A stretch of DNA of 62,795 nucleotides, from positions 1 through 62,795 of the forward strand of contig JADGPS010000006.1 of the NCBI GenBank assembly GCA_017882285.1, given 5' to 3'. The translations under genes and the position numbers were made by a program. Numbering within the stretch: the first letter of the stretch is position 1; the number at the start of each line of letters is the position of its first letter. A model generated the notes under the pieces. The model was not told where the DNA came from. It worked only from the letters and a program-made list of their open reading frames with translations, and searched no databases. This document shows positions 1-62,795 of the stretch, one piece after another. This stretch comes from Paludibacter sp. (lineage in GTDB: Bacteria; Bacteroidota; Bacteroidia; Bacteroidales; Paludibacteraceae).

Positions 1-402
1 TTTCAGGCTTCGATTGATTACCTGTCGAAACAAAAAATGCTGGGATTTGATACCGAAACCAAACCGGCATTTAAAAAAGGAGTTGTGTATGAAGTTGCTT
101 TGTTGCAATTAGCTACCGAAGATCGTGCCTTTTTGTTCAGACTGAATAAAATGGGTTTGCCAAATGCGCTTATCTATGCAGGTATTTGGCCATTGGCCAT
201 TGATGGATTGGGCAAGTTTACAAATTTAGGATCGTCATTATTGGTAATGGGTCTTTCCGGAAGTGCTATTATTCCGTTGGTTTATAGTGCCATTGCTGAA
301 AAAACGAACATGATGACGGCTTACTGGGTTTTAATCCCTTGTTTCATTTATCTTATATTTTATGCCACAATTGGCCACAAAATAAAACGTTGGTCAAAAT
401 AA
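1..402 (+). CDS. Chimeric ORF: 3'-5' exonuclease N-terminal piece fused to sugar MFS transporter C-terminal piece (5' partial)
   Basis: The frame is open to the window edge; the first internal ATG is at 37. The first ~50 codons look like the start of a DnaQ/RNase D-like 3'-5' exonuclease: LGFDTETKP carries the ExoI Asp-Glu metal ligands, followed by VALLQLATEDRAFLFRLNK. From about base 165 the protein becomes the C-terminal end of a FucP/NagP-type sugar transporter: IWPLAIDGLGKFT, then two hydrophobic helices, then a basic tail ending at 402. Both parts are fragments, since the exonuclease lacks its other motifs and the transporter lacks about ten helices. The join lies near MGLPNAL (151-171), a stretch either family could carry. 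The transporter half fits nagA 14 bases downstream. It may be a real deletion/recombination or an assembly join; a functional product is unlikely. Confidence 0.7.
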   Translation, partial: FQASIDYLSKQKMLGFDTETKPAFKKGVVYEVALLQLATEDRAFLFRLNKMGLPNALIYAGIWPLAIDGLGKFTNLGSSLLVMGLSGSAIIPLVYSAIAEKTNMMTAYWVLIPCFIYLIFYATIGHKIKRWSK

Positions 403-415
403 TTTCAATTTAGCT

Positions 416-1597
416 ATGCAAAAAACAATTATAAAAAACGGGCAAATTATTACACCCTATCGCAATTTAGGATTGGGATATGTTGTGATTGAAGGTGGAA
501 AAATTTTGGAGGTTGGCGCAGGAGAGATTGAACTATCCAATGCAAAGGTAATCGATGCACAAGGGGCATATATTGCACCAGGTTTTATCGACTTACATAC
601 ACATGGCGCTGGTAATGCCGACTTTATGGATGGCACAGTAGAAGCATACCTGCAAGCCGCACGTACACACGCCATGCATGGCACAACGTTGTTATATCCA
701 ACGACACTTACCAGTACCAATGATTTGTTGTTCAACACTTTTGATATTTACAAACAAGCAAAAGAAAAAAATACGGATGGTGCCGCTTTCGGTGGAATAC
801 ATCTTGAAGGTCCCTACTTTGCCTACGAGCAACGTGGAGCTCAAGATCCCCGTTTCCTTCGTAATCCTGATCCCAAAGAATATCTTGAAATTCTCGATAG
901 GTCAGACGATATTGCCCGATGGAGTATTGCCCCTGAATTGCCAGGAGCATTGGCTTTTGGAAGAGAATTAGTAAAAAGAGGTATTCAACCAGCCATTGCA
1001 CATACCAATGCAATTTATGAAGAAGTATTAGACGCTTTCGAAAACGGCTTTCGCCACATTACTCATTTCTATTCATGTATGACGGGTATTACTCGTCGAA
1101 ATGCGTTCCGTTATGCTGGAGTTATAGAAAGCGGGTACCTGATAGATGGTATGACAGTTGAGATAATTGCTGATGGAGTGCACGTCCCCGAAAGTTTGCT
1201 CAAACTAATTTATAAAATAAAAGGACCGGAAAATATAGCTTTAGTGACGGATTCTATGAGAGCTGCTGGTATGCCTGAAGGAAGAAGTATTTTGGGCGGA
1301 CTGAAAGATGGCCAAGAGGTACTCGTTGAAGATGGTGTGGCGAAATTGCTTGACCGTACTGCCTTTGCCGGAAGCGTTGCTACTGCTGATAGATTGGTAC
1401 GAACAATGCATCAAGTTGGAGAGGTTCCATTGGTAGATTGCGTTCGAATGATGACTGCTACACCGGCACGAATAGCAGGAATTGATAATCGAAAAGGGAG
1501 TTTGTTACCCGGAAAAGATGCAGATATTGTAATTTTTGATGAAAATATTAATATAAAAACAACAATAATAGAAGGAAATGTTATCTACAAAAACTAA
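416..1597 (+). CDS. nagA: N-acetylglucosamine-6-phosphate deacetylase
   Basis: Cytoplasmic enzyme that removes acetate from GlcNAc-6-P to give GlcN-6-P. At 393 residues it has full family length. Amidohydrolase-fold landmarks are in order: the HTHG motif near residue 62 (IDLHTHGAGNADFMDG), HLEGPYF with the metal-binding Glu, histidines in IAHTNAIYEE and HITHFYSCMTG, and the catalytic Asp279 in LVTDSMRAAGMPEG. The start ATG at 416 follows the chimeric transporter ORF by 14 bases. The 3' end overlaps the next gene by 20 bases, so nagA and the deaminase are translationally coupled, as expected for two successive steps of one pathway. Confidence 0.95.
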   Translation: MQKTIIKNGQIITPYRNLGLGYVVIEGGKILEVGAGEIELSNAKVIDAQGAYIAPGFIDLHTHGAGNADFMDGTVEAYLQAARTHAMHGTTLLYPTTLTSTNDLLFNTFDIYKQAKEKNTDGAAFGGIHLEGPYFAYEQRGAQDPRFLRNPDPKEYLEILDRSDDIARWSIAPELPGALAFGRELVKRGIQPAIAHTNAIYEEVLDAFENGFRHITHFYSCMTGITRRNAFRYAGVIESGYLIDGMTVEIIADGVHVPESLLKLIYKIKGPENIALVTDSMRAAGMPEGRSILGGLKDGQEVLVEDGVAKLLDRTAFAGSVATADRLVRTMHQVGEVPLVDCVRMMTATPARIAGIDNRKGSLLPGKDADIVIFDENINIKTTIIEGNVIYKN

Positions 1598-2369
1598 AAC
1601 AGGTGAAACAATTTTCGAGAAAGAAAAGTTGACGGTGAAAATTTTTTCTACTCAAAAGAGAATGGGAAAAGTTGCAGCGCAAGATGTTTCGGATATTATA
1701 AAGTATCTTTTAGAAAAAAAAGATGAAATAAATATTATTTTTGCTGCGGCACCATCGCAGCAAGAGTTCATGCATTATCTTACGATGGATAAATCCATTG
1801 ATTGGAGTCGAATCAATGCCTTTCATATGGATGAATACATCGGACTTCCGGAAAATACTTCACAGAGTTTTGGAAATTTCCTGAAAGAACGACTGTTTGA
1901 TAAGGTTCCTTTTAAAAATGTATATTACATCAATAGTCAATCTAATGATTTGAAAATAGAGTGTGAACGATATTCAAAATTGTTGCAGGATAACCCGGTT
2001 GATATTGTATGTCTGGGTATTGGAGAAAATGGTCACATTGCATTTAATGACCCTCATGTGGCTGATTTTAACGATTTAAAATCAGTTAAAGTCGTTGAGT
2101 TGGAATTAGCTTGTCGTCAACAACAGGTGAATGAAAACTGTTTTTCTTCATTAGATTTAGTTCCTACTCACGCATTGACACTTACCATACCAACTCTGAT
2201 GAAAGCTGAATTTATGTTTTGTATAGTGCCCGCTTCTAACAAAGCTGAAGCTGTATATCGTACGTTGTCGGAGAAAATAGACGAACGGTGTCCTGCAACT
2301 ATTTTAAGGACTAAAAACAAAGCTATTCTTTACCTCGATGCTGACAGTTCTGTTTTATTAAACAAGTAA
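1578..2369 (+). CDS. nagB: Glucosamine-6-phosphate deaminase (NagB family)
   Basis: Converts GlcN-6-P to fructose-6-P and ammonia, the step after NagA. It has 263 residues of the NagB/6-phosphogluconolactonase fold. HMDEYIGLP contains the proton-abstracting Asp (D85), and GIGENGHIAFNDP contains the ring-opening His (H153). The ENGH form replaces the NDGH of the E. coli enzyme, which is common in the wider family. It starts inside the end of nagA. The N-terminus is slightly extended before the conserved part, and a second Met at residue 29 exists but would leave a large gap after nagA. Neighbours strongly support deaminase over gluconolactonase. Confidence 0.88.
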   Translation: MLSTKTKTGETIFEKEKLTVKIFSTQKRMGKVAAQDVSDIIKYLLEKKDEINIIFAAAPSQQEFMHYLTMDKSIDWSRINAFHMDEYIGLPENTSQSFGNFLKERLFDKVPFKNVYYINSQSNDLKIECERYSKLLQDNPVDIVCLGIGENGHIAFNDPHVADFNDLKSVKVVELELACRQQQVNENCFSSLDLVPTHALTLTIPTLMKAEFMFCIVPASNKAEAVYRTLSEKIDERCPATILRTKNKAILYLDADSSVLLNK

Positions 2370-2491
2370 GAGTTGAATATTATGTACTTGTAGTAATTTA
2401 TTGATATGTCGTTTGGTCTATAAAATTTTAAATGTCAACGATATAGTAGTTGTTGATTGTTCATTATTCATTACTTAATAAAAAATATATT

Positions 2492-3499
2492 ATGAAAGTT
2501 AGATTCCTTCTTTTCGCGTTCGTTTTGTTTTTGGCTGTGTCTTCGTATGCACAGGGGAAAATTAAAATTGGGATTATCGGTTTGGATACGTCGCATTCGC
2601 CTGAGTTCATTAAACTGTTAAACGATGAAAATCCTAAAGCCGAATATGCCGGATTTCAGGTTGTGTCTGCTTACCCCTACGGCTCAAAAACTATAAAATC
2701 AAGTTATGACCGTATTCCTAAATATACTGAAGAAGTCCAAAAATACGGAGTAAAAATAGTGTCTTCAATTTCCGAATTGTTGAAAGATGTGGATTGTGTA
2801 ATGTTAGAAACAAATGATGGAAATGCACATTTGGAACAAGCCGCAGAAGTTTTAAAAGCGGGGAAAATTATGTTTATCGACAAACCAGTAGGGGCTTCTC
2901 TCTCTCAGACAATTGCAATTTTTGAACTTGCAAGAAAATACAATGTTCCTATTTTTTCTTCTTCTTCGCTAAGATTTGTTCCACAAAATCAAAAATTAAA
3001 TCGCGGCGAATATGGTAAAGTGTTGGGAGCCGACTGTTATTCCCCTTCACCAAGCGAACCATCTCACCCCGATTTCTCATGGTATGGAATTCATGGTGTG
3101 GAAACATTATTCACTGTTATGGGAATGGGTTGCATAGCCGTAAATAGAATGTCGTCGGAAGGGACCGATGTAGTTGTCGGTTTGTGGAATGATGGTCGGA
3201 TTGGAACATTCCGAGGCAGACGCCCTGGCAATAACATTTACGGAGGTACTGCTTTTTGTGAAAAAGAGACAATTGCTGTTGGCGGATATCAAGGATATGG
3301 TTTCCTTTTGGAAGAAATATTGAAGTTTTTCAAAACCCGAATAGCCCCAGTTTCTGAAAAAGAAACTTTAGAAATTTTTACCTTTATGGAGGCTTCTAAT
3401 GAGAGCAAACAACAAAAAGGAAAAATTATTTACATGGAAGATACCTATAAAAAAGGCCTGAGAGAAGCTAAAAAGATGATTGCAAAAAACAAATTGTAA
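2492..3499 (+). CDS. Exported Gfo/Idh/MocA-family protein
   Basis: I start at 2492 (MKVRFLLFAFVLFLAVSSYAQ) because this gives a clean signal peptide; an in-frame ATG at 2450 only adds 14 unhelpful residues. The mature part begins with an NAD-fold strand, IKIGIIGLDTSHSPEF, in which the usual GxGxxG is altered to GxxGxxxSH. The dinucleotide-domain motif FIDKPVGAS, with the Lys-Pro pair typical of the family, follows near residue 125. The C-terminal part (SFSWYGIHGVET region) resembles the substrate domain. It probably acts in the periplasm on a sugar, with tightly bound NAD as in GH109-type relatives, but the reaction cannot be stated. It sits between nagB and a second dehydrogenase-like lipoprotein. 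Confidence 0.8.
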   Translation: MKVRFLLFAFVLFLAVSSYAQGKIKIGIIGLDTSHSPEFIKLLNDENPKAEYAGFQVVSAYPYGSKTIKSSYDRIPKYTEEVQKYGVKIVSSISELLKDVDCVMLETNDGNAHLEQAAEVLKAGKIMFIDKPVGASLSQTIAIFELARKYNVPIFSSSSLRFVPQNQKLNRGEYGKVLGADCYSPSPSEPSHPDFSWYGIHGVETLFTVMGMGCIAVNRMSSEGTDVVVGLWNDGRIGTFRGRRPGNNIYGGTAFCEKETIAVGGYQGYGFLLEEILKFFKTRIAPVSEKETLEIFTFMEASNESKQQKGKIIYMEDTYKKGLREAKKMIAKNKL

Positions 3500-3540
3500 C
3501 CGCATTTTCCCCCGAAAGAAAAAATTATATTTTTAAAAAA

Positions 3541-4926
3541 ATGTATATGAAATATTTGATGTTTTTAATGTTGATTTTACTAACAACTTGTCAATCAAAA
3601 CAGAAAACGAATGAGTTTTCTGGACAAGACAGTGAGGTTAAATTAATGGTGCTGGCACCTGGGCATTTCCATGCGGATTTGCTGCAAAAAGCCGTTTCAA
3701 GTCGGATCAACGACAGTGTTTATGTGTATGCTCAGGAAGGCGTTGAACTGAACCAGTATTTATCACGTATTGAATCGTATAATCAACGGGATGAGAACCC
3801 TACTTCCTGGAATGAACTGGTGTATTCCGGAGACGATTTTTTGAAAAAAATGCTGGCGGAGAAAAAAGGAAATGTGGTTGTATTGGCCGGGAATAATCAA
3901 AAAAAAACCAATTACATTCTTCAATCAATCAACGCGGGTTTCAATGTCCTTTCGGATAAACCAATGGCAATTAATAAAGAAAATTTTCAAATATTGGAGC
4001 GGGCTTTCAAAAATGCTGAGCAAAAAAATGTTTTACTGTATGATATTATGACAGAACGTTATGATATATTGAATATTATCGAACGACAATTGATGAAAGA
4101 TGAGGCTCTCTTTGGTAGAATTCAGTTAGGGACAACAGATGCTCCGGCGGTCTCTTTAGAAAGTGTACATCATTTTTATAAAAATGTCACAGGGTCGCCT
4201 TTGATCAGACCTGCATGGTATTATGATGTAGAACAACAGGGAGAGGGAATTGTAGATGTAACAACTCACCTGATTGATTTGGTGAACTGGAAGTGTTTTC
4301 CTGATATTGCCCTGGATTATAAGAAAGATGTAAAACTATTATCTGCAAAACATTGGACAACTAATCTAACTTTAGACCAATTTTCAAAATCGACACAACT
4401 GAAAGAATATCCGGGATATTTGCAAAAATATATATCTGATAATAAATTAAAAATATATGCCAACGGTATTATTAATTATCAAATAAAAGGAGTCAATATA
4501 GTACTCAAAGTGGTATGGAATTTTCAAGCACCTGAAGGTGAAGGAGATACATATAGTTCAATTATAACAGGTTCAAAAGCGACGCTGCAGATTATTCAAA
4601 ATAAGGAGCAATCATTTACCACACAATTATATATCAAAAAGGCAAAAGAAGTGGGTGATAATGAATTTAAAACAAATCTCGAAAAAGCAATCAAGAAAAT
4701 TCAGAAAACTTATCCGTTTGTTTCTATAAAATTTGAAGAGAAATTAATAAGAGTGGATGTTCCTTCTGAGTTTAGAGAAGGAGATGAGGCTCATTTTTCA
4801 CATGTTGCCGAAAAATACTTCGATTTTTTAGTCCATCGGAATATGCCTGACTGGGAAATTCCTAATATGCTCACTAAATATTACATCACTACCAGTGCCC
4901 TCGAATTGGCCAAACAATCAGAATAA
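3541..4926 (+). CDS. Lipoprotein with Gfo/Idh/MocA fold and Bacteroidota-type oxidoreductase C-terminal domain
   Basis: The N-terminus MYMKYLMFLMLILLTTCQSK is a signal with a lipobox-like LTTC, so the protein is probably lipid-anchored; ATG 3547 is an equally good start. VLAPGHFHADLLQKA followed by VVVLAGNNQKK and LSDKPMAI (Lys-Pro) marks a Rossmann domain in about residues 35-150. Residues 190-461 match my memory of the putative oxidoreductase C-terminal family found in Bacteroidota: HHFYKNVTGSPLIRPAWYYD, then VDVTTHLIDLVNW. It lies 41 bases after another exported member of the same superfamily, so the two are likely co-transcribed and work on the same sugar. Substrate unknown. Confidence 0.78.
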   Translation: MYMKYLMFLMLILLTTCQSKQKTNEFSGQDSEVKLMVLAPGHFHADLLQKAVSSRINDSVYVYAQEGVELNQYLSRIESYNQRDENPTSWNELVYSGDDFLKKMLAEKKGNVVVLAGNNQKKTNYILQSINAGFNVLSDKPMAINKENFQILERAFKNAEQKNVLLYDIMTERYDILNIIERQLMKDEALFGRIQLGTTDAPAVSLESVHHFYKNVTGSPLIRPAWYYDVEQQGEGIVDVTTHLIDLVNWKCFPDIALDYKKDVKLLSAKHWTTNLTLDQFSKSTQLKEYPGYLQKYISDNKLKIYANGIINYQIKGVNIVLKVVWNFQAPEGEGDTYSSIITGSKATLQIIQNKEQSFTTQLYIKKAKEVGDNEFKTNLEKAIKKIQKTYPFVSIKFEEKLIRVDVPSEFREGDEAHFSHVAEKYFDFLVHRNMPDWEIPNMLTKYYITTSALELAKQSE

Positions 4927-5325
4927 CAAAAATGGATTCTTGTTATTGTAATTATGAGGAATAATCAGGTTGATTCTAAAATTATTTAAAAAGAAAAAAC
5001 AATAAATCACTTAGAAAGTTTACAACATATTTCTCCTTTCACCGGTATTTAAGACAAAATCATTGATTAAAAAGCCAAAGAATAATTAAAAAAACGGATT
5101 GAAACAACGAAAATCCAATTAAGTCGAAATTGATTTTCAAAATTATACGGTTTTAGACTCTTCTTTTAGATCACATTTTAATTCATTTTTAACCGCCTGA
5201 CTCATTTAAGCTCCGAAATGGGTTTAGTGGTAAAACTATAAATGATATTTTATTAAGGTTAATCAAATGAATCGGGAATGTTCGATATTTACGACCAATG
5301 TAAATTAGTAACAAATAAGAGTGCA
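4927..5325. other. Intergenic region without a recognisable gene
   Basis: 399 AT-rich bases between the second oxidoreductase-like gene and the MFS gene. I see no open frame with family resemblance, no strong hairpin followed by a T run and no clean TAnnTTTG box. A promoter for the MFS-epimerase pair may lie here, but I cannot place it. Confidence 0.4.
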
Positions 5326-6726
5326 ATGAAATCAACAATCAATATAGGATATGTTATTTTTTTGTCCGTCATAGCCTCGTTAGGAGGCTTCCTCTTCGGT
5401 TACGATACGGCAGTTATCTCTGGAACTATAGCACAGGTAACTTTTCTTTTCTCCCTGGATACTATTCAGCAAGGATGGTTTGTGGGTTGTGCGCTGGTAG
5501 GTTCAATTATCGGGGTGTTATGTGCCGGTGTGCTAAGTGATAAATTCGGGAGAAAAAAAACTATGATTCTCTCAGCAATCCTTTTCTCTATTTCTGGAAT
5601 TGGATGTGCTATATCCGCTAGTTTTGACCAATTAGTGTTTTATCGTATCATTGGTGGAGTGGGTATTGGAGTAGTGTCTATTATCTCTCCACTTTATATT
5701 TCTGAAGTTTCAATCTCCAAATATAGAGGACGGTTCGTTTCTCTGTACCAATTGACTATAACTATTGGATTTTTAGGAGCTTATTTGGTAAACTATTGGT
5801 TGCTCCAATATTCATTAGTCGGTGCAGAAAATTTGTCACACCCCTTGTTGTTGAAAATTTTCCATATAGAAGCATGGAGAGGAATGCTTGGAATGGAATC
5901 CCTTCCTGCACTGTTTTTCTTACTTGTTATCTTCTTTATTCCTGAAAGTCCGCGCTGGTTGATTCTGAAGAGACAGGAAAAGCCAGCCCTACGTATATTG
6001 CAGCGTATTTATGGAAGCAAAGAAGTTGCGGAGTTTGAATTAAGCCAAACCAGACAAGTGGCTATAGCAGAGACCAAGTCAGAGTGGAGATTGATACTGA
6101 AACCGGGTATATTCAAAGCGGTGTTGATTGGAGTTGCCATTGCCATTTTGGGACAGTTCATGGGAGTCAACGCAGTACTTTATTACGGGCCTACAATCTT
6201 TGAAAGCAGCGGATTTTCCGGTGGTGACTCGTTGTTTTATCAAGTGTTGGTGGGTATGGTAAATATGCTAACTACTTTGCTGGCTATTGCAATTATCGAC
6301 AAAGTGGGACGTAAGAAAATGATCTACTATGGGGTGTCAGGCATGGTAATTACTTTGCTTTTCATTGCCTTTTACTTTATCAAAGGGAAAGAGTTGGGCA
6401 TATCAAATATCTTCCTGCTTGTCTGCTTCCTGGCGTACATCTTCTGTTGTGCCATCTCAATCTGTGCCGTAATCTGGGTATTACTCTCCGAAATGTATCC
6501 TATCAAAGTTCGCGGACTGGCTATGTCTATCGCTGGATTTTCCTTGTGGGTAGGAACGTTTCTTATCGGTCAGCTCACTCCCTGGATGCTTAAGAATATC
6601 ACACCGGGAGGAACATTTATCCTTTTTGCCGTGATGTGCGTGCCTTACATTTTGATAATTTGGAAACTAGTACCGGAAACTACGGGAAAATCATTGGAAG
6701 AAATCGAAAAGATGTGGGAAAAGTAG
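5326..6726 (+). CDS. Sugar-porter family MFS transporter
   Basis: Inner-membrane sugar:proton symporter of the XylE/GalP type with twelve hydrophobic segments. Signatures: GGFLFGYDTAVISG in helix 1, DKFGRKKTMI between helices 2 and 3, PESPRWLI at the end of helix 6, DKVGRKKMIYYG between 8 and 9, and PETTGKSLEEIEKMW at the C-terminus. I prefer ATG 5326 (MKSTINIGYVIF), which places helix 1 at the usual distance; the in-frame ATG at 5278 adds 16 polar residues not expected in the family. It lies 156 bases upstream of the 2-epimerase, suggesting uptake of an amino sugar such as ManNAc, GlcNAc or MurNAc, but the family usually carries neutral hexoses or pentoses. Confidence 0.88.
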   Translation: MKSTINIGYVIFLSVIASLGGFLFGYDTAVISGTIAQVTFLFSLDTIQQGWFVGCALVGSIIGVLCAGVLSDKFGRKKTMILSAILFSISGIGCAISASFDQLVFYRIIGGVGIGVVSIISPLYISEVSISKYRGRFVSLYQLTITIGFLGAYLVNYWLLQYSLVGAENLSHPLLLKIFHIEAWRGMLGMESLPALFFLLVIFFIPESPRWLILKRQEKPALRILQRIYGSKEVAEFELSQTRQVAIAETKSEWRLILKPGIFKAVLIGVAIAILGQFMGVNAVLYYGPTIFESSGFSGGDSLFYQVLVGMVNMLTTLLAIAIIDKVGRKKMIYYGVSGMVITLLFIAFYFIKGKELGISNIFLLVCFLAYIFCCAISICAVIWVLLSEMYPIKVRGLAMSIAGFSLWVGTFLIGQLTPWMLKNITPGGTFILFAVMCVPYILIIWKLVPETTGKSLEEIEKMWEK

Positions 6727-6882
6727 GTTCATTTTTCAAGTAATATTATATTTTAGGTTAAATTCTAAAGATTAAATGATCTACACAAATACACAAAAGG
6801 TTGTACTAATAATCAAAGTAAAAGCATTAATTAAAAACATTAGAGAATCAATTAAACTAAAATTTTTTTTAAATATAGAATT

Positions 6883-8049
6883 ATGGACTTTAAAAGTTTA
6901 GCAAAACAATACAAAGATGAACTCTTGGACAGTGTTCTTCCTTTCTGGCTTGAAAACTCGCAGGATAAAGAGTTTGGAGGCTATTTTAGTTGTCTTGACA
7001 GAGACGGTTCCGTTTATGATACCGACAAATTCGTGTGGATGCAAGGGCGCGAAGTGTGGATGTTTGCAATGCTCTACAATAAAGTTGAGAAGAAGCAAGA
7101 ATGGCTGGATTGCGCTGTGCAAGGAGGAGAATTCCTGAAGAAATATGGTCACGACGGCAATTATAACTGGTATTTCGCCCTCGACCGTAAAGGAAAGCCG
7201 CTGATTGAGCCATATAACATCTTTTCGTATACCTTTGCCACGATGGCTTTCGGACAACTCAGTCTGGCTACCGGAAATGAGGAGTATGCCGAGATTACCA
7301 AAAAGACTTTTGACATAATCCTCTCCAAAGTAGACAATCCCAAAGGCAAATGGAACAAAGTATACCCTGGAACCCGGAATCTGAAGAACTTTGCCCTCCC
7401 GATGATCCTTTGCAATCTGGCATTGGAAATTGAGCCTTTACTGGATAAAGCCTTCTTAAATAAAACCACTGATACGTGCATCCATGAAGTGATGGAGGTT
7501 TTTTACCGTCCTGAATTAGGTGGAATTATCATTGAGAGTGTAACCTCGGAAGGATATCTGTCCGATACGTTCGATGGACGTTTGGTTGACCCCGGACACT
7601 CAATCGAAGCCATGTGGTTCATTATGGATTTGGGAAAACGCCTCAATCGTCCCGACCTGATAGAGAAGGCTAAAAATATTACTCTCACCATGCTTAACTA
7701 TGGTTGGGATAAAGAATTCGGCGGAATCTATTATTTCATGGATCGTATGGGATGCCCGACACAGCAACTGGAATGGGATCAGAAACTCTGGTGGGTACAC
7801 ATCGAAACCTTGATATCACTTCTTAAAGGTTACCAATTAACCGGCTCAAAAGAATGTCTGGAATGGTTCGAGAAAGTACACGACTACGTCTGGACACACT
7901 TTAAAGATCCAGAATATCCGGAGTGGTATGGTTATCTGAACCGTCGTGGAGAAGTTCTTCTTCCCCTAAAAGGAGGAAAATGGAAAGGTTGCTTCCATGT
8001 TCCACGCGGGCTTTATCAGTGCTGGCAAGTGCTGGAGCAACTGGAATAA
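6883..8049 (+). CDS. N-acylglucosamine 2-epimerase (AGE family)
   Basis: Interconverts ManNAc and GlcNAc in the cytoplasm; an (alpha/alpha)6-barrel enzyme of 388 residues, the usual length. Conserved features: FVWMQGREVWMFAMLYN near residue 50, NIFSYTFATMAF near 113, His239 in DPGHSIEAMWF and His372 in GCFHVPRGLYQCW. These positions match the two histidines known to be essential in the Anabaena AGE. AGE-type epimerases replace NanE in the sialic-acid pathway of Bacteroides fragilis, but no NanA-type lyase is visible here. A related cellobiose 2-epimerase function is possible; the amino-sugar neighbours favour ManNAc/GlcNAc. Confidence 0.87.
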   Translation: MDFKSLAKQYKDELLDSVLPFWLENSQDKEFGGYFSCLDRDGSVYDTDKFVWMQGREVWMFAMLYNKVEKKQEWLDCAVQGGEFLKKYGHDGNYNWYFALDRKGKPLIEPYNIFSYTFATMAFGQLSLATGNEEYAEITKKTFDIILSKVDNPKGKWNKVYPGTRNLKNFALPMILCNLALEIEPLLDKAFLNKTTDTCIHEVMEVFYRPELGGIIIESVTSEGYLSDTFDGRLVDPGHSIEAMWFIMDLGKRLNRPDLIEKAKNITLTMLNYGWDKEFGGIYYFMDRMGCPTQQLEWDQKLWWVHIETLISLLKGYQLTGSKECLEWFEKVHDYVWTHFKDPEYPEWYGYLNRRGEVLLPLKGGKWKGCFHVPRGLYQCWQVLEQLE

Positions 8050-8087
8050 AAGGCATTTGAATCGTTAACACAACTATAAAATCACAT

Positions 8088-8136
8088 GATTAATCAACGT
8101 AAAAACTTCTTGAAGGAATGTTATTAGTTGATTAAT
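8088..8136. repeat. 11-bp inverted repeat upstream of murQ
   Basis: GATTAATCAAC at 8088-8098 is exactly inverted as GTTGATTAATC at 8126-8136, with 27 bases between. Each arm contains the self-palindromic GATTAATC, so it could be a pair of operator half-sites as well as a weak RNA hairpin. It stands in the 199-base gap between the epimerase and murQ. Confidence 0.5.
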
Positions 8137-8248
8137 CTATAAAGGCACTGATTTTCACAGGATTAACCAAACAAAAAAAAACAACTGATTTTGCTGATTT
8201 TTAATTATTTAACTATAAGTTTAACGCACTATTGCATAAAATGGAACA

Positions 8249-9070
8249 ATGAAAAGACTGACAGAACAACCTTCGAAATACAATCATCTGGAAACGAAAA
8301 CGGTAGATGAACTTATCGCCAATATTAATAATGAAGACAAGCTGGTAGCTTTAGCTGTAGAAAAAATACTTCCCGATTTGAGTAAGCTAATTAGTGCGAT
8401 TGAAAAGCAACTTAAAAATGCCGGCAGAATGTTTTATCTCGGATGTGGTACAGGAGGCCGGCTTTCAGTATTGGATGCAATAGAATTACCCAATACCTAC
8501 GGGATTGAGAAAGGCGTTGTAAATGTTGTGCTGGCGGGAGGAGTCCGTAACTTGGTTGATGCTCTGGAAGAAAAAGAAGATGATATAAACGAAGGATGGG
8601 AATCGCTGTTAAAGGAAAATATTTCACTACGGGATATTGTTATCGGTATTTCGGCAAGCGGAACAACTCCATTTGTACTGGCTGCATTAAAAAAATGTAA
8701 GGAGAACGGTATTCCGTGCGGTTCGATTGTAAATAATCCAAATTCCCCCATATCGCAGTATTCTGATTATCCCATTGAAGTTATAACCGGACAAGAGTAT
8801 GTTACAGGTAGTACCCGAATGAAATGCGGAACTTCCCAAAAGATGATATTCGATATGATAAGTACAACAACCATGATACGTTTAGGAAGGGTTGAAGGTA
8901 ACAGTATGTTAAATGTACGATTGATTAACGATAAAATTGTGGATCGCTCGGTAAGGATGCTTCTCGAACGGACTGAATTAACAAATTATGATTACGCAAA
9001 AGAGATCATAATTAAATGTGGAAATGTCAAAAAATCAGAAGAGTATTTAAAAAAAATAGGAGTATTATGA
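8249..9070 (+). CDS. murQ: N-acetylmuramic acid 6-phosphate etherase
   Basis: Cleaves the lactyl ether of MurNAc-6-P to give GlcNAc-6-P, which then enters NagA. It is a SIS-fold enzyme of 273 residues, a little shorter than the ~300 of E. coli. Diagnostic segments: GCGTGGRLSVLDAIELPNTYG (first 20 residues given in part as GCGTGGRLSVLDAIELP) with the probable acid/base Glu79, VIGISASGTTPFV, and TGSTRMKCGTSQKM. The stop codon overlaps the start of the kinase gene in an ATGA quadruplet, so both proteins are made together. Tannerella forsythia has a comparable transporter-kinase-etherase set for MurNAc salvage, which supports a peptidoglycan-recycling role. Confidence 0.93.
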   Translation: MKRLTEQPSKYNHLETKTVDELIANINNEDKLVALAVEKILPDLSKLISAIEKQLKNAGRMFYLGCGTGGRLSVLDAIELPNTYGIEKGVVNVVLAGGVRNLVDALEEKEDDINEGWESLLKENISLRDIVIGISASGTTPFVLAALKKCKENGIPCGSIVNNPNSPISQYSDYPIEVITGQEYVTGSTRMKCGTSQKMIFDMISTTTMIRLGRVEGNSMLNVRLINDKIVDRSVRMLLERTELTNYDYAKEIIIKCGNVKKSEEYLKKIGVL

Positions 9071-9906
9071 TATTAATTGCTGATGGCGGTTCAACAAAGA
9101 CCGATTGGTGTTTGATGGACAAAAATAAAAAGCATACACTGTTTTCAAGTGAATGTTTTAACCCCTATTATATTACAAGCAGCAATCTGATAAATTCTCT
9201 GACAGCCAGTTTACCGGCAGAGCTAGATCGTGAATCTATTAATGAAGTGCACTTCTATGGGGCTGGTTGCTCAGAAAATAAGTATGATTTTATGAGAAAA
9301 GCATTGGCTACTGTGTTTCCGTACGCTCAGATTACCATTGCGATGGATCTGCTGGCCGCTGCCCGCGCCCTTTTAGGCAGAAAAGAAGGATTTGCAGCAA
9401 TACTTGGCACGGGAACGAACAGTTGTATATATGACGGTAAAAAAATCGCCCAGAATATTGACTCCCTTGGTTTCATTCTTGGTGATGAAGGTAGCGGCGG
9501 ATATATAGGCAAGAAAGTGATTAACGACTATATTCGCGGATACATGCCTCCGGCTGTGAACGATCTTTTCTCTGAATATTCCAAAATGGATGCTGATCAA
9601 CTTATGAATCAAATCTATACGAAACCTTTGGCGAATAAGTTTTGTGCAGGCTTTTGCAAATTTGTCGGTGATAACCTCGACAAAGATGATTATTTTTATG
9701 AGATCGTACAAAGTTCTTTTCGTGCGTTGTTTAAAAATATAATCTGTCATTACCCGAATTATTTCGATTTCACTTTTAATTGTATAGGTTCAGTTGGTTT
9801 CCGCTTTCAGTCCATTCTCTCGGATGTTGCAAAAGAGTATGAAATGGATATGGGAAAGATTATTCGTTATCCCATGGAAGGATTAATCAATTACCATACA
9901 GAATGA
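9067..9906 (+). CDS. BadF/BadG-type N-acetyl amino-sugar kinase, probable MurNAc/GlcNAc kinase
   Basis: The start is 9067: ATG overlaps the murQ stop by four bases (ATGA) and gives MILIADGGSTKTDWCLMD, the phosphate-1 loop of the ASKHA fold. An upstream in-frame ATG at 9016 lies inside murQ and only adds a lysine-rich stub. Other signatures are GTGTNSCIYDG (phosphate 2) and GFILGDEGSGGYIG (substrate loop). Length 279 residues. The coupling to murQ implies phosphorylation of imported MurNAc to MurNAc-6-P, as for MurK of Clostridium and Tannerella, with GlcNAc as a second substrate. No PTS genes are visible, which fits a kinase-based route. Confidence 0.88.
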   Translation: MILIADGGSTKTDWCLMDKNKKHTLFSSECFNPYYITSSNLINSLTASLPAELDRESINEVHFYGAGCSENKYDFMRKALATVFPYAQITIAMDLLAAARALLGRKEGFAAILGTGTNSCIYDGKKIAQNIDSLGFILGDEGSGGYIGKKVINDYIRGYMPPAVNDLFSEYSKMDADQLMNQIYTKPLANKFCAGFCKFVGDNLDKDDYFYEIVQSSFRALFKNIICHYPNYFDFTFNCIGSVGFRFQSILSDVAKEYEMDMGKIIRYPMEGLINYHTE

Positions 9907-10011
9907 AATTACTCAATTTGTTTTGTATTATTAACCCTTTTTTCATAGCAATACGGATTTGAAATTACACTTTATTCTCATATAACTGTTCGCAAAAATA
10001 AGGTATTTAGT

Positions 10012-10364
10012 GACTCTATAACGTTTTGGATGGGTAGTTATATTTTTTTTTGTTTTTTTCTCCATAGGAGAATCCTGTGCATAACCCCCAGTGTAGCTTG
10101 CGGAACTGGGGGAAAGAAAATACTCAAATGAAAAACTCTGTAGGAGTTCACCAATACAAATACAGTTATATTGCTTATAATTTGATACATAAATAATAAT
10201 GATGTTCATTATTGGTCAACTCCTCCAGAGTTGATTGCCAGACTTCTTCATTCATCCCCCAAATAAATTTGGGGGTTATGCACAGAAAACTCTTACAGAG
10301 TTTAATACAAAAAATTGAATAAATATTATAAGGAAAAGTTTTACACACCCTATTCGTTATAGAG
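10012..10364. repeat. ~350-bp composite imperfect palindrome (REP/BIME-like doublet)
   Basis: This fills most of the 674-base gene-free stretch 9907-10580. Outer arms: CTCTATAACG at 10014-10023 against CGTTATAGAG at 10355-10364. Middle arms: CTGTGCATAACCCCCA at 10075-10090 against TGGGGGTTATGCACAG at 10270-10285, a perfect 16-bp match. Inner arms: AACTCTGTAGGAGTTCACC from 10134 against the complement ending with TATTGGTCAACTCCTCC at 10210. Each arm also folds alone: CCCCCAGT/ACTGGGGG (10085-10112), CCCCC/GGGGG around AAATAAATTT (10256-10275), AACTC/GAGTT (10134-10147) and AAACTC/GAGTTT (10287-10303). No transposase is in the window. The layout resembles REP elements mobilised in trans by RAYT transposases; this identity is inferred. 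Confidence 0.75.
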
Positions 10365-10425
10365 CCCAATTTTCTCATTAAATATAACACCCGATACTCA
10401 TTTATATTATTAGAGTCTGAATTTC

Positions 10426-10490
10426 TACGTTATTTGAGGAGAACTGTGCGCAATTTGTGTGAAAATAGAGTTATTTGTGTAATAACTTTG
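10426..10490 (+). promoter_or_regulatory. Shared upstream element, copy 1, with -7 box
   Basis: A block running from TACGTTATTTGA through GTGCGCAATTTGTGTG to AAAATAGAGTT (10426-10472) is followed by a Bacteroidota -7 box TAACTTTG at 10483-10490. The distance from block start to box is 57 bases, the same as in the copies at 19414 and 37116. It drives the double beta-helix gene, with a leader of about 85 bases. Confidence 0.7.
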
Positions 10491-10580
10491 TACATGAAAT
10501 ACTATATCTGATTATATTACTTCTATATTGGGGGTAAACAGATAACAAACCATTAAAAAAAACCTCTAAATTTAATAAAA

Positions 10581-13500
10581 ATGAAAACAAAAAAATTACT
10601 CTTTTTAGCAATGACCTTATTCGTAGGTCTTTTTGTATCTCAGGCTTATGCCGATGTTACAAAAACTGTTAATGGTGCAGGAGGTGCTGATTATTTAACT
10701 TTAAAAGCCGCTTTTGATGCCATTAATGCAGGAACCATTAGTACCGGAGTGATCACACTACAGATAACCGGTAGTACAATCGAGGCAGACTCCATTACAC
10801 TGAACGCCAATGGAGCAGTAAGTGGTGCCGTCTACAGTTCTGTAAATATTTACCCTACGGTTACAGGTCTTTCTATCAGCGGGAATCTTAGCAGCTCCCT
10901 GATAATGTTAAATGGTGCCGATCAGGTGACAATAGATGGACGAGTAAATGATGGAGTAAATCCAGTTGTTAATACAAGAGATTTGACCATCACCAATACA
11001 GGTGGATCAGATCTAACAAAAGCTTCTACAATCGTACTTACATCTAATGCCCAATACAATACAATAAAGTATTGCACCATTAAAGGATCTGGAACAGGTG
11101 GTGCTGCAGGTAGTGGCAAGGGAACAATTGCTTTTACAACATCATCTGTAACTACTGGTAATGGAAATAATATCATCAGTAACAACTTAATTACCAATGC
11201 AAATAATGCCAAAAGACCTACTAATTCAATTTACTCGCTAGGATCAACAGGTTTTCCAAACACTAATAACACTATTACAGACAATGTATTTGCAGATTTT
11301 GCTAGTCCTTCGGCTGCTACAAACGCTATATATCTTAGTGCCCTTAATAGTGCATGGACCATTTCGGGGAATAGTTTTTACGAATCTACCACATATGCAC
11401 CCACTGCTGGTTTCGCAATTATAGCAATAAATGTTTTAGGAGGATCAGGCTACACGGTTAACAATAACTTCATAGGTGGATCAGCAGTACAGTGTGGTGG
11501 TACTACTGCCTGGACAAAAACATCTGCTACAGCTAATGCATTTATGGGTATTTCTTTAACTTTAACAGCCGGAGGGACAGCCAGCGAAGTTCAGGGCAAT
11601 ACCATCAAAAACTTTGCCTGGAATAATTCCGCAGCAGCTTACTGGACTGGAATTAATATCGCTGCTGGTAACGCGAATATTGGCACTACTGCCGGCAATA
11701 TGATTGGAGCAAGTACCGGAACAGGATCAATTACCTTTAATTATACAGGTACAGGTTCGCTTGCGGCTGTGAATGGAATTGCAATCCCAGGTACAGGAAC
11801 TGTCAATATGCAAAACAATACCATTGGTTCCATTACAACGACCAATGCTACTGCCACGTTATCAGCTAGTATAAATGGGGTAAATATTACCGGTGCAGCA
11901 GGAACAGTAACTTTCAGCAACAATACAATTAATAATCTATATGCCAACTCTACCAGTACAACGGCAGCACAAACCATTTTTGGAATTAATAATTCTCCAA
12001 ACAATACTGTCACCATAGACCATAATACGATAACCAATCTGATCAATGCAACTACCAATGCTACTGTTACAGTAGCAAGTACTGTCTCTGGTATTAAATC
12101 TGCAAATGGTGCGTTAACTGTAACCAACAATACTATTCACGATTTAACTATTGCCTGTGCCAATACCAAAGCGCCCTCTTCCGTTGCAAACGCTCTGTGT
12201 GGTATCATGCTTTATGGTGCTAATGGCGTTAGAACCGTAAGCGGAAATACCATTTATAATTTATATGATTCATACCCTTCGTTTGCAGGCTTTATTAATG
12301 GGATAAGTTTTTTCGGTACTGCTCCAGGTAACCATGTGGTTGATCATAATTTTATTTATAACTTAGGGGTAACAGGGACTACTACTGATGCTGCTGCTAC
12401 TGTGTATGGCATAATTGGCGGAACAAGCACTGATCCTACCACTATTAACACCTTCTCCAACAATGTCATTACCTTAGGTGGAAATACCGCCACTACTCTT
12501 CAGGGCATTAACGAAGGGGCAACAAATGCAGTTGGAACTAATAATTTTTATTTTAACACGGTGTATATTGGAGGTAGTCCTACTTCGGGTACCAATAAAT
12601 CGTACTGTTTATATAGTGTCATATACACCAACACACGGAATTTCAGGAATAATATTTTCGTGAATGCGCGTTCGAATGGAGGAACTGCTACCGGAAAACA
12701 TTATGCTGCTTACTTTAACTATTTAGTTACTGATTTATTAACGCTGGGTTATAACGATTATTTTGTTTCAGGAACCGGTGGTGTGTTAGGTTATTACAAT
12801 GCAGCTGATGTAACTGCATTACCACTTATAACGGGGCTTGACGCATCAAGCTTGGCTATTGATCCTGTCTTTTCAAATGCAGGAGGAACAACAGCAGTAA
12901 GCTATTATACTTCCGCTACCTTGCCGGCTGTTACCGGTACAGGTATTACTACCGATTATCTTGGTTTTACCAGACCGGTTACTCCTAAAATGGGTGCTTT
13001 AGAGAATGCCGATAAAACAAAAACTGTTGGCGGTACAGGTGCCGATTATGCAACTTTAAAAGCCGCTTTTAATGACATTAATAACGGAATCATTGGTACC
13101 GGAGTGATTACACTGCAGATAACCGGTAATACTATCGAGACAGTTTCTGACACATTGAACGCAAATGGAGTAGGAAGTGCCGCCTATAGTTCAGTAAATA
13201 TTTACCCCACGGTTACAGGTCTTTCTATCAGCGGGGATCTTAGCAGTTCCCTTATAATGTTAAATGGTGCCGATTATGTGACTATAGATGGGCGATTGCA
13301 TGCTACAGACGGAAGTCTGGCAGGTACGACCAGGGATTTAACCATTACCAATACTGGTGGCGCAACATTAACAACTGCTTCTACAATCACATTAGCCTCT
13401 AATGCTCAAAACAATACAATAAAGTATTGCACCATTAAAGGATCTGGAACAGGTGTTGCAACTAGTGGCAAGGGAACAATTGCTTTTACAACAGCAGACG

Positions 13501-16001
13501 CTGTTACTGGTAATGGAAATAATACCATCAGTAACAACTTAATTACTAATGCAGATAATGCCAAAAGACCTACTCATTCAATTAACTCGCTGGGATCAAC
13601 AGGGTTTCCAAACACTAATAACACTATTAAAGACAATGAATTTGCAGATTTTACTTGTCTTTCGGCTGCTACAAACGCTATATATCTTAGTGCCTTAAAT
13701 AGTGCATGGACCATTTCGGGGAATAGTTTTTACGAATCTGCAGCATATACACCCGCTGCTGTTTTCGCAATTATAGCAATAAATGTTTTAGGAGGAACCG
13801 ACTATACTATCACCAATAATTATATAGGCGGATCAGCGGCACAGTGTGGAGGAAATGCCTGGACAAAAAATGCCGGAACTGCTGCTAACAATCAATTTAC
13901 AGGTATTGCATTGACTTTAACAGCAGGAGAACCAGCAAGTAATGTTCAGGGTAATACTATCAAAAACTTTAACTGGAGTAATTCCACAGCAGCTATCTGG
14001 ACTGGAATTAATATCGCTGCTGGAAACGTGAATGTCGGCACTACTACCGGTAATACGATAGGAGCAAATGATGGAACGACAGGATCCATAACCTATAAAG
14101 CAGGAGTTACCGCTGGTTATTTGAATGGGTTTTCAATCCAAAGTCCGGGAACCATTAATATGCTAAAAAATACTATTGGTTCTATTACGGCGGACAATGC
14201 AGCATCAACGCCAGGAGCAACTAGCATTTATGCGGTAAATATTAGTGCCGCAGTCACTGGGACAGTTACTTTTAATAATAATACGATTAACAATATCAAT
14301 GCCAGCTCTCCCAGTACAGGGGCAGCCCAAGTCGTTAATGGAATTGTTTATAATGCAAACGGTAATATTACCATCAGCGGTAATACGATTGCCAATCTGA
14401 ATAATGCAACTACCAATCCTACTGCTGCTACAGTAGGGACTTTGGCTGCTATTAAAGTTGTAAATGGGACGTATGCCATAACAAATAATATTATTCACGA
14501 TTTAACTATTGCAAGTGCCAATACCGGGGCACCCGTTAACAACTCGCTGACCGGTATTATGCTTTACGGTAGCACTACCCCACTTACTGGTAATACTAAT
14601 GTAAGAACCGTAACCGGAAATACCATTTATAATTTATATAATACATACTCTTCGTTTGCAGGCTATATTTGCGGGATAATTTTTTATGGTTTTACAAATG
14701 GCAATGTGATTGACCATAATTTTATTTATAACTTGGGGGTAACAGGGACAGTAGGGGGGAATACTCTTGCCACAACAGCTAAAGTGTATGGCATAAGGGC
14801 AAGCGGATATGCCGGTGCCACTACCACCTACTCCAATAATATCATTACCTTAGGCGGAAATACTGCCACCACTATAAATGGTATTAACGAATCAGGGGCA
14901 GCCACCGTCAATAATAATTTTTATTTTAATACAATATATATTGGAGGCAGTTTGGCTTCGGGAGTTGCCAATCAATCATTCTGTTTGAATAGCGCAGCAG
15001 CTACCAATGCACGTGATTTCAGGAATAATATTTTCGTTAATACACGTTCAACAACCGACGGAATCGCCAATCTGCATTACGCTGTTTGTTTTGCCGTTAC
15101 CGGAGGAACACTGACTCTTGATAATAACGATTATTATGTAAACGGTACTGGTGGTGTGTTAGGAAATTATGGAGGTGGTACTACTGCTACACCATCCTAC
15201 AATTTATTAACCTTAGCCGACTGGCAAAATGCTTCAGGTACTCCTCCCGGACCCGGACAAGATGTCAACAGTTTAGCTGTCGATCCTTTATTTTCAACTG
15301 CAGGGGGAACAACAGCAGTAAACTATTATACTTCCGCTACCTTGCCTGCTGTTACCGGTACAGGTATTACTACCGATTATCTTGGTTTTACCAGACCGAA
15401 TACTCCTAAAATGGGCGCTTTAGAGAATACTATAATATTATCAGCCTCTGCAACTACATTAACCGGATTGGATTATAATCTTCATTATGGTACAGGTCCA
15501 TCTGCAGAGCAGTCATTTACAGTAAGTGGATCTTCTCTTGCAAATAATGTAACCGTAACTCCTCCTGCCGACTATGAAATCTCATTAACTTCCGGTTCCG
15601 GTTATCAGGCAACTGCACTCACACTCACTCCAGTCAGTGGAACACTTGCTTCGACGACTATCTATGTACGACTTAAAGCAGGATTGACTGTTGCTACTTA
15701 TACTGAGGATATTAGTATAACATCCAGCGGTGCCACTCTTCAAACTGTTACATTGAACGGAATAGTTACGGATATTGCTACAGCCTTGTCTGATGTAAGT
15801 ACAAACCTTAAAGTTAGTACAGTCAATGGCTATCTGAAAGTAACGGGAGTGAAAGCAGGAGATCTTATTGAAGTTTACAATGGATTAGGTCAAAAAATCA
15901 AAATGATAAATGCAACAGATGTTGATAATAACATTGACGTCAATGCTAAAGGCGTTTTGGTTGTAAAAGTAGGTTCAAAAGCAACTAAGGTTATTTTGTA
16001 A
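10581..16001 (+). CDS. Giant double beta-helix protein with T9SS sorting tail
   Basis: 1806 residues. Signal peptide at 1-24 (LFVGLFVSQAYA). Two tandem units of about 790-800 residues follow (24-810 and 811-1612). Each opens with an ADY-TLKAAF-NTGVITLQITG motif, continues as Asn/Thr-rich rungs (NTITN, GNTI, NNNFYFNT) typical of right-handed parallel beta-helices, and closes with TTDYLGFTRPxTPKMGALEN, resembling the end motif of other Bacteroidota beta-helix proteins. Residues 1616-1725 form an Ig-like module (YEISLTSGSGYQ). The last ~75 residues end in KGVLVVKVGSKATKVIL, a type A T9SS tail. It is probably exported to the cell surface or medium as an adhesin or glycan-binding/lyase-like protein; no catalytic residues can be assigned. 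Confidence 0.85.
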   Translation: MKTKKLLFLAMTLFVGLFVSQAYADVTKTVNGAGGADYLTLKAAFDAINAGTISTGVITLQITGSTIEADSITLNANGAVSGAVYSSVNIYPTVTGLSISGNLSSSLIMLNGADQVTIDGRVNDGVNPVVNTRDLTITNTGGSDLTKASTIVLTSNAQYNTIKYCTIKGSGTGGAAGSGKGTIAFTTSSVTTGNGNNIISNNLITNANNAKRPTNSIYSLGSTGFPNTNNTITDNVFADFASPSAATNAIYLSALNSAWTISGNSFYESTTYAPTAGFAIIAINVLGGSGYTVNNNFIGGSAVQCGGTTAWTKTSATANAFMGISLTLTAGGTASEVQGNTIKNFAWNNSAAAYWTGINIAAGNANIGTTAGNMIGASTGTGSITFNYTGTGSLAAVNGIAIPGTGTVNMQNNTIGSITTTNATATLSASINGVNITGAAGTVTFSNNTINNLYANSTSTTAAQTIFGINNSPNNTVTIDHNTITNLINATTNATVTVASTVSGIKSANGALTVTNNTIHDLTIACANTKAPSSVANALCGIMLYGANGVRTVSGNTIYNLYDSYPSFAGFINGISFFGTAPGNHVVDHNFIYNLGVTGTTTDAAATVYGIIGGTSTDPTTINTFSNNVITLGGNTATTLQGINEGATNAVGTNNFYFNTVYIGGSPTSGTNKSYCLYSVIYTNTRNFRNNIFVNARSNGGTATGKHYAAYFNYLVTDLLTLGYNDYFVSGTGGVLGYYNAADVTALPLITGLDASSLAIDPVFSNAGGTTAVSYYTSATLPAVTGTGITTDYLGFTRPVTPKMGALENADKTKTVGGTGADYATLKAAFNDINNGIIGTGVITLQITGNTIETVSDTLNANGVGSAAYSSVNIYPTVTGLSISGDLSSSLIMLNGADYVTIDGRLHATDGSLAGTTRDLTITNTGGATLTTASTITLASNAQNNTIKYCTIKGSGTGVATSGKGTIAFTTADAVTGNGNNTISNNLITNADNAKRPTHSINSLGSTGFPNTNNTIKDNEFADFTCLSAATNAIYLSALNSAWTISGNSFYESAAYTPAAVFAIIAINVLGGTDYTITNNYIGGSAAQCGGNAWTKNAGTAANNQFTGIALTLTAGEPASNVQGNTIKNFNWSNSTAAIWTGINIAAGNVNVGTTTGNTIGANDGTTGSITYKAGVTAGYLNGFSIQSPGTINMLKNTIGSITADNAASTPGATSIYAVNISAAVTGTVTFNNNTINNINASSPSTGAAQVVNGIVYNANGNITISGNTIANLNNATTNPTAATVGTLAAIKVVNGTYAITNNIIHDLTIASANTGAPVNNSLTGIMLYGSTTPLTGNTNVRTVTGNTIYNLYNTYSSFAGYICGIIFYGFTNGNVIDHNFIYNLGVTGTVGGNTLATTAKVYGIRASGYAGATTTYSNNIITLGGNTATTINGINESGAATVNNNFYFNTIYIGGSLASGVANQSFCLNSAAATNARDFRNNIFVNTRSTTDGIANLHYAVCFAVTGGTLTLDNNDYYVNGTGGVLGNYGGGTTATPSYNLLTLADWQNASGTPPGPGQDVNSLAVDPLFSTAGGTTAVNYYTSATLPAVTGTGITTDYLGFTRPNTPKMGALENTIILSASATTLTGLDYNLHYGTGPSAEQSFTVSGSSLANNVTVTPPADYEISLTSGSGYQATALTLTPVSGTLASTTIYVRLKAGLTVATYTEDISITSSGATLQTVTLNGIVTDIATALSDVSTNLKVSTVNGYLKVTGVKAGDLIEVYNGLGQKIKMINATDVDNNIDVNAKGVLVVKVGSKATKVIL
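10644..15430 (+). repeat. Two tandem ~2.4-kb coding repeats inside the beta-helix gene
   Basis: Bases 10644-13010 and 13011-15430 encode the two beta-helix units. Long stretches are near-identical, for example around 11330-11390 against 13670-13730 (ACAAACGCTATATATCTTAG shared), and the unit ends at 12900-13000 against 15310-15420. The neighbouring gene at 16310 carries a third unit of the same kind. Confidence 0.85.
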
Positions 16002-16044
16002 TAAAGCCTGTCAAGACTCTGGTCAATTGGGTTTTTCAAAAGTT

Positions 16045-16078
16045 CAACTGTCTTTCCCTTTATCCGGAAAGACAGTTG
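16045..16078 (+). terminator. Hairpin terminator after the double beta-helix gene
   Basis: CAACTGTCTTTCC (16045-16057) pairs perfectly with GGAAAGACAGTTG (16066-16078), with an 8-base loop followed by TTCTG. The T run is short, but the related hairpin after the next gene keeps the fold with a compensating base pair. Confidence 0.65.
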
Positions 16079-16309
16079 TTCTGCTCAAATTTCAACACCA
16101 CATGTAAATAATGAATGGTGATAAACAACAGAACAAAAATGGCACTTATTTAAATGATTTTTTAATCCCATGTAATTTGACTGTTTTCACTATCGTATAT
16201 TGATTTGTAAAATAATTTTGTTGCTTAATAACTGATTAAATAATTAATACTATTTTTACTTTAAATAAACAGATAATAAACCATTGCAAAACCTCTAAAT
16301 TTAATTAAA
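16079..16309 (+). promoter_or_regulatory. Upstream region of the second beta-helix gene, possible -7 box
   Basis: TAATTTTG at 16213-16220 fits TAnnTTTG and would give a leader of about 90 bases; no good -33 box is seen. The last ~40 bases (AAACAGATAATAAACC through CCTCTAAATTTAAT) copy the leader of the gene at 10581. The shared GTGCGCAATTTGTGTG block is absent here. Confidence 0.35.
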
Positions 16310-19009
16310 ATGAAAACAAAAAAAATACTCTTTTTAGCGATGACCTTATTCGTAGGTCTTTTCACATCGCAGGCTTATGCCGATATTACCATAACTGTTG
16401 GTGGTGTAGGTGCCAATTATGCAACTTTAAAAGCCGCTTTCGATGACATTAATGCCGGAATCATTAATACCGGAGTGATTACCCTGCAGATAACCGGTAA
16501 TACTTACGAGCTAGACATAGCTACACTGAACGCCAACGGAGCAGGAAGTGCCAACGGAGTAGGAAGTGCTCTCTATAGCTATGTAAAAATTTACCCCACA
16601 GTTACAGGTCTCTCTATTAGCGGAAATCTTAGTAGCTCCCTGATAACTTTGAATGGTGCCGATAATGTGATCCTAGATGGACGGGTGCATGCTACAAACG
16701 GAAGTCTAACAGGTACGACTAGAGATTTGACCATCACCAATTCAGGTGGTACAGATCTAACCGCAGCTTATACAATTATATTAGCCTCTAATGCTCAACA
16801 CAATACAATAGAGTATTGCACCATTAAAGGATCTGGAACAAGTAGTGGCAAGGGGACAATAGCTTTTACAACATCATCATCAGACGATAATGGTAATGGG
16901 CTCAATACCATCAGCAACAACTTAATTACCAGTGCAGATACAAGACCTTACAATTCTATTTATTCAGGTGGTGGATCAGGTGTTCCAAACACCGGAAACA
17001 CTATCAGCAACAATGAATTTGCAGATTTTATGATGCCAGCAAGTATTTCAGCCGGCATATATCTTGATGGTGTATACAATACCGCTTGGATCATTTCCGG
17101 AAATAGTTTTTACGAATCTGCCCTTTTTACCACTACTGCCGCAAATTCATTTTGTGTAATACAAATAAAAGGAGGAACCGGCTATACTATCACCGGTAAT
17201 TATATAGGTGGAAGTTCTGCTTTGTGTGGAGGAAGCCCTTGGGTAAAAACAGGTAGCAATAACGTATTTATAGGTATTGCTTTGACTTTAACAGCCGGAG
17301 AGCCAGCCAGCGAAGTTCAAGGCAATATCATCCAAAACTTTGACTGGAGTAATTCAGGAACAGGTGCCTGGACAGGCATTAATATCGCGGCTGGTAATGT
17401 GAATAATACCGGCAATACGATTGGAGCTAACGATGGAACAACAGAATCCATTATCTATACAGCCGGAGCTACCGGTGGAGGTTTGAATGGATTTTCAATA
17501 CAAAGTTCATCAGCTACAGGAATTATCAATATGCAAAACAATACCATTGGTTCCATTACGGCGGGCAATGCTAGTGCAAACGCTACTAACATTTATGGGG
17601 TAAATATTAGCTCCGCAGTCACTGGGACAGTTACTTTTAACAACAATATAATTAATAATATAACTGCCAGCTCTCCCAGTACAGGGGCAGCACAATCCAT
17701 TAATGGAATTATTTATAATGCAAACGGTAATATTACCATAAGCGGTAATACGATAGCCAATCTGAACAATGCAACTACCAATACTGGTACAGTAGGCTAT
17801 TTGGTTGCTATTAAAGTTGTAAATGGAACGTATGCCATAACCAACAATATTATTCACGATTTAACTATTGCCAATGCTAATACCTCTACACCGGTTTCAA
17901 ACTCACTGTCCGGTATTATGCTTTACGGTAGCACTGCCGGTATTAATGGTAATACTAATGTAAGAACCGTAACCGGAAATACCATTTATAATTTATATAA
18001 TACCTACCCTTCGTTTGCAGGCTATATTTGCGGGATAATTTTTTATGGTGTTACAAATGGCAATGTGATTGACCATAATTTTATTTATAACTTGGGGGTA
18101 ACAGGGACTACCGGGACTACTCTTGCCACAACAGCTAAAGTGTATGGCATAAGGGCAACCGGATATGGCGGTAGTACCACCTACTCCAACAATATCATTG
18201 CCTTAGGCGGAAATACCGCCACCATTATTCATGGTATTAACGAATCAGTGACAGCCACCGTTAATAATAATTTCTATTTTAACACGGTGTATATTGGAGG
18301 CAGTTTGGCTTCGGGAGTTGTCAATAAATCGTACTGTTTAAATAGTACCGCAGCCACCAATGCACGTAATTTCAGGAATAATATCTTCGTGAATACACGT
18401 TCAACCACAAGTGGCGGAGACAGTTTGCATTACGCTGTTTGTCTTGCTGTTACCGGAGGAACGCTGACTCTTGATAATAACGATTATTATGTTAGCGGTA
18501 CAGGTGGTGTGTTAGGAAATTATGGTGGTGGTCCTACTGCTATATCATCCTTTAATTTATCAACCTTAGCTGCCTGGCAAAATGCTTCGGGTACCCCTGC
18601 CGGACCCGGACAAGATGCAAACAGTTTAGCTATTAATCCTACCTTTGCAACTGCAGGGGGAACCTTAGCTATTGATTATAAGCCATCTCCAACTGTTGCT
18701 TTACCTGGTATTGCCGGTACCGGTATTACTACCGATTATCTTGGTTCTACCAGACCGGATACTCCTAAAATGGGTGCTTTTGAAACATTAACATCTGAAT
18801 TAAAAAATGTTGAGATAACAAACGCTATCATCATTCGCAATGCTTCAGGTATTATAGTTCCGTTAAATGGTGAATCAACGATTGAGCTTTATAATGTTAA
18901 TGGTTCGTTGATCGAAAAAACGAAAGCCAACGGAACATATTCTCACAATTTGAATAACGGTATGTACATTATCTGTATCAATGGAAAAGCCTCCAGGTTT
19001 ATTAAATAA
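16310..19009 (+). CDS. Single-unit beta-helix protein with T9SS sorting tail
   Basis: 899 residues and a paralogue of the preceding gene. The signal peptide (1-24, LFVGLFTSQAYA) is almost identical. One beta-helix unit of about 800 residues ends in TTDYLGSTRPDTPKMGAFE. It lacks the Ig-like module. The C-terminal ~65 residues (IELYNVNGSLIEKTKANG to MYIICINGKASRFIK) are a type A T9SS tail. The leader, signal peptide and 3' hairpin are all copies of those around the 10581 gene, so the whole transcription unit was duplicated. Its C-terminal half is closer to unit 2 of the neighbour than the neighbour's own unit 1 is. Likely surface-exposed; function unknown. Confidence 0.85.
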   Translation: MKTKKILFLAMTLFVGLFTSQAYADITITVGGVGANYATLKAAFDDINAGIINTGVITLQITGNTYELDIATLNANGAGSANGVGSALYSYVKIYPTVTGLSISGNLSSSLITLNGADNVILDGRVHATNGSLTGTTRDLTITNSGGTDLTAAYTIILASNAQHNTIEYCTIKGSGTSSGKGTIAFTTSSSDDNGNGLNTISNNLITSADTRPYNSIYSGGGSGVPNTGNTISNNEFADFMMPASISAGIYLDGVYNTAWIISGNSFYESALFTTTAANSFCVIQIKGGTGYTITGNYIGGSSALCGGSPWVKTGSNNVFIGIALTLTAGEPASEVQGNIIQNFDWSNSGTGAWTGINIAAGNVNNTGNTIGANDGTTESIIYTAGATGGGLNGFSIQSSSATGIINMQNNTIGSITAGNASANATNIYGVNISSAVTGTVTFNNNIINNITASSPSTGAAQSINGIIYNANGNITISGNTIANLNNATTNTGTVGYLVAIKVVNGTYAITNNIIHDLTIANANTSTPVSNSLSGIMLYGSTAGINGNTNVRTVTGNTIYNLYNTYPSFAGYICGIIFYGVTNGNVIDHNFIYNLGVTGTTGTTLATTAKVYGIRATGYGGSTTYSNNIIALGGNTATIIHGINESVTATVNNNFYFNTVYIGGSLASGVVNKSYCLNSTAATNARNFRNNIFVNTRSTTSGGDSLHYAVCLAVTGGTLTLDNNDYYVSGTGGVLGNYGGGPTAISSFNLSTLAAWQNASGTPAGPGQDANSLAINPTFATAGGTLAIDYKPSPTVALPGIAGTGITTDYLGSTRPDTPKMGAFETLTSELKNVEITNAIIIRNASGIIVPLNGESTIELYNVNGSLIEKTKANGTYSHNLNNGMYIICINGKASRFIK

Positions 19010-19104
19010 AAATTTGAGCTAACCTGAGCATCCACAGTATTATCGATTTCAAAAATCTGATAACACGTTGGAAAGATGATTTGTTAATGGAGTTTTATAT
19101 GATT

Positions 19105-19140
19105 CAACCGTCTTTTTCGGTACGGGAAAGACGGTTGTTT
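19105..19140 (+). terminator. Hairpin terminator after the single-unit beta-helix gene
   Basis: CAACCGTCTTT (19105-19115) pairs with AAAGACGGTTG (19127-19137), followed by TTTTG. It is homologous to the hairpin at 16045, with a T-A pair changed to C-G on both arms. Confidence 0.7.
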
Positions 19141-19262
19141 TGCATAGATTTCAACACAATAGGTCAATAATAATCCATGATATAAACGATACTTATATTC
19201 AACAATCCTACTATAATATATTGCCGCTTCACGGCGCATCTTTAAAAATTCGCTGATCCACC

Positions 19263-19277
19263 TGCCTGCCGCAGGCA
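19263..19277. repeat. Short GC-rich palindrome
   Basis: TGCCTGC-C-GCAGGCA is a 7-bp palindrome with a one-base centre in otherwise AT-rich spacer. Similar CCTGCCTGC/GCAGGCAGG motifs recur in Bacteroidota genomes; here only one copy is seen. The rest of 19141-19343 shows no gene. Confidence 0.4.
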
Positions 19278-19413
19278 AGTACAATTCATTATAGAATCAT
19301 AATAATTATGTTTGTGTGTAAAAGCCGATAGTCATTTAAACAGGAGTAGCTCTGTAAATTATCAAAAAAACTATCAATGTTTTTGCAGATTGTATTATCA
19401 GAGTTTAAATTTT

Positions 19414-19478
19414 TACGTTATTTGAAGAAAATTGTGCGCAATTTGTGTGAAAATAGAGTTGTCAGTGAAATACTTTTA
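19414..19478 (+). promoter_or_regulatory. Shared upstream element, copy 2, with -7-like box
   Basis: The same block as at 10426 (TACGTTATTTGAAGAAAA, then GTGCGCAATTTGTGTG, then AAAATAGAGTT) is followed at the same 57-base distance by TACTTTTA (19471-19478). Here the similarity to copy 3 extends upstream to about 19344 and downstream through the start codon. Confidence 0.7.
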
Positions 19479-19530
19479 CAATTGCATAATTCAGGAAATA
19501 AATAATTCACAAAATTGATTATACTAAATC

Positions 19531-21666
19531 GTGAAACATAGATTTAATAACTTGTTATTTCTACTGGCTGTTTTATTATCAGCCGGAAATGTGTCTTGTA
19601 AAGAAGTAGCGAGCCCTTCGATAGACACTGCTATTGTCAAAAAATTTGTATTATATGATGCGATGCATTATTCGGGCAAACCTGATTTGACCTCTGAACG
19701 TTTCTCTCGGATTGATTTGCTATATGAATCGTCTCTTACGAAGCCAGATCCAACTAATACTGCGAAGGTTATTTTGGATATAGATAAGATTAACACGGAG
19801 GCAGGATTAGCTAACTATCTTAATTCAGTTGTTTGTACGGATATCGAACAATGGTTTACCGACAGCAGCGTTAGTGGAGATGAAATGGCTAGCCGCCTTA
19901 CAACTATGTTTAACGTGTTTCGAACTAAAATCGCTGGTGTTAAAATCTGTAACTACGGTATAGCACCGTCTGCACTTTGTGTATCTCGATTTTATGACAA
20001 TGGCAACTCCACTGAAACAACGTTAATTAATAACTGGAAAGCGTCAAACGTAAAGCGATGGATATCTGCCGGTACTGTCGATTTTTTTGCTCCTCCTGTT
20101 TATATTGCCCAACCCGATATTGAATCGTGGATAAGCGATTTGAAAACAACTGTTAACGAAATAAAAACGCATGATGCTACCAAGAAAATTATTGTTTTTC
20201 TTTGGCCACAATATTATAATAAGGCAGGTAGTCCTTACTATAAACAATTTATAAATACTTCAATTTGGCAACAGATGTTGGAGGCTGTGTATACATATTG
20301 TGATGGTGCTATCATTTGGAGTTCTAATACTGACGAAAAGGAAGCAATTGTTACTTGGACTGATTCCAGAGTACAAGCAATGATGGGTGTAACCAAACAG
20401 TTCATCGCTGCACACATCGGAAATATAGATAACCCTGAAACTCAAACGTTACCAACTCCGGTTGTAACAACTCTTTGGGAAAATGGAGCTACTGCCGGTA
20501 AATTACCAGCATGGTTCTCGCCAACTTCCAGCAAAACTTATGGAATAGGTGCCGGAAACGGACATGTTTACGTCGCTACACGCGATGGAGCGAGTGGTAA
20601 AAATATTTTCGTATATAATGCCGCTTCCGGTGATTCTATTACGGCTTTGAATATGACCGGTATTACAGGTGGAACATTAGTTTTGAGTGATGTGGGTGTT
20701 ACTGAGGATGGTAAAATTATTGCTGCAAGTATGGGAAATTTTGATGCCTTTAAAATTTACATGTACAATAATGAAGCCGCTGCCCCAACATTGCTGCTGA
20801 ATCTTCCCTATGCTGATGAAGGTGGTCGTACCGGAGATTTGATTACAGTTACCGGAAGCTACGCCAATGCTACGGCGAAAATTTGGACTGCATCGGCAAC
20901 AGTACCATCTCAAATATGGGTTTTGGAAATGCAAAACGGAGTTTGGAAAACGAACCGTAGGCTAGTGGCTACAATGTCATCTAATACGACGGGTACAACT
21001 ATATCTATACCATGTGTAGCTCCTAAACCCGATGGCAGTATGTATTGGAAAGCAGGCAGTCAATCGTTATGGTTAATTAATGCCGATGCTACGGCTAATA
21101 CGGTTTCAAACAAATTATCTACTTATGCGGATGAAAATTCAATTAAATATCTGGGATACAGCTCAACATACAATTTGGATTATGTTGCATTATTTGCCTA
21201 CCGCACGGATGAATGTGCTGAAATTATATCGCTTACACCGGGTGATTTGTCTACGTGTAAGATGATTGCTCGCACGTCTTGCCTCGGTCTTAATGCAAAT
21301 GTCGGTGGTTTGGGGGATGTGGCCGTATGTTACGATGTAAACAACAATCCGATTCTTTACGTGGTAGCTGCCAATAATGGATTTGGAGCTTATAAAGTAG
21401 AAGGATTGGCATTAGATCCTACCGGAACTACCACCATGAGGTCTGTAATTGATAAAGGAAATCTCAATATTTTTCCAAATCCGGCAACGGGAGTTGTAAA
21501 TATTTCGGAAATGGCTATGAGTGTAAAATTGTTTAGCGCGTCCGGTCAATTGGTGAAAGAAGCATTTATGACTAAAGTTCTTCATGTTGAAGGACTTCAA
21601 GGTGTGTATTTAATGCAAATCGAGTCTCAAATCGGAAAGGTAACAAAACGACTTTTTGTTATGTAA
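19531..21666 (+). CDS. TIM-barrel (hyaluronidase-like?) plus beta-propeller fusion with T9SS tail
   Basis: Starts with GTG: the frame has a stop at 19525 and the next ATG is ~45 codons inside. The paralogue at 37233 starts identically. Residues 1-25 are an export signal with a Cys (SAGNVSCKE) that may or may not be lipidated. Residues ~33-295 look like a TIM barrel with an acidic pair in CTDIEQW (D104, E106), NYGIAPSALCVSRFYD, FFAPPVYIAQP and CDGAIIWSS. The D-x-E and G-x-IIW pattern recalls GH56 hyaluronidases, but this is only a hint. Residues ~305-630 form a propeller-like domain shared with the gene at 23660. The end IFPNPATGVVNISEM to KVTKRLFVM is a T9SS tail. Probably a secreted glycosidase. 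Confidence 0.7.
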   Translation: MKHRFNNLLFLLAVLLSAGNVSCKEVASPSIDTAIVKKFVLYDAMHYSGKPDLTSERFSRIDLLYESSLTKPDPTNTAKVILDIDKINTEAGLANYLNSVVCTDIEQWFTDSSVSGDEMASRLTTMFNVFRTKIAGVKICNYGIAPSALCVSRFYDNGNSTETTLINNWKASNVKRWISAGTVDFFAPPVYIAQPDIESWISDLKTTVNEIKTHDATKKIIVFLWPQYYNKAGSPYYKQFINTSIWQQMLEAVYTYCDGAIIWSSNTDEKEAIVTWTDSRVQAMMGVTKQFIAAHIGNIDNPETQTLPTPVVTTLWENGATAGKLPAWFSPTSSKTYGIGAGNGHVYVATRDGASGKNIFVYNAASGDSITALNMTGITGGTLVLSDVGVTEDGKIIAASMGNFDAFKIYMYNNEAAAPTLLLNLPYADEGGRTGDLITVTGSYANATAKIWTASATVPSQIWVLEMQNGVWKTNRRLVATMSSNTTGTTISIPCVAPKPDGSMYWKAGSQSLWLINADATANTVSNKLSTYADENSIKYLGYSSTYNLDYVALFAYRTDECAEIISLTPGDLSTCKMIARTSCLGLNANVGGLGDVAVCYDVNNNPILYVVAANNGFGAYKVEGLALDPTGTTTMRSVIDKGNLNIFPNPATGVVNISEMAMSVKLFSASGQLVKEAFMTKVLHVEGLQGVYLMQIESQIGKVTKRLFVM

Positions 21667-21698
21667 TTTTCTTATTTGTAACTCGTTAAATAATAATA

Positions 21699-21735
21699 TT
21701 TCTTGATGTTGTTTCAAGAAGCATTCTATTTGATT
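21699..21735 (+). terminator. Weak hairpin after the fusion gene
   Basis: TTCTTGA (21700-21706) pairs with TCAAGAA (21714-21720), followed by a T-rich stretch. The same flank, with altered arms, recurs at 35555-35580. Confidence 0.35.
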
Positions 21736-21892
21736 TTCGTAAAAACACATAATGGGGTCTTGAGGTTTTTTGGAAATATTTTGAGAAAAATGAATTTTTA
21801 GAACCCGCCTTTACCCGTAACAATTTATTAATATATTGTTTTGATTGTAGAGTCCTGAAAAGAAACAATTTAACTGTTAACTATTATTCGAT

Positions 21893-23557
21893 ATGAAAAA
21901 AATACTGATTTCTTTCAGCTTACTATCCTTTTTTATTTCATTCTCATTGGCCGGAAATATTGTTGTAGGCACAAAAACATATCCGGTTGACACGTTGGCA
22001 CATTTCAAAGTAGGTCCGGGAAGTTATTATACCGCATTGAGTTTAGTGGATGCCACCGCACCGCTTCGCGTATTTTTTTTAGAAGTGGATGCAAAAAATC
22101 AGTATACACAATTAAAAGCTGTTTTAGCAAGAGATTCAACTGTAACTTGTGAACGTACTTCGGCAATGGCAATACGAAAAACCACAGCTGGTGCTGCATA
22201 CTTTGCAGGAACAAATGGCGGTTTTTTTGCTGCATCGGGTAATCTGTCTCAAGGTTGTATGGTCGGAGGTGAAGTTGCCAGAGCTCCATATGTTGGTGTG
22301 ACAGATATTGCATTCGACAGAGATAAAGTTCCATTTATTGACCCGAAGGCATATTACGGAAAAGTATATGCTGGCGACTCTCTTTCTCCTTCTCTTTTAA
22401 TTACGAATATAAACGTTGCCCGTGCTACTAACAATTTAATCCTTTATAACCAGTTAAATGGTCATTATACACATACCAATCAGTATGGCTGTGAAGTGCG
22501 TGTTCAACTGACTGGTTCTAGTACTACATGGGATGTAAACAAATTTGTAAATGTAAAAGTAATGTCCAAAATTTCCGGACAGGGGAATATGGCTATTCCA
22601 GTCGGAGAGGCCGTATTGTCAGGGAATGGCACCGCAGAAACCTTTTTGAATGCACTCAACGTAAATGATGTGATTAGCATCAAGATAAAAATAACGTTAA
22701 ATTCAAGTACCGAAAAACCATTATTGACCGATATGGTTGGCGGTGATCGCCAAATATTGCAGCATGGACTTGTGACTGACAATGATTGGGCAGCATTAAA
22801 TCCACGTACTGCTGTAGGTTACTCCTCGGATAAAAGTAAAATTTATTTTTGCATAGTTGATGGTCGATCGACCATATCAGTTGGAGTATCGACCAAGCAA
22901 TTGGCTGATATTATAAAAAGTGCCGGAGCTTCTGAGGCAATAAATTTAGATGGTGGCGGTTCAAGTACCCTGTATGTAAAGGGGTTAAATTTGATGAATA
23001 TTGTAAGTGATGGTACTGAACGGGCTGTTGGAAATGGTTTATTTGCCGTTTCTTCTGCTCCAACCGATGTCACCATAAGCGAAATAAACGCTTACAAAAA
23101 AACAGTAGAATTGCCAAAGAATGGCACTTTTACACCTACATTCATAGGCTATAATCAGTATGGGGCACTACTAAATACCAATGTGCAAGGTGTAACACTC
23201 AGCTGTCCTGCTGCGCTTGGATCTGTAAACGGTGGTACATTTACTGCTTCCGGAACTCAAAATGGCGTTTTAACAGCCACCTATAATAGTATCCAAACAA
23301 CAGTAAATATTATAACATTGAACGGAACAGGCATTGACAAACATGAAATGTCCAATGTTTATATTTCTTTGAACGGAAATCAAATTCATATCTCGGAAGA
23401 AGTAGCTTTGGCAGAAATTTATAGTATTACCGGCCAAAAAGTGGCATCGGTTACTAATGTTTCATCTATCAAAGCTCCTGTAGCTAAAGGTGTTTATATT
23501 GTTATTGTTGTTGATAAAGCTAGTGCTAAAAAAATTCAAAAAGTGACTGTCTATTAA
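21893..23557 (+). CDS. Phosphodiester glycosidase (NAGPA domain) with T9SS tail
   Basis: 554 residues: signal peptide 1-20 (FFISFSLAG), NAGPA domain over ~90-395, an Ig-like segment to ~475, and a T9SS tail ending AKGVYIVIVVDKASAKKIQKVTVY (last 17 residues: VVDKASAKKIQKVTVY region). NAGPA signatures are TNGGFFAASG, NPRTAVGYS, IVDGRS, INLDGGGSSTLYVKG and ERAVGNGLFAVS. The family removes GlcNAc (or other sugars) from phosphodiester linkages, as does the mammalian lysosomal uncovering enzyme. In Bacteroidota its targets are largely unknown. Secretion by T9SS places it outside the cell, upstream of SusCD uptake and nagA-type catabolism. A decayed second copy lies at 25074. Confidence 0.85.
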   Translation: MKKILISFSLLSFFISFSLAGNIVVGTKTYPVDTLAHFKVGPGSYYTALSLVDATAPLRVFFLEVDAKNQYTQLKAVLARDSTVTCERTSAMAIRKTTAGAAYFAGTNGGFFAASGNLSQGCMVGGEVARAPYVGVTDIAFDRDKVPFIDPKAYYGKVYAGDSLSPSLLITNINVARATNNLILYNQLNGHYTHTNQYGCEVRVQLTGSSTTWDVNKFVNVKVMSKISGQGNMAIPVGEAVLSGNGTAETFLNALNVNDVISIKIKITLNSSTEKPLLTDMVGGDRQILQHGLVTDNDWAALNPRTAVGYSSDKSKIYFCIVDGRSTISVGVSTKQLADIIKSAGASEAINLDGGGSSTLYVKGLNLMNIVSDGTERAVGNGLFAVSSAPTDVTISEINAYKKTVELPKNGTFTPTFIGYNQYGALLNTNVQGVTLSCPAALGSVNGGTFTASGTQNGVLTATYNSIQTTVNIITLNGTGIDKHEMSNVYISLNGNQIHISEEVALAEIYSITGQKVASVTNVSSIKAPVAKGVYIVIVVDKASAKKIQKVTVY

Positions 23558-23569
23558 AATAATTTTCTA

Positions 23570-23648
23570 TTACAAACCCTCTAAATTTAAATTTAAATGA
23601 AAACAAAAAAATTACTCTTATCAAAAAAATTAATTAATAATTATTAAA
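23570..23648 (+). pseudogene. 5' remnant of a third beta-helix gene
   Basis: ACAAACCCTCTAAATTTAAA followed by ATGAAAACAAAAAAATTACT copies the leader and first eight codons of the genes at 10581 and 16310. It then runs into unrelated AT-rich sequence and stops after 16 codons (MKTKKLLLSKK). The rest of the gene is gone. It lies immediately before the propeller gene at 23660. Confidence 0.7.
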
Positions 23649-23659
23649 ATCTATGTTTT

Positions 23660-24937
23660 ATGAAAAAAATAACTTTTTTAATCGTTGCTTGTATTGCAAT
23701 TTTAGCATTGCAAGCCCAAACTGTAACAACTCTCTGGGAAAAAAAGGCCGGTAATTTACCGGTATGGTTTTCGACTACCTCCAGCAAAACCCGCGGTATA
23801 GGTGCCAGCAATGAATATGTTTTTGTAGCCAATCGCGATGGTGCAAGCGGTAAGAATATCTTTGTATACAGCGCTGCTACCGGTGATTCTGTTGCCGCTT
23901 TAAATACTGCCGATATTACAAATACTGCATCATTAATTTTAAATGATGTAGATGTTACTGAGGATGGTAAAATTATTACGGCAAGTATGGCTAACACTAC
24001 GGACTTTAATATTTACATGTACGACAATGTAACAGGTGCCCCTACCAGGGTGTTGCATTCTGATAATGTTGCTTCTATGGGCGGCCGTACCGGCGACGTA
24101 TTTACTGTAACAGGTGATTATTCGAAAGGCACTGCAAAAATATTTACTGCATGTGCAGCCGGACCATCCAAAATTTATGTATTGGAGATGGAAGACGGAA
24201 CTTGGAAAACAGAACGAAGGCTTGTGGCAACTGTCTCTGGCATTACTGCTGCGGGTCAAGCCTCTGTAGCTCCAAAACCTGACGGCAGTATATATTGGAA
24301 GGCTGCCGGACAGTCATTCTACAAGATTGAGTCAGATACTACAATCAAGAAGAAACTTGATAAAAGCTTACTTGGTACAGGTTTTTCGTCATGTTCCAGT
24401 GAAATTAAATATTTAGGACACAGCACAATAGATAATAAAGATTACCTTGTTTTGTTCACTTATGGTTCAGGCAGGGAGTATGCGCAAATTGTATCAATCG
24501 ATCCAAACGATTTGACATTAACGCTTAACTTAAGCGTTAATACACCTGCTCTCGGCATTAATGCTAATGTCGGTGGTACAGGTGATGTAGCCGTTCGTTA
24601 TGATGCAAACAACAATCCGATTATTTACGTAGTTTCTACCAACAACGGATTTGGAGCTTATAAAGTAGAAGGATTGGGATTAACTCCTCCTATTTGGACA
24701 GGGACAACAACACCTGCAGCTGATAAAGAAAATATCAACATTTTTCCAAATCCGGCAAAAGGGATTGTAAATATTTCGGAAATGGCAAAGAGTGTGAAAT
24801 TGTTCAGTGTTTCAGGTCAGTTATTGAAAGAAGCATTTATGACTAATCAGCTTAACATTGAAGGACTGAAAGGTATCTATTTTATACAAATTGACTCTGA
24901 AAACGGAAAAACTACAAGACGTTTAATTGTCAAGTAA
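23660..24937 (+). CDS. Secreted beta-propeller-like protein with T9SS tail
   Basis: 425 residues. Signal peptide 1-20 (MKKITFLIVACIAILALQAQ). Residues ~22-350 are repeated beta-rich blades similar to the second domain of the 19531 protein: TSSKTRGIGASNEYVFVANR, SGKNIFVYSAATGDSV, VTEDGKIITASMAN, PKPDGSIYWKA and GVGDVAVRYDANN-like segments. I associate this with a Bacteroidota domain of unknown function (DUF4623-like), from memory. The C-terminus (IFPNPAKGIVNISEMAKS to TTRRLIVK) is a type A T9SS tail. No catalytic residues can be named; it is likely a surface glycan-binding or accessory module. Confidence 0.75.
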   Translation: MKKITFLIVACIAILALQAQTVTTLWEKKAGNLPVWFSTTSSKTRGIGASNEYVFVANRDGASGKNIFVYSAATGDSVAALNTADITNTASLILNDVDVTEDGKIITASMANTTDFNIYMYDNVTGAPTRVLHSDNVASMGGRTGDVFTVTGDYSKGTAKIFTACAAGPSKIYVLEMEDGTWKTERRLVATVSGITAAGQASVAPKPDGSIYWKAAGQSFYKIESDTTIKKKLDKSLLGTGFSSCSSEIKYLGHSTIDNKDYLVLFTYGSGREYAQIVSIDPNDLTLTLNLSVNTPALGINANVGGTGDVAVRYDANNNPIIYVVSTNNGFGAYKVEGLGLTPPIWTGTTTPAADKENINIFPNPAKGIVNISEMAKSVKLFSVSGQLLKEAFMTNQLNIEGLKGIYFIQIDSENGKTTRRLIVK

Positions 24938-24964
24938 GTATCACAAAAATATAGAGGATTAAAC

Positions 24965-25011
24965 AAAGAGTGTTTCTTGCTGTTGTTTTGCTTGCAAGAA
25001 GTACTCTTTTT
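24965..25011 (+). terminator. Hairpin terminator after the propeller gene
   Basis: AAAGAG-TG-TTTCTTGC (24965-24980) pairs with GCAAGAA-GTA-CTCTTT (24994-25009), with a loop TGTTGTTTTGCTT and a T5 tail running into TACC. The arm layout resembles the weaker hairpin at 21699. Confidence 0.6.
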
Positions 25012-25073
25012 ACCTGCACGAAAATATTTTTGAAAATTATCGGCTCATCTGTAAACGTTGCTATTGAGAATTA

Positions 25074-25410
25074 TTGGGGGAAATTTTTTATAGAGGCGAT
25101 ATTGCAGGAACAAGTCGTCAGCCGCATACAGCTATTGGCGTAACCCGAAAAGCAAGTTGATTTTGATGACAGTTGATGGGCGTAACTCAAATGGCAGTTC
25201 CGGTTTAACTTTAACACTTTCTTAAGTAGCCGAGTTTTTGTTGACACAGGGTGTAAAACAGTAAAATAAGTGATCAATTCAGATGGTGAAGGTTCGGTGG
25301 TCATGGTATGTACAAATGATTTACTCACCAAACCATCAAATGGCGGAAATATAGAAAGTTCTGTTCCAACTTCTGTAATTATATCAGAACAACTATACAA
25401 CTATAAATGA
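25074..25410 (+). pseudogene. Decayed phosphodiester glycosidase (NAGPA) C-terminal fragment
   Basis: Reading across at least two frameshifts and several stops gives IFYRGDIAGTSRQPHTAIGV, then LILMTVDGRNSNGSSGLTLT, then VAEFLLTQGVKQ, then INSDGEGSVVMVCTNDLLTK, then SVPTSVIISEQLYNYK and a stop at 25408. These follow the motif order of the intact gene at 21893: PRTAVG, VDGRS, LADIIKSAGASEA, NLDGGGSS, ERAVGNGLF. The catalytic DGGG region is already mutated to DGEG. The signal, N-terminal half and T9SS tail are missing. It fills most of the 504-base gap before the first susC. Confidence 0.75.
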
Positions 25411-25441
25411 ATACTTTAAAATCAAATATTAATTTAAATTT

Positions 25442-28400
25442 ATGAAAAGCATGGACTTATCAAAATCGCAGTTGGGAGGTGCAAGATTTCTTGTGCTCTT
25501 AGGGATGCTGTGTTGCTCATTTTTAGTAAATGCACAAGTGAACATTCGAGGAAAGGTAATTGATTCAAACGATGAACCACTTATAGGCGTCACAGTAATG
25601 GTAAAGGGAACAAATACCGGAACAATTACCGACACAAACGGTAATTTCTCAATTTCTGTTCCCGATCAAAAATCAATATTAGTTTTTTCGTTTGTAGGAT
25701 ATAAGAAACAAGAAATTCCTGTAGGCACAAATAAACAATTGACCATACAGATGTTGGAAGAAACAGAGTTATTGGAAGAAGTGGTAGTGGTTGGTTATGG
25801 AACACAGAAACGTGCAAGTGTTACAGGTGCCATATCTACGATGTCAGACAGAGAGTTGTTGAAAGCTCCTGCAATGGGTATCACTAATGTGGTTGGTGCT
25901 CGTGTGGCAGGTGTTTCTATGTTACAGACTTCCGGTCAGCCGGGTAGTGATGCAGCTTCTTTGTTGGTTCGTGGACAAAGTGCTACTTATATTGTCGATG
26001 GTATTCAGCGCAGCTTCAATGAGATTGATCCAAATGAAATTGAATCAGTGTCTGTATTGAAAGACGCAACTTCTGCAGCTGTTTATGGTTTGGATGCATC
26101 TGCGGTTATCATCGTAACTACAAAAAGAGGTAAAGCAGAAAAGTTACGTATTAGCTATATGGGTACCTATGGTATCAGCCAGAATACACTGCAAATGAAG
26201 TGGCTGGATGGTCCCGGCTATGCTTATTGGTACAATGAGTGTCGAAAGCTGGATGATGACGAGCCTGTGTTTACTGAAACCCAAATACAAAAAATGAAAG
26301 ATGGTGTTGATGGTTGGGGTAATACTAACTGGTTCAATGAAGTGTTCGGTACAGGAACAAATACACATCATAATATAAGTGTTACCGGTGGTAACGAAAA
26401 AGTTCATTTCTTTACTTCTATTGGTACATTAAATGAAAAAGGTAATGTTGATAAATTCAACTATGATCGTTATAACCTTCGTACAAACATCGATGCCAAA
26501 ATCAGCAATAGTATTTCGATGGAAGTGGGAATTTCCGGCCGTTTTGAAGAACGTAACAGACCTAGTTACTCTGCAAATCCGGATGATTGGCATAACATTT
26601 CTGAACAAGTTGTACGTTCACAACCATTTATCCCTATAGCAATAACTTATCAAGGTAAAGAGTATTATACTTCTCCTCCAACAGACTCTAATCCGGTGAG
26701 TCCAATTGCATCTATTTATGAATCAGGCTATTATAAGATTAACGATACCTATATTCAATCAAATTTCTCATTGAAGTACGATGCTCCTTGGTTAAAGGGG
26801 TTGAGCTTCAAGTTTATGGGTGCGTATGACCTTTCTTATGAATTTACCAAAAACTTGAAAATTCCATTCAAAACAATGTTGGCGGATTTCCCAAATGCTT
26901 CAACTGAGCAAGTGAGTTATAAGATGTATACTGATAACTCCGGAAATACAACTTTGACTGAAACTGCACATAGTTCAACGAATGTGGTGACTCAATCTAG
27001 CGTCAACTTCGACAGAACATTTGATAAACATAAAATAAATGCTATTGCTTTAGCTGAAACTCGTAACCAATTTGGTAATGCTCTTGGAGCAACAGGCTAT
27101 GGTCTAGATTTCCTTGCTTTGGATGAGTTAAGCAACATTACAAATGCAACAGGTACCGGAGAGCAAAAACTGCCTTATCTAAGCGGTTATAGTTCTCAAT
27201 CCCGGGTGATTGGCTTTGTCGGTCGTTTAAACTATGATTATAGTGAAAAATATTTGGCAGAGGTTTCAATTCGCCGGGATGGAAGCTATTTATTTAACGG
27301 AATGAACGGTTCCCGTTGGGTGAATCTGCCGGCTGTATCTCTTGGTTGGAGAATGAACAAAGAAAACTGGTTTAATGTTGATTGGATTGATAATTTGAAA
27401 GTTAGAGGCGGCATTGGTAAGACAGCTACTTCTGCCGTCAGCCCTTATCAATATTTGGATTTGATGGGAGTATCAACAAAGCAGGTTATTATTGGCGGTA
27501 CAAGTAAGAGTATAATTTATACCTCAACTCTTGGTAATCCAAATCTGAGTTGGGCAAAATGTTTGGCATATAACTTAGGCACAGATTTTTCTGCATGGAA
27601 GGGTTTGTTAAACATTGAATTTGATGTGTTTTATAAATATCAATATGATTTGCTTTCTTCTGTCAGCGGCTCATATCCTCCTTCAATGGGTGGATACTAT
27701 TTCTCATATGAAAATAAGAACAAGATAGACTATCGTGGTTTTGAATTCACTATCAGCCATAACAACAACATCGGAGATTTTAAATATGGAGTGAAATGGG
27801 TCGGCTCTTTTGCTAAACGTAGATGGCTGTATGTGGCAAGTGATTCTCCGAATACTCCGGATTACAGAAAATTGACCGGCAAGGAGGTTGGTTCTCAACT
27901 TGGCTTTATTGCTGAAGGTTTGTTCCAATCCCAAGATGAAATTGATAATTCAGCAACAGTAGTTGGTTATAAGGTTCTTCCCGGTTATATCAAATATAAA
28001 GATAGGAACGGCGATGGTAAGATTACATACGCTCAGGATATGGGTTATGTTGGTAAAAGTGCTTATCCTAAATTCCAATCTTCATTGGACTTGAACGCTA
28101 ACTGGAAAGGGTTTGATTTTGATGTCTTGTTCCAGGGTGCTTTGGGAAGTACTGTCGCTTTGACAGGTGTTTATACTGAAGATTATTCGGTTGGTGTAAT
28201 GGATAATACTACATATACAACTATGTTCTTCCACTTTGGTAACTCTCCAACTTTTTTGCCGGAGAATTCATGGACCCCGGAACATAAAAATGCAGAATTT
28301 CCTCGTTTGTCCTTGGTTCCTATAAGTAAAAATAACGCTTTTGCCTCTACTTTCTGGTACAAATCAGGAGATTATCTACGTTTGAAAACATTCCAAATTG

Positions 28401-28591
28401 GCTATTCTTTGCCTCAACAAATGATCAAGTTTTTGGGCGTCAATAATTTTAGATTCTATGTTGAAGGTTCAAATATATTGACGTTCAGTGGACTTACAAA
28501 ATATAACATTGACCCTGAGCAACCGGGTGTGAATAATGGATACTATCCACAACAAAGGACTTTCTCTTTGGGAGTTAATTTAACATTGTAA
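25442..28591 (+). CDS. SusC/RagA-type TonB-dependent outer-membrane transporter (PUL 1)
   Basis: 1049 residues. Signal at ~1-32 (LLGMLCCSFLVNAQ). A carboxypeptidase-regulatory-like beta-sandwich follows (IRGKVIDSNDEPLIGVTVMV, ~33-110), then the SusC linker EEVVVVGYGTQKRASVTGAI, the plug domain with LLVRGQSATYIVDGIQR and VLKDATSAAVYG (~120-230), and a 22-strand barrel. The end NNGYYPQQRTFSLGVNLTL has the terminal aromatic-rich strand. It imports an oligosaccharide bound by the SusD partner 12 bases downstream. The preceding stretch holds a decayed NAGPA gene, so this PUL may once have had a second phosphodiester glycosidase. The substrate cannot be read from the sequence. Confidence 0.95.
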   Translation: MKSMDLSKSQLGGARFLVLLGMLCCSFLVNAQVNIRGKVIDSNDEPLIGVTVMVKGTNTGTITDTNGNFSISVPDQKSILVFSFVGYKKQEIPVGTNKQLTIQMLEETELLEEVVVVGYGTQKRASVTGAISTMSDRELLKAPAMGITNVVGARVAGVSMLQTSGQPGSDAASLLVRGQSATYIVDGIQRSFNEIDPNEIESVSVLKDATSAAVYGLDASAVIIVTTKRGKAEKLRISYMGTYGISQNTLQMKWLDGPGYAYWYNECRKLDDDEPVFTETQIQKMKDGVDGWGNTNWFNEVFGTGTNTHHNISVTGGNEKVHFFTSIGTLNEKGNVDKFNYDRYNLRTNIDAKISNSISMEVGISGRFEERNRPSYSANPDDWHNISEQVVRSQPFIPIAITYQGKEYYTSPPTDSNPVSPIASIYESGYYKINDTYIQSNFSLKYDAPWLKGLSFKFMGAYDLSYEFTKNLKIPFKTMLADFPNASTEQVSYKMYTDNSGNTTLTETAHSSTNVVTQSSVNFDRTFDKHKINAIALAETRNQFGNALGATGYGLDFLALDELSNITNATGTGEQKLPYLSGYSSQSRVIGFVGRLNYDYSEKYLAEVSIRRDGSYLFNGMNGSRWVNLPAVSLGWRMNKENWFNVDWIDNLKVRGGIGKTATSAVSPYQYLDLMGVSTKQVIIGGTSKSIIYTSTLGNPNLSWAKCLAYNLGTDFSAWKGLLNIEFDVFYKYQYDLLSSVSGSYPPSMGGYYFSYENKNKIDYRGFEFTISHNNNIGDFKYGVKWVGSFAKRRWLYVASDSPNTPDYRKLTGKEVGSQLGFIAEGLFQSQDEIDNSATVVGYKVLPGYIKYKDRNGDGKITYAQDMGYVGKSAYPKFQSSLDLNANWKGFDFDVLFQGALGSTVALTGVYTEDYSVGVMDNTTYTTMFFHFGNSPTFLPENSWTPEHKNAEFPRLSLVPISKNNAFASTFWYKSGDYLRLKTFQIGYSLPQQMIKFLGVNNFRFYVEGSNILTFSGLTKYNIDPEQPGVNNGYYPQQRTFSLGVNLTL

Positions 28592-28602
28592 TTTAAAAAA
28601 TA

Positions 28603-30216
28603 ATGAAAAAGATATTTAAAATAATGATTTTGGCTACTATGGTAGCCGGATTCAGCAGCTGTAATGACTGGCTGGATCTTACCCCTACAGATAGTCTATC
28701 CAGTAAGGTTGTTTGGGAGGATGAATCTAGTGTCGATATGTATGTAAATGGATTTTATACCTATTTGAATAAATATGGTCAATTTGGATCTCTTCAGTTT
28801 TCCGGTAATCTTACCGAAGGCTTGACAGATGCTTTCAAATATAGTTCTTATGCGTTAGGCAACAAATCCGGTAACTCTAATAACTATGTATTCAATCCAA
28901 GTGTAATTTCATCTGCCGGTTGTTTATATAGTTGCTGGAGTGATGCTTATGAACAAATTAGACGGATGAACCAGTTCTTGAATTCAATGGAGAAATATTC
29001 AACTTTCTCTGTTGAACAAAATACGAAATGGGAGGCTCAGACTCGTTTCTTTCGTGCATTTGTCTACTTCCAGTTGGCAAAACGACACAAGGGGGTGATT
29101 CTTTATACAAGTCTTGATGAGATGAAGAAAGACAAGGCACGTAGTTCAGAAGAGGCAACCTGGGATTTGATTGAATCGGATTTGGATTATGCTATAGAGC
29201 ATCTTCCTGAATCATGGACATCTTCCGATAAAAATCGTGTTACTAAATATGCTGCTTTAGCATTCAAATCACGCGCCATGTTATATGCTGAACGTTGGCA
29301 AAAAGCTTACGATGCTGCGAATGAAGTAATAAACTCTAAAATCTATGAGTTGGTTAGTAATTACTCAAATGCATGTGCCGGAAATAACAAAGAGGCCATT
29401 TTAGAATTTGATTATAATCTTTCCGGACCATATCATACTTTTGATCAAGACTACTGTCCGCTAAGTGATGGTTATCAATCCGGAGGATTTGGTACTCCCA
29501 CTCAGGAAATGGTGGAATGCTATGAAAAGACTGACGGTACTAAAATGGACTGGACTCCATATCATTCAGCAACAGCAACTCGTCCACCTTACGAAAATCT
29601 TGAACCTCGTTTTCAATCTTCCATCATTTATCCGGGCTGTACTTGGAAGGGTCATGTAATGGAGAACTCGGTAAATGGAAGCTATGGTACGTTTATGGCT
29701 TATAGATCACAACCATATATGACCGGATATACTACTACTGGCTACTATTTGAGAAAATTGATAGATGAGTCCCATATTGAACTTAATGGAGTTTACAGTA
29801 CTCATCCGTGGGTGGAAATTCGCTATGCAGAAGTTCTTTTGAACAAAGCAGAAGCAGCTTACAGATTAGATAAAATAGGTGAGGCTCAGAGCGCTATGAA
29901 TGAAATTCGTGCCCGCGTTAATCTTCCTGAGAAATTCACAACCGGTGCGGTATGGTTCAATGATTATAGAAACGAACGTAAAGTTGAGTTGGCTTATGAA
30001 GGACAATTGTTCTGGGATATGCGTAGATGGAAACTCGCTCATATCGAGTATAACGGCTATCGTTGCCATGGTTTTAAGATCACCGGTACTAATTACGAAT
30101 ATATTGACGTTGACTACCAAGATCGTAAGTTCTTGGAAAAAACTTATATTCTACCTATTCCTGATAGTGAATTACAGAACAATTCTCTAATGCTTCAATA
30201 TGATGAATGGTTATAA
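28603..30216 (+). CDS. SusD/RagB-type surface glycan-binding lipoprotein (PUL 1)
   Basis: 537 residues with lipoprotein signal MKKIFKIMILATMVAGFSSC (Cys20). DWLDLTPTDSLSSKVVW opens the mature part, as is usual. TPR-like helices lie in the N-terminal half, with WEAQTRFFRAFVYFQLAK near residue 145. The C-terminal signature EIRARVNLPEKF, then DYRNERKVELAYEGQLFWDMRRWK, then YILPIPDSELQNN, is classic SusD. It forms the lid of the SusC transporter. It starts 12 bases after susC, and the next gene begins 21 bases after its stop, forming one operon. Confidence 0.95.
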   Translation: MKKIFKIMILATMVAGFSSCNDWLDLTPTDSLSSKVVWEDESSVDMYVNGFYTYLNKYGQFGSLQFSGNLTEGLTDAFKYSSYALGNKSGNSNNYVFNPSVISSAGCLYSCWSDAYEQIRRMNQFLNSMEKYSTFSVEQNTKWEAQTRFFRAFVYFQLAKRHKGVILYTSLDEMKKDKARSSEEATWDLIESDLDYAIEHLPESWTSSDKNRVTKYAALAFKSRAMLYAERWQKAYDAANEVINSKIYELVSNYSNACAGNNKEAILEFDYNLSGPYHTFDQDYCPLSDGYQSGGFGTPTQEMVECYEKTDGTKMDWTPYHSATATRPPYENLEPRFQSSIIYPGCTWKGHVMENSVNGSYGTFMAYRSQPYMTGYTTTGYYLRKLIDESHIELNGVYSTHPWVEIRYAEVLLNKAEAAYRLDKIGEAQSAMNEIRARVNLPEKFTTGAVWFNDYRNERKVELAYEGQLFWDMRRWKLAHIEYNGYRCHGFKITGTNYEYIDVDYQDRKFLEKTYILPIPDSELQNNSLMLQYDEWL

Positions 30217-30236
30217 AAAATAAAAAAATAAACGCA

Positions 30237-31895
30237 ATGAAAAATAAATTTTTATTATTGATAGCTATTGCTTTCATGTTTTTTGGAATGAATAGTTGCC
30301 AAAAGGTAGCGGACTTGACTCCTTCTGTTTCGCGCAAGGGGATTAATAGTTTTACAGCATCTTTCGTTAATGATGAAAGACCTGAAAATGCATTCGCCAG
30401 TGAAGTAGACTCTGTAAATAAAATTATTACTGTTGTATTCCCCTATAATTACCCAAAAGATTCAGACACGGTTTTGACTATAAGTGATTTAACAAAAATA
30501 AGGGTTGTCGCAAACTTGGATGATAATGTGACAATTTCTCCAGCTATCTTGTATATGGACTTTACAAAGGACAATTACATTACTGTAACTGATCAAGCTA
30601 AAAATAAGAAAATATATCGGGTAGTCGCAGAAATTCGAAAAAGTAGTGAGTGCGCAATTACAAACTTTGAACTGACATCTTTGGGTTTAAGCGGGATCAT
30701 AAATGAGAATAGCAAAACAATTTTTATTACTTCAATTGATCCAATTGGTTCTGCTTTGGCTAAAGTAAGTGTATCTCATGGTGCTGTCATGCAGCCGGAC
30801 CCAACAAAAGTGGCTTTGAATTATAACGATGATGTAGAAATAACTGTAACTGCTCAGAATGGAACAACCTCATCTGTTTATACGGTGAAGAGAACAATTC
30901 CTCCCAAAAGAGACTTCGGTATGCGTTCAGGAAGTGCTAAAATTCTTTGGGTTAAAAAATTAAATACAGACCTTGGAATTAGTGTCCTTGATAAGACTAC
31001 CGGCATTGCTGTAACAAAAGATTATGTAGTAATTAATACCAGAGGTCAAAACAGCATCTACCTGGATAATAAGACATGCGCAATTGCCGGCACTGTTAAT
31101 TTGGGTGCCTGTGTAGGTGATTTGATCAACTTCTACAATACTTGTGATGACAATGACAATATTTTGTTATGTAATCTTGCTTCTTCGAACACGCCGTTCA
31201 AGATTTGGAAAATTAAAGGTGTGACCGGAACTCCGGAAGCGTTTATCGAATGGAACTGCGGTGTGGCAATGGGATATAAATTTTCTATAAAAGGCAGTAT
31301 TGATGGTGATGCAATTATAACAGCTCCATACAATAATGGTGATATGAAATTTGCACGTTGGCAGGTAAAAAATGGAATTCTTCAATCACAAACTCCGGAT
31401 ATTATTACAACAGCTGCAACTACTGCAGGCTGGTGGAGACGCTGTGACATCGTTTATACTGATCCGACAAATTTAAATAGCGATTATTTTGTAGCAGGCT
31501 ATGCTCTTCCTCGTAAGTTTGCATGGATGGATGGTACAACTCATACAGCTAAAGCTTATGGTCCTGTTATCAGTTCTAGCTGGATTTTATGTGCAACAGA
31601 CTATGTTGTATTCAATAAGTCGCATTATGCAGTACATAATACCGTTAACTCATTTACCTATGATATGGACGATCGAATCTATCTGTACGATGTAAGTACG
31701 CTATCTGGTCTTAATGCTAATGTATGGAATGCTCCTAAGGGTATATACGGAGGTAAAGAAAATGGCGGTCAGAATAAAGATGGTGGTGGTGATGTTGCGT
31801 TGAAAGTTTCAGACGATGGATATTTTATGTACTTGTACTTCATGTTTACTAACGGATGTGTAGTTTGTGTACGGTTTGACTGTTTTGATATATAA
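30237..31895 (+). CDS. Surface lipoprotein with DUF5018-like domain and propeller-like C-terminal half
   Basis: I start at ATG 30237 (MKNKFLLLIAIAFMFFGMNS, Cys at 21), which gives a good SpII signal; an upstream in-frame start at 30207 overlaps susD. Residues ~28-215 hold two related beta modules (ITNFELTSLGLSGIINENSK; VEITVTAQNGTTSSVYTVKR), resembling DUF5018 from memory. Residues ~225-552 resemble a blade-like domain: KILWVKKLNTDLGI, GIAVTKDYVVINTRGQNS and GLNANVWNAPKGIYGG. They are distantly like the propeller of the T9SS proteins upstream. In SusCD operons this position is taken by SusE/F-type surface glycan-binding proteins, the most likely role. Confidence 0.75.
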   Translation: MKNKFLLLIAIAFMFFGMNSCQKVADLTPSVSRKGINSFTASFVNDERPENAFASEVDSVNKIITVVFPYNYPKDSDTVLTISDLTKIRVVANLDDNVTISPAILYMDFTKDNYITVTDQAKNKKIYRVVAEIRKSSECAITNFELTSLGLSGIINENSKTIFITSIDPIGSALAKVSVSHGAVMQPDPTKVALNYNDDVEITVTAQNGTTSSVYTVKRTIPPKRDFGMRSGSAKILWVKKLNTDLGISVLDKTTGIAVTKDYVVINTRGQNSIYLDNKTCAIAGTVNLGACVGDLINFYNTCDDNDNILLCNLASSNTPFKIWKIKGVTGTPEAFIEWNCGVAMGYKFSIKGSIDGDAIITAPYNNGDMKFARWQVKNGILQSQTPDIITTAATTAGWWRRCDIVYTDPTNLNSDYFVAGYALPRKFAWMDGTTHTAKAYGPVISSSWILCATDYVVFNKSHYAVHNTVNSFTYDMDDRIYLYDVSTLSGLNANVWNAPKGIYGGKENGGQNKDGGGDVALKVSDDGYFMYLYFMFTNGCVVCVRFDCFDI

Positions 31896-31971
31896 TTGTA
31901 TTTTATTACAATGGTTCGTTATAAAATTAAGCAGATTATTTACTACTTTTTAGAGTCGACTCAAATATATA

Positions 31972-32085
31972 TTTTTAAAATCAGGTACTTCTGATGTTGC
32001 TTTTGTCTGTACAAACACAATAGTTAAAGAAAACAAATTGATAGTAAAACATTTACAAATTACCTTTATGCTAAATAAAAATAAA
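31972..32085 (+). pseudogene. 3' remnant of a DUF5017-type lipoprotein gene
   Basis: Translating 31972-32064 gives FLKSGTSDVAFVCTNTIVKE, then NKLIVKHLQIT. This matches the last ~31 codons of the intact gene at 43259 (FLKSGTYDVAFVCTNATVKE, NKSIVKHFQIT) with five differences. A one-base loss relative to that gene removes the stop, so the frame runs on into the following lipoprotein gene. The rest of the DUF5017 gene is absent. Confidence 0.85.
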
Positions 32086-33405
32086 AATTATTTCGTGATC
32101 TTGGTTTTGTCTTTATTGCTGATTCAGTCGCATTCGTGTAAAGGAACAAACCAGCCTGTCCCTGATTGGGAATGGAAAGATACTGTTACGGAATTATTAC
32201 CTGTAAGCCAAAAACCCAAAATTTTATGGATTGATGCCTCCGCTAATTTTAAGTATTTTGCCAACAGCCAAGAAAATATTCAACTTTATCTGGAAAAAAC
32301 TAAAAATGCCGGCTTTACCGATATTATTGTCGATGTACGCGGAACGTCCGGCGATGTACTTTACACAAGCAATATCGTTAATCAAATCACCAAAATGGTT
32401 GATACGGAACGGACAGCGACATGGGATTACTTAGCTGTATTTATTGAAAAAGGACATGCCTTGGGATTGAAAGTACATGCAAATTTCAACACTTTTGTCG
32501 GAGGAAATACAAGCAATTCCGGTGTAGTGTATCGCGAGCCGGCAAAAGCTCAATGGCTTACCATTATGAACCTGCCCGGTTTACAAGGCATGATGAGCAT
32601 TATGAACGATGGCAACAGTGATGTTAAATTTTTTAATCCTTTGAATGCGGATGTACAAAAGTATGTACTAAGCATTATCAGCGAACTGGCAACAAATTAT
32701 GATTTAGATGGCATTGTACTTGACCGTTGCCGTTTCGACAATATTGAATGCGATTTTAGTACTTATACTCGTGAAAAATTTGAAACATATATTGGAAAGA
32801 AATTGATCACTTATCCTGACGATATTTTCAGATGGAACACAACTCCCAATGCAGATGGAACTTATTCACGCATTGATGGACCCTATTTTAAACTTTGGCT
32901 TGAATTCAGGGCAAAAGTAATTCATGATTTTGTTGAAAAATCCAGAAATACTATTAAAGTCATTAATAAGAATATTAAATTTGGAATTTACACCGGATCA
33001 TGGTATTCCACGTATTACAACGAAGGCGTCAATTGGGCAAGTCCAAGATATGATCCATCAAAAGAATACAGCTGGGCAACAACCAATTATAAAAACTACG
33101 GCTTTGCCGATTTACTTGACTTCTACATGACAGGTGCTTACTGTAAAATAATTTATGGTTCAGAAGGATGGACAGTTGAGCGTGCTCTTGAAGTGGCACA
33201 AGAAGTAATAAAAGGAGATGTCCCGGTTTGCGGAGGTTTATATGGATTATACTTTAATAATGCACCAAAAGATTGTGAAAATGCCGTTTATGTTTGCTTA
33301 ACAGAATCAAACGGACTAATGTTTTTCGACATGAGTCATTTAATTAAGTACAATCAATGGGATAACGTAAAAGCAGGAATTGACCGTGCAATGGAAACTC
33401 AATAA
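32068..33405 (+). CDS. Lipoprotein with GHL10/family-10-like glycoside hydrolase TIM barrel
   Basis: The start is ATG 32068, giving MLNKNKNYFVILVLSLLLIQ and a lipobox Cys in SHSCKG; a TTG at 32038 in the same frame lies in the DUF5017 remnant. The mature part resembles putative GHL10 glycosidases: ILWIDASANF, AGFTDIIVDVRGTSGDVLY, KVHANFNTFVGG, LDGIVLDRCRFDN with the conserved Asp-Arg pair, GIYTGSWYSTYYNEGVNW and FADLLDFYMTGAYCK. About 446 residues in the mature plus signal form. The product probably acts on the cell surface on the substrate of PUL 1. Its start codon and first residues derive from remnant sequence of another gene. Confidence 0.78.
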   Translation: MLNKNKNYFVILVLSLLLIQSHSCKGTNQPVPDWEWKDTVTELLPVSQKPKILWIDASANFKYFANSQENIQLYLEKTKNAGFTDIIVDVRGTSGDVLYTSNIVNQITKMVDTERTATWDYLAVFIEKGHALGLKVHANFNTFVGGNTSNSGVVYREPAKAQWLTIMNLPGLQGMMSIMNDGNSDVKFFNPLNADVQKYVLSIISELATNYDLDGIVLDRCRFDNIECDFSTYTREKFETYIGKKLITYPDDIFRWNTTPNADGTYSRIDGPYFKLWLEFRAKVIHDFVEKSRNTIKVINKNIKFGIYTGSWYSTYYNEGVNWASPRYDPSKEYSWATTNYKNYGFADLLDFYMTGAYCKIIYGSEGWTVERALEVAQEVIKGDVPVCGGLYGLYFNNAPKDCENAVYVCLTESNGLMFFDMSHLIKYNQWDNVKAGIDRAMETQ

Positions 33406-33462
33406 TAAACGAATATAAAAATTTCTGTTTTTAATCCGATTTTTTATTTATAATTGTTTAAA

Positions 33463-35334
33463 ATGCCTTCAATGAATAAATCACGTATTCTGGCGTTTTC
33501 TATAACAGTTTTGTTTTTCTGCTCGTGTGCAACGCAAAGAGTGGATGTATTGGTTATAGGTGGAGGTGCCGGTGGTACTACTGCAGGCATTCAGTCGGCA
33601 CGCTTAGGAGCACGAACCCTTATTGTTGAAGAACTTGACTGGCTTGGCGGTATGCTTACATCGGCAGGTGTTAGTGCCATTGATGGGAATAACAAACTTC
33701 CCGGAGGATTGTGGGGCGAATTTCGTGATAGTCTGGCTTTGCGTTACGGAGGAGTTGATAAACTCAAAACCGGCTGGGTGAGTAATACTTTATTTGAACC
33801 TTCGGTTGGTGCACAGGTTTTAACCAATATGTGCCGAAAAGAAAATGATTTAAATGTTTGGATGCATACAAAATTTGTTTCTGCCATGAAGGATAGAACC
33901 GGTTGGATAGTAAAACTCGGACAAGGCAATCACATTTCCCAAATCAAAACAAATATACTGATAGATGCAACCGAATTGGGCGATGTGGCGAAAGCTTGCA
34001 GCGTTAAATATGATGTTGGAATGGATTCACGTGCCGAAAGCGATGAATCAATTGCACCTGAATCGGCCAATAATATTGTTCAGGATTTGACTTACGTCAT
34101 GATATTAAAGGATTACGGAACAGATGCCGATAAAACCATTGAGAAACCGAAGAATTATGATCCGAGTCATTTTTATTGTGCTTGTAAAACCGAAAAATGT
34201 ACGAATCCGAAGGGAGAACACCCTCTTTGGGATTGCAAAAAAATGCTTCATTACGGTAAGTTGCCAAACAATAAATATATGATTAATTGGCCGTTTGAAG
34301 GAAATGATTACTACGTAAATGTGATAGAAATGAGTGATGAAGAGCGTGCTCAAGCCCTACAAAAAGCCAAAGATTTTTCACTCTCATTTCTGTATTATAT
34401 TCAACATGATCTCGGATATAAAAACCTGGGATTAGCTGACGATGAGTATCCCACTTCCGATAAATTGCCTTTTATTCCATATTATCGTGAGTCCCGTCGT
34501 ATTCATGGGTTGGTGCGTTTCAACTCAAACCACGTGACCAAACCTTATGATCAACCGGAAAAACTTTATAGAACCGGAATTGCGGTGGGAGATTATCCGA
34601 TTGATCATCATCATACGCGTTATCCGCAATGGGACGAATTACCCGATTTACATTTTTTTCCTGTTCCCTCTTATTCGTTGCCTTTAGGTACTATTATTCC
34701 GAAGGATGTGGAAAACTTGATTGTAGCTGAAAAGTCGATTTCTGTTTCTAATATCATTAATGGTACAACACGTTTGCAGCCTGTTGTGCTTCAGATAGGC
34801 CAGGCTTCAGGAGCCTTGGCAGCATTAGCCGTGTCAGAAAAAAAGAAAGTGTCAGAAGTTCCGGTTCGCGATGTTCAAAACGTGATTCTGAACGCAAATG
34901 GATATCTAATGCCTTATCTGGATCTTCCACTTTCCGATAAACATTTCAAAGCATTGCAGAGAATCGGTTCTACCGGTATTCTTCGGGGTGTAGTTAAAAG
35001 TGTCGATTGGTCGAACCAAACTTGGTTTAATGCAGATAGTTTGGTTTTGATAAACGAACTTAAAACAGGTCTGTACGAGTTTTGTGGAATGAACATCGGC
35101 TATTCGAATGACATTTTGAGTATTGAACAAACGGTAGCTTTAATCAATGATTTGGCTATTCAATTTAATTTGCATAAATACACTGCTGATCAGTTTAAAG
35201 TGAAGTGGAACGAACTTGGCTTGAATGATTTTAGTGAAAAGAAAAAGATTACCCGGAAAGAGTTTGCAGCAATGTTGGATGCACTCATTGACCCGTTCAA
35301 TCTCAAACCTGTGAGTATTAAGGGGGAATTTTAA
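33463..35334 (+). CDS. FAD-dependent oxidoreductase, exported, with Cys-rich insert
   Basis: ATG 33463 or 33472 (MNKSRILAFSITVLFFCSCA) gives a signal with possible lipobox; a TTG further upstream (33454) is less likely. The FAD-binding motif VDVLVIGGGAGGTTAGIQSA lies at ~23-42, and ELDWLGGMLTSAG follows. SLPLGTIIPKDVENLIVAEK and TTRLQPVVLQIGQASGALAA are the C-terminal FAD-site signatures of the FAD_oxidored family. Around residues 245-265 the insert FYCACKTEKCTNPKGEHPLW, then DCKK, carries four Cys. Residues ~485-620 resemble an SLH-like tail (ALQRIGSTGILRG). Found in many PULs and possibly oxidises or eliminates a sugar. Reaction unknown. Confidence 0.8.
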   Translation: MPSMNKSRILAFSITVLFFCSCATQRVDVLVIGGGAGGTTAGIQSARLGARTLIVEELDWLGGMLTSAGVSAIDGNNKLPGGLWGEFRDSLALRYGGVDKLKTGWVSNTLFEPSVGAQVLTNMCRKENDLNVWMHTKFVSAMKDRTGWIVKLGQGNHISQIKTNILIDATELGDVAKACSVKYDVGMDSRAESDESIAPESANNIVQDLTYVMILKDYGTDADKTIEKPKNYDPSHFYCACKTEKCTNPKGEHPLWDCKKMLHYGKLPNNKYMINWPFEGNDYYVNVIEMSDEERAQALQKAKDFSLSFLYYIQHDLGYKNLGLADDEYPTSDKLPFIPYYRESRRIHGLVRFNSNHVTKPYDQPEKLYRTGIAVGDYPIDHHHTRYPQWDELPDLHFFPVPSYSLPLGTIIPKDVENLIVAEKSISVSNIINGTTRLQPVVLQIGQASGALAALAVSEKKKVSEVPVRDVQNVILNANGYLMPYLDLPLSDKHFKALQRIGSTGILRGVVKSVDWSNQTWFNADSLVLINELKTGLYEFCGMNIGYSNDILSIEQTVALINDLAIQFNLHKYTADQFKVKWNELGLNDFSEKKKITRKEFAAMLDALIDPFNLKPVSIKGEF

Positions 35335-35462
35335 AATTAGTTTCGGAGTTTTTTTTATTTGTTGTTATTTTTACGACGTATGTTGATTGGTTCACAGCAT
35401 AACTAATCGAATAATTTGGATTTTCTTTACTATAATTTATCAATGTTTTAAAGTTTATTTGT

Positions 35463-35600
35463 ATGAAAAAAATTACTTTACGGAAAGGTAACTAAACGTT
35501 TTGTTGTTAAGTAATTTTCTTATTTACAGTTGATTAAATAAACAATGCCTCTTGATGTTGTTTCAAAAGGCGTTATATTTGATATTCTTACAAAAAAGAA
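35463..35600 (+). pseudogene. Deletion scar of a T9SS-tail gene
   Basis: ATGAAAAAAATTACTTTA (35463-35480) is the start of an MKKITL-type signal, as in the genes at 23660 and 58642. It is joined directly to the last codons of a T9SS tail in another frame: GKVTKRFVVK and TAA at 35512. The following ~85 bases copy the 3' flank of the 19531 gene (TAATTTTCTTATTT, then CTTGATGTTGTTTCAA). Everything between signal and tail is lost. Confidence 0.75.
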
Positions 35601-35634
35601 TTGAATAATGCTTGGACATTAAATTATTTTTCAT

Positions 35635-35907
35635 GAGTATTCATTTACATACCTAAGTAAAAATTCAAACTTCTATGTCAAATTAAAAAATATTGAAATT
35701 GAACACAAGCCAGAAATAATACCAAAAGACAAAGTGAATGAGATGTTGCCTTGGGTGCATATTGTGATAAGCAATGCCAAACGTTTATTGTTGAATATTT
35801 ATCACGATGTGGAACCGCAATACCTGCAAATCTATTTCAATAAGTTTTTTGATAAGTATAAATCATGTTTTTTGATGAAAAAATATTTATATGAAGGTTT
35901 TATTTAG
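35635..35907 (+). pseudogene. IS1595-type (ISXO2-like) transposase C-terminal remnant
   Basis: 90 codons in one frame read YLSKNSNFYVKLKNIEIEHK, then LPWVHIVISNAKRLLLNIYH, then VEPQYLQIYFNKFFDKYK, then a divergent tail and stop at 35905. LPWVH-I-ISNAKR with -YLQ-Y-NEF is the C-terminal hallmark of ISXO2-like DDE transposases of the IS1595 family. The N-terminal zinc-finger and most of the catalytic domain are missing and no terminal repeats are seen. It overlaps the first codons of the hydrolase gene. Confidence 0.82.
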
Positions 35908-37051
35908 AATATTTTTTATTTTATGTGTTTTATTCTTTATTTCCGAAAATTTACAATCGCAATGTCAAATAAATTCTTTGGATTGTGAGAAGAAATGGAA
36001 TAAAATTGAACCTTTTTTTACCCCTCCGGATAAGTATAAAGGTATATTTGGTAACTATCGTTCGCCATTACTATTTTATAATGGAGATATTGTAAAAACA
36101 TCACAAGATTGGGACAAAAGGCGAGAAGAAATTCTGAATCGTTGGAGCGATATGTTGGGGAAATGGCCTCCGCTGATCGAAAATCAAGAAATGACGATTT
36201 TAGAAACGATAAAAAGAGAAAATTTTATTCAGCATCATATCAGGTTTTGGTGGACACCCCTTGAGCAAACAGATGCTTATCTGTTAATCCCTAATGAAAA
36301 AGGGAAAAAACCGGCTGTCATTACCGTTTTCTATGAACCCGAAACCTCCATCGGATATGGAGATAAACCTAATCGCGATTTTGCATATCAATTGGCAAAA
36401 AGAGGTTTTGTTACACTTTCCTTAGGAACGAGAAAAGCAACAAAAGATAAAACTTATTCTATTTTTTATCCGAACATTGAGCATGCTCAAGTAGAGCCTC
36501 TTTCGATGTTAGCATGTGCCGCGGCAAATGCATGGGAACTTCTGTCTAAAATTGATGATGTTGATTCTACGAGTATCGGAATTGTAGGGCATTCTTTCGG
36601 CGGGAAATGGGCCATGTTTGCATCTTGTTTATTCGATAAGTTTGCATGTGCTGCTTGGTCTGATCCAGGTATTGTCTTTGATGAGTCTCGTCCGAATGTA
36701 AATTATTGGGAACCTTATTATTTAGGATATCATTCTCCCCCTTGGAGAAAAAGAGGCATTATTAACAAAGATAATCCGTCACAGGGTTTATACCCAAAAT
36801 TAGTTAAAGAGGGTTACGATTTGCACGAATTACATGCTTTGATGGCACCTCGGCCATTTCTTGTTTCAGGAGGTTCAGAAGATCCACCAGAACGTTGGAT
36901 TCTATTAAACAGTATCATCGCAGTCAATCAATTATTGGGTTTCAAAAATCGAGTAGCAATGACAAACCGTCCAGAACATTCTCCGAATGCAGAGTCTAAT
37001 GAGCAAATTTATCTGTTTTTTGAGTTTTTTCTGAAAAATAAATGTGAGTAG
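35891..37051 (+). CDS. Exported alpha/beta hydrolase, esterase-like
   Basis: 386 residues with a signal peptide (FRIFFILCVLFFISENLQSQ). The alpha/beta-hydrolase nucleophile elbow is GHSFGGKWAMFA (Ser in G-H-S-F-G). YLLIPNEKGKKPAVITVFYE and RDFAYQLAKRGFVTLSLGTR precede it; the acid is probably in SGGSEDPPERW, and the His in NRPEHSPNA. The overall pattern resembles the acetyl-xylan/glucuronoyl esterase-like group. It may strip acyl groups from a glycan in the periplasm. The first codons lie in the IS1595 remnant, and the stop TAG is the first part of the duplicated cassette that follows, so both gene borders sit on rearrangement junctions. Confidence 0.78.
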   Translation: MKVLFRIFFILCVLFFISENLQSQCQINSLDCEKKWNKIEPFFTPPDKYKGIFGNYRSPLLFYNGDIVKTSQDWDKRREEILNRWSDMLGKWPPLIENQEMTILETIKRENFIQHHIRFWWTPLEQTDAYLLIPNEKGKKPAVITVFYEPETSIGYGDKPNRDFAYQLAKRGFVTLSLGTRKATKDKTYSIFYPNIEHAQVEPLSMLACAAANAWELLSKIDDVDSTSIGIVGHSFGGKWAMFASCLFDKFACAAWSDPGIVFDESRPNVNYWEPYYLGYHSPPWRKRGIINKDNPSQGLYPKLVKEGYDLHELHALMAPRPFLVSGGSEDPPERWILLNSIIAVNQLLGFKNRVAMTNRPEHSPNAESNEQIYLFFEFFLKNKCE

Positions 37052-37115
37052 CTTTGTAAATTATCAAAAAAGTTATCAATGTTTTTGTAGATTATTTTTT
37101 CTGAGTCTAACTTTT

Positions 37116-37180
37116 TACGTTATTTGAAGAGAATTGTGCGCAATTTGTGTGAAAATAGAGTTGTCTGTGAATTAAGTTTA
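37116..37180 (+). promoter_or_regulatory. Shared upstream element, copy 3, with -7-like box
   Basis: TACGTTATTTGAAGAGAA, GTGCGCAATTTGTGTG and AAAATAGAGTT (37116-37162) are followed 57 bases from the block start by TAAGTTTA (37173-37180). It belongs to the duplicated cassette 37046-38130 and precedes a GTG-start gene, as copy 2 does. Confidence 0.7.
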
Positions 37181-37232
37181 CAGTTTGATAATCCATGTAA
37201 TAAATAAATCTCAAAATTAACTATACTAAATT

Positions 37233-38159
37233 GTGAAACTTAGATTTAATACCTTATTCTTTCTTCTGGCTGTTTTATTATTAGCTGGAAATGTGGCTTG
37301 TTTAGCCGGAAATGTGGCTTTTAAAGAAGTAGCGAAACCCACGAAAGACAAATTTACTGTCAAAAAATTCGTATTATATGATGCGATGTCTTATTTGGGC
37401 AAACCTGATTTGACCTCTGACGGTTTCTCTCGGATTAAGGTTCTGTATGAAGCACATCTTACGAAACCAGATCCAAATGATAATACGAAGGTTATTTTGG
37501 ATTTGAATAAAATTAATAAATTGGCTGCGGAAGATGAATATTCTAATTCTACTGTAATTTGTACAGATATAGAACAGTGGTTTAACGACAGGAGTGTTAG
37601 TGGAGAAGAAATGGCTACCCGCTTTACAACTATGTTTAAAGTGTTTCGAGATAAAATAGCTAATGTTCAAATCGGTAACTATGGTATAGCACCATCTGCA
37701 CTTTGTGTCTCTCGATTTTATGACAATGGTAAAACCGATGAAAAAACGTTAATTAACAACTGGAAAGCGTCAAACGAAAAGCGATGGGCATCTGCCAATA
37801 CTGTTGATTTTTTTGCTCCTACTGTTTATATTGCTGAACCCAATATTGACTCGTGGATTAACGATTTGAAAATAACTGTTAAAGAAATAAAGGCACATGA
37901 TGCTGCCAAGAAAATTATTGTTTTTCTTTGGCCACAATATTATGATAAGAAAGGGAGTCCTTACTATAAAAAAGTTATTGCCCCTGAAATTTGGCAACAG
38001 ATGTTGGAGGCCATCTATGAAAATTGTGATGGTGCTATAATTTGGAGTGGTACTATTGATGCTATTAATTGGGATGATCCCAGAGTACAAGCGATGATGA
38101 ACGTAACAAAACAATTTATTGATTTTCATAAAGAAAACAAAGCTGTTTTTATTAAGTAA
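37233..38159 (+). CDS. Stand-alone TIM-barrel (hyaluronidase-like?) exported protein
   Basis: 308 residues; GTG start, placed like that of the 19531 paralogue. The signal region contains a short duplication (LAGNVACLAGNVAF), with a possible lipobox Cys in the first copy. The mature part matches residues ~30-295 of the 19531 protein: KFVLYDAM, ICTDIEQWFND (D112, E114), NYGIAPSALCVSRFYDNG, VDFFAPTVYIAEPNIDSWIN, IIVFLWPQYYD and CDGAIIWSG. The propeller and T9SS tail are absent, so it probably stays periplasmic or lipid-anchored. The conserved acidic pair suggests glycosidase activity, but no assigned family can be stated. It stands just upstream of PUL 2. Confidence 0.72.
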   Translation: MKLRFNTLFFLLAVLLLAGNVACLAGNVAFKEVAKPTKDKFTVKKFVLYDAMSYLGKPDLTSDGFSRIKVLYEAHLTKPDPNDNTKVILDLNKINKLAAEDEYSNSTVICTDIEQWFNDRSVSGEEMATRFTTMFKVFRDKIANVQIGNYGIAPSALCVSRFYDNGKTDEKTLINNWKASNEKRWASANTVDFFAPTVYIAEPNIDSWINDLKITVKEIKAHDAAKKIIVFLWPQYYDKKGSPYYKKVIAPEIWQQMLEAIYENCDGAIIWSGTIDAINWDDPRVQAMMNVTKQFIDFHKENKAVFIK

Positions 38160-38263
38160 ATTAAAAATATTTTTTATATCCGCCGCAGAAATAGTTCTCT
38201 TGTCATTCTATATAATTTAAAATATAATAGTTATAAAAATAATGTTAATTAAATTTATTATGT

Positions 38264-41200
38264 ATGAAAAAGCTTTGTTTTATATTATTTTTGGTCACTA
38301 TTTTGGTAAACTCAGAACAGATTAGTGCTCAAACAGCTACTATAAATGTAACAGGAAAAGTAGTTGATAAATCAGGAGAACCATTAGTAGGAGCAACAAT
38401 TATTGTATTGGGCACTAATACTGGTACAGTAGCTGATAGGAATGGCTTTTTTACAGTAAAAAATGTTTCTGCGAATGCAGAGTTTAAAATTTCATTTTTA
38501 GGGTATCAAAGTAAAACAATACCAATAAATGGGAAAACAATTTTTTCTATCTTTTTGGATGAAGATTATCAAACCATAGAGGAAATTGTTGTTGTGGGAT
38601 ATGGGACTCAGAAAAAAACTGATATTACAGGTTCTGTTGGGCAAGTAAATATGAAAGATCTTGTAATTGCTCCAGTTGCTACTTTTGATCAGGCATTAGC
38701 TGGACGAGTTGCCGGTGTTAATGTTACTTCGAATGATGGTCAACCTGGATCGCTAAATAACATCGTGATTCGAGGAGGTAATTCTCTAACACAGTCTGTA
38801 GCACCTTTATATGTTGTCGACGGTTTTTTGATTGAAGATCTGTCAAGTGCAGCTGTTAATCCACAAGACATCGCTTCTATTAATGTTTTGAAGGATGCAT
38901 CTGCCACAGCTATTTATGGAGCTAGAGGAGCGAATGGAGTAGTAGTTATAGAAACAAAAAAAGGGATTGTAAGTAAACCTATTATTACTTATAATGTATC
39001 TTTAGGATTACAACAAGTGTCAAAAACGATGGACCTTATGACACCTTATGAATTTGTTAAATACCAAAATGACTTAAATCCTGCTCTTGCTAATAGTTTA
39101 TATTTGTCTAATTATGGTTTGACAGTTGAAGATTATAAAGATGCCACAGCTTATAACTGGCAAGATATGTTTTTTAGAACTGCTCCTATTCAGAAACATG
39201 ATATTTCAATACGAGGAGGAAATGCAGATACCAAATATTCCGTTTCAGGATCGTTGTTTAATCAAGATGGAATAATTATTAATTCTAATTATAAAAAATA
39301 TTCCGGACGCATTTCGTTAGATCAGAATATTGGCAAAAAAACAAAAGTTGGTTTTATAGTAAACATAGCAGAAACCGAGACATCAGGGGCTCCTATTGCA
39401 GCAGGTAGTACAGGAGCTGTTACAGGATATGCCCTATATCAAGTATGGAATTTTAGACCAGCCGCAGTAGCCAATATACCAGAAGATTGGGCAAATGAAT
39501 TTTTTGATCCAACAGCTACTTCCGGAAATTGGATGGTAAATCCAATTCAGAATACGAATAACGAAGTAAACACAAGCCAGTACACTGATGTTAATGTAAG
39601 TACATATTTATCTTATCAAATTTTTAAAGACCTTACTTTAAAAATTTCCGGGGATATTTATAGTAGAACAACCCAAAATGCTATTTTCCATAATTCGATG
39701 ACCGCACTTGGATCACCTCTAAACCCTAATAATACACAAGGAGTATGGGGAGGAATAACAAATCTGAAGTCAGGAACATGGTTAAATGAAAACACATTAA
39801 CCTATAATAAAAATTTAGATAAAAAAAACACGATTAATATTGTTGGAGGATTCACCATACAAGAAAACAAATCTTCAGCGTTTGGTTTAGTTGCAGATCT
39901 TATTCCAAATGAAGATTTAGGGCTTAGTTCATTAGGTTCCGGAACCCCTTATAGTAATTCTTCGTCAGAGAGCTATAATCGTACTGCTTCTTTTCTGGGT
40001 AGGGTTAATTATAGTTATGATTCAAAGTATCTTATTACAGTAACCGGCAGGGCTGATGGCTCTTCAAAATTTCCAGCTAGCAATAGATGGGGATATTTTC
40101 CATCAGTTGGTTTAGGTTGGAGATTGTCTCAAGAATCGTTCATGGAAAATATTAAAGATATTTCAAATTTAAAAATCAGAGCAAGCTATGGTATAACTGG
40201 TAACAATCGGGTTTCTGATTTTGGATATCTTCCTGTAATAACTTTAAACAATGTATCTGGTTACTCTTTTGATAATGCAACCCCTATAAAAGGGGCTACA
40301 TATAGTTCTATAGGAAATCCGGCATTAATATGGGAAAGTACAAAACAGACAGATATAGGGATAGATCTAGGTTTGTTTAATAATAGAGTTAGCTTAACAG
40401 CTGATATATATAGAAAAAATACGTATGATTTATTATTAAACGCACCACTTCCCAAAACTACCGGGTTCTCATATGCAATGAAGAATATTGGAGAAATTCA
40501 AAATCAGGGTTTAGAGTTGACTCTAAATTTAGTACCGGTAAAAACAAAAAATTTCACATGGAATAGTGATTTTAATATTTCATTTATTTCAAATAAAATC
40601 ATAGGACTTGAAAGAGGTCAAACTAATATGCTATCATCTGTTACTTGGGACTGGAATTATACAAGTCCTTTGTATATAGCACGACTTAATGGACCGGCAG
40701 CAATGTTTTATGGATACATTTGGGATGGAAATTATCAATATGCGGACTTGAATGAAATAAGTACCGGGAAATATGTTCTGAAGGGGAACGTGCCAACTAA
40801 TGGCCTGGCAAAAGCAACAATTCAACCCGGTACTATTAAGTATAAAGATTTAAATGGTGATGGAGTAGTTAATTCTTTAGATTTAGCAGTTATTGGCAGG
40901 CCTCTTCCAATCCACACCGGAGGATGGAGTAATAATTTTTCCTACAAAAATATCAGCTTAAATGTTTTTTTACAGTGGTCCTACGGGAATGACATTTTTA
41001 ATGCTAATCGTGTATTGCTTGGTGGCAATGCACTGAACAGAGTTAATACAAATCAGTTTGTAGAAACCAATAACAGATGGACGCCTGAAAATCAGAATAA
41101 TGAAGTTTTTAGAGCTGGGGGGCAGGGTCCAATTGGAAACTATGACTCAAGAACTATCGAGGACGGTTCTTATTTAAGAATAAAAACCGTTAATTTTGAA

Positions 41201-41407
41201 TATAGATTTCCTTCAAAGTTAATCTCAAAATTCAAATTAACAAATTTAGCATTCAATATTTCAGCTGAAAATTTATTCACATTTACAAAATACACAGGGA
41301 TGGACCCTGAAGTTTCAACAAGAAATTCAGTTTTGACACCGGGATTCGATTTTTCTGCATATCCAAGAGCTAAAACAATTTTATTTGGTGTAACAGTAAG
41401 TTTTTAA
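38264..41407 (+). CDS. SusC/RagA-type TonB-dependent outer-membrane transporter (PUL 2)
   Basis: 1047 residues. Signal ~1-22 (FLVTILVNSEQISAQ). Beta-sandwich VTGKVVDKSGEPLVGATIIV (~28-105), linker EEIVVVGYGTQKKTDITGSV, plug with IVIRGGNSLTQSVAPLYVVD and NVLKDASATAIYGARGANG (~115-230), then the barrel, ending with a terminal aromatic strand TILFGVTVSF. It differs clearly from the PUL 1 SusC, so the two import different glycans. The gene starts ~105 bases after the TIM-barrel gene and 20 bases separate it from its susD. Confidence 0.95.
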   Translation: MKKLCFILFLVTILVNSEQISAQTATINVTGKVVDKSGEPLVGATIIVLGTNTGTVADRNGFFTVKNVSANAEFKISFLGYQSKTIPINGKTIFSIFLDEDYQTIEEIVVVGYGTQKKTDITGSVGQVNMKDLVIAPVATFDQALAGRVAGVNVTSNDGQPGSLNNIVIRGGNSLTQSVAPLYVVDGFLIEDLSSAAVNPQDIASINVLKDASATAIYGARGANGVVVIETKKGIVSKPIITYNVSLGLQQVSKTMDLMTPYEFVKYQNDLNPALANSLYLSNYGLTVEDYKDATAYNWQDMFFRTAPIQKHDISIRGGNADTKYSVSGSLFNQDGIIINSNYKKYSGRISLDQNIGKKTKVGFIVNIAETETSGAPIAAGSTGAVTGYALYQVWNFRPAAVANIPEDWANEFFDPTATSGNWMVNPIQNTNNEVNTSQYTDVNVSTYLSYQIFKDLTLKISGDIYSRTTQNAIFHNSMTALGSPLNPNNTQGVWGGITNLKSGTWLNENTLTYNKNLDKKNTINIVGGFTIQENKSSAFGLVADLIPNEDLGLSSLGSGTPYSNSSSESYNRTASFLGRVNYSYDSKYLITVTGRADGSSKFPASNRWGYFPSVGLGWRLSQESFMENIKDISNLKIRASYGITGNNRVSDFGYLPVITLNNVSGYSFDNATPIKGATYSSIGNPALIWESTKQTDIGIDLGLFNNRVSLTADIYRKNTYDLLLNAPLPKTTGFSYAMKNIGEIQNQGLELTLNLVPVKTKNFTWNSDFNISFISNKIIGLERGQTNMLSSVTWDWNYTSPLYIARLNGPAAMFYGYIWDGNYQYADLNEISTGKYVLKGNVPTNGLAKATIQPGTIKYKDLNGDGVVNSLDLAVIGRPLPIHTGGWSNNFSYKNISLNVFLQWSYGNDIFNANRVLLGGNALNRVNTNQFVETNNRWTPENQNNEVFRAGGQGPIGNYDSRTIEDGSYLRIKTVNFEYRFPSKLISKFKLTNLAFNISAENLFTFTKYTGMDPEVSTRNSVLTPGFDFSAYPRAKTILFGVTVSF

Positions 41408-41426
41408 TTTATAAATATTTTAAATC

Positions 41427-43238
41427 ATGAAAACAAAAAATATATTTTTCTGCTTCCTGTTTTTAATAAGTTTTACTTCATGTAACGATTTTTTGGATAC
41501 AAAACCAACAAATATTTTAGCGCCCACTAATTATTATAACACTGAAAATCAAATGAATTCAGCAATTGCTGGGGTTTATGATGTTCTTGGGAATTCAGAA
41601 CTTTATGCCTATGGTTTGATGGTAAGATTTGCTTCAGTAGGTGACGAAGGTTTTTACAGAAGTTCGACAGTTACTCAGGGAGCCCAATTTTATAATGAAA
41701 CAGCGAGTGATGGAGATGTGCTTATTCTATGGACACAGTTATATACCGGGATAAGTAGAGCAAATGTTGTACTTGCAAATATAAATAAAGCTAATATGGA
41801 TTCAACCAAAAGAAATGTAATGAAGGGTGAAGCTCTATTCCTAAGAGCATTTTATTACTACTGGCTTGTAAATAATTGGGGGGATGTACCACTTATTACG
41901 GAACTTCCGAAAAATGTTGTAGATAACGATATAGCTCGCACACCGGCAAATGAAGTTTTTGAAAAGATAACACAAGATATGATAACAGCAGAGTCTCTTG
42001 TTCCTCCTATAACTCAAATAGGCTATGGAGGTAGAATAAGTAAATCTGCGGTGAGAGGCATACTCGCCAGAGTTTACTTACGTTGGGCTGGCTATCCCTG
42101 GAATAATGTGGCGAAATATCAAGATGCAAGTGATTGGGCAAAGAAAGTTATTGATGATACGCAAGCAAATCATGCTTTAAATCCATCCTATAGTCAGGTG
42201 TTTGTAAACTTAGCCCAAGATAAATATGACATAAAGGAAAGTATTTGGGAATGCGAATTTTCACATACAGGAATTAGTGCTGATGAAATGGGACAAATAG
42301 GATCATGGATTGGAATTACAACTAATGACCCGGGAATTGGAACGGCTTATGGATTTATCAATGCTCTTCCTTCATTATACAATTCGTATGCATCAGGTGA
42401 TTTAAGACGAGACAGAGCAATTGCAGATTTTCACTATTTAAGTAATCTCACAGTAGTGACTTATTGGAATAGGTACGATTATGACAAATACAGTCAAAGT
42501 GTTGGTAAATGGAGGAGATCAGAGGAAACCGCACTCCCCAAAATAAACCAATCTACGCCTATAAATTTTCCTATATTACGTTATTCAGATGTACTTCTTA
42601 TGTATGCTGAGGCTCAAAATGAGTTGAATTCTTCCCCTCCACAATCGGCTATTGATGCTGTAAACTTAGTAAGGGAGAGAGCATGGTCTACAGGTATTAA
42701 TACTATAACATTGACTACTGGAGGATCCGGATATACCTCTGCACCAGTGGTTGTTTTTTCCGGAGGAGGAGGTTCAGGAGCTGTCGCTACAGCTACTATT
42801 AACAATGGGCAAGTCATAACAGTGACTTTGACGCCAGATCAAATCACCGGACTCACAATGGGAAGCGGCTATTCGACAGACCCAACAATTACTTTTACAG
42901 GAGGTGGCGGATCCGGAGCTGAAGCTGTCTGCACTATACATAGCAAGCAAGAAGCGGACATTCTTATGATGAGCAAAGAAGAATTTCGATTGTTTCTTCA
43001 GAGTGAACGCTCAAGAGAACTCTGTTTTGAGGGATTAAGGAAATATGATCTAATGCGCTGGCAAATATTAGTACCGACGTTAAAACAAATGGCCAATGAT
43101 ATAATTACTACGGGTCCATCAATGTATCAGTACGCAGCCTTAAGCTTTAGTAATGTTCAAGAAAAGCATTATTTGCTACCCATACCAAGTAGTGAACTCG
43201 CCTTGAATAAGAAATTAGTACAAAACCCGGGTTATTAA
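41427..43238 (+). CDS. SusD/RagB-type lipoprotein with inserted Gly-rich beta module (PUL 2)
   Basis: 603 residues, some 60-80 longer than usual. Lipoprotein signal (FLFLISFTSCNDFLD, Cys20). SusD landmarks: MKGEALFLRAFYYYWLVNNW, YSDVLLMYAEAQNELN, EEFRLFLQSERSRELCFEGL, RKYDLMRW and HYLLPIPSSEL. Between INLVRERAW-like helix and the EEFRLFLQSER helix lies an insert (about residues 421-506) with two repeats: GGSGYTSAPVVVFSGGGGSG and GSGYSTDPTITFTGGGGSGA. Canonical SusD proteins have only a short loop there. The insert may add a glycan or metal contact on the surface-exposed face. Confidence 0.93.
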   Translation: MKTKNIFFCFLFLISFTSCNDFLDTKPTNILAPTNYYNTENQMNSAIAGVYDVLGNSELYAYGLMVRFASVGDEGFYRSSTVTQGAQFYNETASDGDVLILWTQLYTGISRANVVLANINKANMDSTKRNVMKGEALFLRAFYYYWLVNNWGDVPLITELPKNVVDNDIARTPANEVFEKITQDMITAESLVPPITQIGYGGRISKSAVRGILARVYLRWAGYPWNNVAKYQDASDWAKKVIDDTQANHALNPSYSQVFVNLAQDKYDIKESIWECEFSHTGISADEMGQIGSWIGITTNDPGIGTAYGFINALPSLYNSYASGDLRRDRAIADFHYLSNLTVVTYWNRYDYDKYSQSVGKWRRSEETALPKINQSTPINFPILRYSDVLLMYAEAQNELNSSPPQSAIDAVNLVRERAWSTGINTITLTTGGSGYTSAPVVVFSGGGGSGAVATATINNGQVITVTLTPDQITGLTMGSGYSTDPTITFTGGGGSGAEAVCTIHSKQEADILMMSKEEFRLFLQSERSRELCFEGLRKYDLMRWQILVPTLKQMANDIITTGPSMYQYAALSFSNVQEKHYLLPIPSSELALNKKLVQNPGY

Positions 43239-43258
43239 CAAGTTTAAAATAAAATTTT

Positions 43259-44155
43259 ATGAAACCATATTTCAATTTAATGATTTTATTGTCTGTTTTT
43301 TCTTTGATTTCATGCAATCATGATTTGGATGTGTCAACACCAAATTTTGAAATTTCTGTTCAGGATAAAAATTTTATAGTTGGAGATACTGTTGTGTTTA
43401 ATTTTACAGGAGAAGCTGATTATGTTACATTCTATTCAGGAGAAACTGGACATCAAAATGAATTTCGTGACAGAATATCTCTTACAGGAGGAGCTTCAAT
43501 ACTGCAATTTACGTCTTATTTACAAAACGGAAATCAAAGAGATTCACTAAGATTATTAGTATCTACTGATTTTAAGGGGACTATTGATAGTACTCTCGTA
43601 AATTATCATTGGGTAGATATAACAGATAGAGCAATTTTATCTACCGGTATAGACAACACTCCTTCAGGGCAAATTGATCTTTCTGCTTTTATTTCTGAAA
43701 AGCCTGCATATATTGCGTTTAAATATGTGGGAAAGTCTAATGATTTGCAACCGCAGGAAACCTGGACAATAAAAAACCTAAGTATTAACTATAAAATAGA
43801 TAGTTTAAATGTTTTCCCTATTGTAAGTTCAATAGGAGACGCTGGTTTTATTAGTTGTGATTTAAAAAACCCTCTGAAAAAATGGACTCAAACTGCCACA
43901 CAAATTCAAATGGCTGGAGGAGCAGCAAAAACTGCTGATAATATTGATTGGATTATAATAAAACCATTAATTTTAAATCAGGTAACCCCAGATATAGGCG
44001 TTGCAATTATGGGTATTTCTTCAAAGATTGACCATTTTAATTATGTGTTTTTAAAATCAGGGACTTATGATGTTGCTTTTGTCTGTACAAACGCAACAGT
44101 TAAAGAAAATAAATCGATAGTAAAACATTTTCAAATTACTGTTAATGCTAAATAA
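43259..44155 (+). CDS. DUF5017-like surface lipoprotein (PUL 2)
   Basis: 298 residues; signal with Cys19 (VFSLISCNHDLDV). The opening TPNFEISVQDKNFIVGDTVV followed by FNFTGEADYVTFYSGETGHQ is a PKD-like N-terminal module typical, from memory, of DUF5017. DIGVAIMGISSKIDHFNYVF and TYDVAFVCTNATVKENKSIV close the protein. It stands in the SusE/F position and is expected to bind glycan on the cell surface. Its final ~31 codons have a decayed copy at 31972 in PUL 1. Confidence 0.8.
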   Translation: MKPYFNLMILLSVFSLISCNHDLDVSTPNFEISVQDKNFIVGDTVVFNFTGEADYVTFYSGETGHQNEFRDRISLTGGASILQFTSYLQNGNQRDSLRLLVSTDFKGTIDSTLVNYHWVDITDRAILSTGIDNTPSGQIDLSAFISEKPAYIAFKYVGKSNDLQPQETWTIKNLSINYKIDSLNVFPIVSSIGDAGFISCDLKNPLKKWTQTATQIQMAGGAAKTADNIDWIIIKPLILNQVTPDIGVAIMGISSKIDHFNYVFLKSGTYDVAFVCTNATVKENKSIVKHFQITVNAK

Positions 44156-44326
44156 AATTAAAATAATTATTATTTACCAATGTTTTGTACTAAATAGATT
44201 TGCTTGATTAGTAAGAAAAACAATTAAAAATAAGTAACATGTTTTCTGTTTCTATCAGGAAATGAGAACTAAAAGGTTGGGTCAATGATCCGGGTTGTTA
44301 ACTACATACCAATAAATTACATCCCA

Positions 44327-45919
44327 ATGAAGTATAAAATAAGTATATTATTTCTTTGTTTTTTTTATAGTTTTGTTTACTCAACCGTTGTAGGGACGGA
44401 TTTGTGTCCAATTATACCGCTTCCTGATTATTGTCAAAAACAAGATGTGACATTTGGACTTAACAGTAACACGATAATTATTTGTGATAGTTTATTTCAA
44501 TCACAAGCATATTTTTTTCAGAAAGAATTATTGCTTCATAAGAAAATCGCAATTTCACTAAAAAATAGTGCTTCGAGTTCTACTGCAATATTGTTGAAGT
44601 ATTATAAGATATATAATATTAGCCCTGAGTCTTATTCAATAAAAATGAGTCGAAATGTAGTAGAAATTAGAGCCGGAAGTAATGTTGGAATGTTTAATGG
44701 AATTACTTCCTTTTTACAACTTGTAAGGCAGACAGAGGTTAAAGATTTCGTTGTTAAAGTACATTGTTGGAATATTGAGGATGCTCCAAGATATTCTTGG
44801 AGAGGTTTGATGTTGGACGAATCGAGGCATTTTTTCGGCAAGAAAAAGGTTAAACAGATACTCGATTGGATGGCCAGTTATAAACTTAATCGTTTCCATT
44901 GGCACCTTACCGATGCTTCGGCGTGGCGTTTGGAGATAAAACAATATCCAAAACTTGCATTGATTGGAGGCATAGGGGATTATACTGATTCCTATTCCCC
45001 TGCTCTATACTATACACAGGATGATATTAAAGAAATTGTTCAATATGCCTCTGAACGGTTTATTGTTGTTGTTCCGGAAATTGATATGCCCGGTCATGCC
45101 GCAGCTGCAAACAGAGCTTATCCGGAATATAGCGGAGGGGGTTCTAAACAATACCCTGATTTTACATTCAACCCAGGTAAAGACAGTGTTTATCAGTTTT
45201 TAACGAATATATTGAAAGAAACAGATGTCCTTTTTCCATCGCAAATGATTCATATTGGAGGAGATGAAGTTCATTATGGTAATGAAAAATGGGCTACAGA
45301 TAAATATGTGAAAAATTTAATGAAAAAAGAAAAAATACCAGATCTGAAATCCGTAGAGAATTATTTTTTTCGCAGAATGGCAGATTCTGTAGTGAATATG
45401 GGTAATAAAGTGTTGGCTTGGGATGAAGTAGCCGATTCGGATCTTTCACCATCCAATACCATTGTTTTCTATTGGCGGGATGATAAACCAGAACAATTAC
45501 AGAAGGCATTGGATAAAGGATTTTCGATTGTTCTTTCGCCCCGACATCCCATGTATTTTGATTATATGCAGGATACCTTACAGACTTATGGACCTGATTA
45601 TAAAAAATTCTCGTACAATTCCATCGAACATATATATAACTTCACGAAGGAAACCATTCCGGTTATTTATCCTGACTCGTGTAATATCCTCGGTGTTCAA
45701 GCCAATTTATGGACGGAGCGGATTATTACCGAACAACGTTTAGATTATATGCTTTTCCCCCGAATTGCAGCATTGGCCGAAACAGCTTGGTCTAATACAC
45801 CAAAAGATTTTGAAAAATTTAAAGAAAGGTTAAAAGGTCATTTAAATCTGTATAAAGAAGACGAAATCTATTATTCTGACCCTTTTAATCGAGAATTAAC
45901 AGGTGAACCAATCCACTAA
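44327..45919 (+). CDS. Beta-N-acetylhexosaminidase, GH20
   Basis: I use ATG 44327 (MKYKISILFLCFFYSFVYST), which gives a signal peptide; ATG 44285 adds 14 residues with no role. 530 residues. The N-terminal GH20b-type alpha/beta domain (~35-150) is followed by the catalytic barrel: SWRGLMLDESRHFFGKKKVK, FHWHLTDASAWRLEIKQYP, VVPEIDMPGHAAAA and IHIGGDEVHYGNEKW with the Asp313-Glu314 pair of substrate-assisted catalysis, then VLAWDEV and LGVQANLWTE. It releases terminal GlcNAc or GalNAc from imported oligosaccharides in the periplasm. The released GlcNAc would be used by the nagA block at the left of the window. Confidence 0.94.
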   Translation: MKYKISILFLCFFYSFVYSTVVGTDLCPIIPLPDYCQKQDVTFGLNSNTIIICDSLFQSQAYFFQKELLLHKKIAISLKNSASSSTAILLKYYKIYNISPESYSIKMSRNVVEIRAGSNVGMFNGITSFLQLVRQTEVKDFVVKVHCWNIEDAPRYSWRGLMLDESRHFFGKKKVKQILDWMASYKLNRFHWHLTDASAWRLEIKQYPKLALIGGIGDYTDSYSPALYYTQDDIKEIVQYASERFIVVVPEIDMPGHAAAANRAYPEYSGGGSKQYPDFTFNPGKDSVYQFLTNILKETDVLFPSQMIHIGGDEVHYGNEKWATDKYVKNLMKKEKIPDLKSVENYFFRRMADSVVNMGNKVLAWDEVADSDLSPSNTIVFYWRDDKPEQLQKALDKGFSIVLSPRHPMYFDYMQDTLQTYGPDYKKFSYNSIEHIYNFTKETIPVIYPDSCNILGVQANLWTERIITEQRLDYMLFPRIAALAETAWSNTPKDFEKFKERLKGHLNLYKEDEIYYSDPFNRELTGEPIH

Positions 45920-45978
45920 TTATTTATTTTTTCTGCTAATATAAAATGGATTATTGTGTTGATTAAAAGTATACTATA

Positions 45979-47040
45979 ATGGACAGACGAAAATTTATAC
46001 AGACATGCGGTTTGACTATAGCATCTATGTATCTTTTTAATCAGACAACTTTTGCATCGGAGTTCAAGAGAAATCCAGCGATTAAACCGATTGTAGGTTC
46101 CTGGTTCGAATTCATGCACCACAATGCTGTTGAAGGAACCTATTGGAATCCGGCATTGAAGGAGTTTACAACTGAGCAATGGCGATTAAAGGTAAAAGAA
46201 ATCAGCGAGGCAGGCATGGAGTATCTTGTATTACTATCCGTCGCAGATGCCGGCAAAACCTTTTATCCTTCCAAATTGCAACCCCGTTATGACTTTGTTT
46301 GTGACGATCCTTTGGAAGCGGTACTATCTGCAGCGGATGAATACGGAATCAAGTTCTTTGTCAGCAATGACTTTTGGGGAGACTTTCGAAATGTGGAGAA
46401 AATGATGATTGATACTGAGATTGCCAAACTAAGGGAAAAAGGGATGGAAGAAGTTGCCGGAAAATATGGACATCACAAAAGTTTCTATGGTTGGTATTTC
46501 CCAAACGAAACAGGTATCCATAATACCATCGACGAAATGACCATCAATTACGTAAATGCATGTTCTCGCAAAGCAAGGGAATTGATTCCCGGTTGTACTA
46601 ATCTGATTGCACCCTACGGTACCAAGACCATTCGTGTGAATGACCAGTATATAAGACAACTTGAACGATTGGATATTGACATCATGGCCTATCAGGATGA
46701 AGTAGGCGTCAATAAGACAAAAGCCGGAACAGCCGCCAGGTATTACGAAGCCTTATACAAAGCACATGAAAAAGCCGGGAGAGCAAGACTGTGGGCAGAT
46801 ATAGAAGTCTTTCGGTTTGAAGAAGAGGTATATAAAAGCGCCTTACTTCCCGCCCACTTCGAGAGGGTACTGAAACAAATGGAAGATATCTCGCCGTATG
46901 TGGAAAATATATTGATATATCAGTACATCGGGATGATGAATAAACCTGGCTCAGAAGCCTTTGCCGGGCACGAGAGTTCTACAACACTTTACATGGACTA
47001 TATGAATTGGTTGGATGTACAAAATGAAATAATCAAATGA
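45979..47040 (+). CDS. DUF4434-like TIM-barrel protein with Tat-type signal
   Basis: 353 residues. The N-terminus MDRRKFIQTCGLTIASMYLF contains an RRKFIQ twin-arginine motif followed by a mildly hydrophobic stretch. The mature part resembles DUF4434, from memory: VGSWFEFMHHNAVEG, EAGMEYLVLLSVAD, GIKFFVSNDFWGD, FYGWYFPNETGIHNT with a possible catalytic Glu, and IDIMAYQDEVGVN. This family is found beside glycosidases in PULs. It starts 59 bases after the hexosaminidase and its stop overlaps the next gene by four bases (ATGA). A tatA gene lies ~1 kb downstream. Function uncertain; glycosidase-like. Confidence 0.78.
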   Translation: MDRRKFIQTCGLTIASMYLFNQTTFASEFKRNPAIKPIVGSWFEFMHHNAVEGTYWNPALKEFTTEQWRLKVKEISEAGMEYLVLLSVADAGKTFYPSKLQPRYDFVCDDPLEAVLSAADEYGIKFFVSNDFWGDFRNVEKMMIDTEIAKLREKGMEEVAGKYGHHKSFYGWYFPNETGIHNTIDEMTINYVNACSRKARELIPGCTNLIAPYGTKTIRVNDQYIRQLERLDIDIMAYQDEVGVNKTKAGTAARYYEALYKAHEKAGRARLWADIEVFRFEEEVYKSALLPAHFERVLKQMEDISPYVENILIYQYIGMMNKPGSEAFAGHESSTTLYMDYMNWLDVQNEIIK

Positions 47041-47960
47041 AAAAGAATATATGGATATTTTTCCTCGTGATGTTTACCTGTACTTCGGTCTTTGCACAAT
47101 GGAAAAACTATAAAATAGAAAACGGGCAATCACCCAAAAACGATGTCAGGTCCATTTGTTTCGACAGAGAGGGGAAAATGTGGATTGGCACTTGGTATGG
47201 AGTTTACAAACAGGAATCGGATCAATGGCTCATTCAGGGAGTGGAAAATATTTATGTAAATACGGTTTTTATAGATTATACGAGTACTCTATGGGTTGGA
47301 ATCTGGGGTGGAGGCGTCTATAAAGGAAAAGAAGGTGAAGAATGGAAACAGGCGAAGGAAGCATGTCAATCCGTTTCAGCCAACATCATTACGGCTGACA
47401 GAAAAGGAAACCTCTGGATAGGCACTTTCGACGGAGGTGTTACTCATTTTAACGGCAAAAAATGGATATCTTACAAAACTGGGGATGGTGCTCTTGGTGA
47501 TAATTCCGTGCAAACTATTTTTTCCGATTCAAAAAACAGGATATGGATCGGCACCAATCATGGATTATCTATGTTTGATGGTAAAACGTGGACGCTCTTT
47601 AATGAAACAAACAGCCCCTTGCCCGATAATGATGTCTATTCTCTCTGTGTAGATAATAAAGACAATCTTTGGATAGGGACATGCAATGGCTTGGCTATAT
47701 ACAACGGTAAAAAATGGAAGACATATAAAAAAGAAGCCGGAGGATTACCCACCGATCTGATTCTTTCCATAGTAGAAGATGCCAAAGGCAATATTTGGTT
47801 TGGTACCAATAAAGGCGTTACAGTTTATAATGGTAAAGAATGGACTACCTATACAGTCGAAAACAGCAACCTACCCGACAACTGCGTCCAGACAATTACC
47901 ATTCACAATGGAAAAGTCTATTGCGGCACGGGAAGTGGAGTATCGGTTTTTCTTCGATAA
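47037..47960 (+). CDS. Periplasmic regulator-propeller (Reg_prop) protein without kinase
   Basis: 307 residues; signal peptide (FFLVMFTCTSVFAQ). It then has seven or so repeats of the two-component-regulator-propeller pattern: DREGKMWIGTWYGVYK, DRKGNLWIGTFDGGVTHFNG, DSKNRIWIGTNHGLSMFDG, DNKDNLWIGTCNGLAIYNG and DAKGNIWFGTNKGVTVYNG. In hybrid two-component PUL sensors this propeller precedes a kinase; here the protein ends after the propeller. It overlaps the DUF4434-like gene by ATGA and so closes the PUL 2 operon. It may be a secreted ligand-binding partner or a lyase-like propeller. Confidence 0.82.
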   Translation: MKKNIWIFFLVMFTCTSVFAQWKNYKIENGQSPKNDVRSICFDREGKMWIGTWYGVYKQESDQWLIQGVENIYVNTVFIDYTSTLWVGIWGGGVYKGKEGEEWKQAKEACQSVSANIITADRKGNLWIGTFDGGVTHFNGKKWISYKTGDGALGDNSVQTIFSDSKNRIWIGTNHGLSMFDGKTWTLFNETNSPLPDNDVYSLCVDNKDNLWIGTCNGLAIYNGKKWKTYKKEAGGLPTDLILSIVEDAKGNIWFGTNKGVTVYNGKEWTTYTVENSNLPDNCVQTITIHNGKVYCGTGSGVSVFLR

Positions 47961-48033
47961 TAATGAATTATTTTAATTTAACAAAGCATAAAGAGTTAAT
48001 AACTTGAATTATACAATATAAAATTAAATTGTT

Positions 48034-48237
48034 ATGAACCACTTATTATTTTTAGATGCTCCTGAGCTAATAGTCATAGCTCTGGTCTTTTTGTTATTAT
48101 TCGGCGGAAAAAAAATTCCTGAATTGATGAAAGGAATTGGAAAAGGGATTAAAAGCTTTAAAGAAGGTCTCACTGACATAGAAAAAGAGATAAAAAAGGA
48201 TGTGAATACAAACGAAAAACAAGATACAGAAAAGTAA
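48034..48237 (+). CDS. tatA: Sec-independent protein translocase subunit TatA/E
   Basis: 67 residues: one N-terminal membrane helix ([20 protein letters not shown]) with the conserved FGGKKIPEL hinge, an amphipathic helix ([14 protein letters not shown]) and a charged tail. TatA forms the pore for folded proteins with RR signals. tatC is not in the window. The only clear RR-signal protein here is encoded at 45979. Confidence 0.9.
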
Positions 48238-48325
48238 GAATGAGCTTGTCAGATGATAGTGAAAAAAGAACTAAACCAGCCGTTAAGTTAGTAGGTTGTT
48301 TTGGATAAACAGATAGGAAAGATAT

Positions 48326-48357
48326 AAACCGTTTCATTAAACTGGAACGGTTTTTTT
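48326..48357 (+). terminator. Rho-independent terminator after tatA
   Basis: AAACCGTT (48326-48333) pairs with AACGGTTT (48346-48353) around a 12-base loop, with a T7 run. Confidence 0.75.
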
Positions 48358-48452
48358 ATTTGATAATTCAATTTGTGACAGCACTTCTACCAGTACTTCA
48401 AAATTAAAATCAACCATAAAGTTTATTTACAGCTGATTAATTATTTTAAACG

Positions 48453-48526
48453 TGATCCGGATGGGATTCGAACCCATGACCCACAGCTTAGAAGGCTGTT
48501 GCTCTATCCAACTGAGCTACCAGACC
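48453..48526 (-). tRNA. tRNA-Arg (anticodon TCT)
   Basis: On the minus strand a cloverleaf can be drawn: acceptor GGTCTGG with CCGGATC, D arm TAGCTCAGTTGGATAGAGCA, anticodon arm ACAGC-CTTCTAA-GCTGT with anticodon TCT, and T arm ATGGGTTCGAATCCCAT. 74 bases, discriminator A, CCA not encoded. It reads AGA codons. It is convergent with tatA and divergent from thrA. Confidence 0.95.
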
Positions 48527-48685
48527 GAAATAGATTTCATAATTAATAATTCACAATTAATAAATGTTCTTGTGTCAATTGTGATTTTTTGAAATTGAGT
48601 TGCAAAAGTAGTTCATTTTCCGCTAAGATGCAACAGTTTTTCCTGAAATTGCTGTAAAAGTGCCGTTTATTTGGGGAAAAATCGC

Positions 48686-48693
48686 TAATTTTG
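48686..48693 (+). promoter_or_regulatory. Probable -7 box of thrA
   Basis: TAATTTTG fits TAnnTTTG and lies ~43 bases before the thrA start. No convincing -33 box at standard spacing is seen. Confidence 0.4.
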
Positions 48694-48736
48694 TCAGCTG
48701 TAAAAGATTCAGATAAATTTAATAAAAGTCCTAACG

Positions 48737-51172
48737 ATGAAGGTATTAAAATTCGGCGGAACATCCGTAGGTTCAGTCAATGGTATTTTAAGTGTGAAAA
48801 AAATTGTAGAGGCACAAAGTGTGCCTGTAATTATTGTAGTATCAGCACTTTCCGGTATAACAGATCAACTTTACAACATTGCTAAACTTGCTTGTGATGC
48901 CGATAAAACGTATCTTACTGAATACGAACTAATGTTTTCGCGCCATGTGGAAGTTATTGACGGCGTGATTTCTTCCGATAAAAAAGAAGAAGTTCTGAAT
49001 CAGATACAATTACAATTCAATGACTTATCCAATATCTTCCGTGGCGTATACTTAATCAAAGATATTTCTACAAAAATCATCGATACTATAGCAAGTTATG
49101 GAGAATCAATTTCTTCTATAATTGTTTCTGCTGCTATAAAAGACGCCGTTCATTTCGATTCCAAAACCTTTATTAAAACTGAAAATCAGTTCGATAAACA
49201 CATCGTTGATTTTGAAAAAACTAATGCGTTAATTCGTGAAAATTTTGCAAATGCCCCACGCATTTGTGTTTGCGGTGGTTTTATTTCAACTGATTCAACT
49301 ACCAATTTCATTACCAATTTAGGTCGTGGTGGTTCCGATTATACAGCTGCCATACTTGCCGCAGCACTTCATGCTTCCATTCTGGAAATCTGGAGCGATG
49401 TGGATGGTTTTATGACTGCCGATCCACGCATTATCAATAATGCTTATGTAATTGAAAAACTGAGCTTTATTGAAGCTATGGAGCTTTGCAATTTTGGTGC
49501 AAAAGTCATTTATCCGCCTACCATTTTCCCTATCTTTCATCAAAATATACCGTTAAAACTAAAAAATACTTTTAATCCTGAAGCCGAAGGAACGTATATT
49601 TCACGCGAAAAAACCGGAGAAGCAGGCAAAGCGATTAAAGGAATTTCGTCCATAAACGATACTTCGCTGATTACCGTTCAAGGACTTGGTATGGTGGGCG
49701 TTATTGGTGTAAATTATCGCATTTTCCGCGTTTTAGCCAAAAACGGTATAAGCGTTTTCATGGTTTCTCAAGCTTCGTCCGAAAGTACGACTTCAATTGG
49801 TGTTCGGAATGCAGATAGTGTTTTGGCAGTTTCCGTTTTACGGAAAGAATTTACCAACGAAATTGCCCAGGGTGAAATTAATGATATTTTCTCGGAAGAT
49901 GATTTGGCAACGGTCGCTATCGTCGGTGATAACATGAAACGTACTCCCGGTATCGCCGGAAAATTATTCGGAACGCTGGGACGGAATGGTATTAACGTGG
50001 TAGCCTGTGCACAGGGCGCATCCGAAACAAACATTTCTTTTGTAACTGATCGGAAATCGCTACGTAAGGCGTTGAACGTGATTCATGATTCTTTCTTCTT
50101 GTCAGAATATCAGTTACTTAATATTTTTGTGGCGGGGATTGGAACAGTTGGAGGCAGTTTATTGAATCAAATCAAGAAACAACAGCAAAAGTTAATGTCG
50201 CAAAACGGACTTAAACTGAATGTGGTAGGAATTGCTTCCAGTAAAAAAATGTTGTTTTCGCGTGAGGGAATTGATCTTGAAAATTATGCTGATAATTTGA
50301 AGAAGAATGGTTTAGATGCTTCACCTGAACTGATTTGCAATGAAATTCTGAAAATGAATATATTCAATTCGGTTTTTGTTGATTGTACTGCAAATTCTCA
50401 AATTTCCGATTTATACTTACGTTTGCTCGAAAATAATACGTCAGTGGTGGCTGCAAATAAAATTGCGGCTTCATCGTCATACGATAAATATTTAAATCTG
50501 AAAGAAACAGCTCGTCGTCGCGGAGTAAAATTCTTATTCGAAACGAATGTTGGAGCAGGTTTGCCTATTATCAATACAATGAATAACCTGATAAACAGCG
50601 GTGACCATATTCAGAAAATGGAAGCTGTACTTTCAGGAACGCTTAATTTTATCTTCAACACAATCAGTGCTGAAATTCCGTTGAGTAAAGCTATTTTATT
50701 AGCCAAAGAAGCCGGTTTCTCTGAACCTGATCCACGCATTGACCTGAGTGGTAAAGATGTTATTCGTAAATTGGTGATTTTAGCCCGCGAAGCCGGATAT
50801 AAAGTAGAACAATCAGATGTGGTGAAAAATCTGTTTATTCCTGATAAATATTTTGCCGGAAGTCTGGAAGATTTTTGGAAATCGGTTCCTGAGTTGGATG
50901 CTGAATTTGAATCCAAACGTCAGAAACTGGCTGCAGAAGGAAAGCGATGGCGTTTTGTTGCAACTATGGAAAATGGAAACTGTAAGGTTGGTTTACAAGA
51001 AGTTGATAGTTTGCACCCATTTTATGATTTGCAGGGAAGTAACAATATAATTCTCATAACTACAGAACGTTACAATGAATTCCCGATGATGATTAAAGGA
51101 TATGGAGCAGGTGCAGGAGTTACTGCTGCGGGAGTTTTTTCAGACATAATGAGTATTGCAAATATAAGATAG
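48737..51172 (+). CDS. thrA: Bifunctional aspartokinase / homoserine dehydrogenase
   Basis: 811 residues, as for ThrA of E. coli. The kinase domain (1-~300) opens with MKVLKFGGTSVGS and contains NLGRGGSDYTAAILAAAL and WSDVDGFMTADPR. Two ACT domains (~305-460, GMVGVIGVNYRIF and DNMKRTPGIAGKLFGTLGR) provide threonine feedback. The dehydrogenase domain (~465-811) begins with an NAD motif (FVAGIGTVGGSLLNQI) and contains NVGAGLPIINTMNNLI, GTLNFIF and EAGFSEPDPRIDLSGKDVIR. It catalyses the first and third steps toward threonine and methionine. No thrB or thrC follows directly. A threonine attenuator leader is not evident. Confidence 0.96.
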   Translation: MKVLKFGGTSVGSVNGILSVKKIVEAQSVPVIIVVSALSGITDQLYNIAKLACDADKTYLTEYELMFSRHVEVIDGVISSDKKEEVLNQIQLQFNDLSNIFRGVYLIKDISTKIIDTIASYGESISSIIVSAAIKDAVHFDSKTFIKTENQFDKHIVDFEKTNALIRENFANAPRICVCGGFISTDSTTNFITNLGRGGSDYTAAILAAALHASILEIWSDVDGFMTADPRIINNAYVIEKLSFIEAMELCNFGAKVIYPPTIFPIFHQNIPLKLKNTFNPEAEGTYISREKTGEAGKAIKGISSINDTSLITVQGLGMVGVIGVNYRIFRVLAKNGISVFMVSQASSESTTSIGVRNADSVLAVSVLRKEFTNEIAQGEINDIFSEDDLATVAIVGDNMKRTPGIAGKLFGTLGRNGINVVACAQGASETNISFVTDRKSLRKALNVIHDSFFLSEYQLLNIFVAGIGTVGGSLLNQIKKQQQKLMSQNGLKLNVVGIASSKKMLFSREGIDLENYADNLKKNGLDASPELICNEILKMNIFNSVFVDCTANSQISDLYLRLLENNTSVVAANKIAASSSYDKYLNLKETARRRGVKFLFETNVGAGLPIINTMNNLINSGDHIQKMEAVLSGTLNFIFNTISAEIPLSKAILLAKEAGFSEPDPRIDLSGKDVIRKLVILAREAGYKVEQSDVVKNLFIPDKYFAGSLEDFWKSVPELDAEFESKRQKLAAEGKRWRFVATMENGNCKVGLQEVDSLHPFYDLQGSNNIILITTERYNEFPMMIKGYGAGAGVTAAGVFSDIMSIANIR

Positions 51173-51202
51173 TTATGAGTAGGGAGTAAGTAGTTGGTAG
51201 AA

Positions 51203-51721
51203 ATGAAAATACAGAAGTTTTCTAAGTTATTAGTTTTGGTAATTTGTTTGGGATTAATTTCCTGCATCAAACAAGCTCCTCAATTGCCTTCAAATAAAGG
51301 TATTGAAAAAGATAAAAATGTAACTTCTTTATTAGCAATCAATCGCAATTTAACAATAAAAGAAGACACTAAACTTAAAATATTTGCCGAAAGTAAAGGA
51401 TTTTATACGAAAAATGAATTAGGATTCTGGTATAAAATTTATAAAACAGGTAAAGGTCCGGTCATAACAGATTCAGTGATCTGTAATTTTGATTTCAAAT
51501 TAAAGAAACTTGACGGCAAAGTATTGCAAACCGGTAATAAACAGATTGTTATTGGAAAAAAACAACTTGTTGTTGGTTTGGAAGAAGGGTTGAAACTAAT
51601 GCATAAAGGGGATAGTGCAATCTTTGTTATTCCCTGGTATTTAGGGTATGGAATGACCGGCAATCAACAGGTAATTGCACCTTATACTTCACTGATTTAT
51701 GAAATAAAGCTTTTGAATTAA
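51203..51721 (+). CDS. FKBP-type peptidyl-prolyl isomerase lipoprotein (GldI-like)
   Basis: ATG 51203 (MKIQKFSKLLVLVICLGLIS, then Cys) gives a lipoprotein signal; a TTG at 51194 is not needed. About 172 residues. After a linker, YKIYKTGKGPVITDS to VGLEEGLKLMHKGDSAIFVI and GYGMTG form a degenerate FKBP domain. Gliding-motility-associated GldI proteins have this plan, and the T9SS cargo in this genome makes a role in folding exported proteins plausible. It starts 30 bases after thrA. Confidence 0.8.
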   Translation: MKIQKFSKLLVLVICLGLISCIKQAPQLPSNKGIEKDKNVTSLLAINRNLTIKEDTKLKIFAESKGFYTKNELGFWYKIYKTGKGPVITDSVICNFDFKLKKLDGKVLQTGNKQIVIGKKQLVVGLEEGLKLMHKGDSAIFVIPWYLGYGMTGNQQVIAPYTSLIYEIKLLN

Positions 51722-51852
51722 TTTTTTGAAATTTAGGTAATTAATTCATTTTTCATTCAAGTTTTAAGCACAATTCTTATAACTTTATTCATTTTTTTAA
51801 CTTTTAATTATCGTAATTTAATCGGATATTTGTACAAAAATAATCTACTGAA

Positions 51853-52392
51853 ATGAAACGGATTTCTTATCTTCTTTTACTGGTTTTTCTGACTTCAATA
51901 ATTGCTTCTTCTTGCACTAGTGGAAAGACTTTTGCACAGCAATTGGACGATGAAAAGGCTTTAATCACTGCTTATATTAAACGAAACAATATCAATGTAT
52001 TATCAAGTTTTCCGGCCGATAAAAAATGGGGACCAAATGATTATGTACTCACTCCAACAGGCTTGTATTTTCATTTAGTTGATTCGGGAAATACTTCGAT
52101 ACCTGATACACTTCAACTGAAAAATACGGTTGTCGATCGATATAAAAAATATACTTTAAATATAGCTTCTGATACAATAAGCAATTGGAATACAATAGAT
52201 TTTCCATATCCCGATGAATTTGTTTACGGTGATTTGACCCAATCATTTAAGGGATTTCAAGAAGCAGTTACGTATATGAAACGAAATGATTCTGAAGCGA
52301 AGATTATTGTTCCATCAATAATTGGTATTCAGGCAGATATGATGAGTGTTACCCCTTATGGTTACTACCTTAAAATAAAAATTTTAAAATAG
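51853..52392 (+). CDS. DUF4827-like lipoprotein
   Basis: 179 residues; signal with Cys (FLTSIIASSCTSGKTFAQQL). The pattern LDDEKALITAYIKRNNINVL, then WGPNDYVLTPTGLYFHLVD, then a cysteine-free C-terminal FKBP-like half recalls DUF4827, a Bacteroidota lipoprotein family that often precedes glmM. Both this gene and its upstream neighbour are FKBP-like, suggesting an old duplication. No catalytic role can be assigned. Confidence 0.72.
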   Translation: MKRISYLLLLVFLTSIIASSCTSGKTFAQQLDDEKALITAYIKRNNINVLSSFPADKKWGPNDYVLTPTGLYFHLVDSGNTSIPDTLQLKNTVVDRYKKYTLNIASDTISNWNTIDFPYPDEFVYGDLTQSFKGFQEAVTYMKRNDSEAKIIVPSIIGIQADMMSVTPYGYYLKIKILK

Positions 52393-52438
52393 TTACACAA
52401 AAGTTACGGGTTAACTTTGAACTTTCAAACTTATTAGC

Positions 52439-53830
52439 ATGACATTAATCAAATCAATTTCAGGAATTCGTGGAACAATTGGCGGATCGGTTGGTGATGG
52501 TTTAAATCCGTTGGATATTGTTCGTTTTACAGCTGCTTATGCCACTCAAATTAAGGCAAATAAAAAGACCGAATCCAATAAAATAGTTGTCGGTCGTGAT
52601 GCTCGCATATCCGGCGAAATGGTGAACCAACTGGTTATCGGCACCTTGCTGGGAATGGGTTTTGATGTAGTCAATATCGGACTTGCCTCCACTCCTACCA
52701 CCGAATTAGCTGTTACTATGGAAAAAGCTGCCGGTGGAATAATTCTTACTGCAAGTCATAATCCGAAACAATGGAATGCGCTGAAACTTTTAAACGAAAA
52801 AGGTGAATTTCTAAATGCTGCTGAAGGTGAAAATGTTTTGAAAATAGCTGCTGAAGAATCATTTGAATTTTCACAGGTTGATGATTTAGGCAAGCTTTCA
52901 GAAAATTTCTCCTATACCGAAAAACATATTGAAAGTGTTTTAGCTCTTGATTTAGTGGATATCGATGCGATTAAAGCAGCTGATTTTAAGGTGGCTATCG
53001 ATTGTGTAAATTCTGTTGGAGGTATTGCTATTCCGGCTTTGCTCAACGCGTTAGGCGTAACCAAAATTGAAAAATTATTTTGTGAACCTACCGGGCAATT
53101 TCCACATAATCCGGAACCACTTCCCGAACATTTGACAGAAATATCGACATTGATGAAAAGTGGAAAAGCCGATGTGGGATTTGTGGTTGATCCTGACGTG
53201 GACCGATTGGCGATTATTTGTGAGGATGGGAGTATGTTTGGCGAAGAATATACCTTAGTTTCCATCTCCGATTACGTACTTCAACATACACCGGGCAATA
53301 CGGTTTCAAACTTGAGTTCAACCCGTGCACTACGCGATGTGACTAACAAATACGGCTGTAAATACACTGCGGCAGCTGTGGGCGAGGTAAATGTTGTGAC
53401 TACAATGAAAGCAACAAATGCAGTAATTGGTGGTGAAGGAAACGGAGGAATAATTTATCCTGCAAGTCATTATGGTCGAGACGCTTTAGTTGGTATTGCC
53501 TTGTTTCTAACTCATTTGGCAAAATCAAAACTTAAAGTTTCGGAGCTCAAAAAAACATATCCCGAATATTATATCTCAAAAAACAAAATTCAATTAACAC
53601 CTTCTATTGATGTCGATGCAATTTTGAAAGCCATCAAAAGCTCTTACAAACAATACGAAATCAATGATATTGACGGAGTTAAAATAGATTTCCCAACCGG
53701 TTGGGTTCATTTGCGTAAATCAAATACCGAACCGATTATTCGAATTTATTCTGAATCAGGAACAATGGAACAAGCTGATGGATTTGCAAAAGCAATAATC
53801 GAAGAAATTAAACGAATAGCTAATATTTAA
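52439..53830 (+). CDS. glmM: Phosphoglucosamine mutase
   Basis: 463 residues of the alpha-D-phosphohexomutase family. The phosphoserine loop is TASHNPKQWNALKLL (S106), the metal loop DPDVDRLAIICEDG, the sugar-specificity loop GEGNGGIIYP, and the phosphate loop RKSNTEPIIRIYSE. It converts GlcN-6-P to GlcN-1-P for UDP-GlcNAc and cell-wall synthesis, and so links the catabolic amino-sugar block to anabolism. The specific role over phosphomannomutase rests on family resemblance and on the DUF4827-glmM neighbourhood. Confidence 0.88.
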   Translation: MTLIKSISGIRGTIGGSVGDGLNPLDIVRFTAAYATQIKANKKTESNKIVVGRDARISGEMVNQLVIGTLLGMGFDVVNIGLASTPTTELAVTMEKAAGGIILTASHNPKQWNALKLLNEKGEFLNAAEGENVLKIAAEESFEFSQVDDLGKLSENFSYTEKHIESVLALDLVDIDAIKAADFKVAIDCVNSVGGIAIPALLNALGVTKIEKLFCEPTGQFPHNPEPLPEHLTEISTLMKSGKADVGFVVDPDVDRLAIICEDGSMFGEEYTLVSISDYVLQHTPGNTVSNLSSTRALRDVTNKYGCKYTAAAVGEVNVVTTMKATNAVIGGEGNGGIIYPASHYGRDALVGIALFLTHLAKSKLKVSELKKTYPEYYISKNKIQLTPSIDVDAILKAIKSSYKQYEINDIDGVKIDFPTGWVHLRKSNTEPIIRIYSESGTMEQADGFAKAIIEEIKRIANI

Positions 53831-53851
53831 TTCCTTAAATCTTAGTAAAAT

Positions 53852-53890
53852 AGGCTGACTAAAATTATTTTAGTCAGCCTGTTTTGTTAT
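53852..53890. terminator. Bidirectional terminator between glmM and glycogen phosphorylase
   Basis: AGGCTGACTAAAA (53852-53864) pairs perfectly with TTTTAGTCAGCCT (53868-53880) around a three-base loop. A T-rich tail follows on the plus strand and a T-rich tail precedes it on the minus strand, fitting the convergent genes. Confidence 0.85.
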
Positions 53891-53904
53891 AGAAACTTCA
53901 AATT

Positions 53905-56469
53905 TTAAATCCAACGTACAAAACAGAAATCCTGACGATGTGGTAAATCTTCATTTTTCGGGAACATACGGAAGCCATATTTGAACGAACCGGCTCTATT
54001 CAATTGATATTCAATGTTAAAAAACATCTTTGAACCTTCGGTTTTTACAAGTTTAAGCTCATCAACATCATACAATGTATCCACATTGTTTTTACCAAGT
54101 TTGGTAGCAACCAGCTCAATGCCAATTCCTTTATCGTTAATTCCATTTATATCGATAATAATATTGACACTATAAACTTCACCTACCTGTGGATTATGCA
54201 TTAGTTTATCAGGAACATCCAGCGATAAAACCTCAATCTTATCCCAATCGGCAGCTATTTTCTCTTTCCATGCTGCAATTTCTTTGGCTTTAGCATATCC
54301 ATTTGCTTTCAGTAGCGCCGAACGTGTTGCCAATTTAGTATAGAACTTTGATATATAATCATCTATCATTCGTTTTGTTGTGAAACGAGGTGTAATCTGT
54401 GCAATGGAATTTTTAATATATTGAATCCATTCTGGTGAATAGTCTTTGGTATTTTTGGCATAATAAAGCGGGATGATTTCATTTTCGAGCATGCTGTAAA
54501 TGGTGGCAGCATCCAATTGATCCTGAAAATCGTCATTTTCATAGGTTCGTTTTTCGGTCAAAGCCCATCCGGCACCTTTTACATACCCTTCGAGCCACCA
54601 ACCATCAAGAACCGAGAAGTTTAGAACTCCATTCATTTGTGCTTTTTCGCCTGAAGTTCCAGAAGCTTCCAAGGGACGAGTTGGTGTATTTAACCAAATA
54701 TCGACACCGGAAACTAAACGTTTTGCCAAACGCATATCATAATTTTCGAGGAAAATAACTTTTCCAAGGAACTGTGGCATGCGTGAAATCTCAACGATAC
54801 GTTTAATCAAACCTTGTCCGCCACCATCGGCAGGGTGGGCTTTTCCTGTAAAAAGGAATTGTACGGGACGAAGTGGATCATTTACAATACGTTCCAAACG
54901 TTCCAAATCTGTAAAAAGCAAATGAGCGCGTTTATACGTTGCAAATCGACGTCCAAAACCTATTATCAAAGCATTTGGATTAATTGCCTCCAGAACGGAA
55001 ACAATACGTGAGGGATCACCCTGATTTTTCAACCAGCTTTCGCGGAACTGATCTTTTATATATTCAACCAGTTTATTTTTCAGGATCATGCGTGTTTGCC
55101 AGATTTCATGATCAGGAATTTTATACACACCTTCCCATATTTTCATATTCGATTGATCGGCATAAAATGCTTTTGTAAAATACTTTTCATATACTGCTTT
55201 CCAATCGGAAGAAGTCCAGGTTGGTAAATGTACGCCGTTGGTAACGTAGCTGACATGCAATTCTTCAGGGAAATAACCTTTCCAGATCGGATTAAACATT
55301 TCCTGCGACACTTTTCCGTGTAACCAACTTACCCCATTCACTTCCTGACAAGTATTGCAAGCAAAAGTACTCATACTGAATTTCTCATCGTGATCGCCCG
55401 GACGTTCACGTCCCATATCAATAAAATCATCCCAACTCAGTTTTAATTTTACAGGAAAATCGCTCATATATTTTTTAAACAACAACTCTTCAAAGCTATC
55501 ATGTCCGGCTGGGACCGGTGTGTGAACTGTGTATAATGAACCTGCGCGTACAATTTCCAATGCTTCGTTGAAAGATAGGTTTTTATCGGCAATCAAGTCA
55601 ACCAAACGTTGTACATTTATTAAAGCAGCATGTCCTTCGTTACAGTGATAAACTTGTTTTTCGATTCCAAGTTTTTTAAGAGCTAAAATTCCACCAATAC
55701 CAAGCATGATTTCTTGTTTCATACGGTTTTCCCAATCTCCGCCATAAAGTTGATGTGTGATAGAACGATCGTATTCACTATTCATATCATTATCTGTATC
55801 AAGCAAATAAAGTGGAATACGACCAACAGAAACTTTCCAAATGTATGCATAAACGCTTCGTCCGGGATAGGGAACTTCTATCACAACAGGCTCATCATTT
55901 TCATCTCTCACTTGCTTTAATGGAAGATTATTAAAATTCTGAGCTTCATAGACTGCTATTTGCTGACCGTCAACCGAAAGTGATTGAGTGAAATAACCAT
56001 ACCGATATAAAAAACCAATAGCAGCCATATCAATATTACAATCACTGGCTTCTTTCAAATAGTCACCGGCAAGAACCCCTAAGCCTCCCGAATAAATTTT
56101 CAACACTTCGGTCAAACCATATTCCATACTGAAATAGGCAATTGATGGCTTTTGAGTGTTTTTTTCTACATTTAGATAGGCTTTAAAATCATCATATACA
56201 GCATCAACCTTCTTGATAAATTCTGTATCTTCACCCATTGCGACTAATTTCTCGTAATTTAGAATATTTAAAAGCAAAACCGGATTTGAACAAGCTTCAA
56301 TCCATGCTTCATGGTCAATCTGGCGGAAAAGATTCTTGGCATTACTATCCCATGTCCACCAAATGTTTTGTGCTATTTCCTCTAATTTATTCAAACTTAC
56401 AGGCAAATATGATTTCACACTAATTTCCTTTAAGTTGCTATCATTTACGTCGTTAACTTTAATTTTCAT
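53905..56469 (-). CDS. glgP: Alpha-glucan (glycogen) phosphorylase, GT35
   Basis: 854 residues. It degrades glycogen to glucose-1-P with pyridoxal phosphate. The N-terminus has the short-form DUF3417-like lead ([20 protein letters not shown]). [20 protein letters not shown] and [13 protein letters not shown] follow. The PLP site is [20 protein letters not shown], with a Lys in place. The last ~110 residues (SYN- to FCFVRWI) are an extra beta domain ending in [18 protein letters not shown]. It lies 210 bases downstream of the glycogen synthase gene on the same strand, a standard Bacteroidota pairing. Confidence 0.92.
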
Positions 56470-56554
56470 AAGCTTAATTGTATCTCTTTTTTATATAACT
56501 AATACCAAAAAACAGTTGTAAAAAATAATTGTATTCGTTTTAATAATTCGAGCG

Positions 56555-56562
56555 CAAAAATA
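56555..56562 (-). promoter_or_regulatory. Possible -7 box of glycogen phosphorylase
   Basis: TATTTTTG on the minus strand fits TAnnTTTG and lies ~85 bases upstream of the start, so the gene may also be transcribed independently of the synthase. No -33 box is clear. Confidence 0.35.
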
Positions 56563-56679
56563 CGCAAAAACAAGTAATTATCGTTGGATAAAATATTAAA
56601 TGAAGTTTTACCAATTTCAAACGTTTGCGGAAATCAACTTTTCCAACGTTCTAATTTTTTGAAAAGCAGGTTGGTAACG

Positions 56680-58326
56680 TCAAGTTCTTTTATATTTATT
56701 CTTCAGGGCAATGTGATATGCTTTATCGTAGAAATGGATAAAGTGCTTCCAAAGCGCTTTTTCGGCAATAATGGAAGCTTTTTCCCGAACGGCTTTAATT
56801 TCCTCCACATTAAATGAAGCAAATTTATGAATCATTTCGGCAATATGCTCAGCCACAATATATCCATTGTAATCGGAACGATGAATGACTCCTACCCCTT
56901 GTTCTATTTCATGCAGATTGTGAGAAACCCATTGACCAAAACCTGACAAATTGGTTGTAATAGTTGGAACGGAAAAAGCAACACTTTCGAGTGGTGTATA
57001 ACCCCATGGTTCATAATACGATGGAAAAACAGTCAAGTCCATTCCAATCAACAAATCGTAATAGGTTTTATTGAAAATTCCATCTGATCCATTGAGATAG
57101 GAAGGAACAAAAATAATCTTAACAGCTTGTGTTTGTTGATTTGTAAAGTGAAACCAATGAATGGCAGACATAATATTATCGGAATAATAATCAACTAATT
57201 CATGTGTAGTAAATCGGTTCCACGAATTTAGTTCCGTTTCGGAATGATTCAAAACCGATGCTAAATCAGACCTGAAGCCCTTAATATTAGCCGGAACCAT
57301 GATAAAAACAACCACTTCTTTCTTTAAACCGGTCTGAATGCTCAAAAGTTTTAATGATTCCAGAAAAGTGTCGATCCCTTTATTTTTATATTCGTAACGC
57401 CCTGCAGTACTAACAAACAAAACATTTTTGTTCAATTTATAACCAAGCAAGTTTTCAGCCACATGGCGTAAAGTAGCACGTGCTTCCTTCCGTTTCGAAG
57501 TAAACTTTCCACCATCGGGAACAAAATCATTTTCAAAACCATTTGGTGTAATTACATTCGGTTTCTTTTCAAGCAATTGTTCACATTCAATACCTGTGAT
57601 CTCGCTAACCGTTGTAAAACAGTCGACTACGTGAGCCGCAATTTTTTCAGTAGAATGTTTGGAAACCATGTTCAACTCATGAGCCATTTGGTCTCCGTTA
57701 TATTCATTCAAATAATCGTACAAAGGCTTGTGATTACCTGCAATTGAACGACCGATTGAAGTAGCATGCGTGGTAAAAACGGTGGCAATTTCGGGCAAAT
57801 TATTTTTAATATAAAAAGCCCCAAAAGTTGTCATCCATTCATTAAAATGAGCAACGACCTGATTTTCTGAATTTAAATTAAAAAACCGGTAATAACTTTC
57901 GATAATTATCCCGGTTGAATATCCAAACATAGACGATTCATCATAATCGCCATAAGCCGCAATAGAATTTACTCCAACCTGCTCCCAAACACGCCCGTAA
58001 ATTTCATCTTTCCGTAACATTAACGGCATAAAATCAACCAGCACAGCGATTGGTTCCCCCGGAACTTTCCATCGACCTACACGAATTTTCAAATCATATT
58101 CCGCTTCAGTAAAGGCTTTCCATTCAGGATACAATTCAGGGATTTCTTCGAAATAGGGATTTTCTTTACCAAACCAAACATCCGGTCCAATAAAAACTAA
58201 TTTATCCAGAAGTTTTTTTTGTAAAGTGGCAGCACGGGTTGATAGAACGGTGTAAATACCACCCACCATATTGCACACTTCCCAACTTGTTTCAAAAATA
58301 TATTCAGGGCTTACTAATTCTGCCAT
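56680..58326 (-). CDS. Glycogen synthase, GT3 (eukaryote-like)
   Basis: 548 residues. Opens with FETSWEVCNMVGGIYTVLST, the GT3 donor loop. Then FTTHATSIGRSIAGN, CFTTVSEITGIECEQLL, VITPNGFENDF and the E-x7-E-like acceptor signature FPSYYEPWGYTPLESVAFSV. GT3 synthases use UDP-glucose and occur in animals, fungi and Bacteroidota, whereas most bacteria use GT5 GlgA. Glycogen storage is implied together with the phosphorylase downstream. Confidence 0.92.
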   Translation of the reverse strand: MAELVSPEYIFETSWEVCNMVGGIYTVLSTRAATLQKKLLDKLVFIGPDVWFGKENPYFEEIPELYPEWKAFTEAEYDLKIRVGRWKVPGEPIAVLVDFMPLMLRKDEIYGRVWEQVGVNSIAAYGDYDESSMFGYSTGIIIESYYRFFNLNSENQVVAHFNEWMTTFGAFYIKNNLPEIATVFTTHATSIGRSIAGNHKPLYDYLNEYNGDQMAHELNMVSKHSTEKIAAHVVDCFTTVSEITGIECEQLLEKKPNVITPNGFENDFVPDGGKFTSKRKEARATLRHVAENLLGYKLNKNVLFVSTAGRYEYKNKGIDTFLESLKLLSIQTGLKKEVVVFIMVPANIKGFRSDLASVLNHSETELNSWNRFTTHELVDYYSDNIMSAIHWFHFTNQQTQAVKIIFVPSYLNGSDGIFNKTYYDLLIGMDLTVFPSYYEPWGYTPLESVAFSVPTITTNLSGFGQWVSHNLHEIEQGVGVIHRSDYNGYIVAEHIAEMIHKFASFNVEEIKAVREKASIIAEKALWKHFIHFYDKAYHIALKNKYKRT

Positions 58327-58351
58327 GTATTGTAAATTTAATAAATGATTG

Positions 58352-58359
58352 CAAAGGTA
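58352..58359 (-). promoter_or_regulatory. Probable -7 box of glycogen synthase
   Basis: TACCTTTG on the minus strand fits TAnnTTTG and would give a leader of only ~20 bases. The rest of 58360-58566 has no recognisable gene. Confidence 0.45.
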
Positions 58360-58566
58360 CTATTTTTTCCGGGTAAAAATGAGGTTACCTTTTAGCCTGT
58401 TGATAACTTTAAGTCTAAACGCAGAAAACCGACTTATTAGAAAATTTTTCTTACATTTTATCAACAAATAATCAATGAAATATATATATTTTATCTGAAT
58501 ATCAAAGAGTTAGAAAATAATTATTTCTGCGAATACAAAAAAATTGTTCAAGTTCAAAAAAATGTA

Positions 58567-58597
58567 TTGTTTTTGTAATAAATATCCATTATCTTTG
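58567..58597 (+). promoter_or_regulatory. Promoter of the T9SS protein gene
   Basis: TTG at 58567-58569, 20 bases of spacer and TATCTTTG at 58590-58597 form the best -33/-7 pair seen in the window. The leader would be ~40 bases. Confidence 0.6.
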
Positions 58598-58641
58598 ACG
58601 GTATTAATTAAACTCATTATTCATTCTAAAAATTTATAAAC

Positions 58642-59601
58642 ATGAAAAAAATTACTCTATTATTAGCTTTTATTGCTTGTGTTGTTTTTGCTCAAGGACA
58701 ACTTTTAGTGAACGAAAATTTTGAATATGCTGTTGGCTCAGCTTTAATTGGACAAGGTGGTTGGGCGATTGTTGGTACATCAACAACAAATCCTATAACT
58801 GTAAGTGCAAGTACAATTACTTACTCGGGATATCCTTCTTCTGGAATTGGTCAAGAGTTGTCAATCATGACTACAGGTCAAGACGTTACAAAAGCTTTTA
58901 CTCCTCTGTTAACCGGAACAGTCTACTATTCATTCATTGTAAATGTTCAAACTGCAAAGTCTACTTATAGAGGTGATTATTTTATACATGTTGCTCAGAC
59001 AAATTCAACTTCTGCTTTATTTGCACGAGTATTCGTTAAGCAAGTAGGTGCTAAATTATCTTTTGGTTTATTGACTGCAACAGGAGGTACATATTCTCCA
59101 ACATACACAGATGCTGTATATGATTTAAATACCACGTATCTCATTGTAGTTAAGATGGATGTTGTTACAGCTGCATCATCTTTAATAATTAATCCTACAA
59201 TTAATATTACGGAACCTACCACAAACTGGCTTGCGAATACAACGGGTGGAACATCTGTTCCGTCAGCTACAGCTGGTATTGGGGGCGTTAATGTTCGTCA
59301 AGGAACTGATTCAATTGCACCAACTTTAAAATTAGATGGAATACATGTTGCGACTTCTTATGCAGCTTTATTTGCAACAGCAGGTTTTAACACTCCTTCT
59401 GCAGATGTTTTGAATGTATCATTAGTTGGCAATAAATTATCAGTAAGCAATGCAACTTCCAATACCGTTGAAATTTTCAACGCAATTGGTGCAAAAGTTC
59501 AATTCGGACAACTTGAAAGTGGTTCAATTCAACTAAACGAATTATCAAAAGGGTTGTACATCGTTCGTGTTGGGGGAAAAAAGACTAAAATAATGTTATA
59601 A
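58642..59601 (+). CDS. Secreted beta-sandwich protein with T9SS tail
   Basis: 319 residues; signal MKKITLLLAFIACVVFAQGQ. Residues ~22-240 look like a concanavalin-type beta sandwich (LLVNENFEYAVGSALIGQGG; TYLIVVKMDVVTAASSLIIN), as in other Bacteroidota extracellular proteins. The C-terminal ~70 residues (NTVEIFNAIGAKVQFGQLES to LYIVRVGGKKTKIML) are a type A T9SS tail. No function can be assigned. The sandwich suggests glycan binding or an uncharacterised surface role. It stands alone with its own promoter and terminator. Confidence 0.78.
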   Translation: MKKITLLLAFIACVVFAQGQLLVNENFEYAVGSALIGQGGWAIVGTSTTNPITVSASTITYSGYPSSGIGQELSIMTTGQDVTKAFTPLLTGTVYYSFIVNVQTAKSTYRGDYFIHVAQTNSTSALFARVFVKQVGAKLSFGLLTATGGTYSPTYTDAVYDLNTTYLIVVKMDVVTAASSLIINPTINITEPTTNWLANTTGGTSVPSATAGIGGVNVRQGTDSIAPTLKLDGIHVATSYAALFATAGFNTPSADVLNVSLVGNKLSVSNATSNTVEIFNAIGAKVQFGQLESGSIQLNELSKGLYIVRVGGKKTKIML

Positions 59602-59656
59602 AACGCTAAATCCTACAGGGATGGCTAAAAGCGGTTAGTTCAAATCTATAAAATTG

Positions 59657-59692
59657 CCTCCGAAGACTTTGGTTTTCGGAGGTATTTTTTTC
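59657..59692 (+). terminator. Rho-independent terminator after the T9SS sandwich protein
   Basis: CCTCCGAA (59657-59664) pairs with TTCGGAGG (59675-59682), then TATTTTTTT. Confidence 0.85.
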
Positions 59693-59788
59693 TAATCTAT
59701 TAACTTTTCTAAAATTTAGAATTTTTGAGAAGTGAATGGTACTGTTTCAGCTTTTTACTTTCAACTAAAAGCTATCAACTATTTTTTT

Positions 59789-59796
59789 TATCTTTG
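59789..59796 (+). promoter_or_regulatory. Probable -7 box of the MATE gene
   Basis: TATCTTTG fits TAnnTTTG and lies ~36 bases before the start. A T-rich stretch lies around -33. Confidence 0.5.
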
Positions 59797-59831
59797 CGTT
59801 CTGATAATACTTTCAATTCCAAATTTCTTTT

Positions 59832-61196
59832 ATGACAAATCCCATAACTGTAACCCATAAACTGGCAACAGAAAAAATAGGAAAACTTATTTGGGAATAC
59901 TCGCTGCCTGCAATTGTTGGTACGGTAGTCATGTCACTTTATAACATCGTCGATCGTATATTTATTGGACAAGGCGTTGGCCCATTGGCTATTTCAGGTC
60001 TGGCATTAACTTTTCCGTTTATGATATTGCTTATGGCATTCGGCATGTTGATTGGCGCCGGAGCCGCATCCCGTATTTCGATTACTCTTGGCGAAAATGA
60101 TTTAGAAAAAGCGGAGAAAATTCTTGCCAATGCATTTACACTAACCTTTATTATATCGGGAACCGTCATCATTCTATCATATATTTTCATGCATGATTTG
60201 TTGCGGGTGTTTGGCGGGACTGAAAAAACCATACAATATGCCGAGGATTTTATGCGCATCATTATTCCCGGAGGAATACTTTCGGCTTTAAGTTTTGGAT
60301 TTAACAATATTATGCGGGCATCAGGTTATCCTAAAAAAGCCATGTATACCATGATAATTTGTGCCGTGCTTAATGCAATATTAGATCCGATTTTTATTTT
60401 TGGATTTCATTTGGGGATTCAGGGAGCCGCAATTGCCACTAATATTTCGTATCTGGTAGGAACAGTTTGGGTATTGCATCATTTCACCCAAGCAAAATCA
60501 ACTATACGCTTCCATCGAAAGAATTTTCGGTTGGAAAAAGAAATAGTAAAATCAATTATCAGCATTGGCATGTCACCATTCAGTATGCAATTGGCAACCT
60601 GTTTTGTGGTCATACTTGTAAATACCACACTAATACATTACGGTGGCGATTTAGCAATTGGTGCTTATGGCATAATCAATAGCGTTAATACACTTATTGT
60701 AATGATAATCATTGGATTGAATCAAGGCACTCAACCTATAATCGGGTTTAATTTTGGAGCTAAATTATACGACAGAATGTTCCGCACCCTTAAACAAGCC
60801 GTAATAATAGGTAGCAGTTTAACAACATTAGGGTTTATTATTGGTATGTTTTTGCCTTCAGTAATAACGTCATTTTTCACACGGGATATTGAACTTCAAG
60901 CAATTGCCACTAAGGGGTTACGTATTTCGGTAATTTTGTTTCCAATCATTGGTTCTCAAATTGTAATCACTAATTTTTTCCAATCAATCGGTCGTGCAAA
61001 AATATCCATCTTCCTAAGTCTAACGCGTCAGTTTTTGTTTTTAATTCCTTGTTTGCTTATTTTACCTCGCTTTTTGGGGCTAACCGGTGCCTGGACGGCA
61101 ATGCCGGTTTCAGATGGTCTGTCAGCAATAGTTGCTTCGGTCACCCTTTATTATTTCATTCGGAAAGCAAAACATAAAAACTCAGATGTATTTTAA
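59832..61196 (+). CDS. MATE-family multidrug/cation efflux transporter
   Basis: 454 residues with twelve predicted helices. IWEYSLPAIVGTVVMSLYNI in helix 1, DRIFIGQGVGPLAISGLAL, then MLIGAGAASRISITLGEND, and in the second half GLNQGTQPIIGFNFGA, place it in the DinF/NorM-like MATE superfamily. It exports cationic drugs or metabolites using Na+ or H+. It is monocistronic, between a promoter box and a shared terminator. Confidence 0.93.
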   Translation: MTNPITVTHKLATEKIGKLIWEYSLPAIVGTVVMSLYNIVDRIFIGQGVGPLAISGLALTFPFMILLMAFGMLIGAGAASRISITLGENDLEKAEKILANAFTLTFIISGTVIILSYIFMHDLLRVFGGTEKTIQYAEDFMRIIIPGGILSALSFGFNNIMRASGYPKKAMYTMIICAVLNAILDPIFIFGFHLGIQGAAIATNISYLVGTVWVLHHFTQAKSTIRFHRKNFRLEKEIVKSIISIGMSPFSMQLATCFVVILVNTTLIHYGGDLAIGAYGIINSVNTLIVMIIIGLNQGTQPIIGFNFGAKLYDRMFRTLKQAVIIGSSLTTLGFIIGMFLPSVITSFFTRDIELQAIATKGLRISVILFPIIGSQIVITNFFQSIGRAKISIFLSLTRQFLFLIPCLLILPRFLGLTGAWTAMPVSDGLSAIVASVTLYYFIRKAKHKNSDVF

Positions 61197-61200
61197 AAAA

Positions 61201-61241
61201 AGAAACGGGGAAATCAGTTGATTTCCCCGTTTCTTTTTTTA
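61201..61241. terminator. Bidirectional terminator between MATE and SPOR genes
   Basis: AGAAACGGGGAAATCA pairs perfectly with TGATTTCCCCGTTTCT (61201-61216 with 61219-61234) around a two-base loop. T7 follows on the plus strand and an A run precedes it, giving a T run on the minus strand. Confidence 0.88.
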
Positions 61242-61252
61242 GGTCAGTAATT

Positions 61253-61720
61253 TTATTTTTGAACCAACACCCAGGCGTCAGCAAAACGATTGACAATTTC
61301 TTTAATTCGGGCATGAGCTTCATTATAATCATTAAATGAGGCAATTAATACACGATACATCCCTTTTTCATTTAAAACAATTAAAGCTCTATTTCCTTCG
61401 GCAATCAACGTTTTTTGTAAACCTTGTGCATTTGGTTGTTTGGTAAAGCTACCAACTACCACGTGATACTTGTTTTTCAAAGCATCTTTTTCGCCATCCA
61501 CCAAGCTAAAATTTTCGTTCCGAACCACTTCCTTTTCGTTGCTAACAGCGGGTGTTGTAACAACTGGTGTAGTAACAACTGGTGTAGTAACGGCTTTTGG
61601 AGCGCTTACAGTAACTTTTGCTCCGGCAGGTATTTCAGCAACTTTTTGTTTTGTTTTGCAGGCCGATGTTGCTAACATTACTACGGCTAACGCAAGAATT
61701 AATCGAATTGTTTTGTTCAT
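61253..61720 (-). CDS. SPOR-domain lipoprotein
   Basis: 155 residues; lipobox signal (AVVMLATSACKTKQK). A low-complexity linker TTPVVTTPVVTTPAV follows, a near-perfect five-residue repeat. A SPOR domain occupies ~85-150 (YHVVVGSFTKQPNAQGLQKT, RVLIASFNDYNEAHARIKEI, WVLVQK) and binds denuded glycan strands of peptidoglycan at division sites. Upstream in the minus direction the spacer 61721-61963 shows no other gene. Confidence 0.88.
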   Translation of the reverse strand: MNKTIRLILALAVVMLATSACKTKQKVAEIPAGAKVTVSAPKAVTTPVVTTPVVTTPAVSNEKEVVRNENFSLVDGEKDALKNKYHVVVGSFTKQPNAQGLQKTLIAEGNRALIVLNEKGMYRVLIASFNDYNEAHARIKEIVNRFADAWVLVQK

Positions 61721-61963
61721 TTCTTTGGTTATTTGATGATTAGTTGATTATCCTCTTATCTTAACTCAATTGTAAATCGTATTGCTTAAATCTAAGTCGT
61801 AAAATCAAGTGCAAAGATGATAAGAAAAAAGCAGTTAAACAATAGTTTTGATATATTTCGTGAAAAAATCTCATTTGTTCAAACAAAATAGAGCTTTAAG
61901 ACGTTTTAAAAAAAAGGAAAAGTAAAATTCAATTCAATTATTAATTTACAAAAAACTAAAGTC

Positions 61964-62539
61964 ATGAAATTTTCATTGCCCGAATTACCTTATGCTCACA
62001 ATGCATTAGAACCCGTTATCAGCGAAAAAACCATTAGTTTCCATTATGGGAAACACCATCAGACCTACGTAAACAACCTGAATGGAATGGTGGGAGGAAC
62101 AGAATTTGAAAATGCAGATCTGGAAACAATTGTAAAGAAATCGGAAGGTCCGATGTTCAACAATGCGGCTCAAATTTGGAATCATACGTTTTATTTCTTA
62201 GCACTCACGCCTAATAAGGGAAGCGTTCCAAGCGATAAATTAGCGAAAGCAATTGACGTAGCCTTCGGGTCGTTGGATGACTTTAAAGCAGAATTCAATA
62301 AAGCTGCCGTATCCGTATTTGGTTCAGGTTGGGCCTGGCTGGTAAAAGATGCCGAAGGCAGATTATCGATTGTAAAAGAAAGCAATGCCGGTAATCCGAT
62401 TACACGTGGTTTAACTCCAGTCCTCACCTTTGATGTGTGGGAACATGCTTATTACCTTGATTATCAAAACCGCCGTGCCGATTATGTTGCTGCACTCTGG
62501 GATTTGGTTGACTGGAAAGTAGTTTCTGCAAGATACTAA
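61964..62539 (+). CDS. sodB: Superoxide dismutase, Fe-type
   Basis: 191 residues. The metal ligands are visible: His in FHYGKHHQTYVNN, His in NAAQIWNHTFYF, and Asp/His in DVWEHAYYLDY. The AAQIWNHTFY segment with Gln is the Fe-type (or cambialistic) signature, not the Mn-type GGHANHS. It dismutates superoxide in the cytoplasm. Monocistronic, with a hairpin downstream. Confidence 0.95.
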   Translation: MKFSLPELPYAHNALEPVISEKTISFHYGKHHQTYVNNLNGMVGGTEFENADLETIVKKSEGPMFNNAAQIWNHTFYFLALTPNKGSVPSDKLAKAIDVAFGSLDDFKAEFNKAAVSVFGSGWAWLVKDAEGRLSIVKESNAGNPITRGLTPVLTFDVWEHAYYLDYQNRRADYVAALWDLVDWKVVSARY

Positions 62540-62568
62540 CTTTCATTGACTGATAGTATTAAAATAAC

Positions 62569-62600
62569 AAAGCCGAACTGAGAAATCAATTCGGCTTTGT
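62569..62600 (+). terminator. Hairpin after sodB
   Basis: AAAGCCGAA (62569-62577) pairs with TTCGGCTTT (62590-62598) around a 12-base loop. The T run is part of the 3' arm. Confidence 0.75.
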
Positions 62601-62641
62601 TCATCAAAATTAAAAATGATTTTTCAAATAATACCAATTGT

Positions 62642-62673
62642 ACGTATAAAACAGTCCAAACTGTTTTATACGT
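62642..62673. repeat. Perfect 14-bp inverted repeat near the right edge
   Basis: ACGTATAAAACAGT (62642-62655) is exactly inverted as ACTGTTTTATACGT (62660-62673) with CCAA between. AT-rich arms and no T run argue against a terminator; an operator or element end is possible. The remaining 120 bases to the edge show no recognisable gene. Confidence 0.6.
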
Positions 62674-62795
62674 TTACTGTTGTTAATGCCGATGATTATG
62701 GTAGCGAAGTGGACATTCCGAGTATCGGAACAAATAAATAGTACAATAAGACGAACTTGTCCCGACTTGACGGGAGTCGAAATTGGACTATATTA

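Follow-up and report, generated by a model that had tools for sequence, protein, structure and literature searches.

How does a gene that has lost its own beginning come by another? The question is raised by a gene for a lipoprotein with GHL10 and DUF4985 domains in the window, by which is meant the whole 62,795-nucleotide stretch of Paludibacter sp. DNA analysed here. Both Pfam scores exceed their cut-offs (82.7 bits against 27.9 for GHL10, 103.4 against 39.3 for DUF4985), and the gene is preceded by SusC, SusD and DUF5018 genes, as in most relatives. An earlier note proposed that the start codon and first residues of this lipoprotein derive from the end of a DUF5017 gene that decayed where it stood. 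The derivation itself is supported by comparison with relatives, and what has to be explained is how such an end came to lie in front of this gene. The features on which the argument turns are collected in Table 1.

Table 1 Features of the locus. G24 (G024:C39) is the contig of orthologue L033, from Paludibacter sp. UBA5753; G456 belongs to another family.
Feature	Position	Strand	Evidence
Decayed 3' remnant of lipoprotein gene 64228, which is intact before SusC in G24	25080..25395	+	
Resident 5' part of SusC1 (roughly codons 1-120), orthologue in G24	25442..25800	+	
Putatively imported block: rest of SusC1, SusD1, DUF5018	25801..31896	+	Nucleotide homology with G456
Junction DNA between block and patch, 66 nt	31897..31962	.	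No second match in own genome
Patch, copy of DUF5017 gene 3' end	31963..32092	+	88% to 44039-44171
GHL10 + DUF4985 lipoprotein gene, 445 aa	32068..33405	+	Pfam GHL10 3e-23, DUF4985 1e-29; 83% aa to L033/G24
ATGCTAAATAAA, start codon and MLNK of the GHL10 lipoprotein	32068..32079	+	Identical at 44145-44156; MLNK in 0/40 other loci
Residues NKNYF	32080..32094	+	Probably patch-derived to 32092; ambiguous, as the stretch is A/T-rich
Intact DUF5017 lipoprotein gene, 298 residues; source or sister of the patch	43259..44155	+	Pfam DUF5017 E 1e-46

The remnant of a DUF5017 gene was confirmed as one arm of a direct repeat that crosses the ATG at 32068. The two copies align over 133 columns (E 8e-40), with 84% identity when compared ungapped and with 91/101 and 19/22 identical positions in the two main gap-free blocks, and elsewhere in the genome (143 contigs totalling 3.18 Mb) 31900-32110 matches nothing but the copy at 44 kb. 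The earlier note had counted 31 surviving codons; the DUF5017 tail is indeed present, but it is longer, comprising 38 codons, the letters of the stop and 16 nt of 3' flank, and its counterpart in the intact gene runs from codon 261 onward into the same 16 nt of flank. Read as protein, the patch matches DUF5017 residues 259-295 of 298 at 73% identity, the match beginning at 31957, and the DUF5017 domain is absent from it, the Pfam domain being confined to residues 18-196 of the intact protein. To the left of 31963, DNA homology to the DUF5017 copy is no better than in shuffles (p 0.60); homology to the right of 32092, or any likeness to GHL10 after 44171, is not significant (p 0.08); and DNA and protein comparison found no trace of the remainder of the DUF5017 gene beside the patch. 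A second genome bearing the patch was not found among 47 other genomes of the genus and 60 others of the family (one genome per species), in searches that scored only 13-14 first-look candidates per genome. Matches of 27-30 nt in G368, G020, G390 and G021 (E 2e-4 to 8e-4) were taken as chance, given their length and composition.

What did the patch contribute to the gene? Relative to the intact copy it lacks one base at about 32063/32064, opposite 44140, the exact base being ambiguous: the window reads ...ATTAC-CTTTATGCTAAATAAA where the intact copy reads ...ATTACTGTTAATGCTAAATAAA. The loss of this base had been held to erase the stop and to create the ATG. Neither claim is borne out, since the gap lies upstream of ATGCTAAATAAA: all twelve of these letters, ATG included, recur in the intact copy, and the TAA letters remain in the patch. 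In the intact DUF5017 gene this ATG spans the codons AAT GCT AAA TAA, MLNK lying one frame off the N-A-K-stop ending, and in the window it is the first ATG in a frame open back to 31954. The sole effect of the base loss is that the dead DUF5017 tail is brought in line with the GHL10 frame. The ATG became a start codon through being joined to a GHL10 gene without a start of its own.

That the GHL10 gene had such a start before is indicated by its relatives. The window protein begins MLNKNKNYFVILVLSLLLIQSHSC, and its orthologues L033 (83% amino acid identity), L031 and L032 (both 74%) begin MKKLSTPLILFLLLIQLISC, MKKLSIFFSIFLVINLFSSC and MKKHFCFCLILFLIIQFFSC, respectively. These three nearest distinct orthologues (74-83%) all begin MKK and carry the lipid cysteine at residue 20, compared with residue 24 in the window. 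In the protein alignment the native methionine of L033 falls on window residue 5, whose codon is AAT, and nucleotide homology with L033 extends over 32107-33427, ending 22 nt past the GHL10 stop; to the left of 32107 it is no better than in shuffles (p 0.82). As far as these alignments reach, the AAT at the methionine position and the missing native-side homology before 32107 show that the native start has been lost. MLNK can securely be assigned to the patch. The following NKNY(F) is probably patch-derived as well, and only probably because the stretch is A/T-rich, homology beyond 32079 giving a shuffle p of 0.013 for 31 nt and of 0.08 for 32080-32093 alone. Within these residues lie the two lysines, residues 4 and 6, that precede the hydrophobic core, and the signal peptide predicted from the translation consists of the methionine, the two lysines, the hydrophobic core and Cys 24. 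The residues QSHS before the lipid cysteine are, we presume, atypical of a lipobox, and given these residues export of the lipoprotein may be weak.

The DNA to the left of the patch has a different ancestry from the gene to its right. Between the window and G24, amino acid identity is 47% for SusC1, 46% for SusD1 and 34% for DUF5018, against 83% for GHL10, while between G24 and G34 the corresponding values are 82% for SusD, 81% for DUF5018 and 80% for GHL10. G456, from another family, matches the window at 76% nucleotide identity over 6137 columns (25773-31896). Given this match, rapid divergence of a single lineage accounts poorly for the low values. The GHL10 protein follows G24, not G456 (83% versus 46% amino acid identity). 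The nearest relative therefore switches sharply at both edges of the block, at about 25.80 kb, where it passes from G24 to G456 within the VVGYGTQ codons of a mosaic SusC1 (examined over 25442-26600), and at about 31.90 kb, the block ending one base past the DUF5018 stop. In nine 40-nt steps the 5' end of SusC1 is 68-85% identical to G24 and 32-62% to G456, and in 25-residue steps its identity to G24 is 68-84% in the first five and 20-68% in the later ones. The succession of DUF5018 and GHL10 is old, as GHL10 also comes next after DUF5018 in G456, G094 and G107. On G24 the gene order, named from Pfam matches of the window homologues, is an epimerase-like gene, an FAD oxidoreductase, a secreted protein, a further gene, lipoprotein 64228, SusC, SusD, DUF5018 and GHL10. 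A remnant of lipoprotein 64228, recognised by tblastn as three pieces in three frames (69-75%, E 2e-27), lies directly before SusC1 in the window and places the locus in its ancestral position.

Are DUF5017 genes ordinarily found beside GHL10 genes? Among 40 other GHL10 loci, none begins with MLNK and none has a DUF5017 match (E 0.01) within at most about 6 kb on each side, so that an orthologue with an MLNK start and no DUF5017 remnant, named beforehand as the case against this origin, is absent from them; L039 comes nearest, an orthologue at 55% that starts MINK and lacks any DUF5017 match. In these counts L004 and L005, apparently the same contigs as L033 and L031, were counted once, L062 and L067 held no methionine in the stretch read for the N-terminus, and L044-L070, Bacillota by title, served for the MLNK and DUF5017 counts only. 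A DUF5018 match stands directly upstream in 10 of the 13 Bacteroidota GHL10 loci (L031-L043), six of these matches at only 22-27% identity; the exceptions are L043, with DUF5018 about 570 nt upstream, L041, with another GHL10 gene between, and L042, with SusD. Conversely, no GHL10 match was present within flanks of about 1.5 kb at 13 loci (L071-L083), the window's own included, out of the 30 matches of a DUF5017 search; L078 ends at the contig end, and at L082 the DUF5017 match was not recovered at E 1e-4. An ancestral DUF5017-GHL10 order was rejected on these counts.

The same survey bears on the history first proposed, in which a complete DUF5017 gene decayed by mutation in place and a one-base loss made the start. 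In its favour, the end of a DUF5017 gene is present and has lost one base. The ATG, however, exists in the intact copy independently of the lost base, the rest of the DUF5017 gene is untraced, DUF5018 occupies that place in most relatives, and the patch lies at the join of a swapped block; we consider decay in place very improbable. A pasted fragment is the better reading, and a former DUF5017 resident the less probable one.

The patch lies within the 210 nt between the end of the block and the first conserved GHL10 base, a junction that is read from the sequence of a 143-contig assembly. The part of it left of the patch (31897-31962) is no more similar to G456 than expected by chance. A hairpin-like repeat seen by eye, unfolded, between DUF5018 and GHL10 in L033, L031, L032 and G456 was not seen in the window; RNA structure in 31890-32110 is less stable than in shuffles (z 0.97); and 31800-32200 holds three promoter-like sites, against 2.6 expected, and no terminator.

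We hypothesize that the block once resident in front of GHL10 gave way to a SusC(barrel)-SusD-DUF5018 block related to one in another Bacteroidales family. The left crossover would lie in the conserved VVGYGTQ stretch of SusC, which points to a probably homologous exchange. The right end would have been closed illegitimately, with a DUF5017 3'-end piece of about 130 nt as templated filler; the position of the patch in the right-hand junction of the module swap makes such patching probable. Closure would have cost GHL10 its own start and the front of its signal peptide, and the patch would have replaced the start in another frame, with ATG CTA AAT AAA and probably then AAT AAA AAT TAT, yielding MLNK(NKNY); its two lysines, placed before the hydrophobic core, would probably make up a charged signal-peptide front. 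A block swap with the DUF5017 patch in its right junction supplying the GHL10 start is, in our judgement, a probable history and the best explanation of the locus. Homologies, switch points and the absent native start were read directly from the DNA, and the order of events was inferred from them. Swap and patch may or may not have been one event, which slightly lowers our confidence in this history, and the patch may have been added after the swap. More tentatively, a single recombination may have imported SusC-SusD-DUF5018 and given GHL10 its new start and signal front in one step through a templated 130-nt filler, and such repairs may be a recurrent form of gene-start turnover at Bacteroidota module borders.

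Could the DUF5017 end have reached GHL10 before the swap? An earlier resident, a SusC2-SusD2-DUF5017 block, might have had its DUF5017 end joined to GHL10, and a G456-like block might later have replaced it, sparing only the last 38 DUF5017 codons; the recruited start is the same and the history different. That duplicated units existed is indicated by segments lying at 19-22 kb that recur, in the same orientation, at 35-38 kb. We nevertheless regard this course as rather unlikely: SusC1 retains a G24-like N-terminus and SusC2 is only 28% identical to the G24 SusC, no significant DUF5017 homology lies left of 31963, and the 13 DUF5017 loci surveyed have no GHL10 match in flanks of 1.5 kb.

Returning to the block swap with a patched junction, a further question is whether the new start is used. 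Over 30 codons the patch differs from the DUF5017 gene by two synonymous and five non-synonymous changes (dS 0.11, dN 0.074), small numbers that fit a recent copy from which selection on the protein may have gone. The GHL10 gene differs from L033 with dN 0.10 and dS 1.40 (dN/dS about 0.07, spanning time both before and after the event), and set side by side these values describe a young copy beside a long-conserved enzyme. An unconstrained GHL10 frame would be expected to hold on average 1.8, 3.0 or 4.7 stops at 3, 5 or 8% divergence; it holds none, for which the neutral probability is 0.16, 0.05 or 0.01, respectively. The frame that stayed intact after the event suggests that the new start works.

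The true start might instead lie at GTG 32095 or TTG 32038, the patch then being leader DNA only. The frame is open to 31954, and GTG 32095 has the better upstream context, at the 76th percentile compared with the 63rd for ATG 32068, the 33rd for the ATG of the intact copy and the 24th for the native start of L033. These percentiles come from a crude matrix of 93 starts, the GHL10 gene among them, and the score does not decide among starts. A start at GTG 32095 would leave the signal peptide without lysine or arginine before its core, and TTG 32038, at the 31st percentile, would put 10 dead-gene residues before MLNK, which makes a start elsewhere improbable. From the DNA we infer that translation begins at ATG 32068 and that the GHL10 protein is still exported.

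Further repeats and remnants were observed elsewhere in the window. The C-terminal remnant of an IS1595-type transposase (35659-35904; Pfam 24.4 bits, below the cut-off of 27, E 3e-5) separates the FAD gene from the next one, and at 35414-35608 sequence like the start of the secreted-protein gene stands beside sequence like its 3' flank, the middle missing; in G24 that gene follows the FAD gene whole. The segments 19344-20405 and 37046-38119 are 81% identical in the same orientation, gene start included, and 21633-21745 and 35481-35594 are 80% alike, also in the same orientation, together hinting at an old duplicated unit. The adjacent large genes at 10581-16001 and 16310-19009 share and contain repeats of 2.1-2.5 kb (74-80% identity) and a further 159-nt repeat at 92%. 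An element of about 90 nt (84-85% identity) recurs in three intergenic places (10402-10494, 19390-19480 and 37092-37179), each copy preceding a gene whose start is signal-like, and is perhaps a shared leader or promoter.

Start sites vary between orthologues, but seldom can one see the change by which they shift; in this locus the sequence still displays donor, acceptor, frame and both switch points. The locus suggests that a gene's 3' end, read out of frame, can provide a start and the front of a signal peptide ready for use. For annotation it is also a warning: a protein's N-terminal residues may be the legacy of some other gene, and the swap of a Sus-type block can alter the gene adjoining it.

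How does this locus compare with known systems? In domains, size and SusC-SusD-DUF5018 neighbours, the window gene resembles other GHL10/DUF4985 lipoproteins downstream of DUF5018; unlike all 40 other GHL10 loci, it has both a DUF5017 fragment before it and an MLNK start. SusC-SusD modules are exchanged between polysaccharide utilisation loci, and here too a SusC-SusD-surface-protein block appears to have been exchanged whole, with a mosaic SusC as the result, but in the window both edges can be located and one coincides with the place where the following gene had its 5' end rebuilt. For adjacent prokaryotic genes, PMC3887535 describes start-codon replacement that elongates the downstream gene at its 5' end; point mutations in two living neighbours were simulated there and ended in overlap. 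As there, a disrupted start appears to have been replaced by one that lies within the upstream gene's DNA and is read in another frame than that gene; unlike that case, the donor here is a 3' fragment pasted in where recombination joined the DNA, and the upstream reading frame is dead. No matching published case was recognised among the titles and abstract openings of the literature listed. The event is of a known kind and is unusually legible.
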